Positions 1 through 64,000 of a stretch of DNA of 64,000 nt are shown here, piece after piece. Positions within the stretch are counted from its first letter, which is position 1. Each line of letters opens with the position of its first letter. The notes beneath the pieces are model-generated. The model was not told where the DNA came from, made no database searches, and saw only the letters and a list, made by a program, of their open reading frames with translations. The DNA comes from Denitratisoma oestradiolicum (GTDB taxonomy: Bacteria; Pseudomonadota; Gammaproteobacteria; Burkholderiales; Rhodocyclaceae): assembly GCF_902813185.1 (NCBI RefSeq), contig NZ_LR778301.1, forward strand, positions 1-64,000. The letters are read 5' to 3'. A program made the position numbers and the translations under genes.

Positions 1-245
1 TCGGCCCGTGGCACTCACACCCTTGTCCATCTTCGACGGGCGTGGATGCCGTGGTCCATCGCCTGCCGGGCATTTCCCCGAACAGATGGCCCGGGGCATC
101 AAGCCTGCTGGCCGATCCGGTGCGGCTGGCCTCCCGCCAGGCCGCCGCCGACCGCTACCGGGCCGCCCGAGCCTGTGCTGCCCAGCGCTTCCTCCGACAT
201 CGTGGACCTTGCCAACGCCCTGCCGGAACCCGATGATTGCAGCCC
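1..245 (+). other. Unresolved coding-like remnant at the left edge
   Basis: This stretch has the GC-rich, third-position-biased character of the genes that follow, but no single frame stays open with a recognisable product. Short coding-like pieces switch between frames, for example one rich in Ala and Arg around 105-235. It is probably the 3' end of an upstream gene broken by indels like those in the next genes. I cannot name a product. Confidence 0.3.
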
Positions 246-1166
246 ATGGCTGAATCGGTGCCATTCTCGTCTCCTGGTCATCCCCGTCTTCATGAGGGCG
301 GAAGGCCTGCCCGCCAACCTGCCCTGGCTGCTGGAACAGGCCGCCGTGCCGGGGGTGGAGTTCGAGGTCCTGGTGGTGGACGACGGCTCCCGGACGCCAC
401 TGCCGAAGCCCTTGCCACCCTGGCCTCGGCCGATGCCCGCATCCGGCCCCTCTTTTCACACTGGCTGGCAAGCGGCCATCGCGGCGGGGCTGGACCACGC
501 GCCGGGCGAGGCCGCCATCGTCCTGGACAGCGACCGCCAGCATCCGCCGCAGATGATCCCCACCATGATCGAACGCTGGCGCCAGGGCTTACCGTGGTGG
601 AGGCCTTCAAGCGTCACCGGGGAGAGGCCGACCTGGGCGGCGGCCTGCCGGCGGCTGTTCTATCGGCTATTCGCCCGCGCCTCGGGCATCGACCTGGCCG
701 GACAGACCGACTTCAAGCTCCTGGACCGCAGCGTCATCGAGACGCTGAAGGCCATCCCGAACGTCGGCGCTTCTTCCGGGGCCTGGTGGCCTGGGCGGGC
801 TATCCCAGCGCCCGCCTACCCTTTGACGTGCCGCCCCGGGTGGTGGTACCAGCCGCTGGCCCCTGGTCCGGCTGGTGCGCTACGCCGTGGACGGTCTGAT
901 GGGCTTTTCCGATCTTCCCTGCAACTCATCGGCGGTGTGGGCGCCCTGGGTGTTGGCCGTGGCGGGTTTCGCCGGCGTCGTTGCCCTCTACCAGAAGCTG
1001 GCGGGCACCGCCCTGGATGGTTTCACCACCGTCATCATCCTGCTCGCCCTGGCCAGCGGCGCCCTGATGCTGGGCCTGGGTATCGTCGGCCTCCCTGGCC
1101 CGCATCCACGAACAACTCCAGGGCCGCCCCTACCTGCTGCGCCGACCCGAGGATCGCCAGCCATGA
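246..1166 (+). CDS. Family 2 glycosyltransferase with C-terminal membrane helices, frameshifted
   Basis: Pieces in two alternating frames assemble into a dolichyl-phosphate-mannosyltransferase/GtrB-like enzyme of about 305 residues that would move a sugar from a nucleotide donor to a lipid carrier at the inner membrane. Visible are the N-terminal strand RLLVIPVF, the donor-binding VLVVDDGS, LDSDRQHPPQMIP in the position of the metal-binding loop, and TDFKLLDRSVIE. Two hydrophobic helices follow (about 940-1100) and a basic tail ends with RPEDRQP and TGA at 1164-1166. At least five frame changes lie between 246 and 1100. They preserve family motifs on both sides, so sequence error is likelier than true decay. 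The ATG at 246 has no clear ribosome site and the start is uncertain. The stop overlaps the next start as ATGA. Confidence 0.7.
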
Positions 1167-1479
1167 ACGCCTGGGCCTTCGCCCTGCTGGCCGTCGTCCT
1201 CAACGTTGGCGCGCAACTGGCCCTCAAGCTCGCCGACGGTCGGCTGCTGTCGCTCCCCCTGGTCGTCGCCCTGGCCTGCTACGGCGCCAGCTTCTTCCTC
1301 ACCTTGAAAATCTACGCTGTCAATCCCCTGAGCCTGGCGGCCCCCCTGATGGCGGGCCTGACCTTCCTGCTCACCCCCCTGGCCGCCGTGCTGATCCTGA
1401 ACGAAAGCCTTGGCCTGGCGCGGGTGGGCGGCATCGTCTGATCCTGGCCGGCATCCTCGTCCTGACGCGGGCCGGATGA
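1163..1479 (+). CDS. Small EamA/SMR-type four-helix transporter, frameshifted near its end
   Basis: About 105 residues with four hydrophobic helices: MNAWAFALLAVVLNVGAQL, a second at LPLVVALACYGASFFLTL, a third ending LTPLAAVLIL, and LILAGILVL at the end. The short NESLGL motif before the last helix is typical of the EamA/ArnE/SMR superfamily. The frame breaks at about 1437, where one C seems to be missing from GTCTGATC. Restoring it gives ...GGIVLILAGILVLTRAG and a stop at 1477-1479. Its coupling by overlaps to a glycosyltransferase before and a membrane protein after suggests a lipid-linked sugar flippase-like subunit; this is inference. Confidence 0.65.
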
Positions 1480-3139
1480 AATTGGCATTCCGTGACCCGG
1501 GCCACGCGGGCCTGTCGGGCGCCCTGCTGGGAGGACTCTTTTTCCTTGGGTGTATGGCCCCATTCTCGATCCGCGCCAGATCGCCTGGCTGCTTCACGGC
1601 GACCCGGCCCAGCACTGGGCTTTGCCTTCTTCCGCCACGCCCCTGGACCTGGCCCCAGGGCCTCATCCCGGGCCTGGGGGCGGCACCAGCCTGGTCTATA
1701 CCGACGCCATCCCCTCCTGGGGTTGCTGTTCAAGCCTCTCTCCCCTGGCTGCCGGCGGATTTCCAGTATTTCGGCGCCTGGATGTTGCTCTGCCACCTGC
1801 TCCACGGCGCCTTCGCCGCCCGCATCCTGACCCGCCTGGGCTGCGACGGCACCGCCCGCGCCGCCGCGACCCTGCTGCTGCTCTCCAGCCCGGCCTCCTG
1901 GCCCCGCGCCTACGGCCACGAATCCCTGATGGCCCACTGGCTGCTGTTGGCCGCCATCGACGCCTGGGTTGGCCAACTGTCCCGGCCGCCAGGGCCTGCT
2001 GCTCTGCCTGGGCGCCCTGATCCACCCTTACTGGCTGGCGCCCTGCTCCTCGCGCCCTTCGCCCTGTACCACTGGTGGCGGGCCGGCCTGTCCCCTGGTG
2101 CCACTGGCGGGAACGGCCCTGCTGCTCATCCTGCTGATGGCGGCGGCGGGCTATTCCCATCGCCCGCCCTGGTCAGTTGGCGGCGGAAGGCTACGGCCAC
2201 TACTCGGCCAACCTGCTCACCTTCCTCGACCCCATGGACTGGCAGGTTTCCTGCGCCACTACGGGCGGCCCACCGATGGCACCGGGGAGTGGTCGCGTCT
2301 TCTGCCGCCCTGGGCCAGGCCACCGCCGGCCAGTACGAGGGTTTGGGCCTACCTGGGGCCGGTGTGCTGTTGCTGTTGGCCCTGGCGGCGGGCATGGCCT
2401 TGTGGCGCCGGTCCAGTGGTTCCATCGGTCCCGCCGGCAAGGCCCTGACCGCACTACTGCCCCTGGCCCTCGTCCTGTTTCCTCTACGCCCTCTCGGCCC
2501 GGGTCACCCTGGGAACCGCCGTCCTCACCGATCCCCAACTGCCGGACGGCCTCCCTCAAGCTGCTCGGCATCTTCCGCTCCACCGGTCGCTTCTGTCTGG
2601 CCCCTGGCCCTGCTGCTGCCCTGCTTGCCCTCGCCGTCCTTGCCAGCACTTTTTCCCGGCGCACCCTGGCCCTGCTGCTGGTCGGACTCTGCCTGCTGCA
2701 AGGCGCCGACCTTTCCGCCAAATGGGGCGAATTCCGCCAGCGCTTCGCCTCCGGTGGTCTTGGCCGGCTACCTGACTTCGAGGCGCCGGCTTGGCAAGCC
2801 GCCGCCCCTGTCGGCATCTGGTGGTGCTGCTGCCCCGCACCGAAGGCGAGGACTGGATCGCCCCGGCCCTCTTCGCCGCCCGCCACCGGCAAAGTCTGAA
2901 CGCCGCCTATCTGGCCCGGGCCGATGAAACTGCCCGCCAGCAGGGACGAGGCCCGGCACCGGGCCGACCTGGCCGCCGGCCGGCCGGCCTCCGGCACCGC
3001 CTACTGGATTACCGACGAGGGCCGCCTACCCCGTGCCCGCCGGGCCCTGGCCAGCCGTGTCCTGCGCCTGCCCGTGCCGGTGGGCGAGGGCGGTGGCCAG
3101 ATTCTGATCTCCCGGGAAAGCCCATGCTCGGCACCCTGA
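1476..3139 (+). CDS. Large polytopic membrane protein (DUF6311-like), frameshifted
   Basis: The ATG at 1476 overlaps the previous stop as ATGA. Pieces in all three frames read as a membrane protein of about 550 residues with many leucine- and alanine-rich helices, for example FQYFGAWMLLCHLLHGAFAA, GLLLCLGALIHPYWLA and LAGTALLLILLMAAAGY. The topology (long hydrophobic N-terminal two thirds, softer C-terminal domain ending near 3139) resembles DUF6311-type envelope glycosyltransferase-like proteins. The family assignment is from memory and tentative. Ten or so indels break the frame, the densest damage in the window. The context is an envelope polysaccharide operon. Confidence 0.5.
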
Positions 3140-4104
3140 GACTGCTGCTGGCCCTGATGGTGGCCCTGAGCCACGCCGACGTGCGCTGGTGGGGGCTGAA
3201 TCCCGGCGTCATTGCCGTCGTCGGCTTCTACGCCATTTCCGGCTATGTCATGACGGGCCTGGTGCGTCGCCACTACGCCAGCCGTGCCCTGCTGCCGCGC
3301 TTCTACGCCGACCGTGCCTTGCGCCTGCTGCCGGCCTACTACGCCGTGATCCTGGCGGCCCTGGCCTGGTACCTCTGGCACGGCCCCGACGCCCTGTTCC
3401 TGGTGCGCCTGCCCCTCTGGCGCGACCTCTTCAACCACCTGCTGATCGTGCCCCACAACTATTACATGTGGAACGACGCCGATCATTTCGTCCTCATCCC
3501 CCCGGCCTGGTCCCTGGGCTGCGAAATCCAGTTCTACCTGCTGTTTCCCTGATCCTGCTCTCCGGCGCACGCCTGCCGGTCCTGGCTTTGAGCCTGGGTG
3601 TACCTGGCGGCCTTCGTCGGCCGCCTACCCACCGAGTGGTTCGGCTATCGCCTGCTTCCCGGCGTCCTGTTCATCTTCCTGCTGGGTTCCTGGCTGGCGG
3701 ACCTCCATCGCCAGGGCCGGTGGAATGCTGCTCGGCTGCTGGCCCTTGCTATCCCCATCCTCGCCGGCCTGCTGGCGGCGGTGGGCGCCGGTGCCGGCAA
3801 GACCGCCATCCCCTACAACCCGGAAACCCTGCTGGGTCTGGCCCTGGCCCTGCCCCTGCTGCACCTGCTGGCGCCCCGTCCCGGCAAGGCCTGGGACGAA
3901 CGGGCCGGCGACCTCTCCTACGGCCTGTTCCTCTGCCACTTTCTGGTCTTCTGGCTCTGGCCCGGCGCCGACACCGGACCCCTGGCCCTGCGTGTCCTGG
4001 CGGCCCTGACCCTGGCCTGGCTGATCCACCGCTTCATCGAGGCACCCATTCTGGCCTGGCGCCATCGCCTGCGCGCCCCGGCCGCCGGGAGTCTGGAAAA
4101 GTGA
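3124..4104 (+). CDS. Acyltransferase family 3 (OafA/YrhL-like) membrane O-acyltransferase, frameshifted
   Basis: About 327 residues with roughly ten hydrophobic helices. The N-terminus MLGTLRLLLALMVALSHADV has the conserved His of the acyltransferase-3 fold, followed by FYAISGYVMTG and RFYADRALRLLPAYY, which match family blocks. Later PPAWSLGCEIQFYLL and ERAGDLSYGLFLCHFLVF complete the signature. It would acetylate a surface sugar from the cytoplasmic side. A TGA at 3550-3552 interrupts the frame; one missing C near 3549 and a compensating indel near 3597 restore a continuous protein through VYLAAFVGRLPTEWFG. The start overlaps the end of the preceding gene. It is the last gene of the apparent operon. 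Confidence 0.8.
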
Positions 4105-4115
4105 TCTGCATCACA
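4100..4115. promoter_or_regulatory. CRP/FNR-type binding site upstream of the FecR gene
   Basis: AGTGATCTGCATCACA matches nine of ten conserved positions of the TGTGA-N6-TCACA CRP consensus. It lies over the acyltransferase stop, about 150 bases before the FecR start. A TTGACG -35-like hexamer follows at 4120-4125, but I see no good -10 at the right distance. A second, perfect copy of the site precedes the RTX gene at 7209-7224. Confidence 0.6.
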
Positions 4116-4256
4116 CCTATTGACGTTAAACTATTGTTTGATTGGTCTGGGTCTTCAGGTAAGCCCAAGGCGATGCCCTGGCGTTGAAGAGGATGTACCG
4201 ATGGCGAGGGGCGCGTTTGTGCGCCTCCCAGCCGAGATTTCTGTAGGAACCTGCTT

Positions 4257-5606
4257 ATGACGAGGCTTTCATCTTTCCGTGGTCTGCTCACCGGCGCCTT
4301 GGGGCGCTGGGCGGCGTTCGCCCTGCCCTTGCTGGCGGGGCTGGCCCTGCCAGCCGGCGCGGTGGAGGGCGAAGTCGTCTTCGTGCGGGGCGATGCCCGG
4401 CTCCTGCCCGCCGAGGGCCCGGCCCGCATCCTCCGGGCGGGAGACAAGATCGCGCCCGGCCAGGGCCTGCAAACCGGCAAGGACGGCTACATTCACATCC
4501 GCTTTCCCGACGGCGGCTTCGTTGGCCTGCGTCCGGCCTCCCGCTTTGCCCTGGAAGCCTACGGCGTGGACCCGGCCTCCCCCGAGGGGCTGAAGGTACG
4601 CTACCGTCTGGAGCAGGGCACGGTGCGCACCATCACCGGCAAGGCCATCGAACAGGACAAGAGCCGCTACCGCTTCAATACTCCCCTGGCTGCTATTGGT
4701 GTGAGAGGGACGGATTACGTGGTTCAGGTGACCGACAACGCGGCGCGGGCCTCCGTCAATGCCGGCACCATCGTCCTGGCACCCTTCGGCGCGGGCTGCG
4801 AGGCGGCGGCCCAGGGCCCTGCGATACCATCAACGCCCGTACCCTGGCGGCCATGGGCAACGCCTATCTCGAATACCGGGCCGGCGCCGTGGCGCCGGAA
4901 ATCAAGCAGGCCGCCATGCCCAACGGCGCCCCCACCCTGCCCGAGAGAGCCCAGTCCCCAGAAGCGGGCCGAGGCCGGTGCCGCCCTGACCACCGTGGAC
5001 CCGACGGCTACTGCCACCGCCAACCGCATCAACGACGTGCTCGGTGGCGAGGCCGCCAGCCGAACACCGGCGCCCCCCCCGGTGAGCGAAGTGCCCCCGT
5101 CGGTGGTGGTGCCCGAGCCTCCGCCCCAGGTGACCTGGGGCCGCTGGGCCAGTATCGCCACCCTGTCGCCCACGGTGGCCGAGCAGACGGCCAAGGGCTA
5201 TGAATCCCGCCTCTCCAACCCCCTGTTCGGCCTGATGAGTTCCTCCATGCCCGAAACCTTGCCCAAACAAGGCGTGGCGGGCTTCAACCTGCGGGCCGGC
5301 GAGGCCTATCTGCGGGAGGGCGCCAGCCTCACCCCCATGGTTCTGCGCGACGCCAGCCTGACGGTGGACTTCGGCAACCGCCGCTTCGACACCCGGCTCA
5401 CCGTCAGCGGCGCCGGCCTCGACCTGCCCCTGGCCGCCACCGGCAGTGTGCAATGGCAGGGCTACCTGCTGGGCGACAACGCCCGTTCCACCATGGAAGT
5501 GGTCGGCCTTCTGGCCGGTCCCGGGGCCACCGAGGCGGGCTATCTCTTCGACAAGACCCTGAGCGGCGGCGCCAGCCTTTCCGGCGCCACCGCCTGGCGC
5601 CGCTAG
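4257..5606 (+). CDS. FecR-domain exported protein
   Basis: About 449 residues. An N-terminal signal peptide (basic MTRLSSFRG, hydrophobic ALPLLAGLALPAGA, cleavage after AGA or AVE) indicates export. Residues about 35-180 read as a FecR domain: GDKIAPGQGLQTGKDGYIHIRF, a strand-rich middle, and NTPLAAIGVRGTDYVVQV. The C-terminal half is Pro/Thr-rich and then beta-rich. Residues encoded by about 4812-4965 read better in another frame (MGNAYLEYRAGAVAPEIKQA), so two compensating indels probably lie there although the frame stays open. AGGAA at 4245-4249 serves the ATG. It is separated from the acyltransferase by 150 bases with a CRP-like site and ends before a strong terminator. FecR-plus-TPR outer membrane pairs commonly accompany exported surface proteins, which fits the genes that follow. 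Confidence 0.75.
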   Translation: MTRLSSFRGLLTGALGRWAAFALPLLAGLALPAGAVEGEVVFVRGDARLLPAEGPARILRAGDKIAPGQGLQTGKDGYIHIRFPDGGFVGLRPASRFALEAYGVDPASPEGLKVRYRLEQGTVRTITGKAIEQDKSRYRFNTPLAAIGVRGTDYVVQVTDNAARASVNAGTIVLAPFGAGCEAAAQGPAIPSTPVPWRPWATPISNTGPAPWRRKSSRPPCPTAPPPCPREPSPQKRAEAGAALTTVDPTATATANRINDVLGGEAASRTPAPPPVSEVPPSVVVPEPPPQVTWGRWASIATLSPTVAEQTAKGYESRLSNPLFGLMSSSMPETLPKQGVAGFNLRAGEAYLREGASLTPMVLRDASLTVDFGNRRFDTRLTVSGAGLDLPLAATGSVQWQGYLLGDNARSTMEVVGLLAGPGATEAGYLFDKTLSGGASLSGATAWRR

Positions 5607-5644
5607 CCCTGTTGCGCACAGGCGCTGCTCATCGTCGCCACCTC

Positions 5645-5678
5645 CGACAGCCCCGTTTCGCGGGGCTGTCGTTTTTTT
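5645..5678 (+). terminator. Rho-independent terminator after the FecR gene
   Basis: An 11-bp perfect stem (CGACAGCCCCG at 5645-5655 with CGGGGCTGTCG at 5661-5671), a five-base loop and seven T residues (5672-5678). Confidence 0.9.
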
Positions 5679-5695
5679 CGCCCCATGCCTGGGCG

Positions 5696-7066
5696 ATGAT
5701 TTTCCTTGGGGCTGGCCTGCTGATCTGCCTGCTTGGCCTGGCGTCCGCCGCTTGGGCCGATGGGGCGCCTGCCCCATCCGTCCGTCGCCAACGCCGGGCA
5801 CCAGCGGCCGGCCATGGTGCCCGAGTTCACTCGGCAGCGGGTAAGCTGGGGCGAATGGGCTGCCGCCCTGCCCGAACTGATGGCCCTGGAACCCCAGGGC
5901 GCCATGGCCTGCCTACAACGCCCTGCTGGCCGAAGCAGCCTTGGCCGTCGGTGAAAACGCTCAGGCCACCCTGGCCTTGGAACGCCTGGTGCTGCTCCAG
6001 CCCGACAACGCTGGCGCCTGGCTGGACCTGGCCGTGGCCAGCCTGCAACTGGGCGACCGCGCCAATGCCCAGCGGGCACTGGACCAGGTGGAGCGGGCTT
6101 CGCCGCGCCGCCGGGCATCCGCGCCCTGATCCAGGACCTGCGGCGTCGGATGCAGGTTCAGGCCACCCTGACCGAACCGTCGCGCCACCGCCTGCGGGGT
6201 GGCCTGCTGCTCGGCCACGACAGCAACGCCAACGGCGGCCTGGCCGCCCGCAGCCTGAGCCTGACACCGGGGGCGGGAGTCATCGAGTTGCCGGTGGCCG
6301 ATGACTTCCGCCCCCGCGCCGCCCCTTCTGGCTGCTGACGGGGAACTGGCCACTCGCCAGACCCTGGCCGGCCAGGCCGTGGAAGCCGTCTCGCCCTGGC
6401 CGAAAGCGCTACGACGGCCTGGGCGAATTCGACACCCGGGATATCGCCCTGGCCGGCGCCTGGCAGCGCCCCTGCTCGGCGGCCTGGGCAGTGTGTGATG
6501 GCGGAATGGCGCCGGCTGGACATGGGAGGGCAGCCCTGATCCAGGTGCCGCGTCTGCGCCTGGGCCTGGAATGGCCCCTACCCGACAGCGGCTGCCGCCT
6601 GCTGGGGGCCGTGGATGGCGAATGGCGCCATTACCGTGGCGGCCTGGCCCGCTACGATGGCCGCCTGCTCTGGGGCGAGGCCGGCACTCGCTGCCCTCTG
6701 GCCCGTGGCGCCCTGACCCTGCTGGCCCGTGCCGCCCGGGACGATGGCAGCGCCGAGCGACCGGGGGAAGACACTCGCCGCCAGGAACTGGCCCTCGCCT
6801 GGCAGGGCCCCGCCTTTCGCCGGGGCGAAGCCGTCCTCCTGGCCCAGGCGGGCCGGGCCAGGGACGAAGCCGGCTACAGCCCCCTGATCCGCAACGACGC
6901 CCGGCGTGAGATTCGCCGCTTCAGCCTGCGGGCCGAGCTGGCCTGGCCCCTCGCCGAAGCCTGGCAACTGGTGGCCGCCCTGGAGCACACCCGCCAGATT
7001 TCCAACCTGGGTCTTTTCGGCCTGGAGCAGCGCCTGCTGACGGCGGGCCTGCGCTACCAGCAATAA
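5696..7066 (+). CDS. TPR plus outer-membrane barrel protein, frameshifted
   Basis: Starts with a clear signal peptide (MIFLGAGLLICLLGLASAAW then ADGA). The middle is TPR-like: ALPELMALEPQGAMAC, then ATLALERLVLLQPDNAGAWL and LDLAVASLQLGDRANAQRAL. From about 6170 the protein alternates short beta-type strands (RLRGGLLLGHDSNANGG, RLRLGLEWPLPDSGCRLLGA, RYDGRLLWGEAGTR) and ends in LTAGLRYQQ, a terminal strand typical of an outer-membrane barrel. This layout resembles surface assembly modifier (Slam/DUF560-like) proteins; the assignment is inferred from layout. Several indels (about 5780-5920, 6110, 6330-6490) break the frame. Its place between the FecR gene and the RTX gene suggests a role in surface display of the RTX protein. 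Confidence 0.6.
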
Positions 7067-7202
7067 GGGTCCGGTGAAATGTCGGGGAAAAAGTACAAAC
7101 CCGCGCCAGGGCTGAAATATATTCATGAGCTTTGTTGACAATCCAACGCAAGCCTGTGATTCTACGAAAGGTTTCCCTTTGCTTCGCGGCCCCAGTGATT
7201 CC

Positions 7203-7230
7203 TTAAAATGTGATGCGCATCACATTTTAA
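7203..7230. promoter_or_regulatory. 28-bp perfect palindrome containing an ideal CRP site
   Basis: The 28 bases are a perfect dyad centred at 7216.5. The core TGTGATGCGCATCACA (7209-7224) matches the CRP consensus at every conserved position, and AT-rich flanks TTAAAA/TTTTAA extend the symmetry. A TAGAAT -10-like hexamer at 7251-7256 would put transcription start near 7263, so the site centre would lie about 45 bases upstream, close to a class II activator position. The whole 298-base gap 7067-7364 holds no gene. A weaker TTGACA lies at 7136-7141. Confidence 0.75.
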
Positions 7231-7364
7231 GAAGATGTATGAAGCTAGGATAGAATCCGTATGTTGTGTAAATCCAGATTCGGGGTTTGGCGGGCTTCCG
7301 CCGGGGCCTGGAGTCTTAGGTAGTTTTAGTTTCTTTTGATCCACTCTGTACAGGAGATCACACC

Positions 7365-10283
7365 ATGGCAGTTACCGCAGCAATGCGTACCCAAGTTACC
7401 CAGCTTTATGTGGCCTTTTCGGCCGCGCGCCCGACTCCGAAGGTCTGGGCTACTGGGTCAATGAAATTTCCACCGGCGCCAAGACCCTGGTTCAAGTCGC
7501 CCAAGCGATGTACGACACCACCCCGGCCCGTACCTACTACCCGCTGTACCTGACGAACAACGAAATCGTCACCAACTTCTACACCAACGTTCTGGGCCGC
7601 ACCCCGGATGCCGATGGTCTGGCCTACTGGTCTGGCCAACTCGCCACCAAGTCTGCCGGCCAAGTCATTGCCGACATGATCACGGCCGTGGTCAATTATG
7701 CGGGTACTGACGCTGCCGCCCTGACTTCCCAGACCTTGTTCAATAACAAGGAAGCAGTTGCCGAGTACTACGCCGTGACCCAGCAGGGCAGCGCCACCAA
7801 CGCAACCGCTGCCATCTCCGGCGTGACCGCTACCTCCGACGTCAGCACCGACGCCGCCAAGGCTGCGATCATCACGGCTGGCACTGCCACCGTAAGCGCC
7901 CAGACCTTCACGCTCACTGCGGCTGTGGATAGTGGTCCTTCATTCGTTGGAGGATCGGGCAATGACACCTTCAATGCTTCGGTCGCCGTAAACACTGGTA
8001 CGGGTGTTTATGATGTTGAAACGCTGAGTGCCCTTGATATCATCGATGGCGGTGCCGGTACGGATACCCTGAACTACACGACGGTCGGTGGTACTGCACT
8101 GCCTGCTGCAACGCTGACCAGCATCGAGCTGATTAACGTCGTCTCTGATGGTGCTGTTACTGCTGATGTCCAGAATGCTTCCAGCGTAACCACCTTGACC
8201 GCTAAGGCCGTAGCTAATGCGGTGGACATTGACACCAAGGGCAATGCGACCTCTGTGACTGTTACCGGTACAGCTACTACCGTTGCAATTGACGACAACG
8301 GCGCTACTGGCGCTGACAAACTGGCCACGGTTAGCATCACCGGTAATACCGGCAATGTGACCATTGGTGCGAATGCCTCAACCGACACGCTGACCTCGCT
8401 GACCCTGATCAATTCTGTGAATGGCGATGCCACCGTGACGGCTGCCGCTGGCACGCGTGCCTTGGCGTTGACGCTGAATGGGGTAACCGGTCCGGGCAAT
8501 AACGTGGTCATTACCGATGATACGGCTACCACCTTGACCATCACTGGCACCGGTGCCCTTTCTTCTGCCATTGACCTTCAGGCGGACGCGGCGACGACGA
8601 TTTCCATCGCTGCTGATGAAAAGATTACCTTCGCTGCTATTGATGCCTCCGCAGCTACGACGCTGACGGTCACCGGCGACTCGCTGGTAACCTTTACCAC
8701 CAACACAGCGGCTGATCTTGGTGCTCTGACCACTGTTAATGCCTCCGGTAACACGGGTGGCTTGTCCCTTGGTACTGAGCTTGCTACCGGTGTTACCTTC
8801 ACGGGCAGTTCCGCTGCTGATAGTGTTAAGCTTGGCGCTACCACGAAGACCATCACCATGGGTGATGGTAACGATACAGTAACGCTCAGCGCCAACGTGG
8901 GTACAGGAGGCACCATTGATGCAGGTGCTGGTACTGCTGACGTACTGAGCCTGACCGAAGCATTGGCTGCCAATGACAGTTTGTCTGCAAGCACTACTTT
9001 CGAAGGCAAGATTTCTGGTTTCGAAGATTGGCACTGACTACAGTCACTGGTTCAAAACAGTTGATCTGGCTAATCTGGATGACATTTCCTGGGTTACCAC
9101 AACAGCGGCTACTGCTCTGACTCTGGATAAAATGACCTCGGGGGGTACGGTTCAAATAACTGCAGCCTCTACCGCGGTAACTGTAAATGTTACCGACGCT
9201 GCTCTGGGTGGTCATAACACTGATGTCCTTAACATCGAGCTCAAGGCTGCAACCAGTGGTGGAAACGTTGATTATGGTGCGCTGACGGCAGCGGCTGTCG
9301 AGACCATCAACGTTAACTCCACGCGCTCCGGCACGGTTGTGGCTGCGGATACCAACGAGATCGATCTGACTATTGCCAACGTTGTTACCCTGAACGTTAC
9401 GGGTGATGTTCTTGCTGATCTTGATGGTGCAGCCCTGGCAGGTAATGCTCTGGCGACGGTCAACGCCAGCACCAACACGGGTGGTCTGAAGGTTACGGTT
9501 ACTGGCGCTTCGCAGGGTATTGCGATCACCGGTAGTGCAACCAAGGCCAACACCATGGTCGGTGGTTCTGGCGGTGACGTTATCACTGGCGGCAGCGGTG
9601 TAGATACGGTTGATGGTGGCGCAGGCGACGACCAGATTTCTGGTGGTGCAGGTGCTGATGTAATCACTGGCGGTACCGGTATTGATACCATTGATCTCGG
9701 CTCCGGCGTTGCTGGCGACACCGTGAAATATGGTGCGGCAAATACGTTGCTTGCAGCCAACCGTGATGTGATCACCAACTTCACTGCTGGTGCGACTACT
9801 GCTGACACTGTTACAATTCTGGCAGCCTCAATTGTTGATACCACTGAAGCTGCTGGCGCAGGTGCCGCTACAGCCACTCAGTTCAAGACAATCAGCTCCA
9901 CTTTGGCTGCAGGCGCTGCGACCTTTACGGCAACAGGGTATGATGCTGATACGGGTTGGGTAATGGAGATTGCCACCACGCTGAGTTCGAATGGCGATTT
10001 GTCCTTGACGTCTGCCGCTGGTCTTAACGGGACTGAACTGCTCAAGGCACTGTCAAGCACGACGACTGCATCGACTGGTATCGCATTTACTGATACTACA
10101 GATACCGGTGCAGAAGCCACAGCTGGATATATCATTGCATATCAAAATGACAAGGCTTATCTGTACTATGCGGCTGATGCAGATAATAGCAACAGCTATG
10201 AAGCAACTGAAATTGCGCTGATTGGTACATTTAACGGTGTCACCGCAGGTGCCTTTACGTTTGATAATATCGTTGCTGCTTAA
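7365..10283 (+). CDS. DUF4214 / RTX calcium-binding S-layer-like surface protein
   Basis: About 970 Thr-, Ala- and Asp-rich residues without a signal peptide, as expected for a type I secretion substrate or S-layer protein. Residues 1-130 form DUF4214-like repeats: [20 protein letters not shown] after correction of one missing C near 7413, then [20 protein letters not shown]. The centre is a long beta-repeat of Thr/Ala/Val. Near 9540-9720 come RTX nonapeptides ([33 protein letters not shown]). The end has acidic and aromatic residues and closes with FDNIVAA, typical of type I secretion tails. A second frame change lies near 9026. AGGAG at 7352-7356 serves the ATG. Base composition is clearly less GC-rich than upstream, largely from amino-acid bias. 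An ideal CRP palindrome lies 140 bases upstream. Confidence 0.8.
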
Positions 10284-10338
10284 TTTCCCCTGAGACAAGT
10301 ACCTGCCCTCGGGTAGGTGCTTGAGGTGGAAGCCATTG

Positions 10339-10373
10339 AAACCCTGTCCTTCTCACGAGGGGCAGGGTTTTCC
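10339..10373 (+). terminator. Terminator after the RTX gene
   Basis: Stem AAACCCTG(T)CC at 10339-10349 pairs with GGGCAGGGTTT at 10360-10370 with one mismatch, ending in TTTT. A weaker imperfect hairpin at about 10299-10320 precedes it. Confidence 0.75.
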
Positions 10374-10392
10374 ATAAGGGACTTGCGGACAC

Positions 10393-11080
10393 GTGCAGGG
10401 TCTTTACGGAAGAAATCACAAGGGAGCCATTGCCATCGCCAAGCCAGATCCCGCCCTGATCGCCGTGCTCATCAACCGCGAGCACAGCCGCCTGTCGAGC
10501 CAGGTCAAGACGCTGGAGAAAGTGCTGCACGCGTTGTTCTCTGACAAGGAATACCAGCGCCTGATCCAACTGGCTGCCAACTGGCGCGCTGCTGGCCTTT
10601 GACGACGGCGCCCCGAAACTGGCCGATACGCTGGAGGTGTTCATCGCCGCCTACCGGCAGCGCTCACCCGACCAGGAGGCTGCACGACGAGGTGGTCTTC
10701 AAGCCGGCGTTCACCGCATGGGCCATTGGGCGCTGGTCAAGCACTTCATCCCCGGCGTCACCGATTGCCTGGACAACTTCGGCAGCGTCCTGCCCAAGTA
10801 CCGCGAAGCCTTCAAACGCCGATACGAGGCCGAGGGCAACCTGTCGGTCGAGGCGCAGTCGCAACTGCTCAAAGCCCAGTACGCCTTGATCCCCAACCGC
10901 CGTGATCCGTACCGGCACGAGGAGATGAAACGCCGAGGGCTGGTTACCGCCGACGGCATCGTGCCGATGGGCGTGAAGGAAGCGCTGGCGTTGATTGAGC
11001 GCGAGGAGGCGCAGGCTGCGCTACCGGCCAAGCGCGGTGTGGTGGCGTGGGTGGCGGATCGGTTTCGGCGCAAAGAGTGA
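10393..11080 (+). CDS. Unrecognised protein, frameshifted
   Basis: I do not recognise the family. Three frames join to about 220 residues: PDPALIAVLINREHSRLSSQ through LIQLAANWR, then LLAFDDGAPKLADTLEVFIA, then LHDEVVFKPAFTAWAIGRW, then ALVKHFIPGVTDCLDNFGSV to a basic end ADRFRRKE. The breaks are near 10600, 10675 and 10733. It is mostly helical and charged, with no signal peptide or membrane segment. The start is unclear. It follows the RTX terminator and precedes a membrane protein/AbiH pair, so it may be the first gene of the accessory region. Confidence 0.5.
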
Positions 11081-11098
11081 ACACGCAGGGTAGGGGCT

Positions 11099-11707
11099 AT
11101 GGAAAGTGAACAGCTGGAAACTGAGGGTAAGGCCTCAAAATGGGAGCAAGCTCTTCAACGCTTAGAAATAACTCCGGAGCAGCGTCTCGTCATCGAGAAC
11201 GCCAAAGCAAAGGAGGCAGACGATTGGTCGCTGGAAGAAGCTGATCTGATTATGCGTGTCAGCCGTGAAGCGCGTCGTCTTCAGGCCGTTGATGAATATA
11301 AGGCTCTACCGCAAGATGACCGCGAGCGGGAGCACCATCGAGTATGGCAATTGATTGGCGGATATACCGCCTTCATTGCGGCGGCCTGCCTGGCGGTAAT
11401 CAGCTCTTCAAAATCTGAGGGCAGCTACGCATTCGCATTTTCGTTCTGGGTAGTCTCGCTGCCTCTTCTTTGCGGCGCAATGTTGCTGGACTACCACGTT
11501 CGAGTAAGGCAGGCGAGGCTTAACAGCAAAGTCAGGAGCTTCTTGCTGACGGTGGGCGTTTTATCAAGCCACTTAGGAACGGTGGGTATGGTGAGTACAT
11601 ACTCGTGGGTCGCAGCCGTCGTGTATGGGCTGTGTCCATTGTTGGTCGGCCTATATCTGCACGAAACCATCGCGCTTGGGGGCAGAAAAAACTTCGAGGA
11701 TCTTTAG
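11099..11707 (+). CDS. Membrane protein with cytoplasmic helical N-terminus, partner of AbiH
   Basis: 202 residues. Residues 1-90 are charged and helical (ESEQLETEGKASKWEQALQR), then four hydrophobic helices follow: LIGGYTAFIAAACLAVIS, FAFSFWVVSLPLLCGAMLL, SFLLTVGVLSSHLGTVGMV and WVAAVVYGLCPLLVGLYL. No known domain is recognised. The stop at 11705-11707 is one base before the TTG start of the AbiH gene and that gene's ribosome site lies inside this one, so the two are translationally coupled. Less GC-rich than the prophage genes, consistent with horizontal origin. Confidence 0.7.
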   Translation: MESEQLETEGKASKWEQALQRLEITPEQRLVIENAKAKEADDWSLEEADLIMRVSREARRLQAVDEYKALPQDDREREHHRVWQLIGGYTAFIAAACLAVISSSKSEGSYAFAFSFWVVSLPLLCGAMLLDYHVRVRQARLNSKVRSFLLTVGVLSSHLGTVGMVSTYSWVAAVVYGLCPLLVGLYLHETIALGGRKNFEDL

Positions 11708-11708
11708 A

Positions 11709-12614
11709 TTGAACGACAAGCTGTACGTCATAGGAAACGGCTTCGATCTCCATCACAGGATGCCGACCCAGTTTTCGGATTTTCGCACCTTTGCTCGAAA
11801 GGCTGCGCCAGATGTGTTCCGCGCCGTTGATGACTATGTGCCAGTGAGCGCCAACTGGTCAGACCTGGAGAATGCCCTGGCCGCCCTTGATGTCGAAACC
11901 GTCAAAGAGGACTTGAGCTGCTTCATGCCATCCTACGCTGCAGATGACTGGCGCGACTCCGGTCACCATGACTTTCAGTTTGAAGTGGATCGTGTGGTCC
12001 GCCAGCTTTCGGTAGAGCTGAGGTCGGTTTTTGCCCGATGGGTCCGGCAGATCAAAGTCCCGGATCTTGCCAATGCGCCTGGGGTCCATCGTCTGACGAG
12101 CATTGACCGCAGTGCATCTTTCTTGACGTTCAACTACACGCCCACCCTGGCTGATCTATACGGCGTGCCGCTGGAGCGAACGCTTCATATCCATGGCACG
12201 TCTTCCGATGATGACCAGGAACTGGTCCTGGGGCACGGCTGGAATTCGGCGATGCGGAAATCGCTGAATGACCGTCCAGACATCGAGGATGTGGACACCC
12301 GAATGATCGAGGCGAACCAGATCCTAGATCGGTACTTCACCGCCACCTTCAAGCCGTCAAAACAGCTGATCGCGCAGCACCAAGAATTCTTCCGCGCCTT
12401 GGACGAGGTCACGCACGTCACCGTCCTTGGGCACTCCCTTTCGAATGTGGACGCTGAGTATTTTCGGGCGCTGCTGGCGGTGCCAGCTGTGGCCTCGGCC
12501 ACCTGGACGGTGGCTTGCCGCCACAGCGACGATGCTGCTGAAAAAACTCAGCGGCTCGTTAACTTGGGCTTGCCGGCAAGTCAGATCAGGGCGGTTGCAT
12601 GGACCTCACTTTGA
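11709..12614 (+). CDS. abiH: AbiH-family phage-resistance protein
   Basis: About 301 residues. The N-terminus LYVIGNGFDLHHRMPTQFSD is the hallmark of AbiH proteins (lactococcal abortive infection AbiH), followed by FLTFNYTPTLADLYG, LHIHGTSSDDDQELVLGHG and, near the C-terminus, HVTVLGHSLSNVDAEYF. The TTG at 11709 is chosen because GAGGA lies eight bases before it and family members start just before the (L)YVIGNGFD strand; an upstream in-frame start at 11625 would overlap the membrane gene. The biochemical activity of AbiH proteins is not established. Coupling with a four-helix membrane protein suggests a sensor/effector pair. Confidence 0.85.
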   Translation: MNDKLYVIGNGFDLHHRMPTQFSDFRTFARKAAPDVFRAVDDYVPVSANWSDLENALAALDVETVKEDLSCFMPSYAADDWRDSGHHDFQFEVDRVVRQLSVELRSVFARWVRQIKVPDLANAPGVHRLTSIDRSASFLTFNYTPTLADLYGVPLERTLHIHGTSSDDDQELVLGHGWNSAMRKSLNDRPDIEDVDTRMIEANQILDRYFTATFKPSKQLIAQHQEFFRALDEVTHVTVLGHSLSNVDAEYFRALLAVPAVASATWTVACRHSDDAAEKTQRLVNLGLPASQIRAVAWTSL

Positions 12615-12633
12615 TTGACCGTTAACAAAACAA

Positions 12634-12663
12634 TTGACAGCAAACCTTCACCTTCTCTACAAT
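12634..12663 (+). promoter_or_regulatory. Sigma-70 promoter of the XRE/ImmA genes
   Basis: TTGACA (12634-12639), an 18-base spacer, then TACAAT (12658-12663). It sits in the short gap after AbiH. GTTAAC-type hexamers flank it at 12621-12626 and 12687-12692. Confidence 0.8.
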
Positions 12664-12668
12664 CATCG

Positions 12669-12691
12669 TTAATAAATCACGCAACGGTTAA
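12669..12691 (+). promoter_or_regulatory. Putative repressor operator, copy 1
   Basis: Begins TTAATAA, contains GCAACGGTT, and lies just after the -10 and before the XRE start. Without gaps it matches 13867-13889 at 18 of 23 positions. Placement suggests autoregulation by the XRE protein. Confidence 0.55.
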
Positions 12692-12696
12692 CGATC

Positions 12697-12966
12697 ATGG
12701 GCTTCGGCACCTTCATCCGAGAAAAACGCGAGCAGGCCAATGTGCCGATGAACGAGTTCGCTCGCAGCCTGGGCATCTCGCCGGCCTACTGGTCGCGCAT
12801 CGAGCGCGAACTGGAGAAGGCGCCCAAGGATGAGCTGATCACCAAGGCTGCAGAGAAGCTCGGTCTCAACCCCGACGAGGCTTTCATCGAGGCCAGCCGC
12901 TTGCCCCCGGATATGCAGAAGGACGTCAGCACGGTCGTTCGCCTGTATCGCAAATCCCTGGGTTAA
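12697..12966 (+). CDS. XRE-family helix-turn-helix repressor
   Basis: 89 residues. The helix-turn-helix spans about residues 5-60: FIREKREQANVPMNEFARSL, then GISPAYWSRIERELEKAP. Short for a full phage repressor, it has only a small C-terminal tail (DMQKDVSTVVRLYRKSLG). It is followed 11 bases later by an ImmA/IrrE peptidase. This is the arrangement of ImmR/ImmA-type pairs, in which the peptidase cleaves the repressor to release lysogeny or defence genes. Two similar operator-like sequences (12669-12691 and 13867-13889) are its probable targets. Confidence 0.85.
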   Translation: MGFGTFIREKREQANVPMNEFARSLGISPAYWSRIERELEKAPKDELITKAAEKLGLNPDEAFIEASRLPPDMQKDVSTVVRLYRKSLG

Positions 12967-12977
12967 GGCGGTGACGG

Positions 12978-13808
12978 ATGCCAGCGCTTTCCCTGCGGTA
13001 TGACCATTGCTCCCTTCGCAAGCCTCGCTACCTGAACAAGTTCGCCATCGAGACCGTGGCCCGTGAGGCCAGAGCACAGCTTTTGTCTCCTGGCGCGGAT
13101 GCGCTGACACTGGCGCAACTGGCGGCCATCTCCGATCTGACCATCAACGGCCTGCCGTACCAACTGTGGGTCAGTCTGGATCATCCCGTCACCGATGAGG
13201 ATGGTCTGCCCGTATTGGGCCTGTGCGAGTTCGACCCAGATTGCGGCGAAGACGCCGTCTCCGTGCTGGTCTCACCGGTCGGCGAGCAACTCACGCCCGA
13301 GCTGGCGCTGTCCACCTTCGCCCACGAACTGGGCCACGCCATCTTCGACGCCCCGGCCTGGCTGATTGCTGCCAAGCAAGGGCCGGGATTGTTCGACGAA
13401 CCGGATACCAGTCAGCGCCGTGCTTACCGCACGGCCACGCCGGATGCTGAACACCTGGGCGCCACGGCGCAGCCGCAAAACACCGCCCTCGAGAAAGAAA
13501 TCCGCATCGCCGAGTTCCGCGCCAACGAGTTCATGGGCTCGCTGCTGGTGCCGCGCGACCGCCTGGTCGAGCTGGCTGTGGCCCGTGCGCCGGACTTCGA
13601 TGTCGGCATTGAGCGCGATGGCGGCCTGTCTGAGGAACTGCACGCCGCTACACCTCGGCTGATCGAGCAAGGTACCTTCGGCTTCGTCGGTATGGAAAAC
13701 CTCCAGCGCGAACTGGCCGCCACCTTCGGCGTGAACCCCAAATTCATCCGTGTGCGGATGGAACGCTACGGGCTGCTGCCCACTCTGCCTGGTAGAGGAC
13801 AAGCATGA
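12978..13808 (+). CDS. ImmA/IrrE-family metallopeptidase
   Basis: 276 residues. The zinc motif HELGH is at about residues 117-121 (TFAHELGHAIFDAP), with a downstream acidic region IRIAEFRANEFMGSLLVPRD that supplies the third ligand in this family. The C-terminal 50 residues (LQRELAATFGVNPKFIRVRM) look like a winged-helix substrate-binding tail. By family knowledge it would cleave the adjacent XRE repressor. No better in-frame start is apparent than the ATG at 12978. Confidence 0.85.
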   Translation: MPALSLRYDHCSLRKPRYLNKFAIETVAREARAQLLSPGADALTLAQLAAISDLTINGLPYQLWVSLDHPVTDEDGLPVLGLCEFDPDCGEDAVSVLVSPVGEQLTPELALSTFAHELGHAIFDAPAWLIAAKQGPGLFDEPDTSQRRAYRTATPDAEHLGATAQPQNTALEKEIRIAEFRANEFMGSLLVPRDRLVELAVARAPDFDVGIERDGGLSEELHAATPRLIEQGTFGFVGMENLQRELAATFGVNPKFIRVRMERYGLLPTLPGRGQA

Positions 13809-13831
13809 GTCACTGATCGGATGCGCAACAC

Positions 13832-13855
13832 GCCGGCCGGGTGCCGGCATTTTTT
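13832..13855 (+). terminator. Terminator after the ImmA gene
   Basis: GCCGGC (13832-13837), five-base loop, GCCGGC (13843-13848), then a T run at 13850-13855. Confidence 0.8.
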
Positions 13856-13866
13856 GAGCACTGATA

Positions 13867-13889
13867 TTAATAGTTCGCGCAACAGTTTA
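13867..13889 (+). promoter_or_regulatory. Putative repressor operator, copy 2
   Basis: TTAATAGTTCGCGCAACAGTT, the ungapped counterpart of the sequence near the XRE promoter. It lies between the ImmA terminator and the next gene (ATG 13920, AAGGAG at 13907-13912). This would place the two-gene operon under the XRE repressor. Confidence 0.55.
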
Positions 13890-13919
13890 ATTAAACGCCA
13901 CTCGTAAAGGAGAACAAGA

Positions 13920-15316
13920 ATGGCAGAAGTCGACGTGATGGATACCCGTGAGTCAGATCCGACGGCCCTCGCCGCAGAGGCGACTGCTGCGGGTGGCGGC
14001 AAACCACGCAAGCCACGGGCCACCGATGGTGGGCCGGAGATCCTGCCCGACATGGGGCACTACGTGACCCTGGTGCGCAAGATCAAGCATCGCGCGCTGG
14101 TGGCGCAGTGGCTACAGCACCTGCACCCTGAGGAGCTACCCGGCATCGAGTGGGAGCACAAGGTCTGCACCAGCTACAAGCAGAGCCTGTTCACCGTGGT
14201 CGCGGGCCTATCCGGTGCCATCCGTCAGCGGCTGGAGGAAGCCGCACAGCGCGTCCTGCTGCTGTCGGATGACTTTGGGTGCGAGGCCGTCAAATCGCTG
14301 CTGAGCGAAGACGACGAGACTGAGCAACAGGCGGTGGCGGTCGCCGGCGACAAGTACGGCCGGGCGCTCTACCTGTACCTGTGCCGCCTGGCGGACGACA
14401 AGGACCGCCGGTTTGAGCAGGCCGAAACCGCCCGGCAGCAGAACAAGCAGTGGAAGTCCGAAGCCTACGCCAGCCACTTCCGGGGGCCGAAGGCGGTCGA
14501 TATCACCTTGGACGACACGCTCAAGGACAAACTCAAGGTGGCGATTGCCGTCATCTACTCGCAGGCACCGCTGCACGATGTGGTCATCGAGCATTTCCAG
14601 CGCCGCGACCTGACCCAGGCCGAGGACCGTGGCGGTGAGGACGAGTCGGCTCCGGTCTGGTTGCACACCATCGTGGTCGGCTTCAACGGCAAGGAAACCC
14701 ACTGGGACAAGATCGTCGACGGCGAGGTGACCACGCGCCACGATCAGGCCCTGCAGCGCATCACCTTCTCGTATGAGCCGAGCACCGGCGCGCTGTCGGT
14801 GTTCTGCGATGACCGGAATGCCCGCCAGGAACTCGCCAAAGCCCTGCGCGATGTGGTGCTGGCCAGCGACACTGAAATCGCCGAGATGCCGCTGCGCGAG
14901 TTCAGCCTGAAGGCCTTCGGCAGCGCCGAGGTGTTCAACCTGCTCAAACCCGAACCCGGCGACGGCATCGAGCGCATCAGCATCAACCTGATCAAGGTAG
15001 CCAAGCGTCTCGAACAACAGGGCGAAGACGGCACGCTGGAAGTTACGAGCGGCATGACCATCCACCGCGACCGCCGTGATCAGCGCGATGTCTATCGCGT
15101 GGCCCGGAAGACTACAAACAGAACGATCTCAGCGGGTTTAACTTGGTGCAGGTCAAGCTGGTGCTGCGCATTGCAAAGCAAAAGGACCGTCGCGCCCACA
15201 ATATCGTCGTGCAGATCACTGCGCCCAACGGCCTGAACGACAACGCCAAGACCGAGGATGAACGCCAGCTGGTGATGCGCCTGCTGAAACGCTGGCACAT
15301 CGTCACCGAGTTCTGA
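13920..15316 (+). CDS. Unrecognised protein, first gene of an XRE/ImmA-linked operon
   Basis: About 465 residues after repair of one frameshift near 15105 (the last part reads DLSGFNLVQVKLVLRIAKQK and ends KRWHIVTEF, TGA 15314-15316). An Ala/Lys-rich N-terminus (GGGKPRKPRATDGGPEILPD) precedes a helical region with KHRALVAQWLQHLHP, then a beta/alpha part with VWLHTIVVGFNGKETHWDKI and TFSYEPSTGALSVFCDDRNA. No catalytic signature or membrane helix is recognised. It is followed 11 bases later by a second unknown gene. With its own terminator-bounded promoter carrying the same operator as the repressor, it behaves like cargo of the regulatory pair. Confidence 0.65.
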
Positions 15317-15327
15317 GGAGGCTGCCG

Positions 15328-16259
15328 ATGCTGACAGAGACGCTGCAACGGCTGGAGCGATTGGACGGGATGGACAGCACGCTGTTCGGCAGAGAACTGC
15401 TGAGCTTTGGCCGCTTGCTGCTGGACAGGGGTTGGATCGCCGCCATTGGTTACTTCAGCCACATCGATGTCGAGGTGATGGACGATATCTTCGAGGAGGT
15501 GGAGGTCACGGTCGATGAGGCAGCGGGCCGCTACACCTACCCGCACCCATTCCGGCGCAAAGTGATCCTGAGCGGTTCCTTGCACGAGGTCACCCGCTAC
15601 CGTTTCCAGCGCGAGCCCTTCTTTGACCACCTGGCCACCCTGCTGGGCATCGAGCCCCGGTTTGCCGTGCGCCGGCGTTGCCTGGTCGAGCATCACCTCT
15701 GGTATCTGGGTGACCTCCGTGTCGGCAACCGCCATGCGTTTGCGCCGATGTTCTTCGGGCGACGGCTCAGGATGCACCAGTTGAGCAGGTCACCTCGGCC
15801 TTGTCCGACCCGGCGTTCGGCACGGGTGGCGTGGTGCTGGCACTGAAAGATCCGAAGCTGGCCTTGCCCAACGGACACCAGGTGCGTGCCGTGGCCGATC
15901 TGCTGGTCGTGGAGGACGGCGTGGAGCAGTTCGATCTGCCGGTGCTGGAGCGGATTCTGGTAAGTCGGCACGCCGCGCCTGAATTGGCCGAGCTGGTCAT
16001 CGAATGCGCGCCGGACGGCTCCTGGCTTCGGGTGGGGGACCGAGAGTTGCGCAACATCCGAGGGCAACAGCAGGACTTCGTGCTCACGATGGTCGATGCC
16101 TACAAGAAGGGCAACCGACGGCCGAAAGTCGAATGGGCCTTCCGGGTCGCAGGCTACGGCGAGGGCACCTACGACCTGCGGCACATCACGCGCCGCAAGG
16201 AGTTCTTCGATTTCTTCGCCCAAGGAGGGGGCGAGTGCTGGATCGTCACCGAGCATTGA
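15328..16259 (+). CDS. Unrecognised protein, second gene of the XRE/ImmA-linked operon
   Basis: About 310 residues after repair of one indel near 15750 (FAPMFFG joins ATAQDAPVEQVTSALSDPAF). GAGGAG before the ATG is a good ribosome site. The protein is soluble and mixed alpha/beta. The last 70 residues (RGQQQDFVLTMVDAYKKGNR, then GYGEGTYDLRHITRRKEFFD) look like a winged-helix or nucleic-acid-binding fold, but this is only an impression. It ends at 16259 before the phage early operon. No family recognised. Confidence 0.6.
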
Positions 16260-16282
16260 AGACGGCCGCACCGCACGGCCAA

Positions 16283-16324
16283 CTTCCAATGTTCTTCCAA
16301 TAAACGTCCCCTGCTACTTCCAAT
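16283..16324 (+). repeat. Three CTTCCAAT direct repeats upstream of the early operon
   Basis: CTTCCAAT occurs at 16283-16290, 16294-16301 and 16317-16324. The start-to-start spacings of 11 and 23 bases are about one and two helical turns, so all copies face the same side of the DNA. Confidence 0.6.
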
Positions 16325-16344
16325 ACCGCATGACAAGAATGGGT

Positions 16345-16367
16345 AACTCCTTAACCACCAAGGAGTT
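16345..16367 (+). promoter_or_regulatory. Hairpin that sequesters the ribosome binding site
   Basis: AACTCCTT (16345-16352), loop AACCACC, AAGGAGTT (16360-16367). The 3' arm contains the AAGGAG ribosome site of the ATG at 16373, so the perfect 8-bp stem would hide it. Confidence 0.6.
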
Positions 16368-16372
16368 GAGAA

Positions 16373-16903
16373 ATGCAAACCCATTCTTCGGCCCTCGCGG
16401 CCACCCCACAACCGGCAGCCACCGTCCTCGACATCGGCAGTCTTCCCTCCAACTCGAAGACCTCACCCGCGAGCGCATCAAGGCTGCCCAAGCCGGCACT
16501 GCAGGAACTCTCCGTCCTACTCGCCGAAATGGACTTATGTCTGCGCCACGCCCGTGAGCAGCTGACCGCTGCGCTCGATGAGCTCTACGGCGACGCTGCC
16601 CGTGCGCAACTGCTCGACGCCGGCAAGGATACCGGTACCACGCACCTGACCGACGGCGATCTGGCCATCACGGTCGAGATCAAGAAGTCGGTGTCCTGGG
16701 ATCAGGGTGAACTGGCCGCCATCGCGCAGCGCATCGCCAGCAACGGCGACGACCCAGCGGAATACATCGACGTGAAGTATTCGGTGTCGGAGCGCAAGTT
16801 CGCCGCCTGGCCCGAAACCCTGCGCCGTCCCTTTGAGGCTGCCCGCACCCTCAAACCCGCCAAGCCGGCCTTCCGCCTGGCAATCGTTGGGGAGGGCAAG
16901 TGA
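16373..16903 (+). CDS. Hypothetical early phage protein
   Basis: 176 residues, no family recognised. Residues about 45-176 are helical then mixed (VLLAEMDLCLRHAREQLTAA, HLTDGDLAITVEIKKSVSWD). Residues encoded at about 16452-16495 read more naturally in another frame (EDLTRERIKAAQAG), so a compensating pair of indels is possible. It is the first gene of a tightly overlapping early operon and shares a TGATG junction with the ATPase after it, so a role in that recombination/replication module is likely. Confidence 0.6.
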   Translation: MQTHSSALAATPQPAATVLDIGSLPSNSKTSPASASRLPKPALQELSVLLAEMDLCLRHAREQLTAALDELYGDAARAQLLDAGKDTGTTHLTDGDLAITVEIKKSVSWDQGELAAIAQRIASNGDDPAEYIDVKYSVSERKFAAWPETLRRPFEAARTLKPAKPAFRLAIVGEGK

Positions 16904-17781
16904 TGGCACTCCCGATCATCAGCGCTGACCAGCGATTGTCAGAAAAACGCTGCGCCAAGGTGGCCCTCGTTGGTGTGCCGGGCGCGGGCAAGACCTCCCA
17001 AATTCGCACGGTCGATGCCGAGCGCACCTTGCTGGTGGACACCGAAGCCGGCGATCTGTCCATCCTCGATTGGGCCGGCGACACCCTGCGCCCGCGCACC
17101 TGGCCGGAGTTCAAGGACCTGGTGGTGTTCCTCGCCGGGCCGAGCCCAAGTGCGTCACCCGAGCAGGCCTTTTCACAGGCGCACTTCGACCACGTCTGCC
17201 AGAAGTACGGCGATCCGGCGCAACTGGCCAAGTACGACACCTACTTCGTCGATTCCTTGACCGTGCTCTCGCGGATGTGCCTGGCCTGGTGCAAGACCCA
17301 GCCGGCGGCCTTCTCCGAGAAGACCGGCAAGCCCGACACCCGGGGCGCCTATGGCCTCTTGGGCACCGAAATGATCGGTGCGCTCACGCACCTGCAGCAC
17401 GTGCGGGACAAGCACGTCATCTACGTCTGCATCTTGGAAGAGAAGCTGGACGACTTCAACCGTCGCGTCTACCAACTGCAACTCGAAGGCGCCAAGACAT
17501 CGGCCGAATTGCCGGGCGTGCTCGATGAAGTGATCACGCTGGCCATCTTGAAGGCCGACGACGGCACGCCGTACCGCGCCTTCGTCACCGGTGCGGACAA
17601 CGCCTGGGGCTTCCCGAGCAAGGACCGCAGCGGTCGGCTCGACCCCATCGAAGAACCCCACCTCGGAAAGCTCATCGCCAAGTGCCTCGGCCGCGACGCC
17701 ATCGCACGCCCGGCTGCACCTGCCACCGCTTTCTCGAGCGCCAGCACCCCATCCCCCGATTTCCACGCATCCCAGGAGTAA
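16903..17781 (+). CDS. Phage P-loop ATPase (RecA/AAA_24-like)
   Basis: About 292 residues. Walker A is GVPGAGKTS at about residues 24-32. TLLVDTEAGDLSILDW supplies a nearby acidic strand, and YFVDSLTVLSRMCLAWCKT is the Walker B/sensor region of phage nucleotide-binding (AAA_24) ATPases. Two later strands, KHVIYVCILEEKLDDFNRRV and PYRAFVTGADNAWGFPSKDR, fit the RecA-like core. It probably acts in DNA recombination with the following DUF669-like protein and the PD-(D/E)XK nuclease. The ATG at 16903 overlaps the previous stop. Confidence 0.75.
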   Translation: MALPIISADQRLSEKRCAKVALVGVPGAGKTSQIRTVDAERTLLVDTEAGDLSILDWAGDTLRPRTWPEFKDLVVFLAGPSPSASPEQAFSQAHFDHVCQKYGDPAQLAKYDTYFVDSLTVLSRMCLAWCKTQPAAFSEKTGKPDTRGAYGLLGTEMIGALTHLQHVRDKHVIYVCILEEKLDDFNRRVYQLQLEGAKTSAELPGVLDEVITLAILKADDGTPYRAFVTGADNAWGFPSKDRSGRLDPIEEPHLGKLIAKCLGRDAIARPAAPATAFSSASTPSPDFHASQE

Positions 17782-17787
17782 GCCGCC

Positions 17788-18426
17788 ATGTCCAACTGGA
17801 ACGACTTCAACGACGCTGAACAGCAGCAGTCCTTCGACCTCATCCCGCGCAACACGGCTGCCAAGCTGCGCCTGACCATCAAGCCGGGTGGCTTTGATGA
17901 CCCGGCACAGGGCTGGACCGGCGGCTGGGCCACCCAGAGTTTCGAGACCGGTGCGGTTTACCTCGCCTGCGAGGGCGTGGTGATGGAAGGCCCGTTTGCC
18001 AAACGCAAGATCTGGTGGAACGTCGGTCTGCACAGCGCCAAGGGGCCGACCTGGGGGAACATGGGCCGGACCTTCATCCGGGCAGCGCTCAACTCCGCGC
18101 GCAATGTCCATCCGGCCGACAACAGCCCGCAAGCGCAGGCGGCCCGCCGCATTGCCGGCTTCGGTGACCTCGATGGCCTGGAGTTTGCCGCCCGCATCGA
18201 CATCGAGAAGGATGGCCGGGGCGAGGACCGCAACACCATCAAGGCCGCCATCGAGCCAGACCACAAGGACTACGCCCTGGTCATGGGCGTGATGCCCAAG
18301 GGCAATCCCGGTGGCAACTCCGGTGCGCCGGCAGCGGTCGCTGCACCCAGCTACACGCCACCGGCTGCTGCCGCACGTCCTGCCCCATCCACCGTCCCCA
18401 GCGGCAAACCCGCCTGGGCGCAATAA
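17788..18426 (+). CDS. DUF669-like phage protein, possibly single-strand DNA binding
   Basis: 212 residues. A compact beta-rich N-terminus (LIPRNTAAKLRLTIKPGGFD, FETGAVYLACEGVVMEGPFA) is followed by GRTFIRAALNSARNVHP and LEFAARIDIEKDGRGEDRNT, the layout of DUF669-type proteins that accompany phage recombination ATPases. The C-terminal 45 residues are Pro/Ala/Ser-rich and probably disordered, as in single-strand-binding proteins. The link to ssDNA binding is by position and composition. Confidence 0.6.
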   Translation: MSNWNDFNDAEQQQSFDLIPRNTAAKLRLTIKPGGFDDPAQGWTGGWATQSFETGAVYLACEGVVMEGPFAKRKIWWNVGLHSAKGPTWGNMGRTFIRAALNSARNVHPADNSPQAQAARRIAGFGDLDGLEFAARIDIEKDGRGEDRNTIKAAIEPDHKDYALVMGVMPKGNPGGNSGAPAAVAAPSYTPPAAAARPAPSTVPSGKPAWAQ

Positions 18427-18440
18427 GGGAGGGCGTGACG

Positions 18441-19298
18441 ATGATGAGCACACCTATTCTCACGACCAGCCATTACGGCGTGGTGCGTTTTGGTGACCTG
18501 GCGGTGGAAGCCGTGGTGCTGGAAGACGGCACCCGGGGCTATGTGCAGCGCCAGTTGGCCACCGCCATCGGCCTGCACGAATCGCGCCGGGGCAGCCAAC
18601 TCAAAACCTTGCTGTCCGATGTCGCCCCCGGCGCAGCGGAGGTCCTGCAGGAGAACGCCTGCAGCATCCGCCTGCCCTCGGGGCAGACTACGGCGTTCTT
18701 CCCGGCCGGGGTGATCAGCGAGGTCGCCTCTGGCGTGATCGACGCCGCGCTCGAAGGCCGTCTGCACCGCAAACGCCAGCACCTGGTGCCCAACTGCCAG
18801 CGCATCCTGAAGGCGCTGGCCAAGTCTGGCGAAGTCGCCTTGATCGACGAGGCTACCGGCTACCAGTACCACCGTGCCCCCGATGCCTTGCAGGCCTTGA
18901 TCTCGCGCTTGCTGCGTGAGCGCGTGGCCAGCTGGGAGCGGCGCTTCACCCCCGACTACTACCGGGCGCTGTTTCGCCTGTTCGGCTGGCACTACCAGGG
19001 CCATCAGCAAAACCCGCCGGCGGTGATCGGCCAGATCACCCTACGCTGGGTGTACGACGTGATCATGCCCCGCGAAATCATCGAGGAGATCAGGAGCCGC
19101 AAGCGCCTCTCAGACAAGGCCCATCAGTGGCTCTCCGAAGGCGGTCTCGCCCTCCTGGAAAAACAGATCCACGCGGTGACCATGATTGCGCGCTCGTCGA
19201 TGACCTACCGGGACTTCGATACCCGCTGCGCCACGGCGTTTGGCAGCCAGCCGCTGCAGATGACCCTCTTCATCGGTGCGCTGGAGGGAGGGCAATGA
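18441..19298 (+). CDS. P63C-domain protein
   Basis: About 285 residues. The N-terminal half resembles an AntA/Bro-type DNA-contact region (VLEDGTRGYVQRQLATAIGL), and the C-terminal half carries the P63C signature: YYRALFRLFGWHYQ, NPPAVIGQITLRWVYDVIMP and EIIEEIRSRKRLSDKAH. The function of P63C proteins is not established; they occur in phages and mobile elements. AGGGAGG at 18426-18432 suits the ATG at 18441 (a GTG at 18435 is also possible). Confidence 0.75.
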   Translation: MMSTPILTTSHYGVVRFGDLAVEAVVLEDGTRGYVQRQLATAIGLHESRRGSQLKTLLSDVAPGAAEVLQENACSIRLPSGQTTAFFPAGVISEVASGVIDAALEGRLHRKRQHLVPNCQRILKALAKSGEVALIDEATGYQYHRAPDALQALISRLLRERVASWERRFTPDYYRALFRLFGWHYQGHQQNPPAVIGQITLRWVYDVIMPREIIEEIRSRKRLSDKAHQWLSEGGLALLEKQIHAVTMIARSSMTYRDFDTRCATAFGSQPLQMTLFIGALEGGQ

Positions 19299-19865
19299 AT
19301 GGCCGGGCAGTGTTGGGTCTGCAAGCGGCAGGCCCGTGGCCTCGGCCACAGCGACAACCGCTTCAAGGTCGGCGAATCCCGTCGGTACCCGATGGACTGG
19401 GTCTTTTGCAGCCGCCAATGCCAGGACGCGTTTCACGCGCTCTACGGCCAGTGGCTGCGAACCGACCCCAGGCAGGAGGACGTGCTCATGGTTGACCCGA
19501 CCGAATTCGAGCGCGCGGCGATGCGCGCTTGCCTGAGGTTCTTCGGCGAGGCCGCCGGTGAGATCGGCTTTGACAAGCCGCTGGGTCACTACAGCGAGGC
19601 CGAAGCCTTGCAGGTGATCGAGGCGATTGTGACCGGCTGGACGGAGGCCATGGCGGCGCACCACCAGCAGGCGAAGTATCCGCCGGTGCGGGGGCTCGCC
19701 CCCTATGAGACACAGGCGCCGCAGCCGGTGGCCACGTTGGAGCCAGCCTCGGCAACGATCACCTTCGATCCGGCGAATCCCTTCGCTGATCTGGAGGACG
19801 ACCTGCCGTGGGAGACCGGGGAGGCAGTGGCGGCCAAGGCCACCCGGCGTGGGAGGGCGAAGTGA
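19299..19865 (+). CDS. Cysteine-motif phage protein (DUF6511-like)
   Basis: 188 residues. CWVCKRQARGLGHSD and DWVFCSRQCQDAFHALYGQW give a CxxC...CxxxC-type zinc knuckle at the N-terminus. The middle is helical (ALQVIEAIVTGWTEAMAAHH) and the end is acidic/basic. It resembles DUF6511 proteins, named from memory. It is sandwiched between the P63C gene and the PD-(D/E)XK nuclease with TGATG-type overlaps, which suggests shared expression and a part in nucleic acid handling. Confidence 0.55.
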   Translation: MAGQCWVCKRQARGLGHSDNRFKVGESRRYPMDWVFCSRQCQDAFHALYGQWLRTDPRQEDVLMVDPTEFERAAMRACLRFFGEAAGEIGFDKPLGHYSEAEALQVIEAIVTGWTEAMAAHHQQAKYPPVRGLAPYETQAPQPVATLEPASATITFDPANPFADLEDDLPWETGEAVAAKATRRGRAK

Positions 19866-20620
19866 TGTTGGACTTCAATCATCGCCCCGCCTTCCACGAG
19901 CGGGTAACGGGCTTCATCGATGCGGCGCTGGATGTTGAACGTGCCGGGCAGACCCCGCGTGACTACCTTGGTGCTTCCCGTCTGGGCGTGGCCTGTGAAC
20001 GTGCGTTGCAGTACGAGTACGCCGGTGCGCCGGTCGATCCCGGCCGGGGATTTTCTGGCCGCATCCTGCGGGTGTTCGAGGTCGGCCATGCGCTGGAAGA
20101 CCTGGCCGTGCGCTGGCTGCGCATGGCGGGCTTCGAATTGCACAACCAGAAGGCCAACGGCGGCCAGTTTGGCTTTTCGGTGGCGGGTGGCCGGATCAAG
20201 GGCCACGTCGACGGGATCATCACGGCGGCACCACCAGAGCTGGGACTTTCTTTCCCGATGCTCTGGGAGTGCAAGACCATGGCCGACAAGCACTGGAAGG
20301 CCTGTGTCAAGTCTGGCGTGGCGGTCACCAAGCCAGTCTATGCCGCGCAGATGGCCACTTACCAGGCCTACATGGAAGGCTCGGTCGAAGGCATCAGCCG
20401 TAATCCGGCACTCTTCACCGCCATCAACAAGGACACGCAGGAGCTGTGGTTCGAGCTGGTGCCCTTCGATGCGGGGCTGGCCCAGAAGATGTCCGACCGC
20501 GCGGTGCGGGTGATCCAGGCGACTGAGGCCGGTGAGCTCTTGCCACGCGGCTTCGCCGAGGCCAGCCACTTTGAGTGCAAGTTCTGCAGCTACGCGCAGC
20601 GTTGCTGGGGAGGTGTGTGA
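19865..20620 (+). CDS. PD-(D/E)XK nuclease (Cas4/RecB-like phage exonuclease)
   Basis: 251 residues. The PD-(D/E)XK core is GHVDGII followed by MLWECKTM, with YAAQMATYQAYM as the following helix. A Cys in GVACERALQYEY and the C-terminal ECKFCSYAQRCW provide four cysteines in the Cas4/AddB arrangement for an iron-sulphur cluster. It would resect double-stranded ends for the ATPase/DUF669 pair. The ATG at 19865 overlaps the previous stop. Confidence 0.8.
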   Translation: MLDFNHRPAFHERVTGFIDAALDVERAGQTPRDYLGASRLGVACERALQYEYAGAPVDPGRGFSGRILRVFEVGHALEDLAVRWLRMAGFELHNQKANGGQFGFSVAGGRIKGHVDGIITAAPPELGLSFPMLWECKTMADKHWKACVKSGVAVTKPVYAAQMATYQAYMEGSVEGISRNPALFTAINKDTQELWFELVPFDAGLAQKMSDRAVRVIQATEAGELLPRGFAEASHFECKFCSYAQRCWGGV

Positions 20621-21071
20621 TGAGCACAGCTTCCAAGCGCGCCAGCGCACGCAAGACCTACCGCACCGAGTGGGTGGATCGCTGGTCGCCCCCCAAACCC
20701 CTGGTCGGGCTGCAGGCCATCGAGAAGGTGCTCAATCGCCACACCTTTCTGGTGACACCGGAGTCCCGGCTGGTGGTGGCGGTGCTCGCCCGCGCCATTC
20801 ACGACAGCCTGAGTTTGACCAACCGCCGGATGCGGCGCGAGGCCCGGCGCTTTCTGCTCGGGGAGGACCTCACGCTCTGGTGTGACCTGGTCGGCTTGCA
20901 TCCGGACTTCGTGCGCTTCGTCGCCCGCCGCACTGGCAGAAGGTGCCGATCAAGGTGCCGGTCCTGCCGGTACCGAATGAGCCGGTGGTCAGCGCCAGCA
21001 GCGCGCCCGTGCATTCCATCACCTGCCACGCCCACAACCATCCGCCACAGGGAGGACTGATCCATGCTTGA
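20620..21071 (+). CDS. Hypothetical phage protein, frameshifted near its end
   Basis: About 150 residues. The first 105 residues are basic and helical (GLQAIEKVLNRHTFLVTPES, HDSLSLTNRRMRREARRFLL). After about 20935 the open frame turns into an Arg/Ser-rich string, while an adjacent frame gives HWQKVPIKVPVLPVPNEPVV and ends HNHPPQGGLIHA at 21069-21071, overlapping the primase start. A single indel at CGCCGCACTGG explains this. No family recognised. Confidence 0.55.
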
Positions 21072-23389
21072 TTTCAATTCGGTGCCGCCGCAGGCCTTCC
21101 CTGTTGGTGGTGACCTCAACCAACAACGCGACGCCATCCGTGCCGATCTGCTGGCGCGGCTGGAGTCGGTGCTGATGACGCTGCTGCCGGCCGGCAAGAA
21201 GCGCGGCCAGAAATACCTGGTCGGTGATGTGCTGGGCAGTCCTGGCGACAGCCTGGAGGTGTCGCTCAAGGGGGAAACCGCTGGTCTGTGGCACGACCAT
21301 GCCACGGGTGAAGGCGGTGACATCTTTGATCTGATCGCTGCCCACTATGGGCTCGACACCCAGGCAGACTTCGCCAGGGTTCTGGAGATCGCCGGGCAAC
21401 TGGTGGGGCGAGCCACCAACCATCCCCCGAAGCGCAAGAAGGCGGAAGCCCCGGTCGATGAACTGGGTCCGGCCACGGCTAAGTGGGACTACCTGGATGC
21501 TGCCGGCAACCTGATCGCCTGTGTGTATCGCTACGACCCGGCACCGGGCAGGAAGGAGTTCCGCCCCTGGGATGCCAAGCGCCGCAAGATGGCCCCACCC
21601 GAGCCGCGTCCGCTCTACAACCAGCCGGGCATCGTTGCTGCCGAACAGGTGATCTTGGTCGAGGGCGAGAAGTGCGCGCAGGCCTTGATCGAAGCTGGCA
21701 TTGTGGCCACCACGGCAATGCACGGCGCCAACGCGCCGGTCGACAAGACGGACTGGTCACCGCTGGCGGGCAAAGCCGTGCTCATCTGGCCCGACCGGGA
21801 CAAACCGGGATTCGGGTATGCCGAGGCCGCTTCGCAAGCGGTGCTCATGGCGGGGGCCACCTCCTGCGCCATCCTGCTGCCGCCGGACGCCAAGTCGGAA
21901 GGCTGGGATGCGGCGGATGCATTGGGTGAAGGCTTCGATGTGGCGGGCTTCCTTGCCACCGGGCCGCGTATCACGGTGCAGCCCTTCGATGACGACCAGG
22001 CGCCATCGGCTCACTTCGATGCTGCCGACCATGACGAGTCTCACGACAGCGATGCCACGGTCTGGGGCACGGAGGATGCCCTGGCGGTGAGTTTTACCCG
22101 GCGCTACCAGCGCGACTGGCGCTATCGCGGCCTGGGGCAAATGGCTGATGTGGGATGGGCAGCGCTGGCGGGCCGAGGAGACCTTGGCGGCGACTGACCT
22201 GATCCGTCACGTCTGTCGCCACGCAGCAGTCCGCGCAGACAGCAGCAAGGTGGCAGCCAAGCTCGCCGCCAGCAGCACCGTGGGCGGGGTGGAACGTCTG
22301 GCCCGCACCGACCGCCGGCACGCGGCGACCACCGACGAGTGGGATGCGGACATCTGGCTCATCAACACGCCGGGTGGCGTGGTGGATCTGCGCACCGGCC
22401 GGATGCGCCCGCACGACCGTGCCGACCGGATGACCAAGATTGCTGCGGCCACCCTGGTGCCGGGCAGCAGCTGCCCCAACTGGATGCGGTTTCTGGATCA
22501 GGTCACCGGCGGCGATGCTGAGCTGCAGTCCTACCTGCAGCGGGTGTTTGGCTACTGCCTGACCGGGGCGACCAGTGAGCACGCCTTGTTCTTCCTCTAC
22601 GGCACCGGCGCCAACGGCAAGTCGGTGTTCGTGAACACGCTCTTCACCCTGCTCGGGGACTATGCCGCCAACGCCCCCATGGACACCTTCATGGAAACAC
22701 GCGGGGATCGGCATCCGACCGATCTAGCGGGATTGCGGGGTTCGCGCTTTGTCGGTGCCACCGAGACCGAGCAGGGTCGGCGCTGGAACGAGTCGAAGAT
22801 CAAGGAGATCACCGGCGGCGACCGAGTCTCTGCACGCTTCATGCGCCAGGACTTCTTCACCTACGTGCCGCAGTTCAAGTTGGTGATCGCCGGCAACCAC
22901 AAGCCGGCCATCCGCAACATCGATGAGGCGATGCGCCGGCGTCTGCACCTGATCCCCTTCACGATCACCGTGCCCCCGGAAAAGCGCGACAAGCAGCTGC
23001 AGACCAAGTTGCTGGCCGAGGCCAACGGCATCTTCAGCTGGGGCGTCGAAGGGTGCCTGGCCTGGCAGCGCGAAGGGCTGCGCCAGCCTCAATCGGTGCT
23101 GGATGCGACGGACGAGTACTTCGAAGCGGAAGACGCGCTGGGCCGCTGGCTCGAGGAATGCTGCGTGCGCCACCCCAATGCCAAGTCGCTGACCGCTGAG
23201 CTGTTCAGCGACTGGAAGCAGTGGGCGGAGGCGGCCGGGGAGTTCGTCGGCTCGCAAAAGCGCTTTGCCGATCTGCTGCTCACCCGAGGCCTGGAGAAGT
23301 GGCGCAACGGCATGGGCCTGCGGGGATTCCAGGGGGTGGGCCTCAAGGAGACCCCGAAGGACCGCTTTACGCCCTATGCCGACAACTGA
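21064..23389 (+). CDS. Toprim-primase / D5-type replicative helicase, frameshifted
   Basis: About 775 residues after repair of one indel near 22130 (extra G; RYRAWGKWLMWDGQRWR would be continuous). The N-terminal 350 residues are a primase-associated zinc/toprim part: WHDHATGEGGDIFDLIAAHY, VILVEGEKCAQALIEAG and VLIWPDRDKPG. The C-terminal 410 residues are a P4/D5-type superfamily 3 helicase: a D5_N region (CPNWMRFLDQVTGGDAELQS), Walker A GTGANGKS, RFVGATETEQGRRWNESKIK, and KLVIAGNHKPAIRNIDEAMR followed by arginine-finger RRRLHLIPF. It would start phage DNA replication. It is followed by a strong dyad, a candidate origin. Confidence 0.85.
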
Positions 23390-23413
23390 CCCGAACCATG
23401 AATCGACGCGGTT

Positions 23414-23499
23414 CTGACGGATCGGACAGACTCACTGATTTACGCCTACACGCGCGCACGCGTGAAGAGGGTAACCGGCAGACCTGTCCGATCCGTCAG
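23414..23499. repeat. Nested dyad between the helicase and resolvase genes
   Basis: A 16-bp perfect inverted repeat (CTGACGGATCGGACAG at 23414-23429 with its complement at 23484-23499) encloses an inner palindrome CACGCG-CGCA-CGCGTG (23449-23464). Both are centred at 23456.5. It occupies most of the 137-base noncoding gap. It is a candidate replication origin or operator. Confidence 0.7.
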
Positions 23500-23526
23500 A
23501 CCGCCCAAAACACAGGACTGACGAAC

Positions 23527-24000
23527 ATGACGACAACGATTTTGGCCCTTGATCTGGGCACACAACTTGGGTGGGCAGTTTCTGCCCGCGACGGACTCAT
23601 CAGCGGCGGCAGCGAATCCTTCAAGCCGCAGCGGTTTGAAGGCGGCGGGATGAGATACCTGCGCTTCAAGCGCTGGCTCACCGACATCAAGCAGTGCGCC
23701 GACGGGCTCGACTGGGTGGTGTTCGAGGAGGTGCGTAAACACGCCGGTGTCGATGCGGCCCACGCCTACGGCGGCTTCATGGCGCACCTGACCGCTTGGT
23801 GCGAACACCACCAGATCCCGTACCAGGGCGTGCCGGTGGGCACGATCAAGAAGCACGCCACTGGCAAGGGCAATGCCGGCAAGGCCGAGATGATCGCGGC
23901 GGCCAAGGCGCGTGGCCATGACCCGGTCGACGACAACCACGCCGATGCGCTGGCGCTGCTGGACTGGGCGATGGCCCAAGGAGGTGTGGCATGCGCATGA
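23527..24000 (+). CDS. RuvC-like Holliday junction resolvase
   Basis: 157 residues with a ribonuclease-H fold. ILALDLGTQLGWAVSA has the first catalytic Asp, WVVFEEVRKHAG the Glu, and VDDNHADALALLDWAM the last acidic pair, as in phage RuvC/RusA-replacing resolvases. GTIKKHATGKGNAGKAEMIA is the conserved basic stretch. The ATG at 23527 is preferred over longer in-frame starts because those would cross the 23414-23499 dyad. It would resolve branched DNA before packaging. Confidence 0.85.
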   Translation: MTTTILALDLGTQLGWAVSARDGLISGGSESFKPQRFEGGGMRYLRFKRWLTDIKQCADGLDWVVFEEVRKHAGVDAAHAYGGFMAHLTAWCEHHQIPYQGVPVGTIKKHATGKGNAGKAEMIAAAKARGHDPVDDNHADALALLDWAMAQGGVACA

Positions 24001-24359
24001 GCACACCCTCGATTCCCTGCCCACTGGGCAGAATGGCACCGCAGTCACCGGCCAACGCCGAAGAGCTCCGGGCGATGCGCGCCGCCGCCTGGCACAAACA
24101 GGGCATTGTGGTCGTGCCGCTGGAGGACATCTACGACGAGTGGGATCGGGCGTTCCTGTCCGGCATCGCCTCCAAGCTCTACGGTGCCCGCACTGCGGCT
24201 TCCCGCAAGAGCACACCTTGGGCCGAGGGCGAGGTGATCGACCGGGGTGATGGCGAGACCTGGACGGTGGTGGCGACCACGGCCAAATCGGTCACCGTGC
24301 AGCGTGACCGCGATGGCGCACTGGCCACCCTCGGGCAACTTGGGGAGGGACGGTCATGA
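23991..24359 (+). CDS. Hypothetical phage protein
   Basis: 122 residues. AGGAGG before the ATG at 23991 is strong, and the start overlaps the resolvase stop. An N-terminal helix LRAMRAAAWHKQGIVVVPLE and a C-terminal beta pair WTVVATTAKSVTVQRD are visible. No family recognised. It is translationally coupled to the resolvase. Confidence 0.6.
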   Translation: MRMSTPSIPCPLGRMAPQSPANAEELRAMRAAAWHKQGIVVVPLEDIYDEWDRAFLSGIASKLYGARTAASRKSTPWAEGEVIDRGDGETWTVVATTAKSVTVQRDRDGALATLGQLGEGRS

Positions 24360-24940
24360 CCAAGAAAACCCAACGCGCCCAAGCCAGGGCCGAGAAGAAA
24401 CCCCGCATCGGCGAGGAGCACATCCGCCCGGATGGCAGCGTGATCCGCTACGTCCGCGAGGAAGACGATGACCGCAAGCCCGTCGACCACTACCGCACGG
24501 TGGACACGCTGGCGCTGATGCTCAAGAACGGCAGCATCACCGGTGCCATGCACGACGCGGGGCAACAGTTCTCGCAGGACTTTGCTCGGGCGTTCGGCAG
24601 TGGTGTCGCCAGCCCCAAGCTCGACGGCCTGCCGGGTGGCACCGCACCCGGCCAGATGATGGTCGAGAAAAACGCTGGCGCTGCCCGGGTAGTACGGGAT
24701 GCGCTGGAGGCGGTGGGTGGCAGCGGCTCTCCAGCCGGATCGGCGCTGTGGTATGTGGCTGGGCTGCAGATGTCGATCCGGGATTGGGCTCAGCGTGAAG
24801 GCTGGAACGGTCGTCGGCAGGATCGGGATGAGGCCAAGGGCTATCTGGTAGCAGCCCTTGGCGTGCTGGCTCGGTACTACGGCTATGAGCGCTCAGGCAG
24901 TCGAAAGCCATTTGCACAGGTATCCGCTTCTAGCGGATAA
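24356..24940 (+). CDS. Hypothetical phage protein (DUF6456-like)
   Basis: 194 residues. The C-terminal 130 residues are helical (VDHYRTVDTLALMLKNGSIT, AMHDAGQQFSQDFARAFGSG and YLVAALGVLARYYGY), reminiscent of DUF6456-type regulators that control late genes in some phages; this is tentative. Its stop lies inside the operator of the next toxin gene, so its transcription would collide with that promoter. Confidence 0.5.
   Translation: MTKKTQRAQARAEKKPRIGEEHIRPDGSVIRYVREEDDDRKPVDHYRTVDTLALMLKNGSITGAMHDAGQQFSQDFARAFGSGVASPKLDGLPGGTAPGQMMVEKNAGAARVVRDALEAVGGSGSPAGSALWYVAGLQMSIRDWAQREGWNGRRQDRDEAKGYLVAALGVLARYYGYERSGSRKPFAQVSASSG
24911..24940 (+). promoter_or_regulatory. Promoter and operator of the toxin-antitoxin pair
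   Basis: TTTGCA (24911-24916), 18-base spacer, GATAAT (24935-24940). TATCCGC-TTCTA-GCGGATA (24921-24939) is a perfect 7-bp inverted repeat covering the spacer and -10. Transcription start would fall at or next to the ATG at 24948, so the message may be leaderless. Confidence 0.6.
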
Positions 24941-24947
24941 TGTGACC

Positions 24948-25271
24948 ATGGTCTTTGTGGAACTCCCGATCTTCGTCCGCTGTGCAGCCGAACTGTTCTC
25001 GGATGAGGATATGGCCGAGTTGCAGAACACCTTGCTGGAAAACCCTGCCGCCGGTGACTTGATCCCCGGTGGTCGGGGTTTGCGCAAGCTGCGTGTTCCG
25101 CTGCCTGGTCGAGGCAAGCGTGGCGGTGCCCGGGTGATCTACTACCACTGGGTCAGCAAGGCGCAGTGCTATCTGATCTACGCCTACGCGAAGAATGTCA
25201 GTGCGAACCTGACGCCGGATCAGCTGCGGCGGTTGGCTGAAGTGATGCAAGCGGAGATACGAGATGAATGA
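24948..25271 (+). CDS. RelE/HigB-like toxin
   Basis: 107 residues with the RelE-superfamily fold: FVELPIFVRCAAELFSDEDM, GLRKLRVPLPGRGKRGGARV and IYYHWVSKAQCYLIYAYAKN, where the KLR...GKRGGARVIYY strand matches the HigB/YafO-like core. It would cleave mRNA at the ribosome. It overlaps the antitoxin start by eight bases; toxin-first order is typical of HigBA. Confidence 0.8.
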   Translation: MVFVELPIFVRCAAELFSDEDMAELQNTLLENPAAGDLIPGGRGLRKLRVPLPGRGKRGGARVIYYHWVSKAQCYLIYAYAKNVSANLTPDQLRRLAEVMQAEIRDE

Positions 25272-25554
25272 CAAACAGTTCGATGAGTTGCTGAGCAGCG
25301 TACGTGACATGGGCCGCCATATGCGTGGTGAGGCCGTGGCCGGTGTGCGTGTGCAGGAGTTTCCCGAGCCCGATGTCAAGGCGATCCGTGAGCGCACGGG
25401 GCTTTCGCAGAGTCGGTTTGCCTACCTGATTGGCGTCAAGCCCAAGACACTTCAGAACTGGGAGCAGCGCCGAGTGCGTCCTGCCGGGCCGGCTCGCGCC
25501 TTGCTCAAGATCGTCGAAGCCAACCCCGACGCGCTATCGGCCATTCACGCGTGA
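25264..25554 (+). CDS. XRE-family antitoxin (HigA/NadS-like)
   Basis: 96 residues. The helix-turn-helix is in the C-terminal half: VKAIRERTGLSQSRFAYLIG followed by VKPKTLQNWEQRRVRPAGPA. It would neutralise the upstream toxin and bind the 24921-24939 inverted repeat. The pair is inserted between early and packaging genes of the prophage, a common place for a stability or superinfection-exclusion cargo. Confidence 0.8.
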   Translation: MNDKQFDELLSSVRDMGRHMRGEAVAGVRVQEFPEPDVKAIRERTGLSQSRFAYLIGVKPKTLQNWEQRRVRPAGPARALLKIVEANPDALSAIHA

Positions 25555-25633
25555 AAATTTTGCGGGTCGACAACAAACCTACTTGAATGCTGGCCCCCCA
25601 CAAGGTACAGTAATCCCGTACTGCTGATAGCTG

Positions 25634-25672
25634 CGCCCACCGGAAACCCCGCGTGGGCGTTGTCGTTTCTGG
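25634..25672 (+). terminator. Possible terminator after the toxin-antitoxin pair
   Basis: CGCCCAC (25634-25640) pairs with GTGGGCG (25653-25659), followed by a T-rich but interrupted tract. Weak. Confidence 0.4.
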
Positions 25673-25713
25673 GCCTGGCGTTCGCCTCTCTGCCCAGCCT
25701 TGGAGACTCCCCC

Positions 25714-25917
25714 ATGAAACTCCTCATCACCCGCCCGGTAGTCATCACCGACGATGGCGGCACGCGCTCGTTCGTCACTGGCCTGACGGTCGAGGTCGAT
25801 GCGGCCACGGCCGAACAGATCCTGGCGCAGCAAGCCGGCATCGCTGCCGAGCCTGTTGCAAATACCGAAGCGCCATCCACTCCTCGCCGCCGGAAGTCCG
25901 CCGATGCTGAAACTTGA
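25714..25917 (+). CDS. Small phage protein
   Basis: 67 residues (KLLITRPVVITDDGGTRSFV then an Ala-rich and basic tail). GGAGA precedes the ATG. It overlaps the next gene by 14 bases. Similar small proteins precede head-tail genes in lambdoid and Mu-like phages; no function is assigned. Confidence 0.6.
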   Translation: MKLLITRPVVITDDGGTRSFVTGLTVEVDAATAEQILAQQAGIAAEPVANTEAPSTPRRRKSADAET

Positions 25918-26482
25918 CGTCACCGCAGACGTGGCCAAGGCCACCGAGCACCTCTCGGATCTGGCACAGCGGCACATCCCGAACGCCGCTGCCAAGGCCC
26001 TGACCCGCACGGCGTTCGACGCCCGTGATGCGGTGCGCGACGGTCTACCCGAGCGCTTCAACCTGCGCCGCCCGTGGATCAGCCGGGGCATTGGCGTCAC
26101 GCTGGCCAAGCCGCGCACCCTGATGGCTGAGGTCTGGTCGCGCGACCGCTTCATGGCGGCACAGGAGTCCGGCGGCAGCCATCCCGATGCGCGACCCATT
26201 CCGGCCGGGCGGTTGCGCGAGATGGCACAGACCCGGGTGATCCCCAAGAGCCAGTGGCTCGACCAGGCCAAGAACAAGCCCACCGTGTTCTACCGGGCGG
26301 GGATGGTGTTCGAGCGCCGGGACGAGCGACGCATCCTGGCCTTGTACCTGCTGCGGCCCAAGACCCAGATCAAGGTGCAGCCGCGTTTCGGCATGGCCGA
26401 GACGGTCAGGAGCGTGGCCCTGAAGGAGTACTACCGGCAAATGGAACGGGCACTGCGAGAAGAACTGGCGAAGGCCCCGTGA
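25904..26482 (+). CDS. Phage minor tail or head-tail protein
   Basis: 192 residues, alpha/beta. VAKATEHLSDLAQRHIPNAA then AAKALTRTAFDARDAVRDGL at the start resembles the N-terminus of phage minor tail/gp10-like proteins, and PRFGMAETVRSVALKEYYRQ ends with a helix. The ATG at 25904 is inside the previous gene. Its placement before the small terminase rather than with the tail genes is unusual, so the assignment is uncertain. Confidence 0.5.
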   Translation: MLKLDVTADVAKATEHLSDLAQRHIPNAAAKALTRTAFDARDAVRDGLPERFNLRRPWISRGIGVTLAKPRTLMAEVWSRDRFMAAQESGGSHPDARPIPAGRLREMAQTRVIPKSQWLDQAKNKPTVFYRAGMVFERRDERRILALYLLRPKTQIKVQPRFGMAETVRSVALKEYYRQMERALREELAKAP

Positions 26483-26677
26483 TCGCGGCTGACGTATCTG
26501 ACACATCTGACGGGTCCTCCCGGGCGATCTCAAAAGCGGGGGACGCGCCAACCACCCGGCTTGCCTAGCGCCAGCGACAAAAGAGGTTGCCAGTTGCCAC
26601 CCAGGTTTCCACCCGTTTCCACGCCGAGGTGATCCACCCCTGACGATTGATTGACCCGCCCGGCCCGGAGGAATGCG

Positions 26678-27238
26678 ATGGGACTGTCCATCCGGGCCTA
26701 TGCCCAACACCGTGGCGTGAGCCACACCGCTGTGGCCAAGGCCATCCAGGCCGGGCGCATCAGCAAAGAACCCGACGGCACCATTGACCCGGTCAAGGCC
26801 GACGCCCAATGGGCGCGAAACACGCTGCCGTCACAGAACCTCAATACTGGCGCCCCGAAGCCTGCGGCCAAGGTGGCAACCCCACCTGTTTCCACCCCGG
26901 TTTCCACGGCACCAGTTTCCACTCGTGAGGTGCAAGCGCCGCTGGAAACCCGGGCTGCCGCGCCTGACTACCAGACCAGTCGCGCCATACGCGAGGCCTA
27001 TGCCGCGCGCCTGGCCAAACTCGAATTCGAAGAACGCACGGGCAAGCTGCTCAACGCCGACGAGGTGAAGGTCAAGCACTTCAACCTCGCGCGGCTGCTG
27101 CGCGACCGCATCCAGCAAATCCCTCGCAAGCTCGCCCCGCAAATCGTGGCGGCCGTGGTCGCACAGCCCGACCAGCGCGTGGTGGAAGACCTGCTGATGG
27201 AGGCGATCCGCGAAGCCCTGGAGGAACTCTCACGATGA
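26678..27238 (+). CDS. Small terminase-like packaging protein (Nu1-like)
   Basis: 186 residues. MGLSIRAYAQHRGVSHTAVA is a Nu1-type helix-turn-helix for binding the cos/pac site. A Pro/Val/Thr linker follows, then a helical C-terminus (YAARLAKLEFEERTGKLLNA, ARLLRDRIQQIPRKLAPQIV) of the kind that contacts the large subunit. CGGAGGA lies eight bases before the ATG at 26678. The 195 bases before it hold no gene. The large subunit is 10 kb downstream, not adjacent. Confidence 0.7.
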   Translation: MGLSIRAYAQHRGVSHTAVAKAIQAGRISKEPDGTIDPVKADAQWARNTLPSQNLNTGAPKPAAKVATPPVSTPVSTAPVSTREVQAPLETRAAAPDYQTSRAIREAYAARLAKLEFEERTGKLLNADEVKVKHFNLARLLRDRIQQIPRKLAPQIVAAVVAQPDQRVVEDLLMEAIREALEELSR

Positions 27239-28659
27239 CCGTCACCCCTGCCATGGCCAGTCGTATCGAGATGTGGCCACTGGATCGGCTCAAGCCCTAC
27301 CAGAGAAATGCCCGCACCCACTCCGACGCTCAGGTGGCGCAGATCGCCGCCAGCATCGTCGAGTTTGGCTTTACCGCGCCGCTCCTGGTGTCGGAAGACG
27401 GTGGCATTCTCGCGGGTCACGGTCGCCTGGCTGCCGCCAGAAAGCTCCATCTGGATGCCGTGCCCGTGGTGGTGCTCGACCATCTCACAGCCACCCAGCG
27501 CCGCGCCTACATCCTGGCGGATAACCAGCTGGCGCTGCAGGCCGGATGGGATCAGGAACTGCTCGCCGTCGAGTTGGCTGACCTGTCAGCGGCCGGCTTT
27601 GATCTGGCATTGACCGGATTCAGCGATGAAGAACTGGCCGACCTGCTCGGCGATATCGAAGAGGCCGAGCGTGCCGATGAGGCTGCGCCCATTGGCGAAC
27701 CCGAGGATGAGGACATTCCGGATGTGCCGGCCACCCCGGTCAGCCGAGCCGGCGACATCTGGCAACTGGGTGCGCACCGCCTCGTCTGCGGCGACTCGAC
27801 CGACCCGGCCGTGGTCGCTGCGCTGATGGCGGGCGACCAGGCTCGCCTGTGCTTCACCAGCCCACCCTACGGTCAGCAGCGCAACTACACCCAGGGCATC
27901 GCCGATTGGGATGCGCTGATGCGCGGCGTCTTCGCCCACCTGCCGATGGCCGACGACGGCCAGGTGCTGGTGAATCTGGGTCTGATCCACCGCGACAACG
28001 AAGTGATCCCGTATTGGGATGGCTGGATCAGTTGGATGCGCACTCAAGGCTGGCGACGCTTTGGCTGGTACGTCTGGGACCAGGGGCCGGGGATGCCTGG
28101 CGACTGGGCCGGACGCCTGGCCCCCAGCTTCGAGTTTGTCTTCCACTTCAACCGCGAAAGCCGAAAGCCCAACAAGATCGTGCCGTGCAAGCACGCCGGA
28201 CAGGAATTGCACCTGCGCGCCGACGGATCATCGACGGCGATGCGCGGCAAGGATGGTGAAGTCGGTGGCTGGACCCATGCCGGGCAGCCTACCCAGGACT
28301 ACCGCATCCCGGACAGCGTGATTCGCGTGATGCGCCACAAGGGCAAGATCGGCCGGGACATTGATCATCCGGCGGTGTTTCCGGTGGCCCTGCCCGAGCA
28401 CATCTTGCTGGCGTACTCGGACCCGGGTGATGTTGTCTTCGAGCCCTTCGGCGGCTCCGGTACCACGATCCTGGCCGCCCAGAAGACGAATCGCGTGGCC
28501 CGTGCCATCGAACTCGCCCCGTCCTACACCGACGTGGCGGTCAAGCGCTTCCAACAGAACCACCCCGACATCCCGGTGACCTTGCGGGCCACCGGACAGA
28601 CCTTCGCCGAGGTCGAATCAGAACGACTGGAGAACACCGATGCAAGCCTGGCTCGCTGA
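27235..28659 (+). CDS. ParB-like domain fused to a DNA methyltransferase (SPPY type)
   Basis: 474 residues. Residues 1-100 are a ParB/Srx-like fold (YQRNARTHSDAQVAQIAASI, ILAGHGRLAAARKLHLDAVP). The methyltransferase core has motif IV CFTSPPYGQ at about residue 206 and motif I FEPFGGSGTT at about residue 402, so motif IV precedes motif I (beta class). SPPY occurs in N4-cytosine and some N6-adenine enzymes; the base cannot be settled from sequence. The ATG overlaps the previous stop. There is no companion endonuclease, so it is probably a phage protective enzyme. Confidence 0.85.
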   Translation: MTVTPAMASRIEMWPLDRLKPYQRNARTHSDAQVAQIAASIVEFGFTAPLLVSEDGGILAGHGRLAAARKLHLDAVPVVVLDHLTATQRRAYILADNQLALQAGWDQELLAVELADLSAAGFDLALTGFSDEELADLLGDIEEAERADEAAPIGEPEDEDIPDVPATPVSRAGDIWQLGAHRLVCGDSTDPAVVAALMAGDQARLCFTSPPYGQQRNYTQGIADWDALMRGVFAHLPMADDGQVLVNLGLIHRDNEVIPYWDGWISWMRTQGWRRFGWYVWDQGPGMPGDWAGRLAPSFEFVFHFNRESRKPNKIVPCKHAGQELHLRADGSSTAMRGKDGEVGGWTHAGQPTQDYRIPDSVIRVMRHKGKIGRDIDHPAVFPVALPEHILLAYSDPGDVVFEPFGGSGTTILAAQKTNRVARAIELAPSYTDVAVKRFQQNHPDIPVTLRATGQTFAEVESERLENTDASLAR

Positions 28660-29981
28660 CAAACTGGAGCATTGGCCCATCGAGCGCCTGTTGCCCTATA
28701 TCCGAAATGCCCGCACCCACTCCGAGGCCCAAATCGCCCAGATCGCGGCGAGCATCGCCGAATTCGGCTTTACCGCGCCAATTCTGGCCGGGTCGGACGG
28801 CGTGATCGTGGCCGGTCACGGGCGTTTGGCGGCGGCGCGCAAGCTGGGGTTGGCTAGCGTGCCGGTGGTGGTGCTGGAGCACCTGACACCGACCCAGCGT
28901 CGGGCCCTGGTGATCGCCGACAACAAGATCGCGGAGAACGCCGGGTGGGACGAGGAACTGTTGCGTCTGGAGCTGGCTGAGCTGCAGGAGGCCGACTTCG
29001 ACCTGGCACTTACTGGCTTCGATGCCGACGAGTTGCTGGAAATCATGGCCGGCGAGGAAACCACCACCGAGGGCAATACCGACGAGGATGCTGCGCCCGA
29101 GGTGCCGATCACGCCGGTGTCCAAGCCTGGCGATGTCTGGATCATGGGGCAGCACCGGCTGCTGTGTGGTGACAGCACCGACGCCGCCAGTTACACCCTG
29201 CTGATGGCTGGCGAGAAGGCAGCGATGACCTTCACTGATCCGCCCTATGGGGTCAACTACGCCAACAGCGCCAAGGACAAGATGCGCGGCACCAACCGCC
29301 CGATCTTGAACGACAACCTGGGCGAGGACTTCGAACCCTTCCTCAAGGCGGCGCTGACGCCAATGATCGCGCACTGCCAGGGGGCGATCTACATCGCCAT
29401 GTCCTCGTCGGAACTCGACACCCTGCAGTTCGCCTTCCGTGCTGCCGGCGGCAAGTGGTCGACCTTCATCATCTGGGCCAAGAACACCTTTACCCTGGGG
29501 CGCTCGGACTACCAGCGCCAGTACGAGCCCATCCTCTACGGCTGGCCCGAGGGCGCGACCCGCCACTGGTGTGGCGACCGCGACCAGGGGGATGTGTGGC
29601 ACTTCAACAAGCCGCGCGTCAACGACCTGCACCCGACGATGAAGCCGGTGGAACTGGTCGAGCGCGCCATCCGCAACTCCAGTCGCCCGAGCGATGTGGT
29701 GCTCGACCCTTCGGGGCTCCGGTACAACGCTGATCGCCGCCGAGAAATCGGGGCGTCAGGCACGGCTGATTGAGCTCGATCCCAAGTACGTGGATGTGAT
29801 TGTTCGCCGCTGGCAGGAGTACGCCGGGGCGCAGGCGGTACGGGAATCGGATGGCGTCCGCTTCGATGAGCTGGTCGGCGCTGACCCCGGCGAATCGTCA
29901 CGCCTCAGTGACGGCAGCGGTGTGGCGGCACTTGGGGAAGTTGGCGCAACCGAGGAAGGGGCGTCCTGCATTGGGGCCTGA
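28640..29981 (+). CDS. Second ParB-methyltransferase fusion (DPPY type), frameshifted
   Basis: About 445 residues. The N-terminal 100 residues closely resemble those of the previous gene (YIRNARTHSEAQIAQIAASI, VAGHGRLAAARKLGLASVPV), so the two arose by duplication. Motif IV is TFTDPPYGV at about residue 197. Near 29708 the open frame breaks: restoring one T and one G in the homopolymers of CCTTCGGGGCTCCGG gives DPFGGSGTTLIAAEK, the expected motif I. DPPY favours N6-adenine. It overlaps the first methyltransferase by 20 bases and its end overlaps the convergent NERD gene. Confidence 0.8.
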
Positions 29982-30593
29982 TTTGGCTGTGCGCTGAATC
30001 AGTGACCCACCGCATTTCGGGCAGGTTGTCGTGCTGCTGTGGCGTTGTTGCAGTGACGCGATGTGGGCGTTTCGGGTGGCCCAGGTCTTGGGCAACATCC
30101 CGGTGCGCAGCGCCTCGATCAACTGGGCGACTTCCTCATCCGAGAACAGCACGGTCTGCTTGCTCTTGATGTAGGTCGCGTAGCCCTTGGTCATCACGTT
30201 CGGCGGCATCGGGGTTTTCAGTTCAGCCTCACCCCAGAACATCACCACCGAATGCAGTTTGTCGTGATCGATCCCCAGGAAGTCTGCCAGCGCCTTGGAG
30301 TGCCGGTAATTCTGGTGCAACGGGTTCTGGAAGCGATGCTTTTTGCCGAAGAGGCTCTGGGTCCACTGCTTGCTGTGCTCGTCGCCGAAGATCCAGCCTT
30401 TCATGTTCTTGGCCTCGACGACAAAAAGACCGAAGCGCGAGACGATGACGTGATCGATTTGCGTGGTGCCGTTGGCCGCCGGAATCGTCACGTTGTTGAT
30501 CGAGTGATAGATCTTGTCGTCCAGGAACAGTGTGTGCGCCACCGCTCCCTGCGCTTCTCCCAGCCAGCCTTTGAATACCGACAGCAATGACAT
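29898..30593 (-). CDS. NERD-domain protein with topoisomerase-type zinc finger
   Basis: 231 residues. The NERD (nuclease-related) domain reads GTTQIDHVIVSRFGLFVVEA then KNMKGWIFG, with the D...ExK pattern of a restriction-type nuclease fold. The C-terminus CPKCGGSLIQRT...FLGCANFPKCRHT is a four-cysteine zinc finger as in topoisomerase I. The ATG at 30593 has GGAGAG upstream. It overlaps the methyltransferase end by 84 bases, tail to tail. A role in phage or anti-phage DNA metabolism is plausible. Confidence 0.8.
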   Translation of the reverse strand: MSLLSVFKGWLGEAQGAVAHTLFLDDKIYHSINNVTIPAANGTTQIDHVIVSRFGLFVVEAKNMKGWIFGDEHSKQWTQSLFGKKHRFQNPLHQNYRHSKALADFLGIDHDKLHSVVMFWGEAELKTPMPPNVMTKGYATYIKSKQTVLFSDEEVAQLIEALRTGMLPKTWATRNAHIASLQQRHSSTTTCPKCGGSLIQRTAKSGPNAGRPFLGCANFPKCRHTAAVTEA

Positions 30594-30669
30594 TTGCTCT
30601 CCCGTTTGCTTCTTATGACGGGTCGATGATGCCACCGATAGGGACTGAATGAACAACCGGGATGCAGGG

Positions 30670-30906
30670 ATGAAGCAGTCACGCTGGATGTCGCTGGTGG
30701 AAGCCGTGACCAATGTGCTGGTCGGCTATGGCGTGGCGGTAGCAACCCAATGGGCGGTTTTTCCGCTCTTCGGTCTGCACGCCACGCTGCAGGAGAACTT
30801 GCTGATCGGCCTGATTTTCACGGCCGTGTCGCTGGTCCGTAGCTACGTGCTGCGCCGCGCGTTCGAGGCCTTCCGTATTCGTCAGCTGTCCGGAAACTCC
30901 GGATAA
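30670..30906 (+). CDS. Small two-helix membrane protein (DUF7220-like)
   Basis: 78 residues from the ATG at 30670 (an in-frame ATG at 30649 also exists). MKQSRWMSLVEAVTNVLVGY leads into two hydrophobic helices (YGVAVATQWAVFPLFG and LLIGLIFTAVSLVRSYVL). It matches DUF7220-type phage proteins from memory. It is divergent from the NERD gene and the only plus-strand gene in this block. Function unknown. Confidence 0.65.
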   Translation: MKQSRWMSLVEAVTNVLVGYGVAVATQWAVFPLFGLHATLQENLLIGLIFTAVSLVRSYVLRRAFEAFRIRQLSGNSG

Positions 30907-31088
30907 AGATCGCCGCTGCTGATGTCGGCAACATAGCTGACATGGCTGAATTCACCGGGTGCATCAGCCAGGATGACTCCGCCGACTGACTGGATCGCAA
31001 CGCCGTACCTGCGGGTGAGTGCCGTCAGTTCGGCGATGAACTGGTCGTAGTTGGCTTCGAGTTGTGGGGTGGTGGAGAGGGCGGCCAC
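30882..31088 (-). CDS. Small hypothetical protein
   Basis: 68 residues (ANYDQFIAELTALTRRYGVA, VGGVILADAPGEFSHVSYVA). Its 3' end overlaps the DUF7220-like gene by 25 bases. It lies just downstream of the gene interrupted by the RIT element and was probably its operon partner. No family recognised. Confidence 0.55.
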   Translation of the reverse strand: MAALSTTPQLEANYDQFIAELTALTRRYGVAIQSVGGVILADAPGEFSHVSYVADISSGDLYPEFPDS

Positions 31089-31098
31089 GTTGTGCTCC

Positions 31099-31430
31099 TC
31101 ACGCCGCCAGAGACTCTTCGACGATCTCGCAGTGGATCACGAAGCCCGTCAGGTAAGGCAGGCCCTTGGGGATGCCGTACTGTTTGCTGGTTGTTCGACC
31201 AATCGTCCAGCCCATCCAACGCTGGGTGGCGGCTTTGATGGCGTCAGCCAAGGCGTCGCCGGCGTAGAGGCCGTTTTGCACGTCGTCAGCAAAGTGGCGC
31301 CCGTGGCGGCTGTCAAGAAAGGTGCGGACCGACTCGAGCGGCTGGCAGGTGGCGTCCGAGATCGCAGTCATGGCCAGCGGCCAGGCGGCTTCGGCCTGCT
31401 CGTTCATCGTGCCGTAAAAGCCCCAGGCGT
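31099..31430 (-). pseudogene. 3' part of a small phage gene interrupted by the RIT element
   Basis: On the minus strand this fragment encodes WGFYGTMNEQAEAAWPLAMT through RWMGWTIGRTTSKQYGIPKG to the end, EIVEESLAA. The first in-frame start on this side lies inside element sequence (31441-31443) and gives a false N-terminus. Its true 5' end is at 34844-34885, 3.4 kb away. Joining both at the shared GGCGT restores ...TQNDAWGFYG in frame. Confidence 0.8.
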
Positions 31431-31452
31431 TTATGCGGAGCACCGCATAAAC
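31429..31452. repeat. Extra hairpin at the left end of the RIT element
   Basis: GTTTATGCGG (31429-31438), loop AGCA, CCGCATAAAC (31443-31452). It lies outside the 30-bp left terminal repeat and has no counterpart on the right outer end; its first 14 element bases (31431-31444) equal the right inner repeat at 34738-34751. Confidence 0.7.
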
Positions 31453-31453
31453 A

Positions 31454-31483
31454 CCTTTATGTGGAGCGAATTGTTATGCGGAG
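31454..31483 (+). repeat. RIT left terminal inverted repeat (30 bp)
   Basis: Begins CCTTTATGTGGAGCG and ends TTATGCGGAG. It is the exact reverse complement of 34816-34845. An inverted inner copy of the last ten bases is at 31530-31539. Confidence 0.9.
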
Positions 31484-31543
31484 TCCGTGACAGCAGTGTC
31501 GCCGCTACAGCGTGCAGCCGATCGCGACACTCCGCATAACGTT

Positions 31544-32539
31544 TTAGCGCGAAACAGCTTGCAGCATTGCCATCAGCTTATCGGGGGCTCGGAATCGTCC
31601 GCGTTGCAACCCGGGTGGAGCACGGCTTGCCAGCGCTTCCAGTTTTTCCGTTGGATCAGCACGGAGATACATCTCGGTACTTTGCATGCTGGCATGTCCC
31701 AACCAGAGTGAGACCTTGCGAACATCACCCGTGGCCTGCAAGGTGTGCATGGCACATGTATGGCGCAGCACGTGCGGCGAGACCCGTTTTTCGGCGAGTA
31801 GTGGCTGTTGCTTTGCCGCATGAGAGACATGCTTGGCCAAGATGTACTCGAACCCGGATCTCGTCATGGCCCGTCCATTGGCGTTTAGGAACAATTCCGA
31901 ATCGCCCGTCTGGCAGCGAACATTCAGCCAATCCTTGAGGACAGTGACGGTTTCCTTCCACAACGGCAGGACTCGCTCACGCCGACCCTTGCCCACGATG
32001 TGTATCGTCGCAGGCGTTCGCGGATCGAACTGATCGAGCCGAAGAGAAACCAGCTCTGCAACGCGCAGCCCACAGGCATAGGCCAGATGCAACATTGCCC
32101 GGTCTCGGATGCCAGATTGCGAATGCGGGTCGGGTGAGTCGAGCAAAGCCTTCAGTTCCTCTCGCGTCAGATAGTCGATCAGCGTTTGATCGGTCTTTTT
32201 CATCGGGATAGCGTGAATCTGCCGCGACTGGTCGAGATAGGCAGGAAGCCGGTATTCGAGGTAACGGAAGAACGATTTGATGGCGGCCAAACGCGCGTTT
32301 CTGGTGCGTGCGCAGTTGCCTCGCTTGGCCTCTATGTGCTCAAGAAACGTCATGATCATTGAAGCATCGATTTGATCAAGGGTCAGTTGTGACGGTTTGC
32401 ATTTCAGCCTGCCGGCTGCGAATTCCACCAGCAGCTGGAAGCTATAGGCGTACGCTTCACAGGTGTGCTGGCTGGCATTGCGTTCCGCAGGAAGATGCTC
32501 CCGGAGGAAACCGCTGAGATGGGTGGCGAGATCGTTCAT
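31544..32539 (-). CDS. ritC: Third tyrosine recombinase of the RIT element
   Basis: 331 residues. An N-terminal SAM-like domain (FLREHLPAERNASQHTCEAY) is followed by the catalytic domain: ACGLRVAELVSLRL (first Arg), SPHVLRHTCAMHTL (HxLRH) and LWLGHASMQSTEMYLRAD (His and Tyr nucleophile). Its ATG overlaps the previous stop as ATGA. It is the last gene before the left terminal repeat. By family knowledge all three proteins are needed for movement. Confidence 0.85.
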   Translation of the reverse strand: MNDLATHLSGFLREHLPAERNASQHTCEAYAYSFQLLVEFAAGRLKCKPSQLTLDQIDASMIMTFLEHIEAKRGNCARTRNARLAAIKSFFRYLEYRLPAYLDQSRQIHAIPMKKTDQTLIDYLTREELKALLDSPDPHSQSGIRDRAMLHLAYACGLRVAELVSLRLDQFDPRTPATIHIVGKGRRERVLPLWKETVTVLKDWLNVRCQTGDSELFLNANGRAMTRSGFEYILAKHVSHAAKQQPLLAEKRVSPHVLRHTCAMHTLQATGDVRKVSLWLGHASMQSTEMYLRADPTEKLEALASRAPPGLQRGRFRAPDKLMAMLQAVSR

Positions 32540-33450
32540 AGGTCTTGCTCCCTATGCAGAGTTTCTGCTGCTTCAGCAATTTGCCCAAGCAAGACCGGCG
32601 TTGCCTCAAGGTACCAGTAGGTGTCCGTTACTTTGGTGTGCCCAAGGTAGGTGCTCAATGCCGTCATATGGCGAGAAATGGCATTTCGGTCTCCACGGAA
32701 TTGTTCCAGACTACGAACGGCCAGTGTGTGCCGAAGATCGTGGATGTGGGGAAGACCGCCATTTCGGGCCTGTTGCAGCCCCATAACAGTGACCAGACGA
32801 ACGAACACATCCTTCACACCCCTGTAGCCAGGCGCTTTCCCATTGATGCCGACAAACAAAGCATCAGTGCTCGTCGCAGTGCGTGTGCGCACCACGAGAT
32901 ACCGCTCCAATGCAGCGCGGACGGTGTCGTGCAGCGGAACCAACCGACTCTTGTTGAATTTCGTTTCCAGGATCATCAAGCCATCGACGGTAATGTCCTG
33001 CAACCGTAACCTCAAGGCTTCCGAGATGCGCAAGCCTGTCGCAGCCAGAAGTCCAAATAGCGTCGCAAACATCATCGGCCGGACAGAGCCAGTCGGTTTC
33101 AACTGACCGGCAGCTTCAATGAGTTTGGCAATCTCCTCTTGGCTGAAGATATAGGGCGGCGGTCGTCGATTCCTGGAGTTGCCAAACGCAGTACGTGGTG
33201 GCACCTGGTGCCGATCATCTTCAGCCTGAAGTGCTTGCGCAAAGTGCCGGATGACGTTGAGACGCCGGTACCGCTGTGCTGAGGACGGTGCTTGGCCCGC
33301 CCACGTCAGCACTCGGTCGATACGAATGTGTTGATCACCATGCTTTTCGGCAGTAGCAACAAAGCCGCTCAGCATCAGCGATTCGTTTGCCATCTTGAAG
33401 CCAGCGCTCCGCCGTAGCTGGATATAGCGCTCCATGTCGGATCTCAACAT
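32536..33450 (-). CDS. ritB: Second tyrosine recombinase of the RIT element
   Basis: About 304 residues from the ATG at 33450, which overlaps the previous stop; a start at 33468 is also possible. Catalytic boxes: AATGLRISEALRLRLQD, LPHIHDLRHTLAVRSL and LSTYLGHTKVTDTYWYLEA with the Tyr nucleophile. The N-terminal half (MLRSDMERYIQLRRSAGFKM) is the core-binding domain. Overlaps with both neighbours make a single translation unit. Confidence 0.85.
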   Translation of the reverse strand: MLRSDMERYIQLRRSAGFKMANESLMLSGFVATAEKHGDQHIRIDRVLTWAGQAPSSAQRYRRLNVIRHFAQALQAEDDRHQVPPRTAFGNSRNRRPPPYIFSQEEIAKLIEAAGQLKPTGSVRPMMFATLFGLLAATGLRISEALRLRLQDITVDGLMILETKFNKSRLVPLHDTVRAALERYLVVRTRTATSTDALFVGINGKAPGYRGVKDVFVRLVTVMGLQQARNGGLPHIHDLRHTLAVRSLEQFRGDRNAISRHMTALSTYLGHTKVTDTYWYLEATPVLLGQIAEAAETLHREQDL

Positions 33451-34688
33451 GATGCACCTCCCGGCCATGGCTGGGCGATCTCACGCAGCATCTGGACATC
33501 GACCTTGGCATAGTGCGCGGTGGTGTCGGGTGATTGATGCCGCAACACTGCTCCAACAGAATCGAGACTGGCCCCGGAGCGCAGCAAACTGGTAGCTGCA
33601 GAATGGCGTAACAAATTTGCGCCTCGCGAAGGGGCATCTGCGATGCCTGCTCGCTCAAGGGCACGCTGAACAATCTGCGAGACAGCACAAGATTTCGCGA
33701 ATGGCCGATAGGGAGCCTGCAGTCGCAAGAACATCCGATCGGAGTCAGCGAACGGTCTGACCTGATCGATGTACGTCAGCAGTACATCGCCGGCGTCTTG
33801 AGGCAGTGGCAGCCGCACTTCTCTACGCCCCTTGCCTCTGACCCGCAACGATCCCTGTGCCCACTCGATGTCGCAGAGGCGCATGGTAAGGATGTCGCCG
33901 CCACGGAGCCCAAGTCGGGCAAGGAGCAGAATAATGGCCTTGTCACGAATTCCGTGCGGTGTTCCCGTTTCACACGCTGCAATAACTCGCTCAATGTCCG
34001 AGTCGGACAAGTAGCGTGGCAGAGAGGACAACTGCCAGTGCGCGAAGACGGGTACGGCTTGATCCAGCCATGGTTTACATTCACCTCGTGCAATCAGAAA
34101 TCTGAGATAGCCTCGCAGCGCTGTTCTCATCTTCGTAAGATAGGCACGGGAGCATTTCTGAGCCTCATCCAGTATGACCTGGCGAATGCACTGTGCGTTG
34201 TAGTCAGCAGGCTCGGTGCCGAGTGTTGGCATCATTCGCATAACCAGAAGGCCATGGGAATTGATGGTACGTTCGGAGACTCCACGGTGGACTCGAAGCC
34301 AGTTCTGGAATTCGGCAACTCGGGCGTCGACCTCTGGCGGCGAGAGTGCTGCGCCTGAGCGGACGATTCTGCCAACGGCCACGAAACGAAGGAATCGACG
34401 AATACGTGCCAGATATCTTTGTTCAGGCCCTCCATGCCACCACCTCGCCGTACTCTGGCACTGATGGCAAGCAAACTGTTCAATGACAGTCTCGTTCACC
34501 TCGCTGAGGTCGATGCCTGCCTTATTCAGCCAGCACACAAAGTGGCTGACGGCGGACAGGTTCACTCTCAAGGTCTGGTGGGGCGAGTAACCCAGGGTTT
34601 TCAGGTGCTTCTCGAATTGCTGTAACAACGGGTTCAGTGGGCCGGGGTCTGAACACGCCGCCGGTACGCTGTGTTTGGTCTTTGTCAT
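33444..34688 (-). CDS. ritA: First tyrosine recombinase of the RIT element
   Basis: 414 residues. A SAM-like N-terminus (FEKHLKTLGYSPHQTLRVNL) and catalytic domain: ARLGLRGGDILTMRLCDIEW, GANLLRHSAATSLL and VLRHQSPDTTAHYAKVDVQ. The His that usually begins the HxLRH box is Asn here (NLLRH); the Arg, the second His and the Tyr remain. A site-specific variant or sequencing difference is possible. This is the promoter-proximal gene of the trio. Confidence 0.85.
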   Translation of the reverse strand: MTKTKHSVPAACSDPGPLNPLLQQFEKHLKTLGYSPHQTLRVNLSAVSHFVCWLNKAGIDLSEVNETVIEQFACHQCQSTARWWHGGPEQRYLARIRRFLRFVAVGRIVRSGAALSPPEVDARVAEFQNWLRVHRGVSERTINSHGLLVMRMMPTLGTEPADYNAQCIRQVILDEAQKCSRAYLTKMRTALRGYLRFLIARGECKPWLDQAVPVFAHWQLSSLPRYLSDSDIERVIAACETGTPHGIRDKAIILLLARLGLRGGDILTMRLCDIEWAQGSLRVRGKGRREVRLPLPQDAGDVLLTYIDQVRPFADSDRMFLRLQAPYRPFAKSCAVSQIVQRALERAGIADAPSRGANLLRHSAATSLLRSGASLDSVGAVLRHQSPDTTAHYAKVDVQMLREIAQPWPGGASC

Positions 34689-34815
34689 TTCGGTTCTCCT
34701 CTACGATGCCACCATGGCATCAAGGAGAGACCGTAAATTATGCGGAGCACCAGACGCTGGAAATCAGCGCCAAATCACCCTTGGCAAAGACCATCGGCAG
34801 TCCCACGGCCCTGGG

Positions 34816-34845
34816 CTCCGCATAACAATTCGCTCCACATAAAGG
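34816..34845 (-). repeat. RIT right terminal inverted repeat (30 bp)
   Basis: Reverse complement of 31454-31483 without mismatch. The inner copy TTATGCGGAG is at 34738-34747. The last two bases overlap the flanking GGCGT. Confidence 0.9.
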
Positions 34846-34885
34846 CGTCGTTCTGGGTGGCGGGGATTTGGGTGGTGGTGTTCAT
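34844..34885 (-). pseudogene. 5' part of the gene interrupted by the RIT element
   Basis: Minus strand from ATG at 34885 with AGGAG upstream: MNTTTQIPATQND, then the split codon for Ala. It continues at 31430 as WGFYGT. It is preceded by repeat copy A. Confidence 0.8.
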
Positions 34886-34900
34886 CTCTGGCTCCTGGTG

Positions 34901-34966
34901 GTTGATCGTTGCGACACCCGTAGTAACGCGCTGTTCGAGATGGAAGCCAAGCGCCTGTTCGATCTT
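34901..34966 (-). repeat. Promoter-like intergenic repeat, copy A
   Basis: On the minus strand GCTTGGCTTCC..., then AACAGCGCGTTACTACGGG. TTGGCT and TTACTA are 18 bases apart like -35/-10 hexamers. Lies 16 bases upstream of the start at 34885. Confidence 0.6.
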
Positions 34967-34989
34967 TTTTGCGCTTGACTCGGGGTTCC

Positions 34990-35255
34990 TTATTCCATCG
35001 TGTCGGCGCGCACCAGTTCCGCCTGGGCGCTGGCGATCAGGTCCAGGCGCAGGTTCGGGGTGATGTTGCAGGCGAGTTCGTTCAAGGTCCAGTTCATCAC
35101 ATCGGCCTTGTCGCGCAGCGACTCGGCTTCCTCGAACCGGTTGGTGTAGCGATCCAGTTCGCGCAAGGCCCGCTCCAGGGTGGATCGGGCCTGGGCCAGA
35201 ACCTCGCGGGCGCGGTGTTCGGCGTGCAGGGTCTGAAATTCGCGGGGGTGTTCAT
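34990..35255 (-). CDS. Small helical protein, frameshifted
   Basis: From ATG at 35255 (AAGGAG upstream) MNTPA is followed by a one-base gap near 35240, then a clean frame reads EFQTLHAEHRAREVLAQARS, then ALRELDRYTNRFEEAESLRD and TLNELACNITPNLRLDLIAS, ending TME and TAA at 34990-34992. The length of 266 bases is one short of a multiple of three, consistent with a single deletion. About 88 residues, coiled-coil-like. It is preceded by repeat copy B. No family recognised. Confidence 0.65.
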
Positions 35256-35273
35256 GGTGTGCTCTCCTTCTCA

Positions 35274-35340
35274 GTTGATCGTTGCGGCACCTGTATGAAC
35301 GCGCTTCGGGCCACTGAAGCCAAGCGATTCATTGATCATT
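35274..35340 (-). repeat. Promoter-like intergenic repeat, copy B
   Basis: Minus strand CGCTTGGCTTCAG..., AGCGCGTTCATACAGG. Upstream of the gene at 34990-35255. It overlaps an ATCAAAAAATGATC palindrome at the end of the preceding gene. Confidence 0.6.
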
Positions 35341-35346
35341 TTTTGA

Positions 35347-35820
35347 TCACTTGTCGGCCAGTCTGTCGAGGATGCGCAGGGCGGAGGGATCGCCCGCCAG
35401 CGCCCGGCGCAGGGTGCGGATCGCCTGCTCCCGCGACACATCTGGGCGACGGTTGTCGATCAGCCAGCCAATCGCGCCGGCCTGGTCGTCATCGGTGACT
35501 GGCGTCGCTTCGGCAATGCCAACGTAGCGCCCGTAGCGGCTGCCCGATGGATCGACAAAGAGCATCCGGCGATTCGGCGCGCTGACAGCCACCACGCGCC
35601 GGCGTCCTGCCGTGTGACCGCCGAGTCCAGCCAGCCAGTCCCGATCCTGCAGCAGCGTGTTGGCGAAGGCGTCGTATTCAGCCTCGGTCAGTTCCTTGTG
35701 CAACTCGATCTCGATGGGCTCAAGCGGTGCACTGGGGTCGGCGTTGTGCAGCACTTCGTCCAAGCTGTAGGGCTTGCGGGCAAAGCGGGCACGGATCGGG
35801 GTGTGGTTGGTGGTGGTCAT
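35347..35820 (-). CDS. Hypothetical phage protein
   Basis: 157 residues from the ATG at 35820. A short basic N-terminus (HTPIRARFARKPYSLDEVLH), a central IEIELHKELTEAEYDAFANT and a beta-rich part RRVVAVSAPNRRMLFVDPSG with an acidic C-terminal helix are visible. No family recognised. The start has no strong ribosome site but lies at the usual distance from repeat copy C. Confidence 0.6.
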   Translation of the reverse strand: MTTTNHTPIRARFARKPYSLDEVLHNADPSAPLEPIEIELHKELTEAEYDAFANTLLQDRDWLAGLGGHTAGRRRVVAVSAPNRRMLFVDPSGSRYGRYVGIAEATPVTDDDQAGAIGWLIDNRRPDVSREQAIRTLRRALAGDPSALRILDRLADK

Positions 35821-35839
35821 GGTGGGGGCCTTTGGTTGG

Positions 35840-35890
35840 CTGTTGGTGACAACAGCATTCACGCGCTGGTTGCCAGGGAAGCCAAGCTCA
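35840..35890 (-). repeat. Promoter-like intergenic repeat, copy C
   Basis: Minus strand GCTTGGCTTCC..., CCAGCGCGTGAATGCTG. The most divergent of the five copies. Upstream of the start at 35820. Confidence 0.5.
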
Positions 35891-36094
35891 ATCTCCATCG
35901 TGCTGGGCATCAAGGGCATCAAGGGCTTCAATCGCCAGCACCAGATCAGCGATGCGGTCGGCCTCGAAACCAAAGCCCCGGTGGCGCAGCAGGTGCTCGA
36001 TGCTCGGATGCTTCATCCGGGCGATCTCCCGGCAGGCCTCCAGCAACGCGGGCAACAGGTCTGCAGGGATTGGAGCGTCGGGTTGCGTGCTCAC
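35888..36094 (-). CDS. Small hypothetical protein
   Basis: 68 residues (LPALLEACREIARMKHPSIE, FEADRIADLVLAIEALDALD). It starts within the end of the DUF3489 gene (ATGA overlap), so it is translated from that message. No family recognised. Confidence 0.6.
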   Translation of the reverse strand: MSTQPDAPIPADLLPALLEACREIARMKHPSIEHLLRHRGFGFEADRIADLVLAIEALDALDAQHDGD

Positions 36095-36696
36095 GCGGTG
36101 GCTTCCTCTGCGATGCGGTAGAGGCGCTGTCCTGCACCCGGCGTGCCGGCGGGGCCTTCGATCTTCTCGGAGACGATATTCAGGCCCAGCTTCTTCTTGA
36201 GCGCGCCGGCAAAGGTGCCGCGCACAGTGTGGGCTTGCCAGCCGGTGGCCTCGCTGATCTGCGCGATGGTGGCGCCCTCGGGGCGCTTCAACATCTCGAT
36301 CACCAGCGCCTGCTTGCTGTTGCCCGGGCCACGCTTGGGCGAGTCAAGGGTGCTGGCGGGTTGAACCTGCTGCCAGCTGGCTTCGGCGGCGGCGACTGCG
36401 GCTTCCAGTTCCGGATCGTCGGCCAGGGGTGGCGCAGCGACAGCCGTTGCGCTCATGGGCGGCAGGACATCTTCCGGCTGGGCCTCGCCCTTGATGATCG
36501 CGATGGCGGCACCCGTGATGCGCCACTGGCCGTCAGCCTGCTCGATCAATCCGCGCTGCGCGAGGCTGGCGATCATCTTGAGTTTGGCGCCGCCCTTGAG
36601 CTCGAGCAGCGGCTCGATCAGGCCATTGGCGTCGCAATGCGCGCGGGTGATGAGGTCCAGTTGGCGTTCGGTGATCGGGGCGGTTTGTGCGGACAT
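36091..36696 (-). CDS. DUF3489 winged-helix protein
   Basis: 201 residues. The C-terminal part has the DUF3489 block KQALVIEMLKRPEGATIAQI followed by SEATGWQAHTVRGTFAGALK and KKLGLNIVSEK, a winged helix. The N-terminal half has a second helical winged-helix-like segment (ERQLDLITRAHCDANGLIEP, KMIASLAQRGLIEQADGQWR). A regulatory DNA-binding role is probable. It shares a transcript with the gene at 36723-36962. Confidence 0.8.
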   Translation of the reverse strand: MSAQTAPITERQLDLITRAHCDANGLIEPLLELKGGAKLKMIASLAQRGLIEQADGQWRITGAAIAIIKGEAQPEDVLPPMSATAVAAPPLADDPELEAAVAAAEASWQQVQPASTLDSPKRGPGNSKQALVIEMLKRPEGATIAQISEATGWQAHTVRGTFAGALKKKLGLNIVSEKIEGPAGTPGAGQRLYRIAEEATA

Positions 36697-36722
36697 GGTT
36701 GTGCTCCTTGTGATGAGGGTGG

Positions 36723-36962
36723 TTAAGCGGTTTGCTCGGCGGCGGCGTTTTGTCCTGCGGCCAGGCCGGCCTGGTAGGCGGCCATCAGGGCGCTCTTGAC
36801 GCCCCAGACGCTGACGTCGTGGAAGTCCAAGCTGTCGCTGTTGCGGGTTTTCAGTGTCTCGATGAAGAGGTGGTCCAGGACGATCCGGGCGAGCAGCTGG
36901 TCGAGTTGCTGGGCGGCTCGGGTGGCGGTCTTGTTGGCGGTCTTGTTGGCGGTTTTGCGCAT
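36723..36962 (-). CDS. Small DUF6900-like protein
   Basis: 79 residues. After a Lys/Thr-rich start (MRKTANKTANKTATRAA) comes LARIVLDHLFIETLKTRNSD and SLDFHDVSVWGVKSALMAAY, which I recall as the DUF6900 pattern. Function unknown. Repeat copy D lies 20 bases before its start. Confidence 0.65.
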   Translation of the reverse strand: MRKTANKTANKTATRAAQQLDQLLARIVLDHLFIETLKTRNSDSLDFHDVSVWGVKSALMAAYQAGLAAGQNAAAEQTA

Positions 36963-36982
36963 CGTGGTTCTCCTTCGGGGGT

Positions 36983-37042
36983 GCGTTGCTGTGCTTGTAG
37001 TAACGCGCTGTTCAAGAGGTAAGCCAAGCGCCGGTTTGATCT
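36983..37042 (-). repeat. Promoter-like intergenic repeat, copy D
   Basis: Minus strand GCGCTTGGCTTACC..., GAACAGCGCGTTACTACAAG. Nearly the same core as copy A. Upstream of the start at 36962. Confidence 0.6.
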
Positions 37043-37067
37043 TTCTGCACCTGGTTGGCCGATTTGC

Positions 37068-37286
37068 TCAGGCGGCGATCCGGCGCTTGGCCAGATCAAT
37101 CTCGGCAGGCAGCCACAGCGTGGCGATTTCTTCCTCGAGGGCTTGGCGCCGACGCTCGGCGATCTCCTGCAGGGCATCGATCTGCGCGAGCAAGGTGAGG
37201 AGGTCGTCGCGCTGACGAAGGATGGGGGTGCCCACTTCGGGCAGCTGATCGATCCAGTTCAGGCGGGTGGTGTTGGCGGTGTTCAT
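37068..37286 (-). CDS. Small helical hypothetical protein
   Basis: 72 residues from the ATG at 37286 (ACGGAG upstream): RQRDDLLTLLAQIDALQEIA, then RRRQALEEEIATLWLPAEID, a single long amphipathic helix pair. No family recognised. Repeat copy E precedes it. Most distal of the minus-strand array, divergent from the large terminase. Confidence 0.6.
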   Translation of the reverse strand: MNTANTTRLNWIDQLPEVGTPILRQRDDLLTLLAQIDALQEIAERRRQALEEEIATLWLPAEIDLAKRRIAA

Positions 37287-37300
37287 GGCGTGCTCCGTGG

Positions 37301-37360
37301 GTGTTGATGACATCCGTATGAACGCGCTGTTGCCGATTGAAGCCAAGCGTTCGGTCCATC
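37301..37360 (-). repeat. Promoter-like intergenic repeat, copy E
   Basis: Minus strand CGCTTGGCTTCAATC..., CAACAGCGCGTTCATACGG. It lies between divergent genes; the plus-strand terminase starts about 20 bases beyond its end. Confidence 0.6.
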
Positions 37361-37381
37361 TATTTCGCATCGGAGTGGCTT

Positions 37382-39238
37382 GTGTTCGACACTGCTGAAT
37401 CGGCTGTTGAATCGGCCTGGAAACGAGGGCTCGCGCCTGACCCCATCCTCACCGTCGATGACTGGGCCAACCGCCACCGGATGCTCTCCTCGGTGGCTTC
37501 CGCCGAGCCGGGACGCTGGTCGACCAGCCGCACGCCGTATCTCAAGGCGGTGATGGAAACGCTGTCGGCCACCTCCCGCTTCGAGCGCGTAGTGCTGATG
37601 GCCGGGGCGCAAATCGGCAAGACCGAAGCCGGATTGAACTGGCTGGGCTACGTCATCCACCACGCACCGGGGCCGATGCTGCTGGTGCAGCCCACGGTGG
37701 AAGGCGCCAAGCGCGTCTCCAAGCAGCGGGTGGATGCGCTGATCGAAGCGAGTCCCGAACTCGCCAGCCGCGTCAAAGACCCGAGAAGCCGGGATTCCGG
37801 CAACACCCAGCTGATGAAGGAATTCCCCGGTGGCGTGCTGATCATGACCGGCGCCAACTCAGCGGTGGGCCTGCGCTCGATGCCGGTGCGCTACCTGTTT
37901 CTCGATGAGGTGGATGGCTACCCGGGCGACGCCGATGGCGAAGGCGATCCGGTGGCACTGGCCGTGCAGCGGGCCGCCACCTTTGTCAATCGCAAGGTCT
38001 ATCTGTGCTCAACCCCGACCCTGAAGGGTTTCTCGCGCATCGAAGCCGCTTACCTGGAATCGGACCAGCGGGTGTTCGAAGTGCCCTGCGATCACTGCGG
38101 GGCGCACAGCCAGATCCAGTGGCGCGACATCCAATGGCCGACCGGCAAGATGAGCGAGGCCGCCTGGCACTGCCCGCACTGCGACGGCATTCACCCCGAG
38201 TACCGCAAGCCGGCGCTGCTCGCCAATGGCCGCTGGACCGCCAAATCGCAAGGCGATGGCAAGACGGTGGGCTTCCATCTCTCCAGCCTATATAGCCCCT
38301 GGCTCACCTGGGGCGAGATTGCCCAAGAGCATCACGCGGCCAAGGAAGACCCCGTCAGATTGAAGGTGTGGGTGAATACCAAACTGGCCGAGACCTGGGA
38401 AGACCGGGAGGGTGAGACCTTGGACGCCGAAGGCTTGATGGAACGTCGTGAAGCCTACGGCCCAGCGATTCCTGCTGAGGTCGCGCTGCTGACCTGCGGA
38501 ATCGACGTGCAGGACGACCGCCTGGAGTTGGAGGTGGTTGGCTGGGGCCGGGACGAGGAGTCGTGGTCCATCGACTACAAGGTGCTGTGGGGCGACCCGT
38601 CCGCACCGGACACCTGGGCGCAACTCGACGCCTATCTGGGCAACCGCTTCGAGCATGAAACGCTGGCCAATGGCCTGACCATCGAAGCGGCCTGCCTCGA
38701 CACCGGTGGCCACCACACGCTGGCGGCCTACGCCTTCTGCAAGAGCCGGGAGCGTAAACGTATCTGGGCGATCAAGGGTGGCTCGGGCAAACGCCCGATC
38801 TGGCCCAAGCGCCCGAGCAAGGCCAACAAGGGCAAGGTCAATCTGTTCACGGTGGGGGTCGATGCCGCCAAGGAAGCGATCTACGCCCGCTTGAAGAAGT
38901 CAGACGCCGGGGCTGGTGCGATGCATTTCCCACTGGATCGGGATGCGCAGTATTTCGAGCAGCTGACTGCCGAGCGGATTCGCACCCGCTACGTGAAGGG
39001 TTTCCCGCATCGTTTTTGGTGGAAACCGGATGGCCGGCGCAACGAAGCGCTCGATTGCCGGGTGTACGCCTACGCGGCATTGCACGGCCTGCTGTCGATG
39101 GGACTGAATTTGAACAAGCGGGTCGAGGCGCTGCCGCCGGTGCCGACCAGTCGCCAAGGCAAGAGCACACCTGTTTCGGCCCCGATGACCGCCAGCCCGC
39201 GCCGTCGGCGCATGGCGATTTCTTCCACTTACCTCTGA
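37382..39238 (+). CDS. Large terminase subunit, GpA family
   Basis: 618 residues. Packaging ATPase: MAGAQIGKTEAGLNWL (Walker A, about residues 73-80), MLLVQPTVEGAKRVSKQR, FLDEVDGYPGD (Walker B, about residue 173). A zinc-like CDHCGAH...CPHCDG follows. The nuclease half has LTCGIDVQDDRLELEVVGWG, CLDTGGHH and RRNEALDCRVYAYAALHG. It cuts and translocates the genome into proheads. The GTG at 37382 is chosen with GGAG ten bases before; an earlier TTG at 37337 lies inside repeat E. Confidence 0.9.
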   Translation: MFDTAESAVESAWKRGLAPDPILTVDDWANRHRMLSSVASAEPGRWSTSRTPYLKAVMETLSATSRFERVVLMAGAQIGKTEAGLNWLGYVIHHAPGPMLLVQPTVEGAKRVSKQRVDALIEASPELASRVKDPRSRDSGNTQLMKEFPGGVLIMTGANSAVGLRSMPVRYLFLDEVDGYPGDADGEGDPVALAVQRAATFVNRKVYLCSTPTLKGFSRIEAAYLESDQRVFEVPCDHCGAHSQIQWRDIQWPTGKMSEAAWHCPHCDGIHPEYRKPALLANGRWTAKSQGDGKTVGFHLSSLYSPWLTWGEIAQEHHAAKEDPVRLKVWVNTKLAETWEDREGETLDAEGLMERREAYGPAIPAEVALLTCGIDVQDDRLELEVVGWGRDEESWSIDYKVLWGDPSAPDTWAQLDAYLGNRFEHETLANGLTIEAACLDTGGHHTLAAYAFCKSRERKRIWAIKGGSGKRPIWPKRPSKANKGKVNLFTVGVDAAKEAIYARLKKSDAGAGAMHFPLDRDAQYFEQLTAERIRTRYVKGFPHRFWWKPDGRRNEALDCRVYAYAALHGLLSMGLNLNKRVEALPPVPTSRQGKSTPVSAPMTASPRRRRMAISSTYL

Positions 39239-39273
39239 TACCGCCAGCCTCCCGCTGGCCGGGAGTGCTGTCC

Positions 39274-39486
39274 ATGACCCTCGACCAACTCAAGGCCCAG
39301 CGGGAAGCCCTGCAGGCCGCCCGCTTCAACGGCGTGCTTACTGTGAAGGCCGGCGACAAGTGGGTCACCTACAAGTCGGACGCCGAGCTGCAGTCGGCCC
39401 TGGGGGATCTGGAACGTGAGATCGCCAAGGCAGAAGGCCGCCCGCGTGCCCGGCGCATCCGCGCTTATGCCGGGAAGGGGTTGTGA
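39274..39486 (+). CDS. Head-tail joining protein gpW
   Basis: 70 residues (MTLDQLKAQREALQAARFNG then VLTVKAGDKWVTYKSDAELQ), the lambda gpW pattern, closing the portal after packaging. GGGAG precedes the ATG. Overlaps the portal start by one base (TGATG). Confidence 0.85.
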   Translation: MTLDQLKAQREALQAARFNGVLTVKAGDKWVTYKSDAELQSALGDLEREIAKAEGRPRARRIRAYAGKGL

Positions 39487-41072
39487 TGGGGATGCTCAAG
39501 AACCTGCGCCGCAAGGTCGGTGCCATGGTGGGCGGCTTCGAGGGCGGACTGTCCGCGCGACGCCTCAAAACGTTTCACGCCAGCCGTGCCCACGTCAATA
39601 CGCTGATCCAAGCCGCCGGCGCCGATATGACCGCGCGTGCCCGGTACCTGATCCGCAACAACGGCTACGCCGCCAATGCAGTCGAGTCCTGGGCCGGCAA
39701 TGCGGTAGGCACCGGCATCAAACCCTCGTCGGGGATCGGTGATGCAGTGCTCAAGGATCGGGTGCAGCGCCTGTGGCTGCGCTGGACGGACGAGTCGGAT
39801 GCCGAAGGGCTGACGGATTTCTATGGCCAGCAACGTCGGGCCGCTCGGGAACTGTTCATCGCCGGCGAAGTGTTCTTCCGCATCCGACCACGCCGGCCCG
39901 AGGATGGTTTGTCCGTGCCACTGCAGTTGCAGATGCTGCCGGCCGAGATGCTGCCCTTGAACCACAACCAGTTGCTGGAGAACGGTCACCGCATCCGCCA
40001 AGGCATCGAGTTCGACCGCATCGGCCGGCGCGTGGCCTACCACTTCCTGCGCCGCCACCCGGGTGACATCACCGATCCGGGACTGGCGGGGGAGACCGTG
40101 CGGGTGCCGGCTGAGTCGGTGCTGCACATTGTTGATCCGGTCGATGCCGGGCAACTGCGCGGCGTGTCGCGCTTCTCGCCGGCGCTGGTGAAGCTGTTCT
40201 TGCTCGACCAGTACGACGATGCCGAACTCGACCGCAAGAAGGTCGCGGCGATGTTCGTCGGCTTCGTGCGTCGGCCCGAGCGTGACTTCGACAACAGCAA
40301 TGAAACCGATGACCGGGGCGAACCGCTGCTGCCGCTCGAACCCGGGCAACTCCAGATCCTGGATGACGGCGAGGACATCACCTTCTCGACCCCGGCCGAT
40401 GTCGGTGGCAACTACGAGAGCTTCCAGTACCGGACGCTCTTGCAGGTCGCTGGCGCCCTGGGGTTGCCCTACGCCAACCTGTCGGCCGATATGTTGAAGG
40501 CCAACTACTCGAACACCCGAGCGGCGCTCTTGGAGTTTCGCCGCCGCATCGAAGCCTTCCAGCACTCGGTGCTGGTGTTTCAGCTGTGCCGGGCGGTGTG
40601 GGCGCGCTGGATGGACACGGCGGTGCTCTCGGGCTCCCTTGATCTTCCGGACTACGAGCAACGCCGCGCCGACTACCTGGACTGCAGCTGGCTGCCCCCG
40701 CGCTGGGATTGGGTCGATCCCTTGAAAGACATCCGCGCCGAGATCAATGCCATCGAGGCCGGACTCAAGTCGCGTACCCAGGCGATTGCCGAACGGGGCT
40801 TTGATGCCGCGATGGTCGATGCCGAGATTGCTGGTGACCATCGGCGTGAGGACAGCCTGGGGCTCTCTTTGGGTGCAAGCCTGTACCGGTTCCGCCGCCA
40901 GCCCCGCTCCCTCGAACTGAGGAATCCCCATGACCGATTTGCCTTACCTGGCGTCCCGCCTATACGGGACGCCGCTCCTGATTGCGCGCCCGAAACTCGA
41001 AGTGATCCTCGGGGTGGTGGCCAGAAAGCTCGCGGGCGACATCCTGGCCACGCCACCGCCGGCCACTGTTGA
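39486..41072 (+). CDS. Portal protein (lambda B family)
   Basis: Open for 528 residues. Lambda-portal blocks: ARYLIRNNGYAANAVESWAG, GNAVGTGIKPSSG, YGQQRRAARELFIAGEVFFR and QMLPAEMLPLNHNQ, then QYRTLLQVAGALGLPYANLS and ANYSNTRAALLEFRRRIEAF. The frame runs 143 bases into the protease gene and the last 50 residues become Arg/Pro-rich and unlike the family. A TGA in another frame at about 40918-40920 overlapping GAGGA of the next gene is the likely true end, so a 1-base indel lies before about 40915. It forms the dodecameric portal ring. Confidence 0.85.
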   Translation: MGMLKNLRRKVGAMVGGFEGGLSARRLKTFHASRAHVNTLIQAAGADMTARARYLIRNNGYAANAVESWAGNAVGTGIKPSSGIGDAVLKDRVQRLWLRWTDESDAEGLTDFYGQQRRAARELFIAGEVFFRIRPRRPEDGLSVPLQLQMLPAEMLPLNHNQLLENGHRIRQGIEFDRIGRRVAYHFLRRHPGDITDPGLAGETVRVPAESVLHIVDPVDAGQLRGVSRFSPALVKLFLLDQYDDAELDRKKVAAMFVGFVRRPERDFDNSNETDDRGEPLLPLEPGQLQILDDGEDITFSTPADVGGNYESFQYRTLLQVAGALGLPYANLSADMLKANYSNTRAALLEFRRRIEAFQHSVLVFQLCRAVWARWMDTAVLSGSLDLPDYEQRRADYLDCSWLPPRWDWVDPLKDIRAEINAIEAGLKSRTQAIAERGFDAAMVDAEIAGDHRREDSLGLSLGASLYRFRRQPRSLELRNPHDRFALPGVPPIRDAAPDCAPETRSDPRGGGQKARGRHPGHATAGHC

Positions 41073-42245
41073 TGCCGGCATGACTGGTGGCCTCCAGAAC
41101 CTGGAGGGCATCGCCATCATCCCGATCCTCGGCACCCTGGTGCGTCGCTCTTCCTATATCGGTGCAGCCAGTGGCCTCACCAGTTATCACGAGATCGAGG
41201 CCATGGCCGAAGCGGCCTTTACCGACCCGCAGGTCCGCGCCGTCCTGCTGGAGATCGACTCCAGTGGCGGTGAGGCGGGTGGGGTGTTCGATCTGGCGCA
41301 GCGATTACGCACCCTGGCACAGACCTCGGGCAAGCCGCTCTGGGCCATCGCCGATGAGGCGGCGCTGTCGGCGGCCTACGCCATTGCCTGTGCCGCTGAC
41401 CGACTGTGGCTCACCCGCACCGCCGAGGTGGGCTCGATTGGCGTGGTGGCGGTACACGTTGATGAGTCAGTGGCCGACGCCAAAGCCGGGATGACCTACA
41501 CCTTCCTGCACGCTGGCGCCCACAAGGTCGATGGCCATCCGCACGCGCCGCTGCCGGCACCAGTCGCCGCTGACATCCAGACCGACATCGATCAGCTGCA
41601 CGACCAGTTCATCGCGCTGGTCGCCGGGTTTCGGCGCCTGACGCCAGAGGTGGTGCGCGCCACCGAAGCCCGTGTCTATCGCGGTGAGGCAGCCATCCAG
41701 GCAGGCCTCGCCGATCAGCTCGGCACCACCCGCGAGGCGCTGACCGCCCTGCAACGCCAGCTGGCGTTGTCTGCCGGCCGCAGCCTGCGCAACAAGGCCG
41801 CTGCGCTGTCGGCTGCACGCACTACCCCTCGATCCCAACTTTCCCAGCAGGAGATCTCCATGAATGATCACAACCTCGTCACGCCGGTGGATGACGCCCA
41901 AGAGAACACAGCCCCGACCCCGGCGCAGTCACCGCAAACCCGCCGCCGCTCGATGAAGCGGCCATCACTGCTCAAGTTGAGCAGCGACTGCGCCGCCAAC
42001 TTGCCGAGCTGACCGAGATCGCCGCCCAGGCCAAACGCCTCGGGGTCACCGTCGATCCGGCCCAGGCCCTGGCGCGCGGTGTCACCCCGGACGCGCTGCG
42101 CCAGTCGGTGCTGAAGCAGGCTGCCGAGCGGGATGTGGCGCAAGACATCGTGGCCGAGGCCCCGGCACCTGCCTCTACCAAACCCCAATCCGTCGCTGAC
42201 AGCCCCTTGGTCAAAGCGGCCCAAGCCTATGGAGCCCGTAAATGA
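40930..42245 (+). CDS. S49 (lambda C-like) head protease fused in frame to scaffold, frameshifted
   Basis: About 438 residues. Residues 40-280 are an SppA/ClpP-like serine peptidase: LLEIDSSGGEAGGVFDLAQR, ADEAALSAAYAIACAADRLW (nucleophile Ser about residue 146) and TAEVGSIGVVAVHVDES. The C-terminal part is the scaffold. A frame change at about 41945 (GCCGCCGCTCG) breaks the open frame; the adjacent frame continues PPLDEAAITAQVEQRLRRQL and ends AAQAYGARK at 42245, ATGA-overlapping the decoration gene. Matures proheads. Confidence 0.85.
41860..42245 (+). CDS. Nested scaffold protein (Nu3-like internal start)
   Basis: An internal ATG at 41860 has AGGAGA at 41850-41855 and gives MNDHNLVTPVDDAQENTAPT then a helical scaffold. 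In lambda, Nu3 starts in frame inside C, giving a separate scaffold; the same layout is present here. The 41945 indel lies in this product too. The internal start is inferred from the strong ribosome site. Confidence 0.7.
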
Positions 42246-42634
42246 GCACACCTTTGATTTCCCCATCGACGCTGGGTGACCTCATCAAGCGCGAGTCCGA
42301 CCCGGACTACACCCGCGAGACCGTCACCCTGAAGGCTGGCGCCGCTTATCCGCTGGGTGCCGTGCTCGGTCGCATCACCGCCACGGGCGTCTATGCGTTT
42401 TCGCCTGCGGCATCGACCACAGGCATCGAAGGCGCCGAGATTGCTTCGGCCGTGCTGCTGCACCCGGTCGCCGTCAGCGACACCGACACTCAGGCCGTTG
42501 TGCTTGCGCGCGGGCAGGTGATCGTCGCTGACCGTGCGCTGGCTTTCGATGCCACCGTGGCAGACGCCGCCGCCCAATCCCTCAAACACCAGCAACTGGC
42601 TGCCCACGGCATCGTCGTGCGTCCGGTCGCTTGA
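42242..42634 (+). CDS. Head decoration protein D
   Basis: 130 residues with the lambda gpD pattern: DLIKRESDPDYTRETVTLKA, GAAYPLGAVLGRIT and AVVLARGQVIVADRALAFDA. Stabilises the expanded capsid. Overlaps the protease/scaffold stop by four bases. Confidence 0.9.
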   Translation: MSTPLISPSTLGDLIKRESDPDYTRETVTLKAGAAYPLGAVLGRITATGVYAFSPAASTTGIEGAEIASAVLLHPVAVSDTDTQAVVLARGQVIVADRALAFDATVADAAAQSLKHQQLAAHGIVVRPVA

Positions 42635-42648
42635 TAAGGAGTTCCCCC

Positions 42649-43677
42649 ATGACCGTGATCGTCAATCCGTTCGACGCCGGCGGCTTCACGCTGGCCGAGA
42701 TGTCGGCCGCCATCCAGATGCTGCCCAATCCCTACGGCCGGGTGGGCCAGCTGGGGCTGTTTGCACCCGAGCCAATTTCCCAGCGCAACGTCACCATTGA
42801 GTCCATCGAGGGCGAGCTGCGTCTGCTGCCGGCTGTTGCGCCCGGCGCGCCTGCGACGGTGGGCACTACCGACAAGCGCTCGGTACGCTCCTTTGCCGTG
42901 CCGCATATCCCGCACAACGACGTGGTGCTGCCCGAGGAAATCCAGGGCATCCGTGGCCTGGGTCTGGCGGCCGGTGAAGACCCGCTGGTGACCGTAATGA
43001 CCCGCAAGCTCGCCCGGATGCGTGCGAAACACGCGCAGACGCTCGAGTACATGCGCGTCAATGCTCTGCTGGGCATCACCAAGGACGGGGGCGGCAACAC
43101 CCTCTACGACTGGCACGACGAGTTCGACATCCAGAAACCCGAGGTGGATTTTGTGTTCGGTGGCACCGAAGACATGGTCATCCACTGCACCCAGGTCGCC
43201 CGCCACATCGAAGAGAACCTCAAAGGCGAGATGATGACCACCATCCACGCCCTGGTCAGCCCCGAGTTCTTCGATGCCCTGGTCAAGCACAAGACCGTCA
43301 AGGAGGCCTACACCTTCTATCAGGGCACGGCCGGTACCAATCCGTTGCGCGACGATGTGCGCCGGGGCTTTCGTTTCGGCTCCATCCTGTTCGAGGAGTA
43401 TTTCGGCACCGTCACGTTGGCCAACGGTACGTCTGTGCGCCTGATCCCGCCGCGCGAAGGGGTGGCGTTCCCGCTGGGCACGCTCGACACCTTCCGCACC
43501 TACTTCGCACCCGCGAACCTGATGGAAGCCGTCGGTACTTATGGTCAGGAGCTCTATGCCCACCAGCTCGCACGGCCCAACGGCACCGGCGTCGACATCT
43601 ACACCCAGTCCAACCCGCTGCCGATTGTGAAGCGACCGGCCCTGACGGTGCGGCTGCATTCGAGCAATGGCTGGTGA
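42649..43677 (+). CDS. Major capsid protein E
   Basis: 342 residues of the lambda E family: NPFDAGGFTLAEMSAAIQML, then ISQRNVTIESIEGELRLLPA, SFAVPHIPHNDVVLPEEIQG and FHVSLYGQ-type blocks replaced here by RLIPPREGVAFPLGTLDTFR. ATG at 42649 follows AAGGAG. Overlaps the next gene by one base. Confidence 0.9.
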   Translation: MTVIVNPFDAGGFTLAEMSAAIQMLPNPYGRVGQLGLFAPEPISQRNVTIESIEGELRLLPAVAPGAPATVGTTDKRSVRSFAVPHIPHNDVVLPEEIQGIRGLGLAAGEDPLVTVMTRKLARMRAKHAQTLEYMRVNALLGITKDGGGNTLYDWHDEFDIQKPEVDFVFGGTEDMVIHCTQVARHIEENLKGEMMTTIHALVSPEFFDALVKHKTVKEAYTFYQGTAGTNPLRDDVRRGFRFGSILFEEYFGTVTLANGTSVRLIPPREGVAFPLGTLDTFRTYFAPANLMEAVGTYGQELYAHQLARPNGTGVDIYTQSNPLPIVKRPALTVRLHSSNGW

Positions 43678-44036
43678 TGGCGATGACCGTATTCGGTGAT
43701 CTGACCCAAGCCATGTCCGCCATCGTGCTCACCACCTTTGGTGAGCCGGTGGTGTTTCACATCGAAGGACAGCCTCAGGCCTTGGCGGGCCGGGGCGTGT
43801 TTACCGCGATGCACCAGGAGGTGGATGCCAGCACGGGCGTGTCGGTGTCCAGCGTGCAGCCCGTGCTGGAGGTACGGCAGTCAGATCTGCCCGCCACGCC
43901 CACTGAGGGCGATGCGGTGACGGTGCAAGGTGCGCTCTACCTGATCGTCGAGGTGCGACCCGATGGGCTCGGCTTCCTCAAATTGATGCTGCACAAAGGG
44001 GGCGGCCATGAAGCACCCACGCACCCTGATTCGTGA
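43677..44036 (+). CDS. Head-tail joining protein (FII/connector-like)
   Basis: 119 residues. IVLTTFGEPVVFHIEGQPQA and VLEVRQSDLPATPTEGDAVT resemble the lambda FII/P2-type head-tail adaptor. The ATG at 43677 overlaps the capsid stop (an ATG at 43683 is also possible). It is coupled by 29-base overlap to the next gene. Confidence 0.65.
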   Translation: MAMTVFGDLTQAMSAIVLTTFGEPVVFHIEGQPQALAGRGVFTAMHQEVDASTGVSVSSVQPVLEVRQSDLPATPTEGDAVTVQGALYLIVEVRPDGLGFLKLMLHKGGGHEAPTHPDS

Positions 44037-44568
44037 GGCAGTCAAGGAACGTCTGTTAGCGCAGTTGCCGGCCATTGACCCGCGCATCACCGCCGCGCGC
44101 ATCAGCATCCATCGCAGTACCCCGCTTTTTGCCGGCAAGCTGCCAGCCATCCTGATCTACACCCGCGACGAGCGTATCGAGGATCAGCCCAATGCCGATG
44201 CTGGCTTGCGCTATCGGAAGCTGGAGCTGTCGGTCGAGATCATCGCCAGCGGTGACGCCGCCGCAGAGGAAGCCGATGTGCTGGCACAGGCGGTTGAAGC
44301 CATCCTCGATGCCGACGAGACCTTGGGGCTGCTGGTCGAGGGCACACGCTTGACCCGCACCGAGGTCGATCAGGGCGGAGAGGGCGACACGCCCATTCTG
44401 GCTGCTCGCCTGTCTTTCGAGATCAGCTACTGGACCAAGCCTGTGATCGATGACAGGGTGCTGCCGCTGCCGCTGCAGGTGCTGGTGAGCTGGGTGCCGG
44501 AGATCGGCCCTGGCCATGAGCACAGCTATCAGCCGGCCGGCACCCATTACCGGGAGCCGACCTCATGA
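44008..44568 (+). CDS. Tail completion or terminator-like protein
   Basis: 186 residues. LIREAVKERLLAQLPAIDPR, then LFAGKLPAILIYTRDERIED and ILAARLSFEISYWTK are consistent with minor tail/tail terminator proteins next to the head-tail joint. Name by position and fold impression. It ends with an ATGA overlap into the baseplate gene V. Confidence 0.6.
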   Translation: MKHPRTLIREAVKERLLAQLPAIDPRITAARISIHRSTPLFAGKLPAILIYTRDERIEDQPNADAGLRYRKLELSVEIIASGDAAAEEADVLAQAVEAILDADETLGLLVEGTRLTRTEVDQGGEGDTPILAARLSFEISYWTKPVIDDRVLPLPLQVLVSWVPEIGPGHEHSYQPAGTHYREPTS

Positions 44569-45227
44569 CCGAGCGCAACCTGCACCAGGACATGACCGAG
44601 GCAGAGCGACGCATCAGTAACGTGGCGCTGATGGGCCAGGTGGTGGCGCTCGACACGGCGCGTGCCCGCGTGCGGGTGCAGGCTGGTCCCATCACCACGG
44701 GCTGGTTGCCTTTTGCGACGGTACGGGCCGGGCTGGATCGGACCTGGCATCCGTCAGAGCCGGGCGAGCAGGTGTTGCTGGTCGCACCGGGCGGTGATCT
44801 CAACCAGGGCGTGGTGGTGGGCTCGATCTACCGCGCCGAGCATCCGGCTCCGGCCGATTCGGCGGATATCTCGCGCACCCTGTTCAAGGATGGGGCGGTG
44901 ATGGAGTACGACCGCGCCCAGCACCACTGGCGTTTGGCTGTACCGGCCGGTGGAAAGATCGTGCTGCAGATTGGCGCTACCACCCTGGAGCTGCGTGATG
45001 ACGGCACGACATTCTCGACGCCGAAACTTCTCGCCGATGCCGCAGAGAGCACCTTCACCGGCACGGTGTTGGTGAAGAAGCTCTTCACCTACCTCAAGGG
45101 GCTGGTCGGCAAAGGCAGTGGTGGTGCCGGGGCAAGCATTGAGGGCGACATTCAGGTCAACGGTAATGTCTCGGCCACCGGCTCCATCATGGACGCCGGC
45201 GGCAACTCGAACCATCACTCGCATTGA
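44565..45227 (+). CDS. Baseplate assembly protein V (spike)
   Basis: 220 residues. An OB-fold N-terminus (GQVVALDTARARVRVQAGPI), then EQVLLVAPGGDLNQGVVVGS, a beta-helical part and a His-rich tip (GGNSNHHSH) that binds iron in P2 gpV spikes. It punctures the outer membrane. It is followed by a reversed HigBA module and then gpW. Confidence 0.85.
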   Translation: MTERNLHQDMTEAERRISNVALMGQVVALDTARARVRVQAGPITTGWLPFATVRAGLDRTWHPSEPGEQVLLVAPGGDLNQGVVVGSIYRAEHPAPADSADISRTLFKDGAVMEYDRAQHHWRLAVPAGGKIVLQIGATTLELRDDGTTFSTPKLLADAAESTFTGTVLVKKLFTYLKGLVGKGSGGAGASIEGDIQVNGNVSATGSIMDAGGNSNHHSH

Positions 45228-45301
45228 GCGTGATGCGACCCTGGGGAGAATTGAGGGGAGACCACTACCGACCCTCGCTTCACCTGCCGGCGGTATTCGT
45301 T

Positions 45302-45715
45302 TCAAACAAAGGTTGCGGCAGAAACCCCGAAACGCTCGCTCAGCGCCCGCACTTGCCGAATGTTGAGCTCGCGCTTGCCGGTCAGAATTTCAGAGACAAC
45401 GCCCTGGCTGCCGATTTCGGAAAGATCACTTTGCTTCAGGCCGTGCTGCTCCATCAGGAATTTCAGGGCTTGCACGCCGGTGGTCTCGGGCAGTGGGTGA
45501 TGCTCAGCCTCGTAGTCCTCGATCAGGTCGCCCACGATGTCAACCAAGCCCATGGCGGGATGGTTTTCATCGCCCTGGGTTTCATCCAGCAGGGCTTCGA
45601 GCATTTCGGTCATCCGCGCGTAGTGGGCCTCGTCCCGAATGGGGGCGATATCAGTGGCGGCACGGAACTGTTCCCAGACAGGGAGCAGGTGCTTCACGTC
45701 GATGGCTGCATTCAT
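45302..45715 (-). CDS. higA: HigA-type antitoxin
   Basis: 137 residues from the ATG at 45715, which overlaps the toxin stop (an in-frame start at 45724 also exists). C-terminal helix-turn-helix: LKFLMEQHGLKQSDLSEIGS, then QGVVSEILTGKRELNIRQVR. The N-terminal half is the toxin-binding region (ENHPAMGLVDIVGDLIEDYE), as in HigA of the YgjM type. It would bind the operator at 46007-46029. It lies on the strand opposite the baseplate operon. Confidence 0.85.
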   Translation of the reverse strand: MNAAIDVKHLLPVWEQFRAATDIAPIRDEAHYARMTEMLEALLDETQGDENHPAMGLVDIVGDLIEDYEAEHHPLPETTGVQALKFLMEQHGLKQSDLSEIGSQGVVSEILTGKRELNIRQVRALSERFGVSAATFV

Positions 45716-45999
45716 GATTTCCACGCTCCTTTGTCGTAATCCCGGTGGGTGAGCACCGCCTTGATGTACACGATTTGCTTCTCGAACCGGATGTAAGCGA
45801 TCAGACGGTACTTGTTGCCGCCAATATCGAACACCACCAACTCGCCAACCTTGTCCACCGCATTGAAGGCGGCTTTGAGCTCGGCCCAGTTGGCAAACCG
45901 GTTCTTTTCAATCACCCGCCGCCATCCCTGCAAGGGGGCTTCGGCCTGAGGATGATCGGCAGCGAAGGCCCGCAGGGCGCTGTTGCTGATGATTTTCAT
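45712..45999 (-). CDS. higB: HigB-type mRNA interferase toxin
   Basis: 95 residues. ISNSALRAFAADHPQAEAPL, GGNKYRLIAYIRFEKQIVYI and VLTHRDYDKGAWKS are the HigB signature (the RlIayi strand and terminal His-Asp-Tyr-Lys). Ribosome-dependent RNA cleavage is the known role of the family. Toxin-first with HigA overlapping. Confidence 0.9.
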   Translation of the reverse strand: MKIISNSALRAFAADHPQAEAPLQGWRRVIEKNRFANWAELKAAFNAVDKVGELVVFDIGGNKYRLIAYIRFEKQIVYIKAVLTHRDYDKGAWKS

Positions 46000-46006
46000 G
46001 GAGTGA

Positions 46007-46029
46007 GTTTATCTCAGATTGAGATAAAC
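46007..46029. promoter_or_regulatory. Operator of the HigBA module
   Basis: GTTTATCTCA (46007-46016), GAT, TGAGATAAAC (46020-46029): perfect 10-bp arms, eight bases before the toxin start and 28 before the plus-strand gpW start. Confidence 0.8.
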
Positions 46030-46057
46030 GCAAGCGAACCCATCCCGAAGGCCATCG

Positions 46058-46393
46058 ATGCTAGGAATCAACGCCCAAACTGGCCAGCCCCTGGCTGGCA
46101 TCGACCACCTGCGCCAGAGCATCCGCGACATCCTGACCACCCGCATCGGCACGCGTGTGATGCGCCGTGACTATGGCTCACGCCTGCCAACGCTGGTCGA
46201 CAACCCCATGACCCCGAGGTTGGCCATGGATCTGTATTCAGCCACCGCCGAGGCGCTGGCGCGTTGGGAGCCGCGTTTCAAGCTCACCCGGGTGCGCATC
46301 GCCAGAGCAGAAGTCGGGCAAGTCGTGCTCGATCTGGAAGGCATCTATCTGCCCGATGGCCAGGCCACGGTCCTTACCGCAGTAGAGGTGTGA
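46058..46393 (+). CDS. Baseplate assembly protein W
   Basis: 111 residues, gp25/gpW-like: GIDHLRQSIRDILTTRIGTR, then VMRRDYGSRLPTLVDNPMTP. Wedge initiation in the baseplate. The first gene after the HigBA insertion, with no strong ribosome site of its own upstream. Confidence 0.9.
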   Translation: MLGINAQTGQPLAGIDHLRQSIRDILTTRIGTRVMRRDYGSRLPTLVDNPMTPRLAMDLYSATAEALARWEPRFKLTRVRIARAEVGQVVLDLEGIYLPDGQATVLTAVEV

Positions 46394-47236
46394 ATGACCA
46401 CGCTCAGTGATCTGGCGAGTTTGCCAACCCCGGCAGTGATCGAGACCTTGTCCTTCGAGACGATCTTCTCTGAACTGCAGACCGAGTTTCAATCCCGCTA
46501 TCCGGACTACTCGGCCCTCTTGGCCTCGGACCCGGCAGTCAAGCTTCTGGAGGTCGCGGCTTATCGTGAAGTGCTGCTCAGGAACCGCATCAACGCCGCT
46601 GCCAAGGCCTCCCTCCTGGCCTTTGCCACCGGCAGCGATCTCGACCACCTGGCCGCTTTCTACGGCGTGACGCGTTTGATGGCTGAGACCGATGAGGCGC
46701 TGCGCCTGCGCACCCGTCAACGCATCATCGGCTTTGCCAATGCCGGTGGCGCGGCACACTACCGCTACTGGGCGCTCTCGGCCTCCCCCGAGGTGGCCGA
46801 TGTTGAGGTCGACAGCCCGGAACCCGGGCGTGTGCGCATCAGCGTGCTCGCCAAGGGCGAAGCAGACACTGTCCCGGATGCGGTGCTCGATGCCGTGCGC
46901 GCTGTGGTGTTGCGCGACGACATCCGGGTGCTGACCGATACCGTCGAGGTGGTGCCGGCCGAACTCATTCCCGTCACGGTGAGCGCCCGGATCTGGCTCT
47001 ACCCCGATACACCCGTGGCGGCCTTCGAGGCCATCGTGGCACGGTTCAAGGAAGCGTTGGCTGCGCAGTCGGGCCTGGGCTGGGATCTGACACCGTCCTG
47101 GTTGATTGGCGCGTTGCAGCGTCCTGGCGTGCACAAGGTCGAGTTGCATTCACCCACGACCGACATTCGCGCCAACGCCAACCAAGCGGTGCGGCTGATG
47201 AATCTGAATCTGGAATTTGCGGGGAGGGATCGATAG
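46394..47236 (+). CDS. Baseplate assembly protein J
   Basis: 280 residues, P2 gpJ-like: DYSALLASDPAVKLLEVAAY, LLAFATGSDLDHLAAFYGVT and GGAAHYRYWALSASPEVADV. Baseplate wedge. Its ATG directly abuts the stop of W. Confidence 0.9.
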   Translation: MTTLSDLASLPTPAVIETLSFETIFSELQTEFQSRYPDYSALLASDPAVKLLEVAAYREVLLRNRINAAAKASLLAFATGSDLDHLAAFYGVTRLMAETDEALRLRTRQRIIGFANAGGAAHYRYWALSASPEVADVEVDSPEPGRVRISVLAKGEADTVPDAVLDAVRAVVLRDDIRVLTDTVEVVPAELIPVTVSARIWLYPDTPVAAFEAIVARFKEALAAQSGLGWDLTPSWLIGALQRPGVHKVELHSPTTDIRANANQAVRLMNLNLEFAGRDR

Positions 47237-47278
47237 CGCTTCGCGTCTTCCCATTTCTCCCCCTGCGCTGGAGGGCAC

Positions 47279-48852
47279 ATGACCGCTGACCATCTGCTGC
47301 CCGCTAATGCCACACCGCTGGAGCGGGCGCTATCCCTGGCGACCAATTCGTTGTCCCGGCTGACACTGCCGGCAGATGCGATCCGCCAGTTCAAGACCGA
47401 TCCGTCTGACCCGCTGCTGCCTTGGCTGATCTGGGAATACGGGCTGGGCGAATTGCTGCCCTATTTGCCGGAGCCGCGCCGCGCCATCGCTGAGGGCATC
47501 CTCTGGCAGAGACTGCGTGGCACCCCGGCCGCGCTGGCGACCGCCTTGTCCTGGATCGGGATGCGCGCCACGGTCGAGCAGGAACCGCCCGGTGTTCGCT
47601 TTGCCGAGTTTCAACTCGATCCGGGAGAAGTGCTCGACAACGACACGGCGATTGCCAACCTGATCGCCATCGCCCGTCTGTCGGCACCGGCCCGCAGTCG
47701 GCTGTCACGCATCTATCACGGCCATGACCTGCGCCGCGTCTTGCTCGATGAGAGTCGGCTGGGCGAGGCGCTGCTGTCCGATCACAGTGGGGTGTTCTGG
47801 CGGGACGGGCAGACCAAGTTGTCCTTTGGCCGGGGCCACCAATGGGTGAACCCACCGCCCGACATCGTGCTGGCGCCCGCGCGGGAGGCTGTGCGCTTTG
47901 TGGTAGCCCGCCTGATCGACCGCACCCTGTTGGACTTTTCCAGCTTGGTGAACCAGGCCACACGCTCAACGAGGAGATCCTGCACTCGCACCTGTTCACG
48001 CTCGCTAATGCGCTGGGCGTGCCTGATCCATTGGGGATGCGCCCCGAGCGGAGGTTTTGCCGGGCGATGGTGGTGCTCTCGGACAGCACGCCCTTGGGCG
48101 ACATCAACGCCAACCTGCCGCGCTTTGTCTGGCGGGAGACGGGCGCGCCGATAGCGCTGGGTAGCGGTGACCGGTTGTCCGCAACGCCACACCGGCTGAC
48201 ACGGGTAGAAGTGTTGGAGCGCTTCGTTCGTGGCCATCCGGGTGATCTGGTCGTGCCGACCTTGGCTCTACAGAGTCACCGTGCTCGGCAGGCTATCTCC
48301 CGGGTTCAGGCCCGTGCCGATCAGGCGCTGGGGATGTGGGCCTTGGGCGAATCGTTGCCTAGCCTGGACCAGGGTTTTGTACGCCGCGATCACACCCGAG
48401 GCAACCCTGCCTTGCCCGATGCCGCTGGCTGGCGGTCACGCCTGTATCAACGGGCTCAGGTGGTGCTCAGTGAAGTCATTCTGGGCGAGATCAATACCCG
48501 CACGCCCCGGCGAGCACTGCTGCGCACACGGCCGCTGTCCACCCTCGGCGATCTCACCTTGGGTGATGTGGCCGAGGTCGAGTGGCGAACGCTGACCGAG
48601 ATGCACATCGCTATCTCGGGCTTCACCGATGCGACGCCCTACGGGTTTGTAGAAACGCCAAGCAGCCTGTCGCGCTTGCTGACCCGAAGCACCGGGCGCA
48701 ACACCCACACGCAGGCTGCGCCCTCGCGTGTGGCCTTGGCCAGCGGTCGTGCCACCTGGAGCGGCCAGACCTGGACCGGCGTGCGCTGGCCGACCTCGAG
48801 TTGGACCGACACCCGCGAGCTGATTGGCTGCGCCCACAGCACGCAGTCCTGA
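47279..48852 (+). CDS. Tail protein I with long C-terminal extension, frameshifted
   Basis: About 523 residues after one insertion near 47955 is removed (LLDFSSL joins GEPGHTLNEEILHSHLFTLA). Residues 1-200 are gpI: RQFKTDPSDPLLPWLIWEYG, GILWQRLRGTPAALATALSW. The rest is an extension with LGDINANLPRFVWRETG, LGEINTRTPRRALL and a Ser/Trp-rich end, unlike the usual 180-residue gpI. It joins baseplate to fibres. Confidence 0.75.
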
Positions 48853-48886
48853 TTTCTCTACCCCCATTCATTTTCTGGAGCACCCG

Positions 48887-49579
48887 ATGGCCATCCTGAC
48901 TGCCAGCGGTCGCGCTGCGCTTGCCGCCGCGATCAAAGAACAAACCCTGCACCTCGCCCTGGGCGAGGGCGATCCGCTGTGGGACACCACCAAGGCGATC
49001 AGCACATCCTTCGATGAAGCGGGTGTGATCGAGCTGGGCTTCCAGCATCTGGCCGACATCCGCGTCACCTCGCTCGATGACCAGACCGAGTACACGCTCG
49101 ACATCGACTACAGCGCCAATGCCCGCGAGGGCGTGATCCGGCGTCTGCCGGCCAGCACCATCCCCGAACAGGGCGAGGTGACGATCCATTTCAAGGTTTC
49201 CCATCCGCCCGAATCCATAGGCCAGACGGCGCTGTTGCGCGAAGTAGGCCGCCGGGTGGTCGATGAGGCGCATTTCGTCGCCGCTGACCCAGAGGGCGAG
49301 ATCGTGGTGCCGACCGGACGCTACCGGCTGGTCACCGAGCCCACGAACCACCTTTTCATTCGGGTGCGCTTCGACTTCGAAGATGCCGCCACCAGCGTGG
49401 TGCGCGAGCAAGGCCTCTTCGTCGGCACCCAGACCGATCCCGAACTGCCCGTTGGGCAGAAATTCTTCGTGCCGAGCCAAGTCGTTGAGCCCGGCATCCT
49501 CCTCGTGCTGCAGAACTCGGTGCCCATCGTGCGCCAGCCCTCGACTCGCGAGACCTTCGAATTCGTCGTCACTTTCTAA
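48887..49579 (+). CDS. Phage tail fibre-related protein
   Basis: 230 residues. The N-terminus MAILTASGRAALAAAIKEQT then LHLALGEGDPLWD resembles the collar-type start of tail fibre proteins. The rest is beta-rich (DQTEYTLDIDYSANAREGVI, NHLFIRVRFDFEDAATSVVR). It ends shortly before the DUF4815 gene. Role by position. Confidence 0.6.
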   Translation: MAILTASGRAALAAAIKEQTLHLALGEGDPLWDTTKAISTSFDEAGVIELGFQHLADIRVTSLDDQTEYTLDIDYSANAREGVIRRLPASTIPEQGEVTIHFKVSHPPESIGQTALLREVGRRVVDEAHFVAADPEGEIVVPTGRYRLVTEPTNHLFIRVRFDFEDAATSVVREQGLFVGTQTDPELPVGQKFFVPSQVVEPGILLVLQNSVPIVRQPSTRETFEFVVTF

Positions 49580-49594
49580 ATCGCGAGGCCATCC

Positions 49595-52500
49595 ATGATC
49601 GAGCGTTACTACAACCTGTTTGACCCGGCCAAGCACTACACCCAGCTCTTGTTCCGCGCCGGCGACGGCCTGCAATCCCGAGAACTCAACGAGATCCAGA
49701 CCACCCTGATCCACCGTCTGCAGGGCGTGGCTGATGCGCTGTTGAAGGATGGCGACATCGTCAGCGGGGCCAACCTGCAGATCGAGGCTGATTCGGGCCT
49801 CGTGACCCTGGAAGCCGGTCGTGTCTATCTGCGTGGCGCGGTGCGCGAGGTGCCTGCCGCCACGTTCACAGTGCCGGTCGATGGTCGGGTGGCCGTCGGC
49901 GTGCGCTTCACTACCCGCACGGTCACCGAACTCGAAGACCCCAACCTTCGCGAACCCGCCGTCGGCGTGCGCAACTACCAGGAGCCGGGTGCCGGGCGGC
50001 TGCAGGAGACCCTCGCCTGGGGCTGGGAAGGTGCCGGCACCAGTGATGGCCAGCCCGGTGATTTCCACGCAGTCTATGCGCTGGACAACGGCATCCTGGA
50101 GAACCGCCGCCAGCCGCCGGTGCTCGATGGCGTGATTGCGAGCCTGGCGCGCTACGACTATGACGCCAACGGCCACTACGTGACCGAAGGGCTGGGCGTG
50201 CGTTTCCTCAGCACCAATACCGATGCCCAAGAGCACATTTTCTCGGTCGCCGAGGGCCGCGCCAACATCGACGGCTTCAAGGTCGAGCGCAGCCAATCGC
50301 AGCGCCTGCGGCTGCCCATTGACCCGGACCTGCAGCGGGTGTCCTCGGAACCGCAGGTCTTCAACGACAGCGGCGATGGCTCGATGGTCGTCACGATCAA
50401 CCGTCCGCCGTTGGCGCAGGTGCTCGACATCAAGGTGACCCAGCAGAAGACCGAGACCGTGGTCCATGGCGCTTTCACCGGCAGTCGCGATGTCTTGACC
50501 GAACCGACGGTGGTGGCCGTGCTCACCATCAAACAAGGCACGACCACCTACGCCCAGGGCACCGACTACAAGGTCGTCGGCGATGAGATCGACTGGAGTC
50601 CGGGCGGTGCCGAGCCGGCACCCGGATCGAGCTACCAGGTCACCTACCAGTACATCGCCAGCATCACCCCGACCCACCTGACCGACACCGGCTTCAAGGT
50701 CACGGGCGTGGTGCAGGGTTCCACGATGTATATCGACTACCAGTGGAAGCTGCCGCGCGTGGATGTGCTGGCGCTCACCGCCGATGGCCAGGTGGAACGC
50801 ATCAAGGGGATTTCACAGGTGAGGAACCCCATCGCGCCCACGGTGCCCGCTTCGCGGCTGGCGCTGGCCGAGATCGCCTATGACTGGCGCAATGGCGCTG
50901 AGCCTGCGGTGCGCAATATTGCGATTCGCACCATCAAGGTCTCGGAACTGACCGCGATGCAGCGCCAGATTGCCGACCTCTATGACCTGATGGCGCTGGA
51001 GCGCCTGCGGGTGGACGCCAACATCCGTGAGCCCGCCGCCAAGAAGGGGCTGTTCGTCGACAACTTTCTCGACGATGACTTGCGCGACCAGGGTGTGGCG
51101 CAGACCGGCGCGGTGGTGGCGGGTGTCCTGACCCTGCCGATCACCGCCAGTGCCCAGCACGCCAAGGACAACGGAAACACGCTACTGACACTGGACTACA
51201 CCCTGACGCCTGTGGTGGAACAGTTGGCCCGCACAGGGTCGATGAAGATCAACCCCTACCAGGCCTTTGAGCCTGTGCCGGCCCGGGTGACGTTGAACCC
51301 TGCGGTTGACCAGTTCACCGTCACAAACACCACCTGGGCGTCGGACGTCACCGAGCGCCTGATCACTGGCAGCGGTGTGCTCGAACAGGTCGTGGAGACG
51401 CGTCGTTCGGAGCAGGTGCTTGCTTCCTCGAGTGAGGAAGCCCAGTTTCTGCGCAGCTTGCAGGTCGACTACACAGTCATGGGGTTTGGGCCGAACGAAG
51501 CCCTGGCACAACTGCGCTTCGATGGCATCGGGATCGGCCAGCCAGCCGGCACGGCAGCCAATGCTTCCGGTCTGCTCACGGGCAGCTTCCAGATACCGCA
51601 GGCGATTCCGGCTGGCGCCAAGTTGGTGGAATTCCTGGGTGCCGGCGGCAGCTACGGCTCGGCGACTTATGTCGGGCGAGGCCAGATCGTCACCGAAACG
51701 CGCCGACGCATTCTGACTACGGTGGTGCGCCGTTGGGACCCGCTAGCGCAGACCTTCACGCTGCCCGAGCGCCGCACCATCGGCGGGCTGGAGCTGTGGT
51801 TCACCACCAAGGGTGGCTCGGCTCCCGTGATCGTGCAGATCCGCGAGACGCAGGTCGGCATGCCCACCACCACGGTGCTGACTGAAGGTCGCTTGGCGGC
51901 CTCGGACATCAAGACCGACGGCAACCCGACCCGGATCACGCTCGATCCGGTGGCGCTCGAGGCCAACCGCGAGTACGCCATCGTGGTGCTCACGGACGAC
52001 GCGAACCACGCCGTGTCGGTCGCGGAACTCGGCAAGTACGACCCGCGCACCGGTTGGGTCACCGCTCAGCCCTACCAGATCGGTGTACTGCTCTCATCGA
52101 GCAATGGCATCACCTGGACACCGCACCAGACGCAGGACCTGACGTTTCGGCTGCTGGGCTGCCGGTTTTCGCAGACGAGCAAGACGGTCTCGCTGGGCCA
52201 GTACACGGTGACCAACCTGTCGGATGTGATGGCACTCGCGGGCGTTGAGCGTCCAGCGGCTGGCACCGACGTGCAGTTCCTGGTGACTGATGCGCAAGGG
52301 CGGATCTACACCCTGTCGGAAGATCAGGGGCTGGCCTTGAGCGAGAAGCTCTCGGGCAACCTGGCGGTGTCGGCCAAGCTCACGGGTTCGGAAGCGGCCA
52401 GTCCGATCCTCTACCCGGGCACGCAGCTGGTGTTCGGCACGCTGGAGGCCGCTGGCGACTACCTGTCGCGGGCGATTCCGGCTGCTGCCACCTTCAATGT

Positions 52501-52756
52501 GTCGGTGACCTTCGATGCGCTGACGCCCGGCACCTCGAGTGTCTCGGTGCAGGCGGAGTCAGGCACGCCGGGCAGTTTCCAGGCGCTGTCCTTGTCTTCT
52601 GGCGTGGAGGTGGGCAACGGCTGGGTGGAACGTACCTACAAGACCACCAGCCTCGTCGGCGTCGGTGCCGACCGCACCACGCGCGTGAAGCTGGCGTTGT
52701 CCGGAACACCCCAACACCGGCCCTTCGTGCGCAACTTGCGCGTCATCGTCACCTGA
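49595..52756 (+). CDS. DUF4815 tail protein, very large
   Basis: 1053 residues. The N-terminus ERYYNLFDPAKHYTQLLFRA then GDGLQSRELNEIQTTLIHRL is the DUF4815 pattern. The centre and C-terminus are beta-rich with repeats of about 90 residues (TYAQGTDYKVVGDEIDWSPG, LELWFTTKGGSAPVIVQIRE). It probably forms part of the tail fibre or hub. No frame break. Confidence 0.8.
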   Translation: MIERYYNLFDPAKHYTQLLFRAGDGLQSRELNEIQTTLIHRLQGVADALLKDGDIVSGANLQIEADSGLVTLEAGRVYLRGAVREVPAATFTVPVDGRVAVGVRFTTRTVTELEDPNLREPAVGVRNYQEPGAGRLQETLAWGWEGAGTSDGQPGDFHAVYALDNGILENRRQPPVLDGVIASLARYDYDANGHYVTEGLGVRFLSTNTDAQEHIFSVAEGRANIDGFKVERSQSQRLRLPIDPDLQRVSSEPQVFNDSGDGSMVVTINRPPLAQVLDIKVTQQKTETVVHGAFTGSRDVLTEPTVVAVLTIKQGTTTYAQGTDYKVVGDEIDWSPGGAEPAPGSSYQVTYQYIASITPTHLTDTGFKVTGVVQGSTMYIDYQWKLPRVDVLALTADGQVERIKGISQVRNPIAPTVPASRLALAEIAYDWRNGAEPAVRNIAIRTIKVSELTAMQRQIADLYDLMALERLRVDANIREPAAKKGLFVDNFLDDDLRDQGVAQTGAVVAGVLTLPITASAQHAKDNGNTLLTLDYTLTPVVEQLARTGSMKINPYQAFEPVPARVTLNPAVDQFTVTNTTWASDVTERLITGSGVLEQVVETRRSEQVLASSSEEAQFLRSLQVDYTVMGFGPNEALAQLRFDGIGIGQPAGTAANASGLLTGSFQIPQAIPAGAKLVEFLGAGGSYGSATYVGRGQIVTETRRRILTTVVRRWDPLAQTFTLPERRTIGGLELWFTTKGGSAPVIVQIRETQVGMPTTTVLTEGRLAASDIKTDGNPTRITLDPVALEANREYAIVVLTDDANHAVSVAELGKYDPRTGWVTAQPYQIGVLLSSSNGITWTPHQTQDLTFRLLGCRFSQTSKTVSLGQYTVTNLSDVMALAGVERPAAGTDVQFLVTDAQGRIYTLSEDQGLALSEKLSGNLAVSAKLTGSEAASPILYPGTQLVFGTLEAAGDYLSRAIPAAATFNVSVTFDALTPGTSSVSVQAESGTPGSFQALSLSSGVEVGNGWVERTYKTTSLVGVGADRTTRVKLALSGTPQHRPFVRNLRVIVT

Positions 52757-52768
52757 TGGGGATGAGCG

Positions 52769-52975
52769 ATGACCCATGAGCGCACGCCGCGCGGCTATCC
52801 GCTGCCGCACCCAGAGCACCTGCTGTCTGAAGACGTCCTCAACCTGCGTGAGGCTCTCACCCGCATCGATGCGGATGTGGCCGCGCAGGAGGCGTCCACC
52901 CAGCAGGGCCAAGACCAACTCACCGAACGGCTGCACCGCCAGCAATTGCGGGTGTTTCACCAGTTCGGCTTTTAA
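52769..52975 (+). CDS. Small hypothetical tail-cluster protein
   Basis: 68 residues (PHPEHLLSEDVLNLREALTR then a Gln-rich helix). Between the DUF4815 gene and the coiled-coil protein. Possibly an assembly factor. Confidence 0.55.
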   Translation: MTHERTPRGYPLPHPEHLLSEDVLNLREALTRIDADVAAQEASTQQGQDQLTERLHRQQLRVFHQFGF

Positions 52976-52987
52976 GAGGAGTTTCCC

Positions 52988-53581
52988 ATGGCCAAAGACC
53001 CCTTGCTGCGCGATGCAGTGCGCGCGATCAAAGCCAAGATTGAAACCGCTGCCGAGATCGCCACACCCGAAGAGCTGGCGTACCTCGGCACCGCCATCGA
53101 CCGCATCGGTGGTCGCGCCACCGTCCTTGAGGTCGAGGAGATGGGCGACATCAAGATGGCGGAGATGTCGGCGCACGCGACCTCCGTAGAGACAGCGACG
53201 CTCGACACCATTGCCACGGCCGCTGATGTGGCCATTGCCAACGTCACGGCCACCAAGACAGCGGCCGAGACCGCGATCACCGCCACCAAGACGGCGGCGG
53301 AAGCCTCGGTCACCCAGACCAAGAACGCGGCCTTGGCCGTGATGGCACAGACAGAGACCAGTACGGTGGCCACCGTCAATGCGGCGGCCCAGACCGCGAT
53401 CCAGCAAACCGCCAGCAGCCGTGACCAAGCCATCGCCGCGACACAAGGCGCGGCTGACCAGGCGATCTCCGCCACGCAAAGCGCGGCCGATCAGGCCGTG
53501 GCCACGGCGCAAGCCGCTGCCAACAGCGTCACCCAGCAACTGGTGCTGGGGCGCAAGACCTTCTTCTTGGCCCAACTCTAA
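52988..53581 (+). CDS. Alanine/threonine-rich coiled-coil tail protein
   Basis: 197 residues. After residue 70 it is almost purely ATKTAAE-type heptads (TATKTAAEASVTQTKNAALA, SATQSAADQAVATAQAAANS) that predict a trimeric fibre shaft. The N-terminal 60 residues (VRAIKAKIETAAEIATPEEL) form a cap. AGGAG precedes the ATG. It probably bridges the baseplate to the receptor-binding protein encoded two genes later. Confidence 0.7.
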   Translation: MAKDPLLRDAVRAIKAKIETAAEIATPEELAYLGTAIDRIGGRATVLEVEEMGDIKMAEMSAHATSVETATLDTIATAADVAIANVTATKTAAETAITATKTAAEASVTQTKNAALAVMAQTETSTVATVNAAAQTAIQQTASSRDQAIAATQGAADQAISATQSAADQAVATAQAAANSVTQQLVLGRKTFFLAQL

Positions 53582-53593
53582 GGAGCTCCCTCA

Positions 53594-53905
53594 ATGTCCA
53601 TTTTGGGAACGGCGCTGCCAGCCGCCAACACGCTGGCGACCCTTTATGAAGTGCCCACCGGACGTCGCGCTGTGGTCAATGTCGCGGCTTGCAACAAAGG
53701 CACAGCTGCGGCCAAGGTGCGCGTGGCGCTCACCGCGTCAAGCACGCCGGCCGAAAGCGAATTCATCGAATTTGAAGTGAGCCTGGCGGCGACCGAAGTG
53801 CTGGAGCGCACCGCACTTTCCTTGGCCGCCGGTCAGAAGATCGTGGTGCAGGTCAGTGCCGCCACCGTCAGCTTCAACGTCTGGGGCATCGAGGAGGTGG
53901 CGTAA
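53594..53905 (+). CDS. Small beta-rich tail protein
   Basis: 103 residues (EVPTGRRAVVNVAACNKGTA, KIVVQVSAATVSFNVWGIEE). Immunoglobulin-like strand pattern. Its stop overlaps the next start (TAATG). No family recognised. Confidence 0.6.
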   Translation: MSILGTALPAANTLATLYEVPTGRRAVVNVAACNKGTAAAKVRVALTASSTPAESEFIEFEVSLAATEVLERTALSLAAGQKIVVQVSAATVSFNVWGIEEVA

Positions 53906-55251
53906 TGGGACGATTTTTGCGCACGCTGCCGGTCGAGACCGCCCCGGCCTATGAGAAGCAGCCCCTGCCCCTGGTGGGGGTGTACTCCTCGTACAACAAC
54001 AGCCCGGACTGCAGCATCTACGACTCGGATTTCAATCTGGTCAGCCGGGCCAACCAGACCAATGCGGGCAATGCCTGGGCGACCTCGGGCGAGATCTGGT
54101 CGGACTACACCGGCTGGAACTACACCAACGGCCAGGTGAGTTCCAGTTCGGCAGGTACCTATTGGATCAAGGCCACGCCCTGCTATTCGGTCGATGGCCA
54201 CCAGCTGCTGCGCCTGTCCGCCAATGGCGGCATGGCGATGCGTCAGCCCGACCAGATGGGCAGCTTCATGGCCAATTTCGGCGTGATCGTGGGGCCTGAA
54301 GGCTATCGTCAGCCGATGTCGCTGTGGTTCTCCGGCACCACCTTGCGCCAATACACGCGCGGTGGCTTTGCCCAGCTGGATCAACTCACCACCGGCCTGG
54401 CAACTGCCTCGGCCGCCACCTGGGCAGGGGCCAACACCAATATGCGCAGCGCTGTCGGCTACCACTGGGGCGCAGGACTCTTGGTGCTGATCGAGGCGCG
54501 CGACGCCAGTTGTAACTACCGCGCCCATATCTGGAAGCACCCAACGGCCAAGCTCTCGGGCAAGCCTGGGGAACTGGATCGCTTCATTCTGGAAGCCAAG
54601 GCCGGCAGCAACGGTGCGAGTTACCAATATGTGGATTTCAGCTGGAACGCCAACGGCTCGACCGGCTACACCGAGAGCCAGTACCGGATGCGGGTCATCC
54701 CGACCAAGAGCGGCAAGATCGCCCTGGTGCGTTTCGTGCCGAGCAACTGCTCGCACATGGCGGTGCTCACGCCCGGCACCGGCAACACCGGCACGCTGGA
54801 CACCAACTTCACGACCGTGTCCTGCACCACGTCCTACGGCATCGAGCAGGGCAGCTACTACGGGATGCGTCACCAGATCACCTGGGACAACCAGTGGGTG
54901 GCAGCTTTCGCGCCCTATTACTACTACGGCTCTGGCCTGTCCGGGCACGTTGTCAACACCGATGACCCGACGCGCTACTACCGGCTGTCCTACAGCAGCA
55001 GTTCCTGTGGCGTCTCGATCATCCCGATTCGCGCCAGTGGCTTTGCCTATTCCTTCCACGAGAACAACGCCGACTCCAGCCAGGGCTTGAACGTCGGCCT
55101 GATGGATTTTGGGGGCGTGGGATTCCAGACCACGGGGGTGCTGGCCAATGGGGGCGCGGTCAGTTTGTCGACCAGCCGCTACTGGATCGATACCGGCTAC
55201 ACCAGCACCAATTACCCCTGCCTGATACCCGTTGAGAACTGGAAGATCTAA
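53905..55251 (+). CDS. Candidate receptor-binding tail protein
   Basis: 448 residues, rich in Tyr, Ser, Gly, Asn and Trp: VYSSYNNSPDCSIYDSDFNL, DYTGWNYTNGQVSSSSAGTY, and NQWVAAFAPYYYYGSGLSGH. Many Trp/Tyr surface motifs and no membrane segment suggest a carbohydrate- or surface-binding fibre tip. No family recognised. It follows the coiled-coil shaft gene and precedes a small assembly-like protein, the usual fibre/tip position. Function is inferred. Confidence 0.55.
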   Translation: MGRFLRTLPVETAPAYEKQPLPLVGVYSSYNNSPDCSIYDSDFNLVSRANQTNAGNAWATSGEIWSDYTGWNYTNGQVSSSSAGTYWIKATPCYSVDGHQLLRLSANGGMAMRQPDQMGSFMANFGVIVGPEGYRQPMSLWFSGTTLRQYTRGGFAQLDQLTTGLATASAATWAGANTNMRSAVGYHWGAGLLVLIEARDASCNYRAHIWKHPTAKLSGKPGELDRFILEAKAGSNGASYQYVDFSWNANGSTGYTESQYRMRVIPTKSGKIALVRFVPSNCSHMAVLTPGTGNTGTLDTNFTTVSCTTSYGIEQGSYYGMRHQITWDNQWVAAFAPYYYYGSGLSGHVVNTDDPTRYYRLSYSSSSCGVSIIPIRASGFAYSFHENNADSSQGLNVGLMDFGGVGFQTTGVLANGGAVSLSTSRYWIDTGYTSTNYPCLIPVENWKI

Positions 55252-55262
55252 AGGAGACCGAG

Positions 55263-55715
55263 ATGCCCAAGTTCTACATTGCATTTCACGACAACGGGGT
55301 GGTGCGCGATATCGCTACCGACGCGCTGGAGGGATACCTGCCGGCACCCAGCAAAGCCACCTCAACGCTCGCACTGCGCTATGCCCTGCAAGACGGCAAG
55401 GTAGTCGACCGCTTCCCCGGCAAATCCGACGAGGAGGTGCTGGCTCTCATAGCGGTGGAACAAGCCGCACAGGTTGAGGTCTCTCCACCCCAGAAGGTCA
55501 TCACCAAGCTGGCTTTCATGAACCGCTTCACCATGGAGGAGTTGGCTGCGATCTACACCGCTGCCAAGACCGAGGTGATGGTCGAAGTGTTCCTCGACAA
55601 GTTGAAGATCGCTGAAGAGGTGAATCTGGCGGATGCCCAGACCATCGGTGGCCTGCAGGCGCTCGCCGCCAGCGGCCTCTTGACCGAGGCCCGGGTGCAG
55701 GAGGTGCTGCAGTGA
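55263..55715 (+). CDS. Hypothetical tail-cluster protein
   Basis: 150 residues: FYIAFHDNGVVRDIATDALE then a helical end KLAFMNRFTMEELAAIYTAA and LQALAASGLLTEARVQEVLQ. Possible fibre assembly factor by position after the candidate receptor-binding gene. AAGGAG precedes the ATG. Overlaps the next gene start. Confidence 0.55.
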   Translation: MPKFYIAFHDNGVVRDIATDALEGYLPAPSKATSTLALRYALQDGKVVDRFPGKSDEEVLALIAVEQAAQVEVSPPQKVITKLAFMNRFTMEELAAIYTAAKTEVMVEVFLDKLKIAEEVNLADAQTIGGLQALAASGLLTEARVQEVLQ

Positions 55716-56044
55716 TGGCCGCCCTGATCCGCGCGATCTCAAACCGCCTGTCGATGCTGGCCATTTGGATGCTGTGCCAGATTGCGGCGGTGATCGCGTC
55801 CGTGTGGATGCTGATGGCCATCGTCACCGGTTCCCGCCGCGCCTGGACCCTGGCGGTGGCTCACGATCAGCTGGCCAATGCCGCTTTCGGTGGGTACGAG
55901 GACGAGACGCTCAGTAGCCGCGCTGGCAAAGCTGCGCGCGAGGGCAAACGCTGGGCCTGCGTGTTGTGTCGGCTGCTGAATCGGCTTGATCCGAACCATT
56001 GCGAGAAAGCCATCGAGCCCGATGAGGGCAAACCCATCGCCTGA
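55715..56044 (+). CDS. Small membrane protein
   Basis: 109 residues from the ATG at 55715. One hydrophobic segment (MLAIWMLCQIAAVIASVWML followed by MAIVTG), then a basic soluble tail ending in RLDPNHCEKAIEPDEGKPIA. No family recognised. It is the last gene before the internal terminator at 56077-56098. Confidence 0.6.
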   Translation: MAALIRAISNRLSMLAIWMLCQIAAVIASVWMLMAIVTGSRRAWTLAVAHDQLANAAFGGYEDETLSSRAGKAAREGKRWACVLCRLLNRLDPNHCEKAIEPDEGKPIA

Positions 56045-56076
56045 ACTCATCGTGCAGTCATCCCCTTATTGAACCG

Positions 56077-56098
56077 ATCCGCCGCTGGCGGATTTTTT
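56077..56098 (+). terminator. Terminator inside the late region, before the sheath gene
   Basis: ATCCGCC (56077-56083), GCT, GGCGGAT (56087-56093), then six T (56093-56098). It separates baseplate/fibre genes from sheath genes. Confidence 0.8.
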
Positions 56099-56115
56099 GT
56101 TTCTGGAGCCCACCC

Positions 56116-57306
56116 ATGGCAGATCACTTTCTTCACGGGGTCGAGGTCGTTGAAATCGACAACGGCCCGCGTCCCATTCGCACCGTCCGATCCTCGGTGA
56201 TCGGTCTTGTCGGCACCGCACCGGATGCCGATGAGCACAGCTTTCCGCTGAACACCCCGGTGCTGATTGCCGGCTCTCGCCTGGAAGCGGCCAAGCTGGG
56301 CGCCACCGGCACCTTGCCGATGGCCATCGATGGCATCTTCGATCAGGCCGGTGCGCTGGTGGTCGTGATCCGCGTGGCCGAAGGGGCGACCGAGGCCGAG
56401 ACCCAGACAAATGTGCTGGGTGGCGTGGATGAGGCTGGTCAGTACCTCGGCCTGCAGGCGCTGCTGGCGGTACAGTCCGTGGCCAAGGTGACACCGCGCA
56501 TCCTGATCGCCCCCGGTTTCACGCACCAGCGCCCCGTTGATCCCGACGACAGCCTCCGCCAATTGGCGAACCCGGTGGTGGCCGAACTGCTCGGCATTGC
56601 CGAGCGCCTGCGCGCGGTCATCATCGCCGACGGTCCCAACACGACGGACGCCGCCGCCATCGACTACCGCGAGGACTGGGGTTCGCCGCGCATCTACGTG
56701 GTCGATCCGCACGTCAAGGTGATGAAAAACGGCGCCGTAGTCACCGAGCCGGTGTCGGCGCGTGTGGCGGGCCTGATTGCCAAGATCGACAACGACCGAG
56801 GCTTCTGGTGGTCGCCGTCGAACAATGTCATAAACGGCATTGTCGGCAGCCACCGTCCGGTGGACTTTGCACTCGGTGACCCGAATGCCCGGGCCAACCT
56901 GCTCAACGAGAACGAGGTCGCCACCATCATTCAGGAGGACGGCTACCGCCTCTGGGGCAACCGCACCTGTTCCTCGGACCCGAAGTGGGCCTTCCTCAGT
57001 GTGCGGCGCACCGCTGACATGATCAACGAGTCGCTGCTGCGCGCCCACCTCTGGGCGGTGGATCGCAACATCACCAAGACCTACGTCGAGGAAGTCACCG
57101 AAGGCGTCAACGCCTACCTGCGCCAATTGAAGGCCCAGGGCGCGATTCTCGGCGGCAAGTGCTGGGCCGACCCGGATCTCAATTCGCCCCAGTCCATCCA
57201 GGACGGGAAGATCTACTTCAACTTCGACTTCACCCCGCCGTACCCGGCCGAGCACATCATTTTCCGCTCGCACCTGGTCGATGACTATCTCGAGGAGATT
57301 CTGTAA
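56116..57306 (+). CDS. Tail sheath protein (FI)
   Basis: 396 residues. DNGPRPIRTVRSSVIGLVGT, TLPMAIDGIFDQAGALVVVI and YFNFDFTPPYPAEHIIF are the contractile sheath blocks of P2 FI, confirming a myovirus tail. The ATG follows GGAG. Coupled to the tube gene by overlap. Confidence 0.95.
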   Translation: MADHFLHGVEVVEIDNGPRPIRTVRSSVIGLVGTAPDADEHSFPLNTPVLIAGSRLEAAKLGATGTLPMAIDGIFDQAGALVVVIRVAEGATEAETQTNVLGGVDEAGQYLGLQALLAVQSVAKVTPRILIAPGFTHQRPVDPDDSLRQLANPVVAELLGIAERLRAVIIADGPNTTDAAAIDYREDWGSPRIYVVDPHVKVMKNGAVVTEPVSARVAGLIAKIDNDRGFWWSPSNNVINGIVGSHRPVDFALGDPNARANLLNENEVATIIQEDGYRLWGNRTCSSDPKWAFLSVRRTADMINESLLRAHLWAVDRNITKTYVEEVTEGVNAYLRQLKAQGAILGGKCWADPDLNSPQSIQDGKIYFNFDFTPPYPAEHIIFRSHLVDDYLEEIL

Positions 57307-57818
57307 TGGCCATCGAACTCCCGCGTGTTCTCAAGAATATGAATCTCTTTGTCGACGGCCGGGGCTACGCCGGGCGCATCGACGAGATCCAACTGCCCAA
57401 ACTGACTCTGAAGACCGAGGAGCACCGCGCCGGGGGCATGGATCTGCCGGTCGAAATCGATCTCGGCATGGAGAAGCTCGAAGCCGAGCTGACCATCGCC
57501 GACCACGACCCGGAGGTCTTCAAGCTCTTCGGACTGCTTGACAACGCCGCGACGCAAATCACCATCCGGGGCGCCATCCAGGCGCAGGGGGCGGAAGCCA
57601 AACCGGTCATCGTCAATCTGCGCGGTGGCTGGAAAGAGCTCGACGCCGGCACCTGGAAGCCCGGCGACAAAAGCACCCTGAAGGTCTCGGTGGCGGCCAG
57701 CTACTACAAGCTGACCATCGATGACGAAGAGTTGATCGAGATCGACGCCATCAACCTGGTGCGCAAAGTCGGTGGCACCGATCAGATGGAAGCCATTCGT
57801 GCCGCGATTGGTTTGTGA
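57306..57818 (+). CDS. Major tail tube protein (FII)
   Basis: 170 residues: LPRVLKNMNLFVDGRGYAGR, EIQLPKLTLKTEEHRAGGMD, and TIRGAIQAQG. P2 FII tube pattern. Starts on the sheath stop (TAATG). Confidence 0.95.
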   Translation: MAIELPRVLKNMNLFVDGRGYAGRIDEIQLPKLTLKTEEHRAGGMDLPVEIDLGMEKLEAELTIADHDPEVFKLFGLLDNAATQITIRGAIQAQGAEAKPVIVNLRGGWKELDAGTWKPGDKSTLKVSVAASYYKLTIDDEELIEIDAINLVRKVGGTDQMEAIRAAIGL

Positions 57819-57851
57819 TGAATGCCGAGATGAACAACAAGGAGCCCACCC

Positions 57852-58100
57852 ATGAACACCGGTGAACGCATCAAACTCAACTTTCCTATCGAGTACGACG
57901 GCGTACCGATTGCCGACATCGCGCTGCGTCGTCCCACCGTCGGTGATCACCTGGCCGTGCAGAAGTCGGCCGGCACGGATGCTGAGCGCGAGATCCGGCT
58001 GATCGCCAACCTGGCCGAGTTGCCGCCAGCGGCGATCCACCAGCTGGACATGAAGGACTACGCCCAGTTGCAGAAGGTGCTGGGCGGTTTTTTGCAGTGA
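57852..58100 (+). CDS. Tail assembly chaperone E
   Basis: 82 residues: GERIKLNFPIEYDGVPIADI, ALRRPTVGDHLAVQKSAGTD and IHQLDMKDYAQLQKVLGGFL, typical of P2-type tail assembly chaperones. It contains the slippery site 58088-58094 near its end; a -1 shift fuses it to the E' frame (58094 onward). Confidence 0.85.
   Translation: MNTGERIKLNFPIEYDGVPIADIALRRPTVGDHLAVQKSAGTDAEREIRLIANLAELPPAAIHQLDMKDYAQLQKVLGGFLQ
58088..58094 (+). promoter_or_regulatory. Programmed -1 frameshift site T TTT TTG
   Basis: In the E frame the codons read GGT TTT TTG, an exact X XXY YYZ heptamer. After slipping by -1 translation reads GCA GTG AAT and stays open to 58246. Confidence 0.9.
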
Positions 58101-58246
58101 ATCCGGGCGAGCTCACGGCGCTGGTCGTTGAGCTTGCTCTGTACACCCACTGGCCTCGATCCGAGTTGCTCGCCCTGGAGGTGAGTGAGTTGGTCGAGGC
58201 CTTGTCACTGGCGCGGCGGTTGTCTGCTGCTCATCCAACTGCTTGA
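58097..58246 (+). CDS. Tail assembly chaperone extension E' (GpE-like)
   Basis: 49 residues in the -1 frame: VNPGELTALVVELALYTHWP then RSELLALEVSELVEALSLAR. The GTG at 58097 could start it, but as in P2 it is expected as the C-terminal part of an E+E' fusion of about 131 residues made by frameshifting at 58088-58094. It lies directly before the tape measure gene. Confidence 0.85.
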   Translation: MNPGELTALVVELALYTHWPRSELLALEVSELVEALSLARRLSAAHPTA

Positions 58247-58255
58247 GGTTTCCCC

Positions 58256-61054
58256 ATGGCCCATCCCGTACAGATCAGCATTGGCGCCACGCTGGCGGCT
58301 TCCCTCGGGTCTGCCGTGCGCGGTGCCCAGGCGCAGCTGAACCAGCTGGGCTCCACGATGGCGGAACTCGGCAACAAGCAGTCCGGTATCAAGCAGCTGG
58401 AAACCTTGCGCAGCCATGCCAAGGATGCGGCGCTGGCCATGCGCGCTGCTCGGCAGAAGGTCTCCGGGCTGGAAGCGAACATCGCCGGCCAGGATGGTGG
58501 TGCCACGGCCAAGCAGGCGCGCGAGCTCGAGCGTGCTCGTGTCGCAGCCACTCGGGCGGAGGAGGCTTACCGTCGCCAGCGCTCGGCCGTCGATGAACTC
58601 TCGACCTCGCTGCAGCGCGCAGGGGTCAACACCCGTGCCATGGGCACCGAGTCGGCGCGCCTTGGCAGCCAGCTCGAAACCCTGCGTGCCCGCACCGAAG
58701 CGCTGACACGGGTGCAACAGGCCCAAGCCCGTAATTTGGAAAACCGCAGCGCCTATCGCGCCCAGATGATGGATGCCGTGGCCCTGGGCGGTGCGCTGTA
58801 TGGCCTGGTGCAACCGGCGGTCCAGTTCGAATCGGTGATGGCTGATGTGAAGAAGGTGGTCAACTTCGACACGCCAGATCAGTTCGGGCAGATGAGCAAA
58901 GATGTGCTCTTGATGTCGACGCGCATCCCCATGGCCGCTGACGGCATCGGCGCCATTGTTGCGGCGGCCGGTCAGGCCGGTATCGCCCGCGAGGAGCTGC
59001 TGCGCTTTGCCGAGGACGCCGCCAAGATGGGCGTGGCCTTCGACCTGTCGGGCCAGCAGGCCGGTGCGGCAATGACGGGTCTGCGCTCGATCTTCGGATT
59101 GACGCAAGACGAGGTGGTGAAGTTGGGTGATGCCATCAACCATCTGTCCAACAACATGGATGCCAAGGCATCCGACTTGCTCAACATCGCCAACCGGGCG
59201 GGATCGACGGCGAAGCTGTTTGGCCTCTCCGGGGCGCAGCTAAATGCCTTGGGCGCGACCTTCCTCGCACTCAAGACGCCCCCGGAGGTCGCAGCGACCG
59301 GCATCAACGCGCTGCTGATGAAGCTCGCCACCGCCGACAAACAGAACGAGCGATTCCAGCAGGGACTGCAGGACATCGGGCTGTCGGCTGAGGTCATGAA
59401 AGAGATGATCGGCCGCGATGCCCAAGAGGCGCTGACGACCTTCCTGCGGCAGGTGAAGAAGGCGCCCGATCTGATGGGCACCCTGTCCGATCTCTTCGGC
59501 ATGGAGTACGCCGACGACATTGCCAAGCTGGTGGGTTCGATGGATACCTACGAGAAGGCGGTGGGTCTGGTCGCTGATCAGACCGCCTACGCCGGGTCGA
59601 TGCAGGCCGAGTACGAAGCCCGCTCGGCCACCACCGCCAACAACCTGCAGCTCCTCAAGAATCAGATGAGCCGGCTGGGCATCACGGTGGGCAATGCGCT
59701 GCTGCCGGCCTTGAACAACCTGGTGGGCGCGCTGATGGCGCCCATCGACAGCCTGGCCAATCTGGCCGAACGGTTTCCTGTCGTCACCCAGGTGGTGGTG
59801 GGGACTGTCGGTGCCGTGCTGGCGCTGAAGGTGGCGACGATTGCGCTGGGTTACGCCTGGACCTTTGTGAAGGGGCCGATCCTGGGTGCCCAGGTGGCGT
59901 TCCAGTCAGCACGGGCCGGTCTGGCGCTACTGCAAGTTCAGGCTGCCACGACTGGGGCGAGCGCCGGCATTCTGTCTGTCGCCTGGAACCGCATTCAGAC
60001 CGGTGCCCTCGGTTTGATTGCACCGATCAAGTCGGCAGCACTGGCCTTCTGGTCGATGCTGCCGGCGATTGGTGCAACGACGGCCGCGCTGCTCGCCAAC
60101 CCGATCACCTGGATCGTTGCCGGCATTGGCGCGGCGGTCGCAGGCCTGGCGCTGGTGATCCGCAAATACTGGGACCCGATTGCCGCTTACGTCGGTGGGA
60201 TATTCGAGGGCATCCGGTCGGCCATGCAGCCGGCCATCACCAGTCTCTCCACAGCACTGGCACCGCTGGCGCCGATTGGAACCCTCGTTGCCAACGTCTT
60301 CGGCTTCATCGCCGATGGCGTGAGCCGGGTGGTGGGCTGGGTCGGGGCTTTGCTCGCGCCAGTGACACTCTCCACGGAGGAGTTCAACAGCCTGTCCGCC
60401 TCCGGCCAGTCTCTCGGGTCGGTGATCGGCAGTGTGTTGAGCACGGCTTTCACGGTGCTGACCTTGCCGATCCGAGCGGTGGGCACCTTGGTGGGGTGGG
60501 TGATCGATGGTTTTACGGCGCTGGCGTCCTTCTCGCCGTTGGCAACCATCAGCGCCGCCTGGCAGCCGGTAGCGGATTTCATGAGCGGTCTCTGGTCCGG
60601 CATCACCGCTAACGTCGGTCAAGCCATCGACTGGATCGCCGGCAAGATCGGCTGGGTGATGAATGCCGGCAAGCAGGTCGGCGACTGGTTCGGTTCGCTC
60701 TTCGGTAGCGATAAGCCGGCGTCGCCCACTGCCACGGCACCGGCTACTGCGCGTCCGGCAGCAGTCGGTGGCACTGCCGCGCTGGCTGCGCCACGCCCCT
60801 CCGTCGGTACTGCACCCGTTGGCATCGCGCCGATGTCGGCGGGCAGTCCGTCAGTGGCGAGTGCCAGACCGGTGACGATGCCGGCGCAACCACTGGCTGC
60901 GCGTGGCAACACCAGTGTCTCGCTGTCCGCCCCGATCACGGTCAATGCCCCGCCCGGGATGGATGCGCGCGAGATCGCCGCACTCATCGAGTCGCGCCTA
61001 CGCGCGCTTGTGCGCGAGACCACCCGCAGTCCGGCGGCAGCGATGTACGACTGA
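58256..61054 (+). CDS. Tail tape measure protein
   Basis: 932 residues. A coiled-coil N-terminus (QAQLNQLGSTMAELGNKQSG, RARVAATRAEEAYRRQRSAV), a TP901-type tape-measure block (QTAYAGSMQAEYEARSATTA), several hydrophobic stretches (VVGTVGAVLALKVATIALGY, AALLANPITWIVAGIGAAVA) and a Thr/Pro/Ala-rich end. It sets the tail length and helps DNA enter the cell. The ATG follows TTGAGG. Confidence 0.9.
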   Translation: MAHPVQISIGATLAASLGSAVRGAQAQLNQLGSTMAELGNKQSGIKQLETLRSHAKDAALAMRAARQKVSGLEANIAGQDGGATAKQARELERARVAATRAEEAYRRQRSAVDELSTSLQRAGVNTRAMGTESARLGSQLETLRARTEALTRVQQAQARNLENRSAYRAQMMDAVALGGALYGLVQPAVQFESVMADVKKVVNFDTPDQFGQMSKDVLLMSTRIPMAADGIGAIVAAAGQAGIAREELLRFAEDAAKMGVAFDLSGQQAGAAMTGLRSIFGLTQDEVVKLGDAINHLSNNMDAKASDLLNIANRAGSTAKLFGLSGAQLNALGATFLALKTPPEVAATGINALLMKLATADKQNERFQQGLQDIGLSAEVMKEMIGRDAQEALTTFLRQVKKAPDLMGTLSDLFGMEYADDIAKLVGSMDTYEKAVGLVADQTAYAGSMQAEYEARSATTANNLQLLKNQMSRLGITVGNALLPALNNLVGALMAPIDSLANLAERFPVVTQVVVGTVGAVLALKVATIALGYAWTFVKGPILGAQVAFQSARAGLALLQVQAATTGASAGILSVAWNRIQTGALGLIAPIKSAALAFWSMLPAIGATTAALLANPITWIVAGIGAAVAGLALVIRKYWDPIAAYVGGIFEGIRSAMQPAITSLSTALAPLAPIGTLVANVFGFIADGVSRVVGWVGALLAPVTLSTEEFNSLSASGQSLGSVIGSVLSTAFTVLTLPIRAVGTLVGWVIDGFTALASFSPLATISAAWQPVADFMSGLWSGITANVGQAIDWIAGKIGWVMNAGKQVGDWFGSLFGSDKPASPTATAPATARPAAVGGTAALAAPRPSVGTAPVGIAPMSAGSPSVASARPVTMPAQPLAARGNTSVSLSAPITVNAPPGMDAREIAALIESRLRALVRETTRSPAAAMYD

Positions 61055-61076
61055 TTTTTCTGTTGGGAGGTGTGCC

Positions 61077-61475
61077 ATGGCCGAACGGGTGATGTTGGGC
61101 CTGGGCGAGTTTCGTTTTGAAATTGCCACGCTCGCCTACCAGAAGTTTTCCCTCAACCAGTCCTGGCGCTGGCAGGAGCAGGCGCGCATTAACCACGATC
61201 CGGCGCTGCAGTTCGTCGGGCGCAACGTCGGCGAGATCGAACTCGATGGGGTCGTCTACCCGAGCTTCAAGGGCGGCCTCGCCCAGGTCGAAGCGATGCG
61301 GGCGCTGGCCGATGCCGGCAAACCGCTGCAGCTGGTCGATGGCCTGGGCCGTATCTGGGGTGCTTGGGTGATCACGGAGATCGGTGACACCCGCACAGTA
61401 TTCGCCGATGACGGTCAGCCCAGGAAGCTTGAGTTCCGCATCAAGCTCAAGGCCTATGGGGAGGATCAGTCATGA
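61077..61475 (+). CDS. Tail protein U
   Basis: 132 residues: LGEFRFEIATLAYQKFSLNQ, SWRWQEQARINHDPALQFVG then FRIKLKAYGEDQS. P2 gpU-type protein that finishes tube assembly. GGGAGG precedes the ATG at 61077. Confidence 0.9.
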   Translation: MAERVMLGLGEFRFEIATLAYQKFSLNQSWRWQEQARINHDPALQFVGRNVGEIELDGVVYPSFKGGLAQVEAMRALADAGKPLQLVDGLGRIWGAWVITEIGDTRTVFADDGQPRKLEFRIKLKAYGEDQS

Positions 61476-61699
61476 GCCGGCCGATCCTCAAACGGGTGAT
61501 CACCCGTGATGGCGATGTGCTCGACGATCTGGTCTGGCAGCACTATGGAGATGGCGGCCGCAGCGATCTGCTTGCCGCCGTGCTCGAAGCCAATCCGCAG
61601 CTGGCCCAGTTGCCCCCGGTCCTTGTGGCCGGTCTGGTGATTGAGTTGCCCGATCTGCCGCTGCCGGCTGAAGCGCCGGTGATTCGGTTGTGGTCATGA
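61472..61699 (+). CDS. Tail protein X (LysM-like)
   Basis: 75 residues: ITRDGDVLDDLVWQHYGDGG, LLAAVLEANPQLAQLPPVLV then AGLVIELPDLP. P2 gpX LysM fold. ATGA overlap with U. Confidence 0.9.
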   Translation: MSRPILKRVITRDGDVLDDLVWQHYGDGGRSDLLAAVLEANPQLAQLPPVLVAGLVIELPDLPLPAEAPVIRLWS

Positions 61700-61709
61700 G
61701 GAGGGGAAG

Positions 61710-62783
61710 ATGCAACCGATCTTCCGCATCTACGCTGACCGTGTAGAGATTACCGGCGCCATCCGCGACCGGCTGATCGAATTGGTGGTCTCCGACGAAG
61801 CCGGAATCCAGTCCGACGAACTGAAACTGATCCTCGATGATCGCCGCCGTGTGGACGGGGCGATTGCCGAATTGCCGCGCATCGGCACGGTGCTCACCGT
61901 GTCGCTGGGTTATGCCGAAACCCGGCTGGTGTCCATGGGGCGTTTCATCGTCGATGAGGTGGAGATCCGTTCGCCACCGGCCACGCTGACGGTTTCAGCC
62001 AAGGCCGCCGATATGGTCGGCCCGTTTCGCAGTCCCAAGACCCGCTCCTGGGATGAGACGACGCTGGGCCAACTGGTCGAGACCATCGCTGCCGAGCACC
62101 ACTATCAGGCCAAGATCGATCCGGAGCTGGGCGCCATCACGATCCCGCATCTGGACCAGACCGCTGAGTCGGACATGGCGCTGCTCACTCGCCTGGCGGC
62201 CAAACACGATGCCGTGGCCAAACCCGTGGCTGGGTTTCTGGTGCTGACCAAGCAAGGCGCGATCAAGACCATCACCGGCCAGGTGATGCCGACGATCACC
62301 CTCAGATCCAATGATCTCTCCGAATGGCGCTACCGACACTCTGCGCGCAAACCCGGGGGCAGCGGTTCCACCAGCGATCCCGATACGCAACAGCCGCCGA
62401 CTACGGTCACCGGCGGCACCAAGGCGTACTGGTGGGACTTCGAGAAAGGCGAGCGCCGGGAAGTGACCACCGGATCACCACCGTTCGAGGAAATCCGCTA
62501 CGTCCACGCCACGGAAGCCGAGGCGAAGGCTGCAGCGGCCACGCGCAAGAACACCGGGGAGCGTGGGCAGGGCGAACTGTCGTTCAGCCTGCCGGGCGAT
62601 CCGCGACTCGCTGCTGAAGGAAGGCTCTCGCTCTCTCTGCGTCCAGGCATCCCGACCGACTGGCGCATCAAACGCGTCGAGCACCGCCTGGGCGCCCAGG
62701 GATTCACGACGCAGGTCGAGTGCGAGCGTTTCACTGCCTCGCCGGCTCCGGTGACCGACGCCGCCACCGAACCCAACAGATAA
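61710..62783 (+). CDS. Late control protein D / baseplate hub
   Basis: 357 residues: FRIYADRVEITGAIRDRLIE then LVVSDEAGIQSDELKLILDD, LVSMGRFIVDEVEIRSPPAT. VgrG/Pvc8-type hub core as in P2 gpD. Gene order U-X-D is that of P2. GGAG is before the ATG. Confidence 0.9.
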   Translation: MQPIFRIYADRVEITGAIRDRLIELVVSDEAGIQSDELKLILDDRRRVDGAIAELPRIGTVLTVSLGYAETRLVSMGRFIVDEVEIRSPPATLTVSAKAADMVGPFRSPKTRSWDETTLGQLVETIAAEHHYQAKIDPELGAITIPHLDQTAESDMALLTRLAAKHDAVAKPVAGFLVLTKQGAIKTITGQVMPTITLRSNDLSEWRYRHSARKPGGSGSTSDPDTQQPPTTVTGGTKAYWWDFEKGERREVTTGSPPFEEIRYVHATEAEAKAAAATRKNTGERGQGELSFSLPGDPRLAAEGRLSLSLRPGIPTDWRIKRVEHRLGAQGFTTQVECERFTASPAPVTDAATEPNR

Positions 62784-62796
62784 GGAGACAAGCACT

Positions 62797-63117
62797 GTGA
62801 CCCCTGACAAAGACCCTTCGACCTACGGCTTGATCACCTACCTGTGGGTGACGGGCCTGGCCGCCTGGGGTGGCCTGGTCAATTTCTATCGCAAGGTGAA
62901 GTCGGGCGAAACCCGGGCCTTCAACGTGGTGGAACTCATTGGTGAGATCGCTACCTCGGCCTTCGCCGGCCTCATCACCTTCTGGCTGTGCGAGGCGGCG
63001 CAGTTCAATCCCTTGGTCACTGCCGCCCTGGTCGGTATCTCTGGCCACATGGGCAGCCAGGCTATCTACCAACTGGAGCGCTGGGCGCAGACGCGCCTGG
63101 GCAAGGAGCGGCCATGA
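62797..63117 (+). CDS. Putative holin
   Basis: 106 residues with a GTG start (AAGGAG upstream). Two or three hydrophobic segments (LITYLWVTGLAAWGGLVNFY, EIATSAFAGLITFWLCEAA, LVTAALVGISGHMGSQAIY) with a charged tail. Its 3' end overlaps the endolysin start as ATGA, the usual holin-lysin order. Confidence 0.75.
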   Translation: MTPDKDPSTYGLITYLWVTGLAAWGGLVNFYRKVKSGETRAFNVVELIGEIATSAFAGLITFWLCEAAQFNPLVTAALVGISGHMGSQAIYQLERWAQTRLGKERP

Positions 63118-63632
63118 ACGCCATCGACACCATCCTCGACGAGATCATCCGCCGCGAGGGCGGCTACGTGAATCACCCGGCTGACCGGGGCGGGCCAACG
63201 AACTTCGGCATCACCGCGCAGACGCTGGGCAGCTGGCGCAAGCTCGGTCGACCGGCCACGGCTCCTGAAGTCCAGGCGCTGACGGAAACTCAAGCCCGTG
63301 CCATCTACCGCCAGCAGTACATCACCGGTCCCGGGTTCGAGACCATCACGCATTCGGCGCTGCTGCACCTGCTGGTCGATGCGGGTGTGCATTCTGGACC
63401 CAAGCGTGCAGTGCAGTGGTTGCAGTCGGCGCTCGGCGTCACGGCTGATGGCGTCATCGGCCCCAAGACCCGCGCAGCACTGGCTGCTGCCGACCAAGGT
63501 GTGCTCTACGGCAAGGTGCTGGGCCAGCGCCTGCGTCACCTCGGATGGCTGATCACCACCGATCCCAAGCAGTCGGCGTTTGCCGCTGGCTGGATGAACC
63601 GGATGGCTGAATTCGTGGAGGGCACGGTATGA
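63114..63632 (+). CDS. Endolysin, GH108 with peptidoglycan-binding domain
   Basis: 172 residues. IIRREGGYVNHPADRGGPTN has the catalytic Glu of the GH108 (N-acetylmuramidase) motif EGGY, followed by FGITAQTLGSWRKLGRPATA. The C-terminal half is PG_binding_3 (LQSALGVTADGVIGPKTRAA). No signal peptide, so it needs a holin. It degrades the cell wall at lysis. Confidence 0.9.
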   Translation: MNAIDTILDEIIRREGGYVNHPADRGGPTNFGITAQTLGSWRKLGRPATAPEVQALTETQARAIYRQQYITGPGFETITHSALLHLLVDAGVHSGPKRAVQWLQSALGVTADGVIGPKTRAALAAADQGVLYGKVLGQRLRHLGWLITTDPKQSAFAAGWMNRMAEFVEGTV

Positions 63633-64000
63633 CCCCGATCCTCACCACCTTGGCCCCGGGACTGCTGGAAGCCGGCAGCCGACTGATCGACCGCCTGGTG
63701 CCCGATCCGGCCGAGCGGGAGAAAGCCAGGCTCGCCCTACTGCAGGCCGACGGGCAACTGGCGTTGCAGGAGATGCAGGTGAGCCTGTCGGCGATCCTGG
63801 CTGAGGCCAACTCGGCCGATCCCTGGACCAGCCGGGCACGCCCGACGTTTCTGTACGTGATCTACGGCGTAATCCTGCTGTGCGTGATGGGCGCCATCAT
63901 CGGCATCTGGTGGCCGACGCACGTCTTCCAGGCGGCCGAGAACCTGAACAAGTTGCTGGGTGCGGTGCCCGAGAGCTTGTGGTGGCTCTTCGGTGCTGGC
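63629..64000 (+). CDS. 3TM-type holin, cut by the window edge
   Basis: 124 residues visible, no stop inside the window. An amphipathic N-terminus (LIDRLVPDPAEREKARLALL) and DPWTSRARPTFLYVIYGVIL, CVMGAIIGIWWPTHVF. This is the Holin_3TM pattern, with the conserved DPWTSRARPTFLY. The ATG at 63629 overlaps the endolysin stop. A second holin-like gene in one lysis cassette. Confidence 0.8.
   Translation, partial: MTPILTTLAPGLLEAGSRLIDRLVPDPAEREKARLALLQADGQLALQEMQVSLSAILAEANSADPWTSRARPTFLYVIYGVILLCVMGAIIGIWWPTHVFQAAENLNKLLGAVPESLWWLFGAG

Follow-up and report, generated by a model that had tools for sequence, protein, structure and literature searches.

What does a small XRE-family repressor, encoded beside an M78 metallopeptidase, control in Denitratisoma oestradiolicum? 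Within the window (the whole 64-kb stretch of DNA analysed here), the two regulatory genes are followed by two further genes, A and B. The initial annotation took the four for an isolated inducible system, with repressor and peptidase acting through a shared operator. The locus is probably part of something larger, a contractile, AcaML1-like prophage in which it serves as lysogeny switch and begins the early operon. This reading is preferred because the operator pair and terminator are conserved; XRE, M78, and B are kept; recombination genes and a terminase lie downstream; and the element matches AcaML1. The genes and sites given below with window coordinates lie on the forward (+) strand.

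The regulatory pair

The XRE repressor (89 aa; 12697..12966) is CI/ImmR/CapH-like by alignment, and matches Pfam HTH_3 at 39.9 bits. The M78 metallopeptidase (276 aa; 12978..13808) is ImmA/IrrE/CapP-like by Pfam, motif, and alignment; its Pfam M78 score of 21.7 bits falls slightly below the 22-bit cut-off, and the HELGH motif is present in 29/29 near-full-length M78 copies, the window's included. The XRE/ImmA-type pair first annotated here is therefore genuine: an XRE HTH protein adjoins an M78 HExxH peptidase, as in ImmR/ImmA. Its inducible logic would follow the precedents of ImmR/ImmA, PprI-DdrO, and CapP-CapH. According to excerpts from two papers, XRE/M78-type pairs run prophages, and ssDNA is the trigger for PprI and CapP (PMC10904395, PMC12637031).

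Among 50,697 phage records, XRE has only two matches, both at 36% identity, and M78, A, and B each have none. Of 398 genomes, two contain this M78 subfamily: that of the window and one other (G290). Both also carry A.

Two putative operators and a terminator

The XRE-M78 operon is preceded by a sigma-70 promoter, TTGACA-18 nt-TACAAT (12634..12663; 11/12 matches), although a simple promoter scan alone shows little excess in the window (a count of 1, vs 0.5 in shuffles). A 23-bp site follows the −10 element (12669..12691) and recurs before A-B (13867..13889). As the initial annotation claimed, the recurrence is real: 18 of 23 positions are identical without gaps, and nowhere else in the 64-kb window, on either strand, are 16 or more of 23 matched. 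Scored with a weight matrix derived from 44 unique sites (including this pair), the two reach 29.9 and 27.3 bits, respectively; elsewhere in the window nothing reaches 6 bits, and the top scores in three shuffled windows were 6.4, 14.1, and 8.4. Across the 4.29-Mb genome, exact matches to the core pattern, itself taken from these sites, are confined to the two window sites; overlap of the contig ends makes each appear twice. A further place appears at one mismatch; the reversed-pattern control finds four places at one mismatch or fewer.

The motif is present at both promoters in 29/33 genome loci of relatives, a count that is not independent, since these loci, with the window, also supplied the matrix. 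Viral contigs carry it in 57/63 usable XRE upstream regions and 66/74 usable A upstream regions, drawn from the best 80 of 107 A loci, a set partly related to the genome loci that gave the matrix. When loci are clustered, both operators are found in 21 of 24 clusters (matrix training loci included). Chance repetition was considered and rejected on the strength of the 18/23 match, the matrix, the genome scan, and the clusters. At the level of motif, then, a common operator at the two promoters, as originally proposed, appears to be borne out.

A second motif, CGTTAACAAAACA (12620..12632), lies just 5' of the XRE −35 element, and motif comparison makes it a possible second candidate repressor site in this promoter; a GTTAACnAAAC-like motif is present in 70/95 XRE upstream regions. 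The A promoter shows no convincing −10 element, and the promoter scan lists only the XRE promoter.

Between the operons lies an intrinsic terminator (13832..13855; stem at 13832-13848). Scanning finds two such structures in the window, vs 2.8 in shuffles, and the case for this one comes from conservation: it is kept in 30/31 loci, window included, and its stem changes on both sides (GCCGGC/GCCGGC to GCCGAC/GTCGGC). The separation of XRE-M78 from A-B that was first described is thus supported.

Early genes of a probable prophage

Comparison shows XRE and M78 in one operon closed by this terminator; the presumed next operon begins with A and B, and genes for Sak4, a Cas4-type exonuclease, and primase come after them. 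In the window, B is followed by g177, a phage early gene (16373..16903; phrog_2480); a Sak4-like ssDNA annealing protein (16900..17781; Pfam AAA_24 and phrog match); a phrog_2300 protein, putatively SSB-like by gene order only (17788..18426); a P63C-domain protein (18435..19298; Pfam and phrog match); the phage protein g188 (19299..19865; phrog_21342); a Cas4-domain exonuclease (19808..20620; phrog match); and, by sequence match, a primase/helicase that occupies two frames in the window copy (21064..23389). Transcription is assumed to continue from A as far as Sak4. The window element also resembles AcaML1 in its structural and replication genes, which are homologous and identically ordered.

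This arrangement recurs. Downstream of A, in 34 loci including the window, g177 is found in 29, Sak4 in 26, and primase in 24, counts affected by several loci that end early. The 80 viral loci contain g177 in 72 and Sak4 in 68. In 14 loci, the contig that bears A also has a terminase gene 5-19 kb beyond it in the same orientation. The proposed isolated two-gene system is not supported, since A-B heads a run of phage early genes. Exceptions exist: a tail gene follows B in L032, and L017 has a ParB gene 3 kb farther along, so A-B can be retained where the recombination block is missing.

Could the four genes nonetheless be a stand-alone antiphage or stress system, in which CapH/CapP-like XRE and ImmA hold A and B silent as defence effectors until freed by ssDNA from phage or damage? 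Beyond the CapP-CapH precedent, XRE and M78 have weak PADLOC matches to capH (5e-4) and capP (1.1e-3), and an AbiH gene lies directly upstream of XRE, the only strong defence match among eight proteins scanned. PADLOC gives no match for A or B, a negative that says little about undescribed effectors. Against this alternative stand the phage recombination genes marked by g177 after the pair, in 29/34 genome loci and 72/80 viral loci. It was rejected as first choice, and we consider it very unlikely. The proposed switch may nevertheless have a defensive side-effect in the lysogen: superinfection exclusion, as with RexAB.

Regulator exchange around a conserved gene pair

The initial annotation suggested looking for A and B as a conserved pair next to XRE/ImmA. 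Within the 34 A loci, window included, B is present in 34, XRE in 32, and M78 in 31; two Xanthomonas loci (L030, L031) are without M78. The culturable Allochromatium humboldtianum DSM 21881 (L007) also has the set. Regulators differ elsewhere, the upstream genes of some remote loci being covered in part (M78 of L103 was recognised there by its HExxH motif and not by Pfam). A-B stands behind LexA/S24 repressors in L109, L112, and L136, and A behind a WYL protein in L111; other A-B loci follow divergent XRE/M78 regulators. The S24/LexA-type repressor of L136 replaces XRE-M78, yet A is 85% identical. Among 18 remote stretches, 11 contain genes of the same recombination module and seven contain none, four of the latter being on contigs shorter than 5 kb.

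Among the outcomes that the initial annotation named as counting against it was the pair occurring without the regulators and with a known phage role. The first part does occur (LexA/S24 for the pair, WYL for A); as to the second, no member with a tested phage role was found, and the open-access literature yielded no published description of the A-B pair.

These exchanges bear on whether XRE-M78 is the master switch. Conceivably it controls A-B alone, as a moron-like insert, with the true lysis-lysogeny repressor elsewhere in the prophage. In favour of this, the genome holds only two operators; a weak HTH_31 protein (21.5 bits, below cut-off) adjoins the right-end integrase (L041:3538-3942); and the gap between B and g177 (113 nt in the window, from 102 to 1118 nt at other loci) makes a separate downstream promoter possible. 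However, the place of XRE-M78 is taken in relatives by S24/LexA repressors or divergent XRE-M78, which are typical phage master repressors, and L152, L159, and L015 each have a serine integrase gene a short way upstream of the switch. A moron-like insert is therefore judged unlikely.

Proteins A and B

In the window, A (13920..15316) and B (15328..16259) each carry one frame slip and are each seen as two fragments. A second copy of the stretch at the contig end encodes intact proteins of 465 aa (A; L004:13642-15039) and 310 aa (B; L004:15051-15983), and both genes are intact in most relatives. A is also carried by 107 uncultivated viral contigs.

The absence of recognised domains, noted at the outset, holds for both proteins at the sequence level. 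Profile matches of A comprise phrog_37634, a family without an assigned function, and sub-threshold ones (e.g., Imm51, 14.5 bits); B has no profile match. The predicted structure of A, in contrast, appears to have a recognisable fold. At or near the top of the PDB search are kinetochore CCAN chain N (E 4.6e-4) and RdgC (E 7.3e-4), and phage RdgC-like proteins hold a like place in the BFVD search; Foldseek TM-scores are low (0.16-0.26 over the four best rows), and Z-scores are middling. A is predicted to resemble RdgC/CENP-N, with the shape of a DNA-binding protein. Sequence profiles detect no similarity to RdgC (PF04381; 13 of 25 RdgC loci compared), nor was there a Pfam match to RexA (PF15969) at E 1 (hhalign E 0.59). 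Excerpts of a published study assign lambda RexA to the same RdgC/CENP-N fold type (PMC11077077).

Alternatively, A could act in replication or in some other early process, with a role apart from recombination and the switch; the likeness of its TBP-like domains to RdgC/CENP-N would then be chance. The high ranks of these folds in the PDB and BFVD searches speak against this, as do the recombination genes that come after A; chance likeness remains the lesser possibility, albeit a serious one. It concerns the role of A alone, and is compatible with the prophage switch. The CENP-N domain order is a helical domain, then two TBP-like units, over about 460 residues.

A bolder reading makes A a third, phage/bacterial branch of the RexA/RdgC/Chl4 fold with the CENP-N domain order; A and B would form a DNA-clamping pair freed by ssDNA sensing, and phages could be a reservoir for kinetochore CENP-N/CENP-L-like proteins. 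We regard this as speculative and rather unlikely.

B has a conserved N-terminal part and an exchangeable C-terminal domain, which is small and, by our reading, winged-helix-like. Free-standing proteins of 177 aa carry the second C-terminal type, as do L139 and L140, which makes exchange likely, in either direction. Origin of B in a single fusion of the neighbour's end was rejected, because the second type occurs elsewhere too. Gp6 of AcaML1 contains a weak B-like match.

A proposed switch

By analogy with the regulator families, XRE would repress both promoters. ssDNA from damage or stalled replication would activate M78, which would cleave XRE; both operons would then open, with XRE resynthesis as the brake. 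Judging by its predicted structure, A may be a RexA/RdgC/Chl4-fold DNA-binding protein that holds phage DNA and damps RecA. It could let annealing and exonuclease functions encoded by the phage itself take charge or, like lambda RexA, stabilise the lytic state. B would be the partner of A, with its C-terminal domain exchanged between phages. Once released, A and B would help run recombination and the lytic choice.

The prophage-switch reading defines an immunity region for a widespread prophage group absent from the phage records searched. It also ties the switch to a conserved gene pair, and the operator it supplies is open to test as a predictor of the two promoters under ImmA-type control. 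Should A prove to be a RexA/RdgC-like clamp, a single phage circuit would unite the sensing of ssDNA by ImmA with the control of RecA-type recombination. Loci in which LexA-type repressors replace XRE-M78 ahead of this operon offer a natural experiment in SOS-dependent vs SOS-independent induction.

Comparison with known systems

Acidithiobacillus phage AcaML1 (JX507079) has the same gene order as the window element, with identities of 94% (terminase), 87% (portal), 81% (capsid), and 78-89% (primase), and 91% over about the first three quarters of the tape measure. Unlike the window, AcaML1 lacks XRE-M78 and A, and has a different regulator gene at that place (49 of 59 kb entered part of this comparison).

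The host carries its own RdgC elsewhere; A shows no detected sequence similarity to RdgC, CENP-N/Chl4, or CENP-L/Iml3. In lambda cI-rexA-rexB, RexA likewise stands beside a repressor, and A would be its counterpart in fold; excerpts of the lambda study report that RexA is DNA-binding and tips the switch towards lysis (PMC11077077). Unlike RexA, A is a 465-aa protein with an additional helical part at its N-terminus, its own operator, and no RexA profile match; unlike RexB, B is not membrane-like (peak hydropathy 1.2 vs 2.4).

The closest regulatory parallels are ImmR/ImmA (prophages and ICEBs1), PprI-DdrO, and CapP-CapH: a small XRE repressor, an adjacent M78 peptidase, an operator at the repressor's own promoter, and another at the inducible operon. 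Unlike in these systems, the repressor operon here is co-oriented with the operon it would control, and a conserved terminator lies between them.

Operators and terminator

Two 23-bp operators, one at the XRE repressor promoter (12669-12691) and one before gene A (13867-13889), lie where the initial annotation placed them, as do the XRE promoter and the terminator between the gene for M78, an ImmA-type peptidase, and the pair A-B. No further match in the 64-kb window reaches at least 16 of 23 positions, and a whole-genome scan finds the core pattern of the pair exactly at these two sites only. A promoter scan detected no recognisable -10 for A.

The contig end repeats the first ~55 kb of the contig (window 1-55027 versus G000:C1:4113673-4168563) with many indels; identity is 99.6% in the main piece (1-54417) and 97% in the final 0.4 kb. 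The contig is thus a circular chromosome left unclosed, with the window as its first part, which makes frame slips within the window suspect. Both A and B are split over two frames in the window copy and intact in the contig-end copy, so their frame breaks are most likely sequencing indels.

Conservation in relatives

Scanning GTDB genomes with an A alignment gave 33 loci, or 34 with the window. A and B are a conserved pair beside the regulators: B occurs at 34/34 loci, XRE at 32/34 and M78 at 31/34. Next come g177 (29/34), Sak4 (26/34) and two primase pieces (24/34 and 22/34); the sequence of L012, L020, L031 and some other loci stops early. The HELGH motif is kept in 29/29 near-full-length M78 copies, and the M78-A terminator in 30/31 loci. 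Terminase is present in 22 of the 33 genomes with an A locus; in 14, A was re-found on the terminase contig, on the same strand and 5.2 to 19.4 kb before it. This same-contig check failed for a fifteenth candidate, L036. Two Xanthomonas prophages (L030, L031) lack M78; their XRE operators score lower (25.3, 24.6), and the A operator is retained (37.9).

A weight matrix built from 44 unique operator sites recovers exactly the two expected operators at 29/33 genome loci; the exceptions are L012 (XRE end absent), L020 and L036 (no site), and L038 (one weak site, elsewhere). A is carried by 107 viral contigs; in the 80 best of these, a score of at least 20 bits is reached by 57 of 63 usable regions upstream of XRE and by 66 of 74 upstream of A. 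When A is clustered at 85% nucleotide identity, both operators occur in 21/24 clusters (exceptions L020, L036 and L195). More than two sites were found at 1/95 loci, and none of 828 background stretches exceeded 13.6 bits.

By eye, TTGCGCGTT half-sites replace the operator upstream of both XRE and A at L020, L036 and viral loci L147, L153, L157, L163 and L164; L195 has a mixed pattern. At L146 and L156, on stretches that include no XRE, the half-site stands before A. These loci may reflect a co-evolving repressor and operator, a suggestion short of proof because many standard XRE promoters carry the half-site close to their -35 as well.

Regulator exchange

Of 398 surveyed genomes from the phylum, 21 have A (among them the window's own genome and 19 remote relatives), 14 have B, and two have the window-type M78 subfamily, both with A. 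On contigs G221:C86, G189:C10, G142:C306 and G197:C28, B has no accompanying A match. An alignment of the close A profile with the remote one spans 386 columns (99.9% probability). In the remote stretches, B adjoins A in 14/18 (exceptions L105, L106, L111 and L113), and recombination-module genes occur in 11/18.

Phage immunity regions typically exchange repressor types before one early operon. The regions upstream of remote A contain XRE and M78, either divergent (L096, L097, L100, L107) or co-directional (L101, L103), with a Pfam scan covering part of these proteins; other regulators there are S24/LexA repressors (L109, L112) and a WYL protein (L111). At viral locus L136 (A 85% identity), an S24 repressor replaces XRE-M78, and there is no operator. 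At the level of sequence, the two operators, the terminator, the gene order and the regulator swaps are established.

The C-terminal domain of B, window type, also occurs in 177-aa proteins with a different N-terminus (L139, L140, protein P0163). A 107-kb Ca. Tenderia plasmid (L209, CP013100.1) carries a remote A homologue (22.7%) with another gene directly 3'; all are annotated hypothetical.

Prophage context

The genes 3' of A-B encode g177, Sak4, a phrog_2300 protein, P63C, g188, a Cas4-type exonuclease and a primase-helicase; further downstream lie ParB-methyltransferase fusions, terminase, portal, capsid, baseplate, sheath, and tape-measure-like and endolysin-like proteins. Three consecutive minus-strand tyrosine recombinase genes within the prophage (31544-34688; PHROG matches 3/3, Pfam in both checked) resemble a recombinase-in-trio element. 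Directly 5' of the XRE promoter, an AbiH gene (11625-12614; 211.7 bits) is a likely cargo defence gene; AbiH also occurs in one relative (L008:7790-8692, 91% identity).

The gene order matches that of AcaML1, mostly at 54 to 94% identity, and a tyrosine integrase (L041:2358-3617) lies outside the window, past its right edge; the region is therefore a prophage. A search for its exact ends did not locate them. Large repeat proteins occur on both flanks: on the left (7508-10283) with DUF4214 and RTX-like matches, on the right (L041:4201-6696) as judged by eye; one of them may have been interrupted when the prophage inserted. Two tandem ParB-methyltransferase fusions (27235-29773) resemble each other and AcaML1 Gp24 and Gp25. 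AcaML1, whose host is Acidithiobacillus caldus, is a temperate phage of 59 kb, according to its database record and passages of PMC3826726 and PMC5567305, the latter calling it a myovirus.

A probable prophage switch

Judging from the protein families, XRE would repress the operator-bearing promoters, ssDNA would trigger its cleavage by M78, and the early operon would then be induced. The predicted fold suggests that A may be a DNA-binding modulator. Searches of an open-access library found no description of the A-B early gene pair.

Passages of PMC10904395 provide precedent for ssDNA-triggered cleavage (PprI and CapP), and passages of PMC12637031 for ImmAR in prophages. The regulatory pair proposed by the initial annotation is real and strongly conserved, but it is probably not the undescribed kind of system envisaged there: XRE-M78 and its operators are most probably a prophage switch of a known kind.
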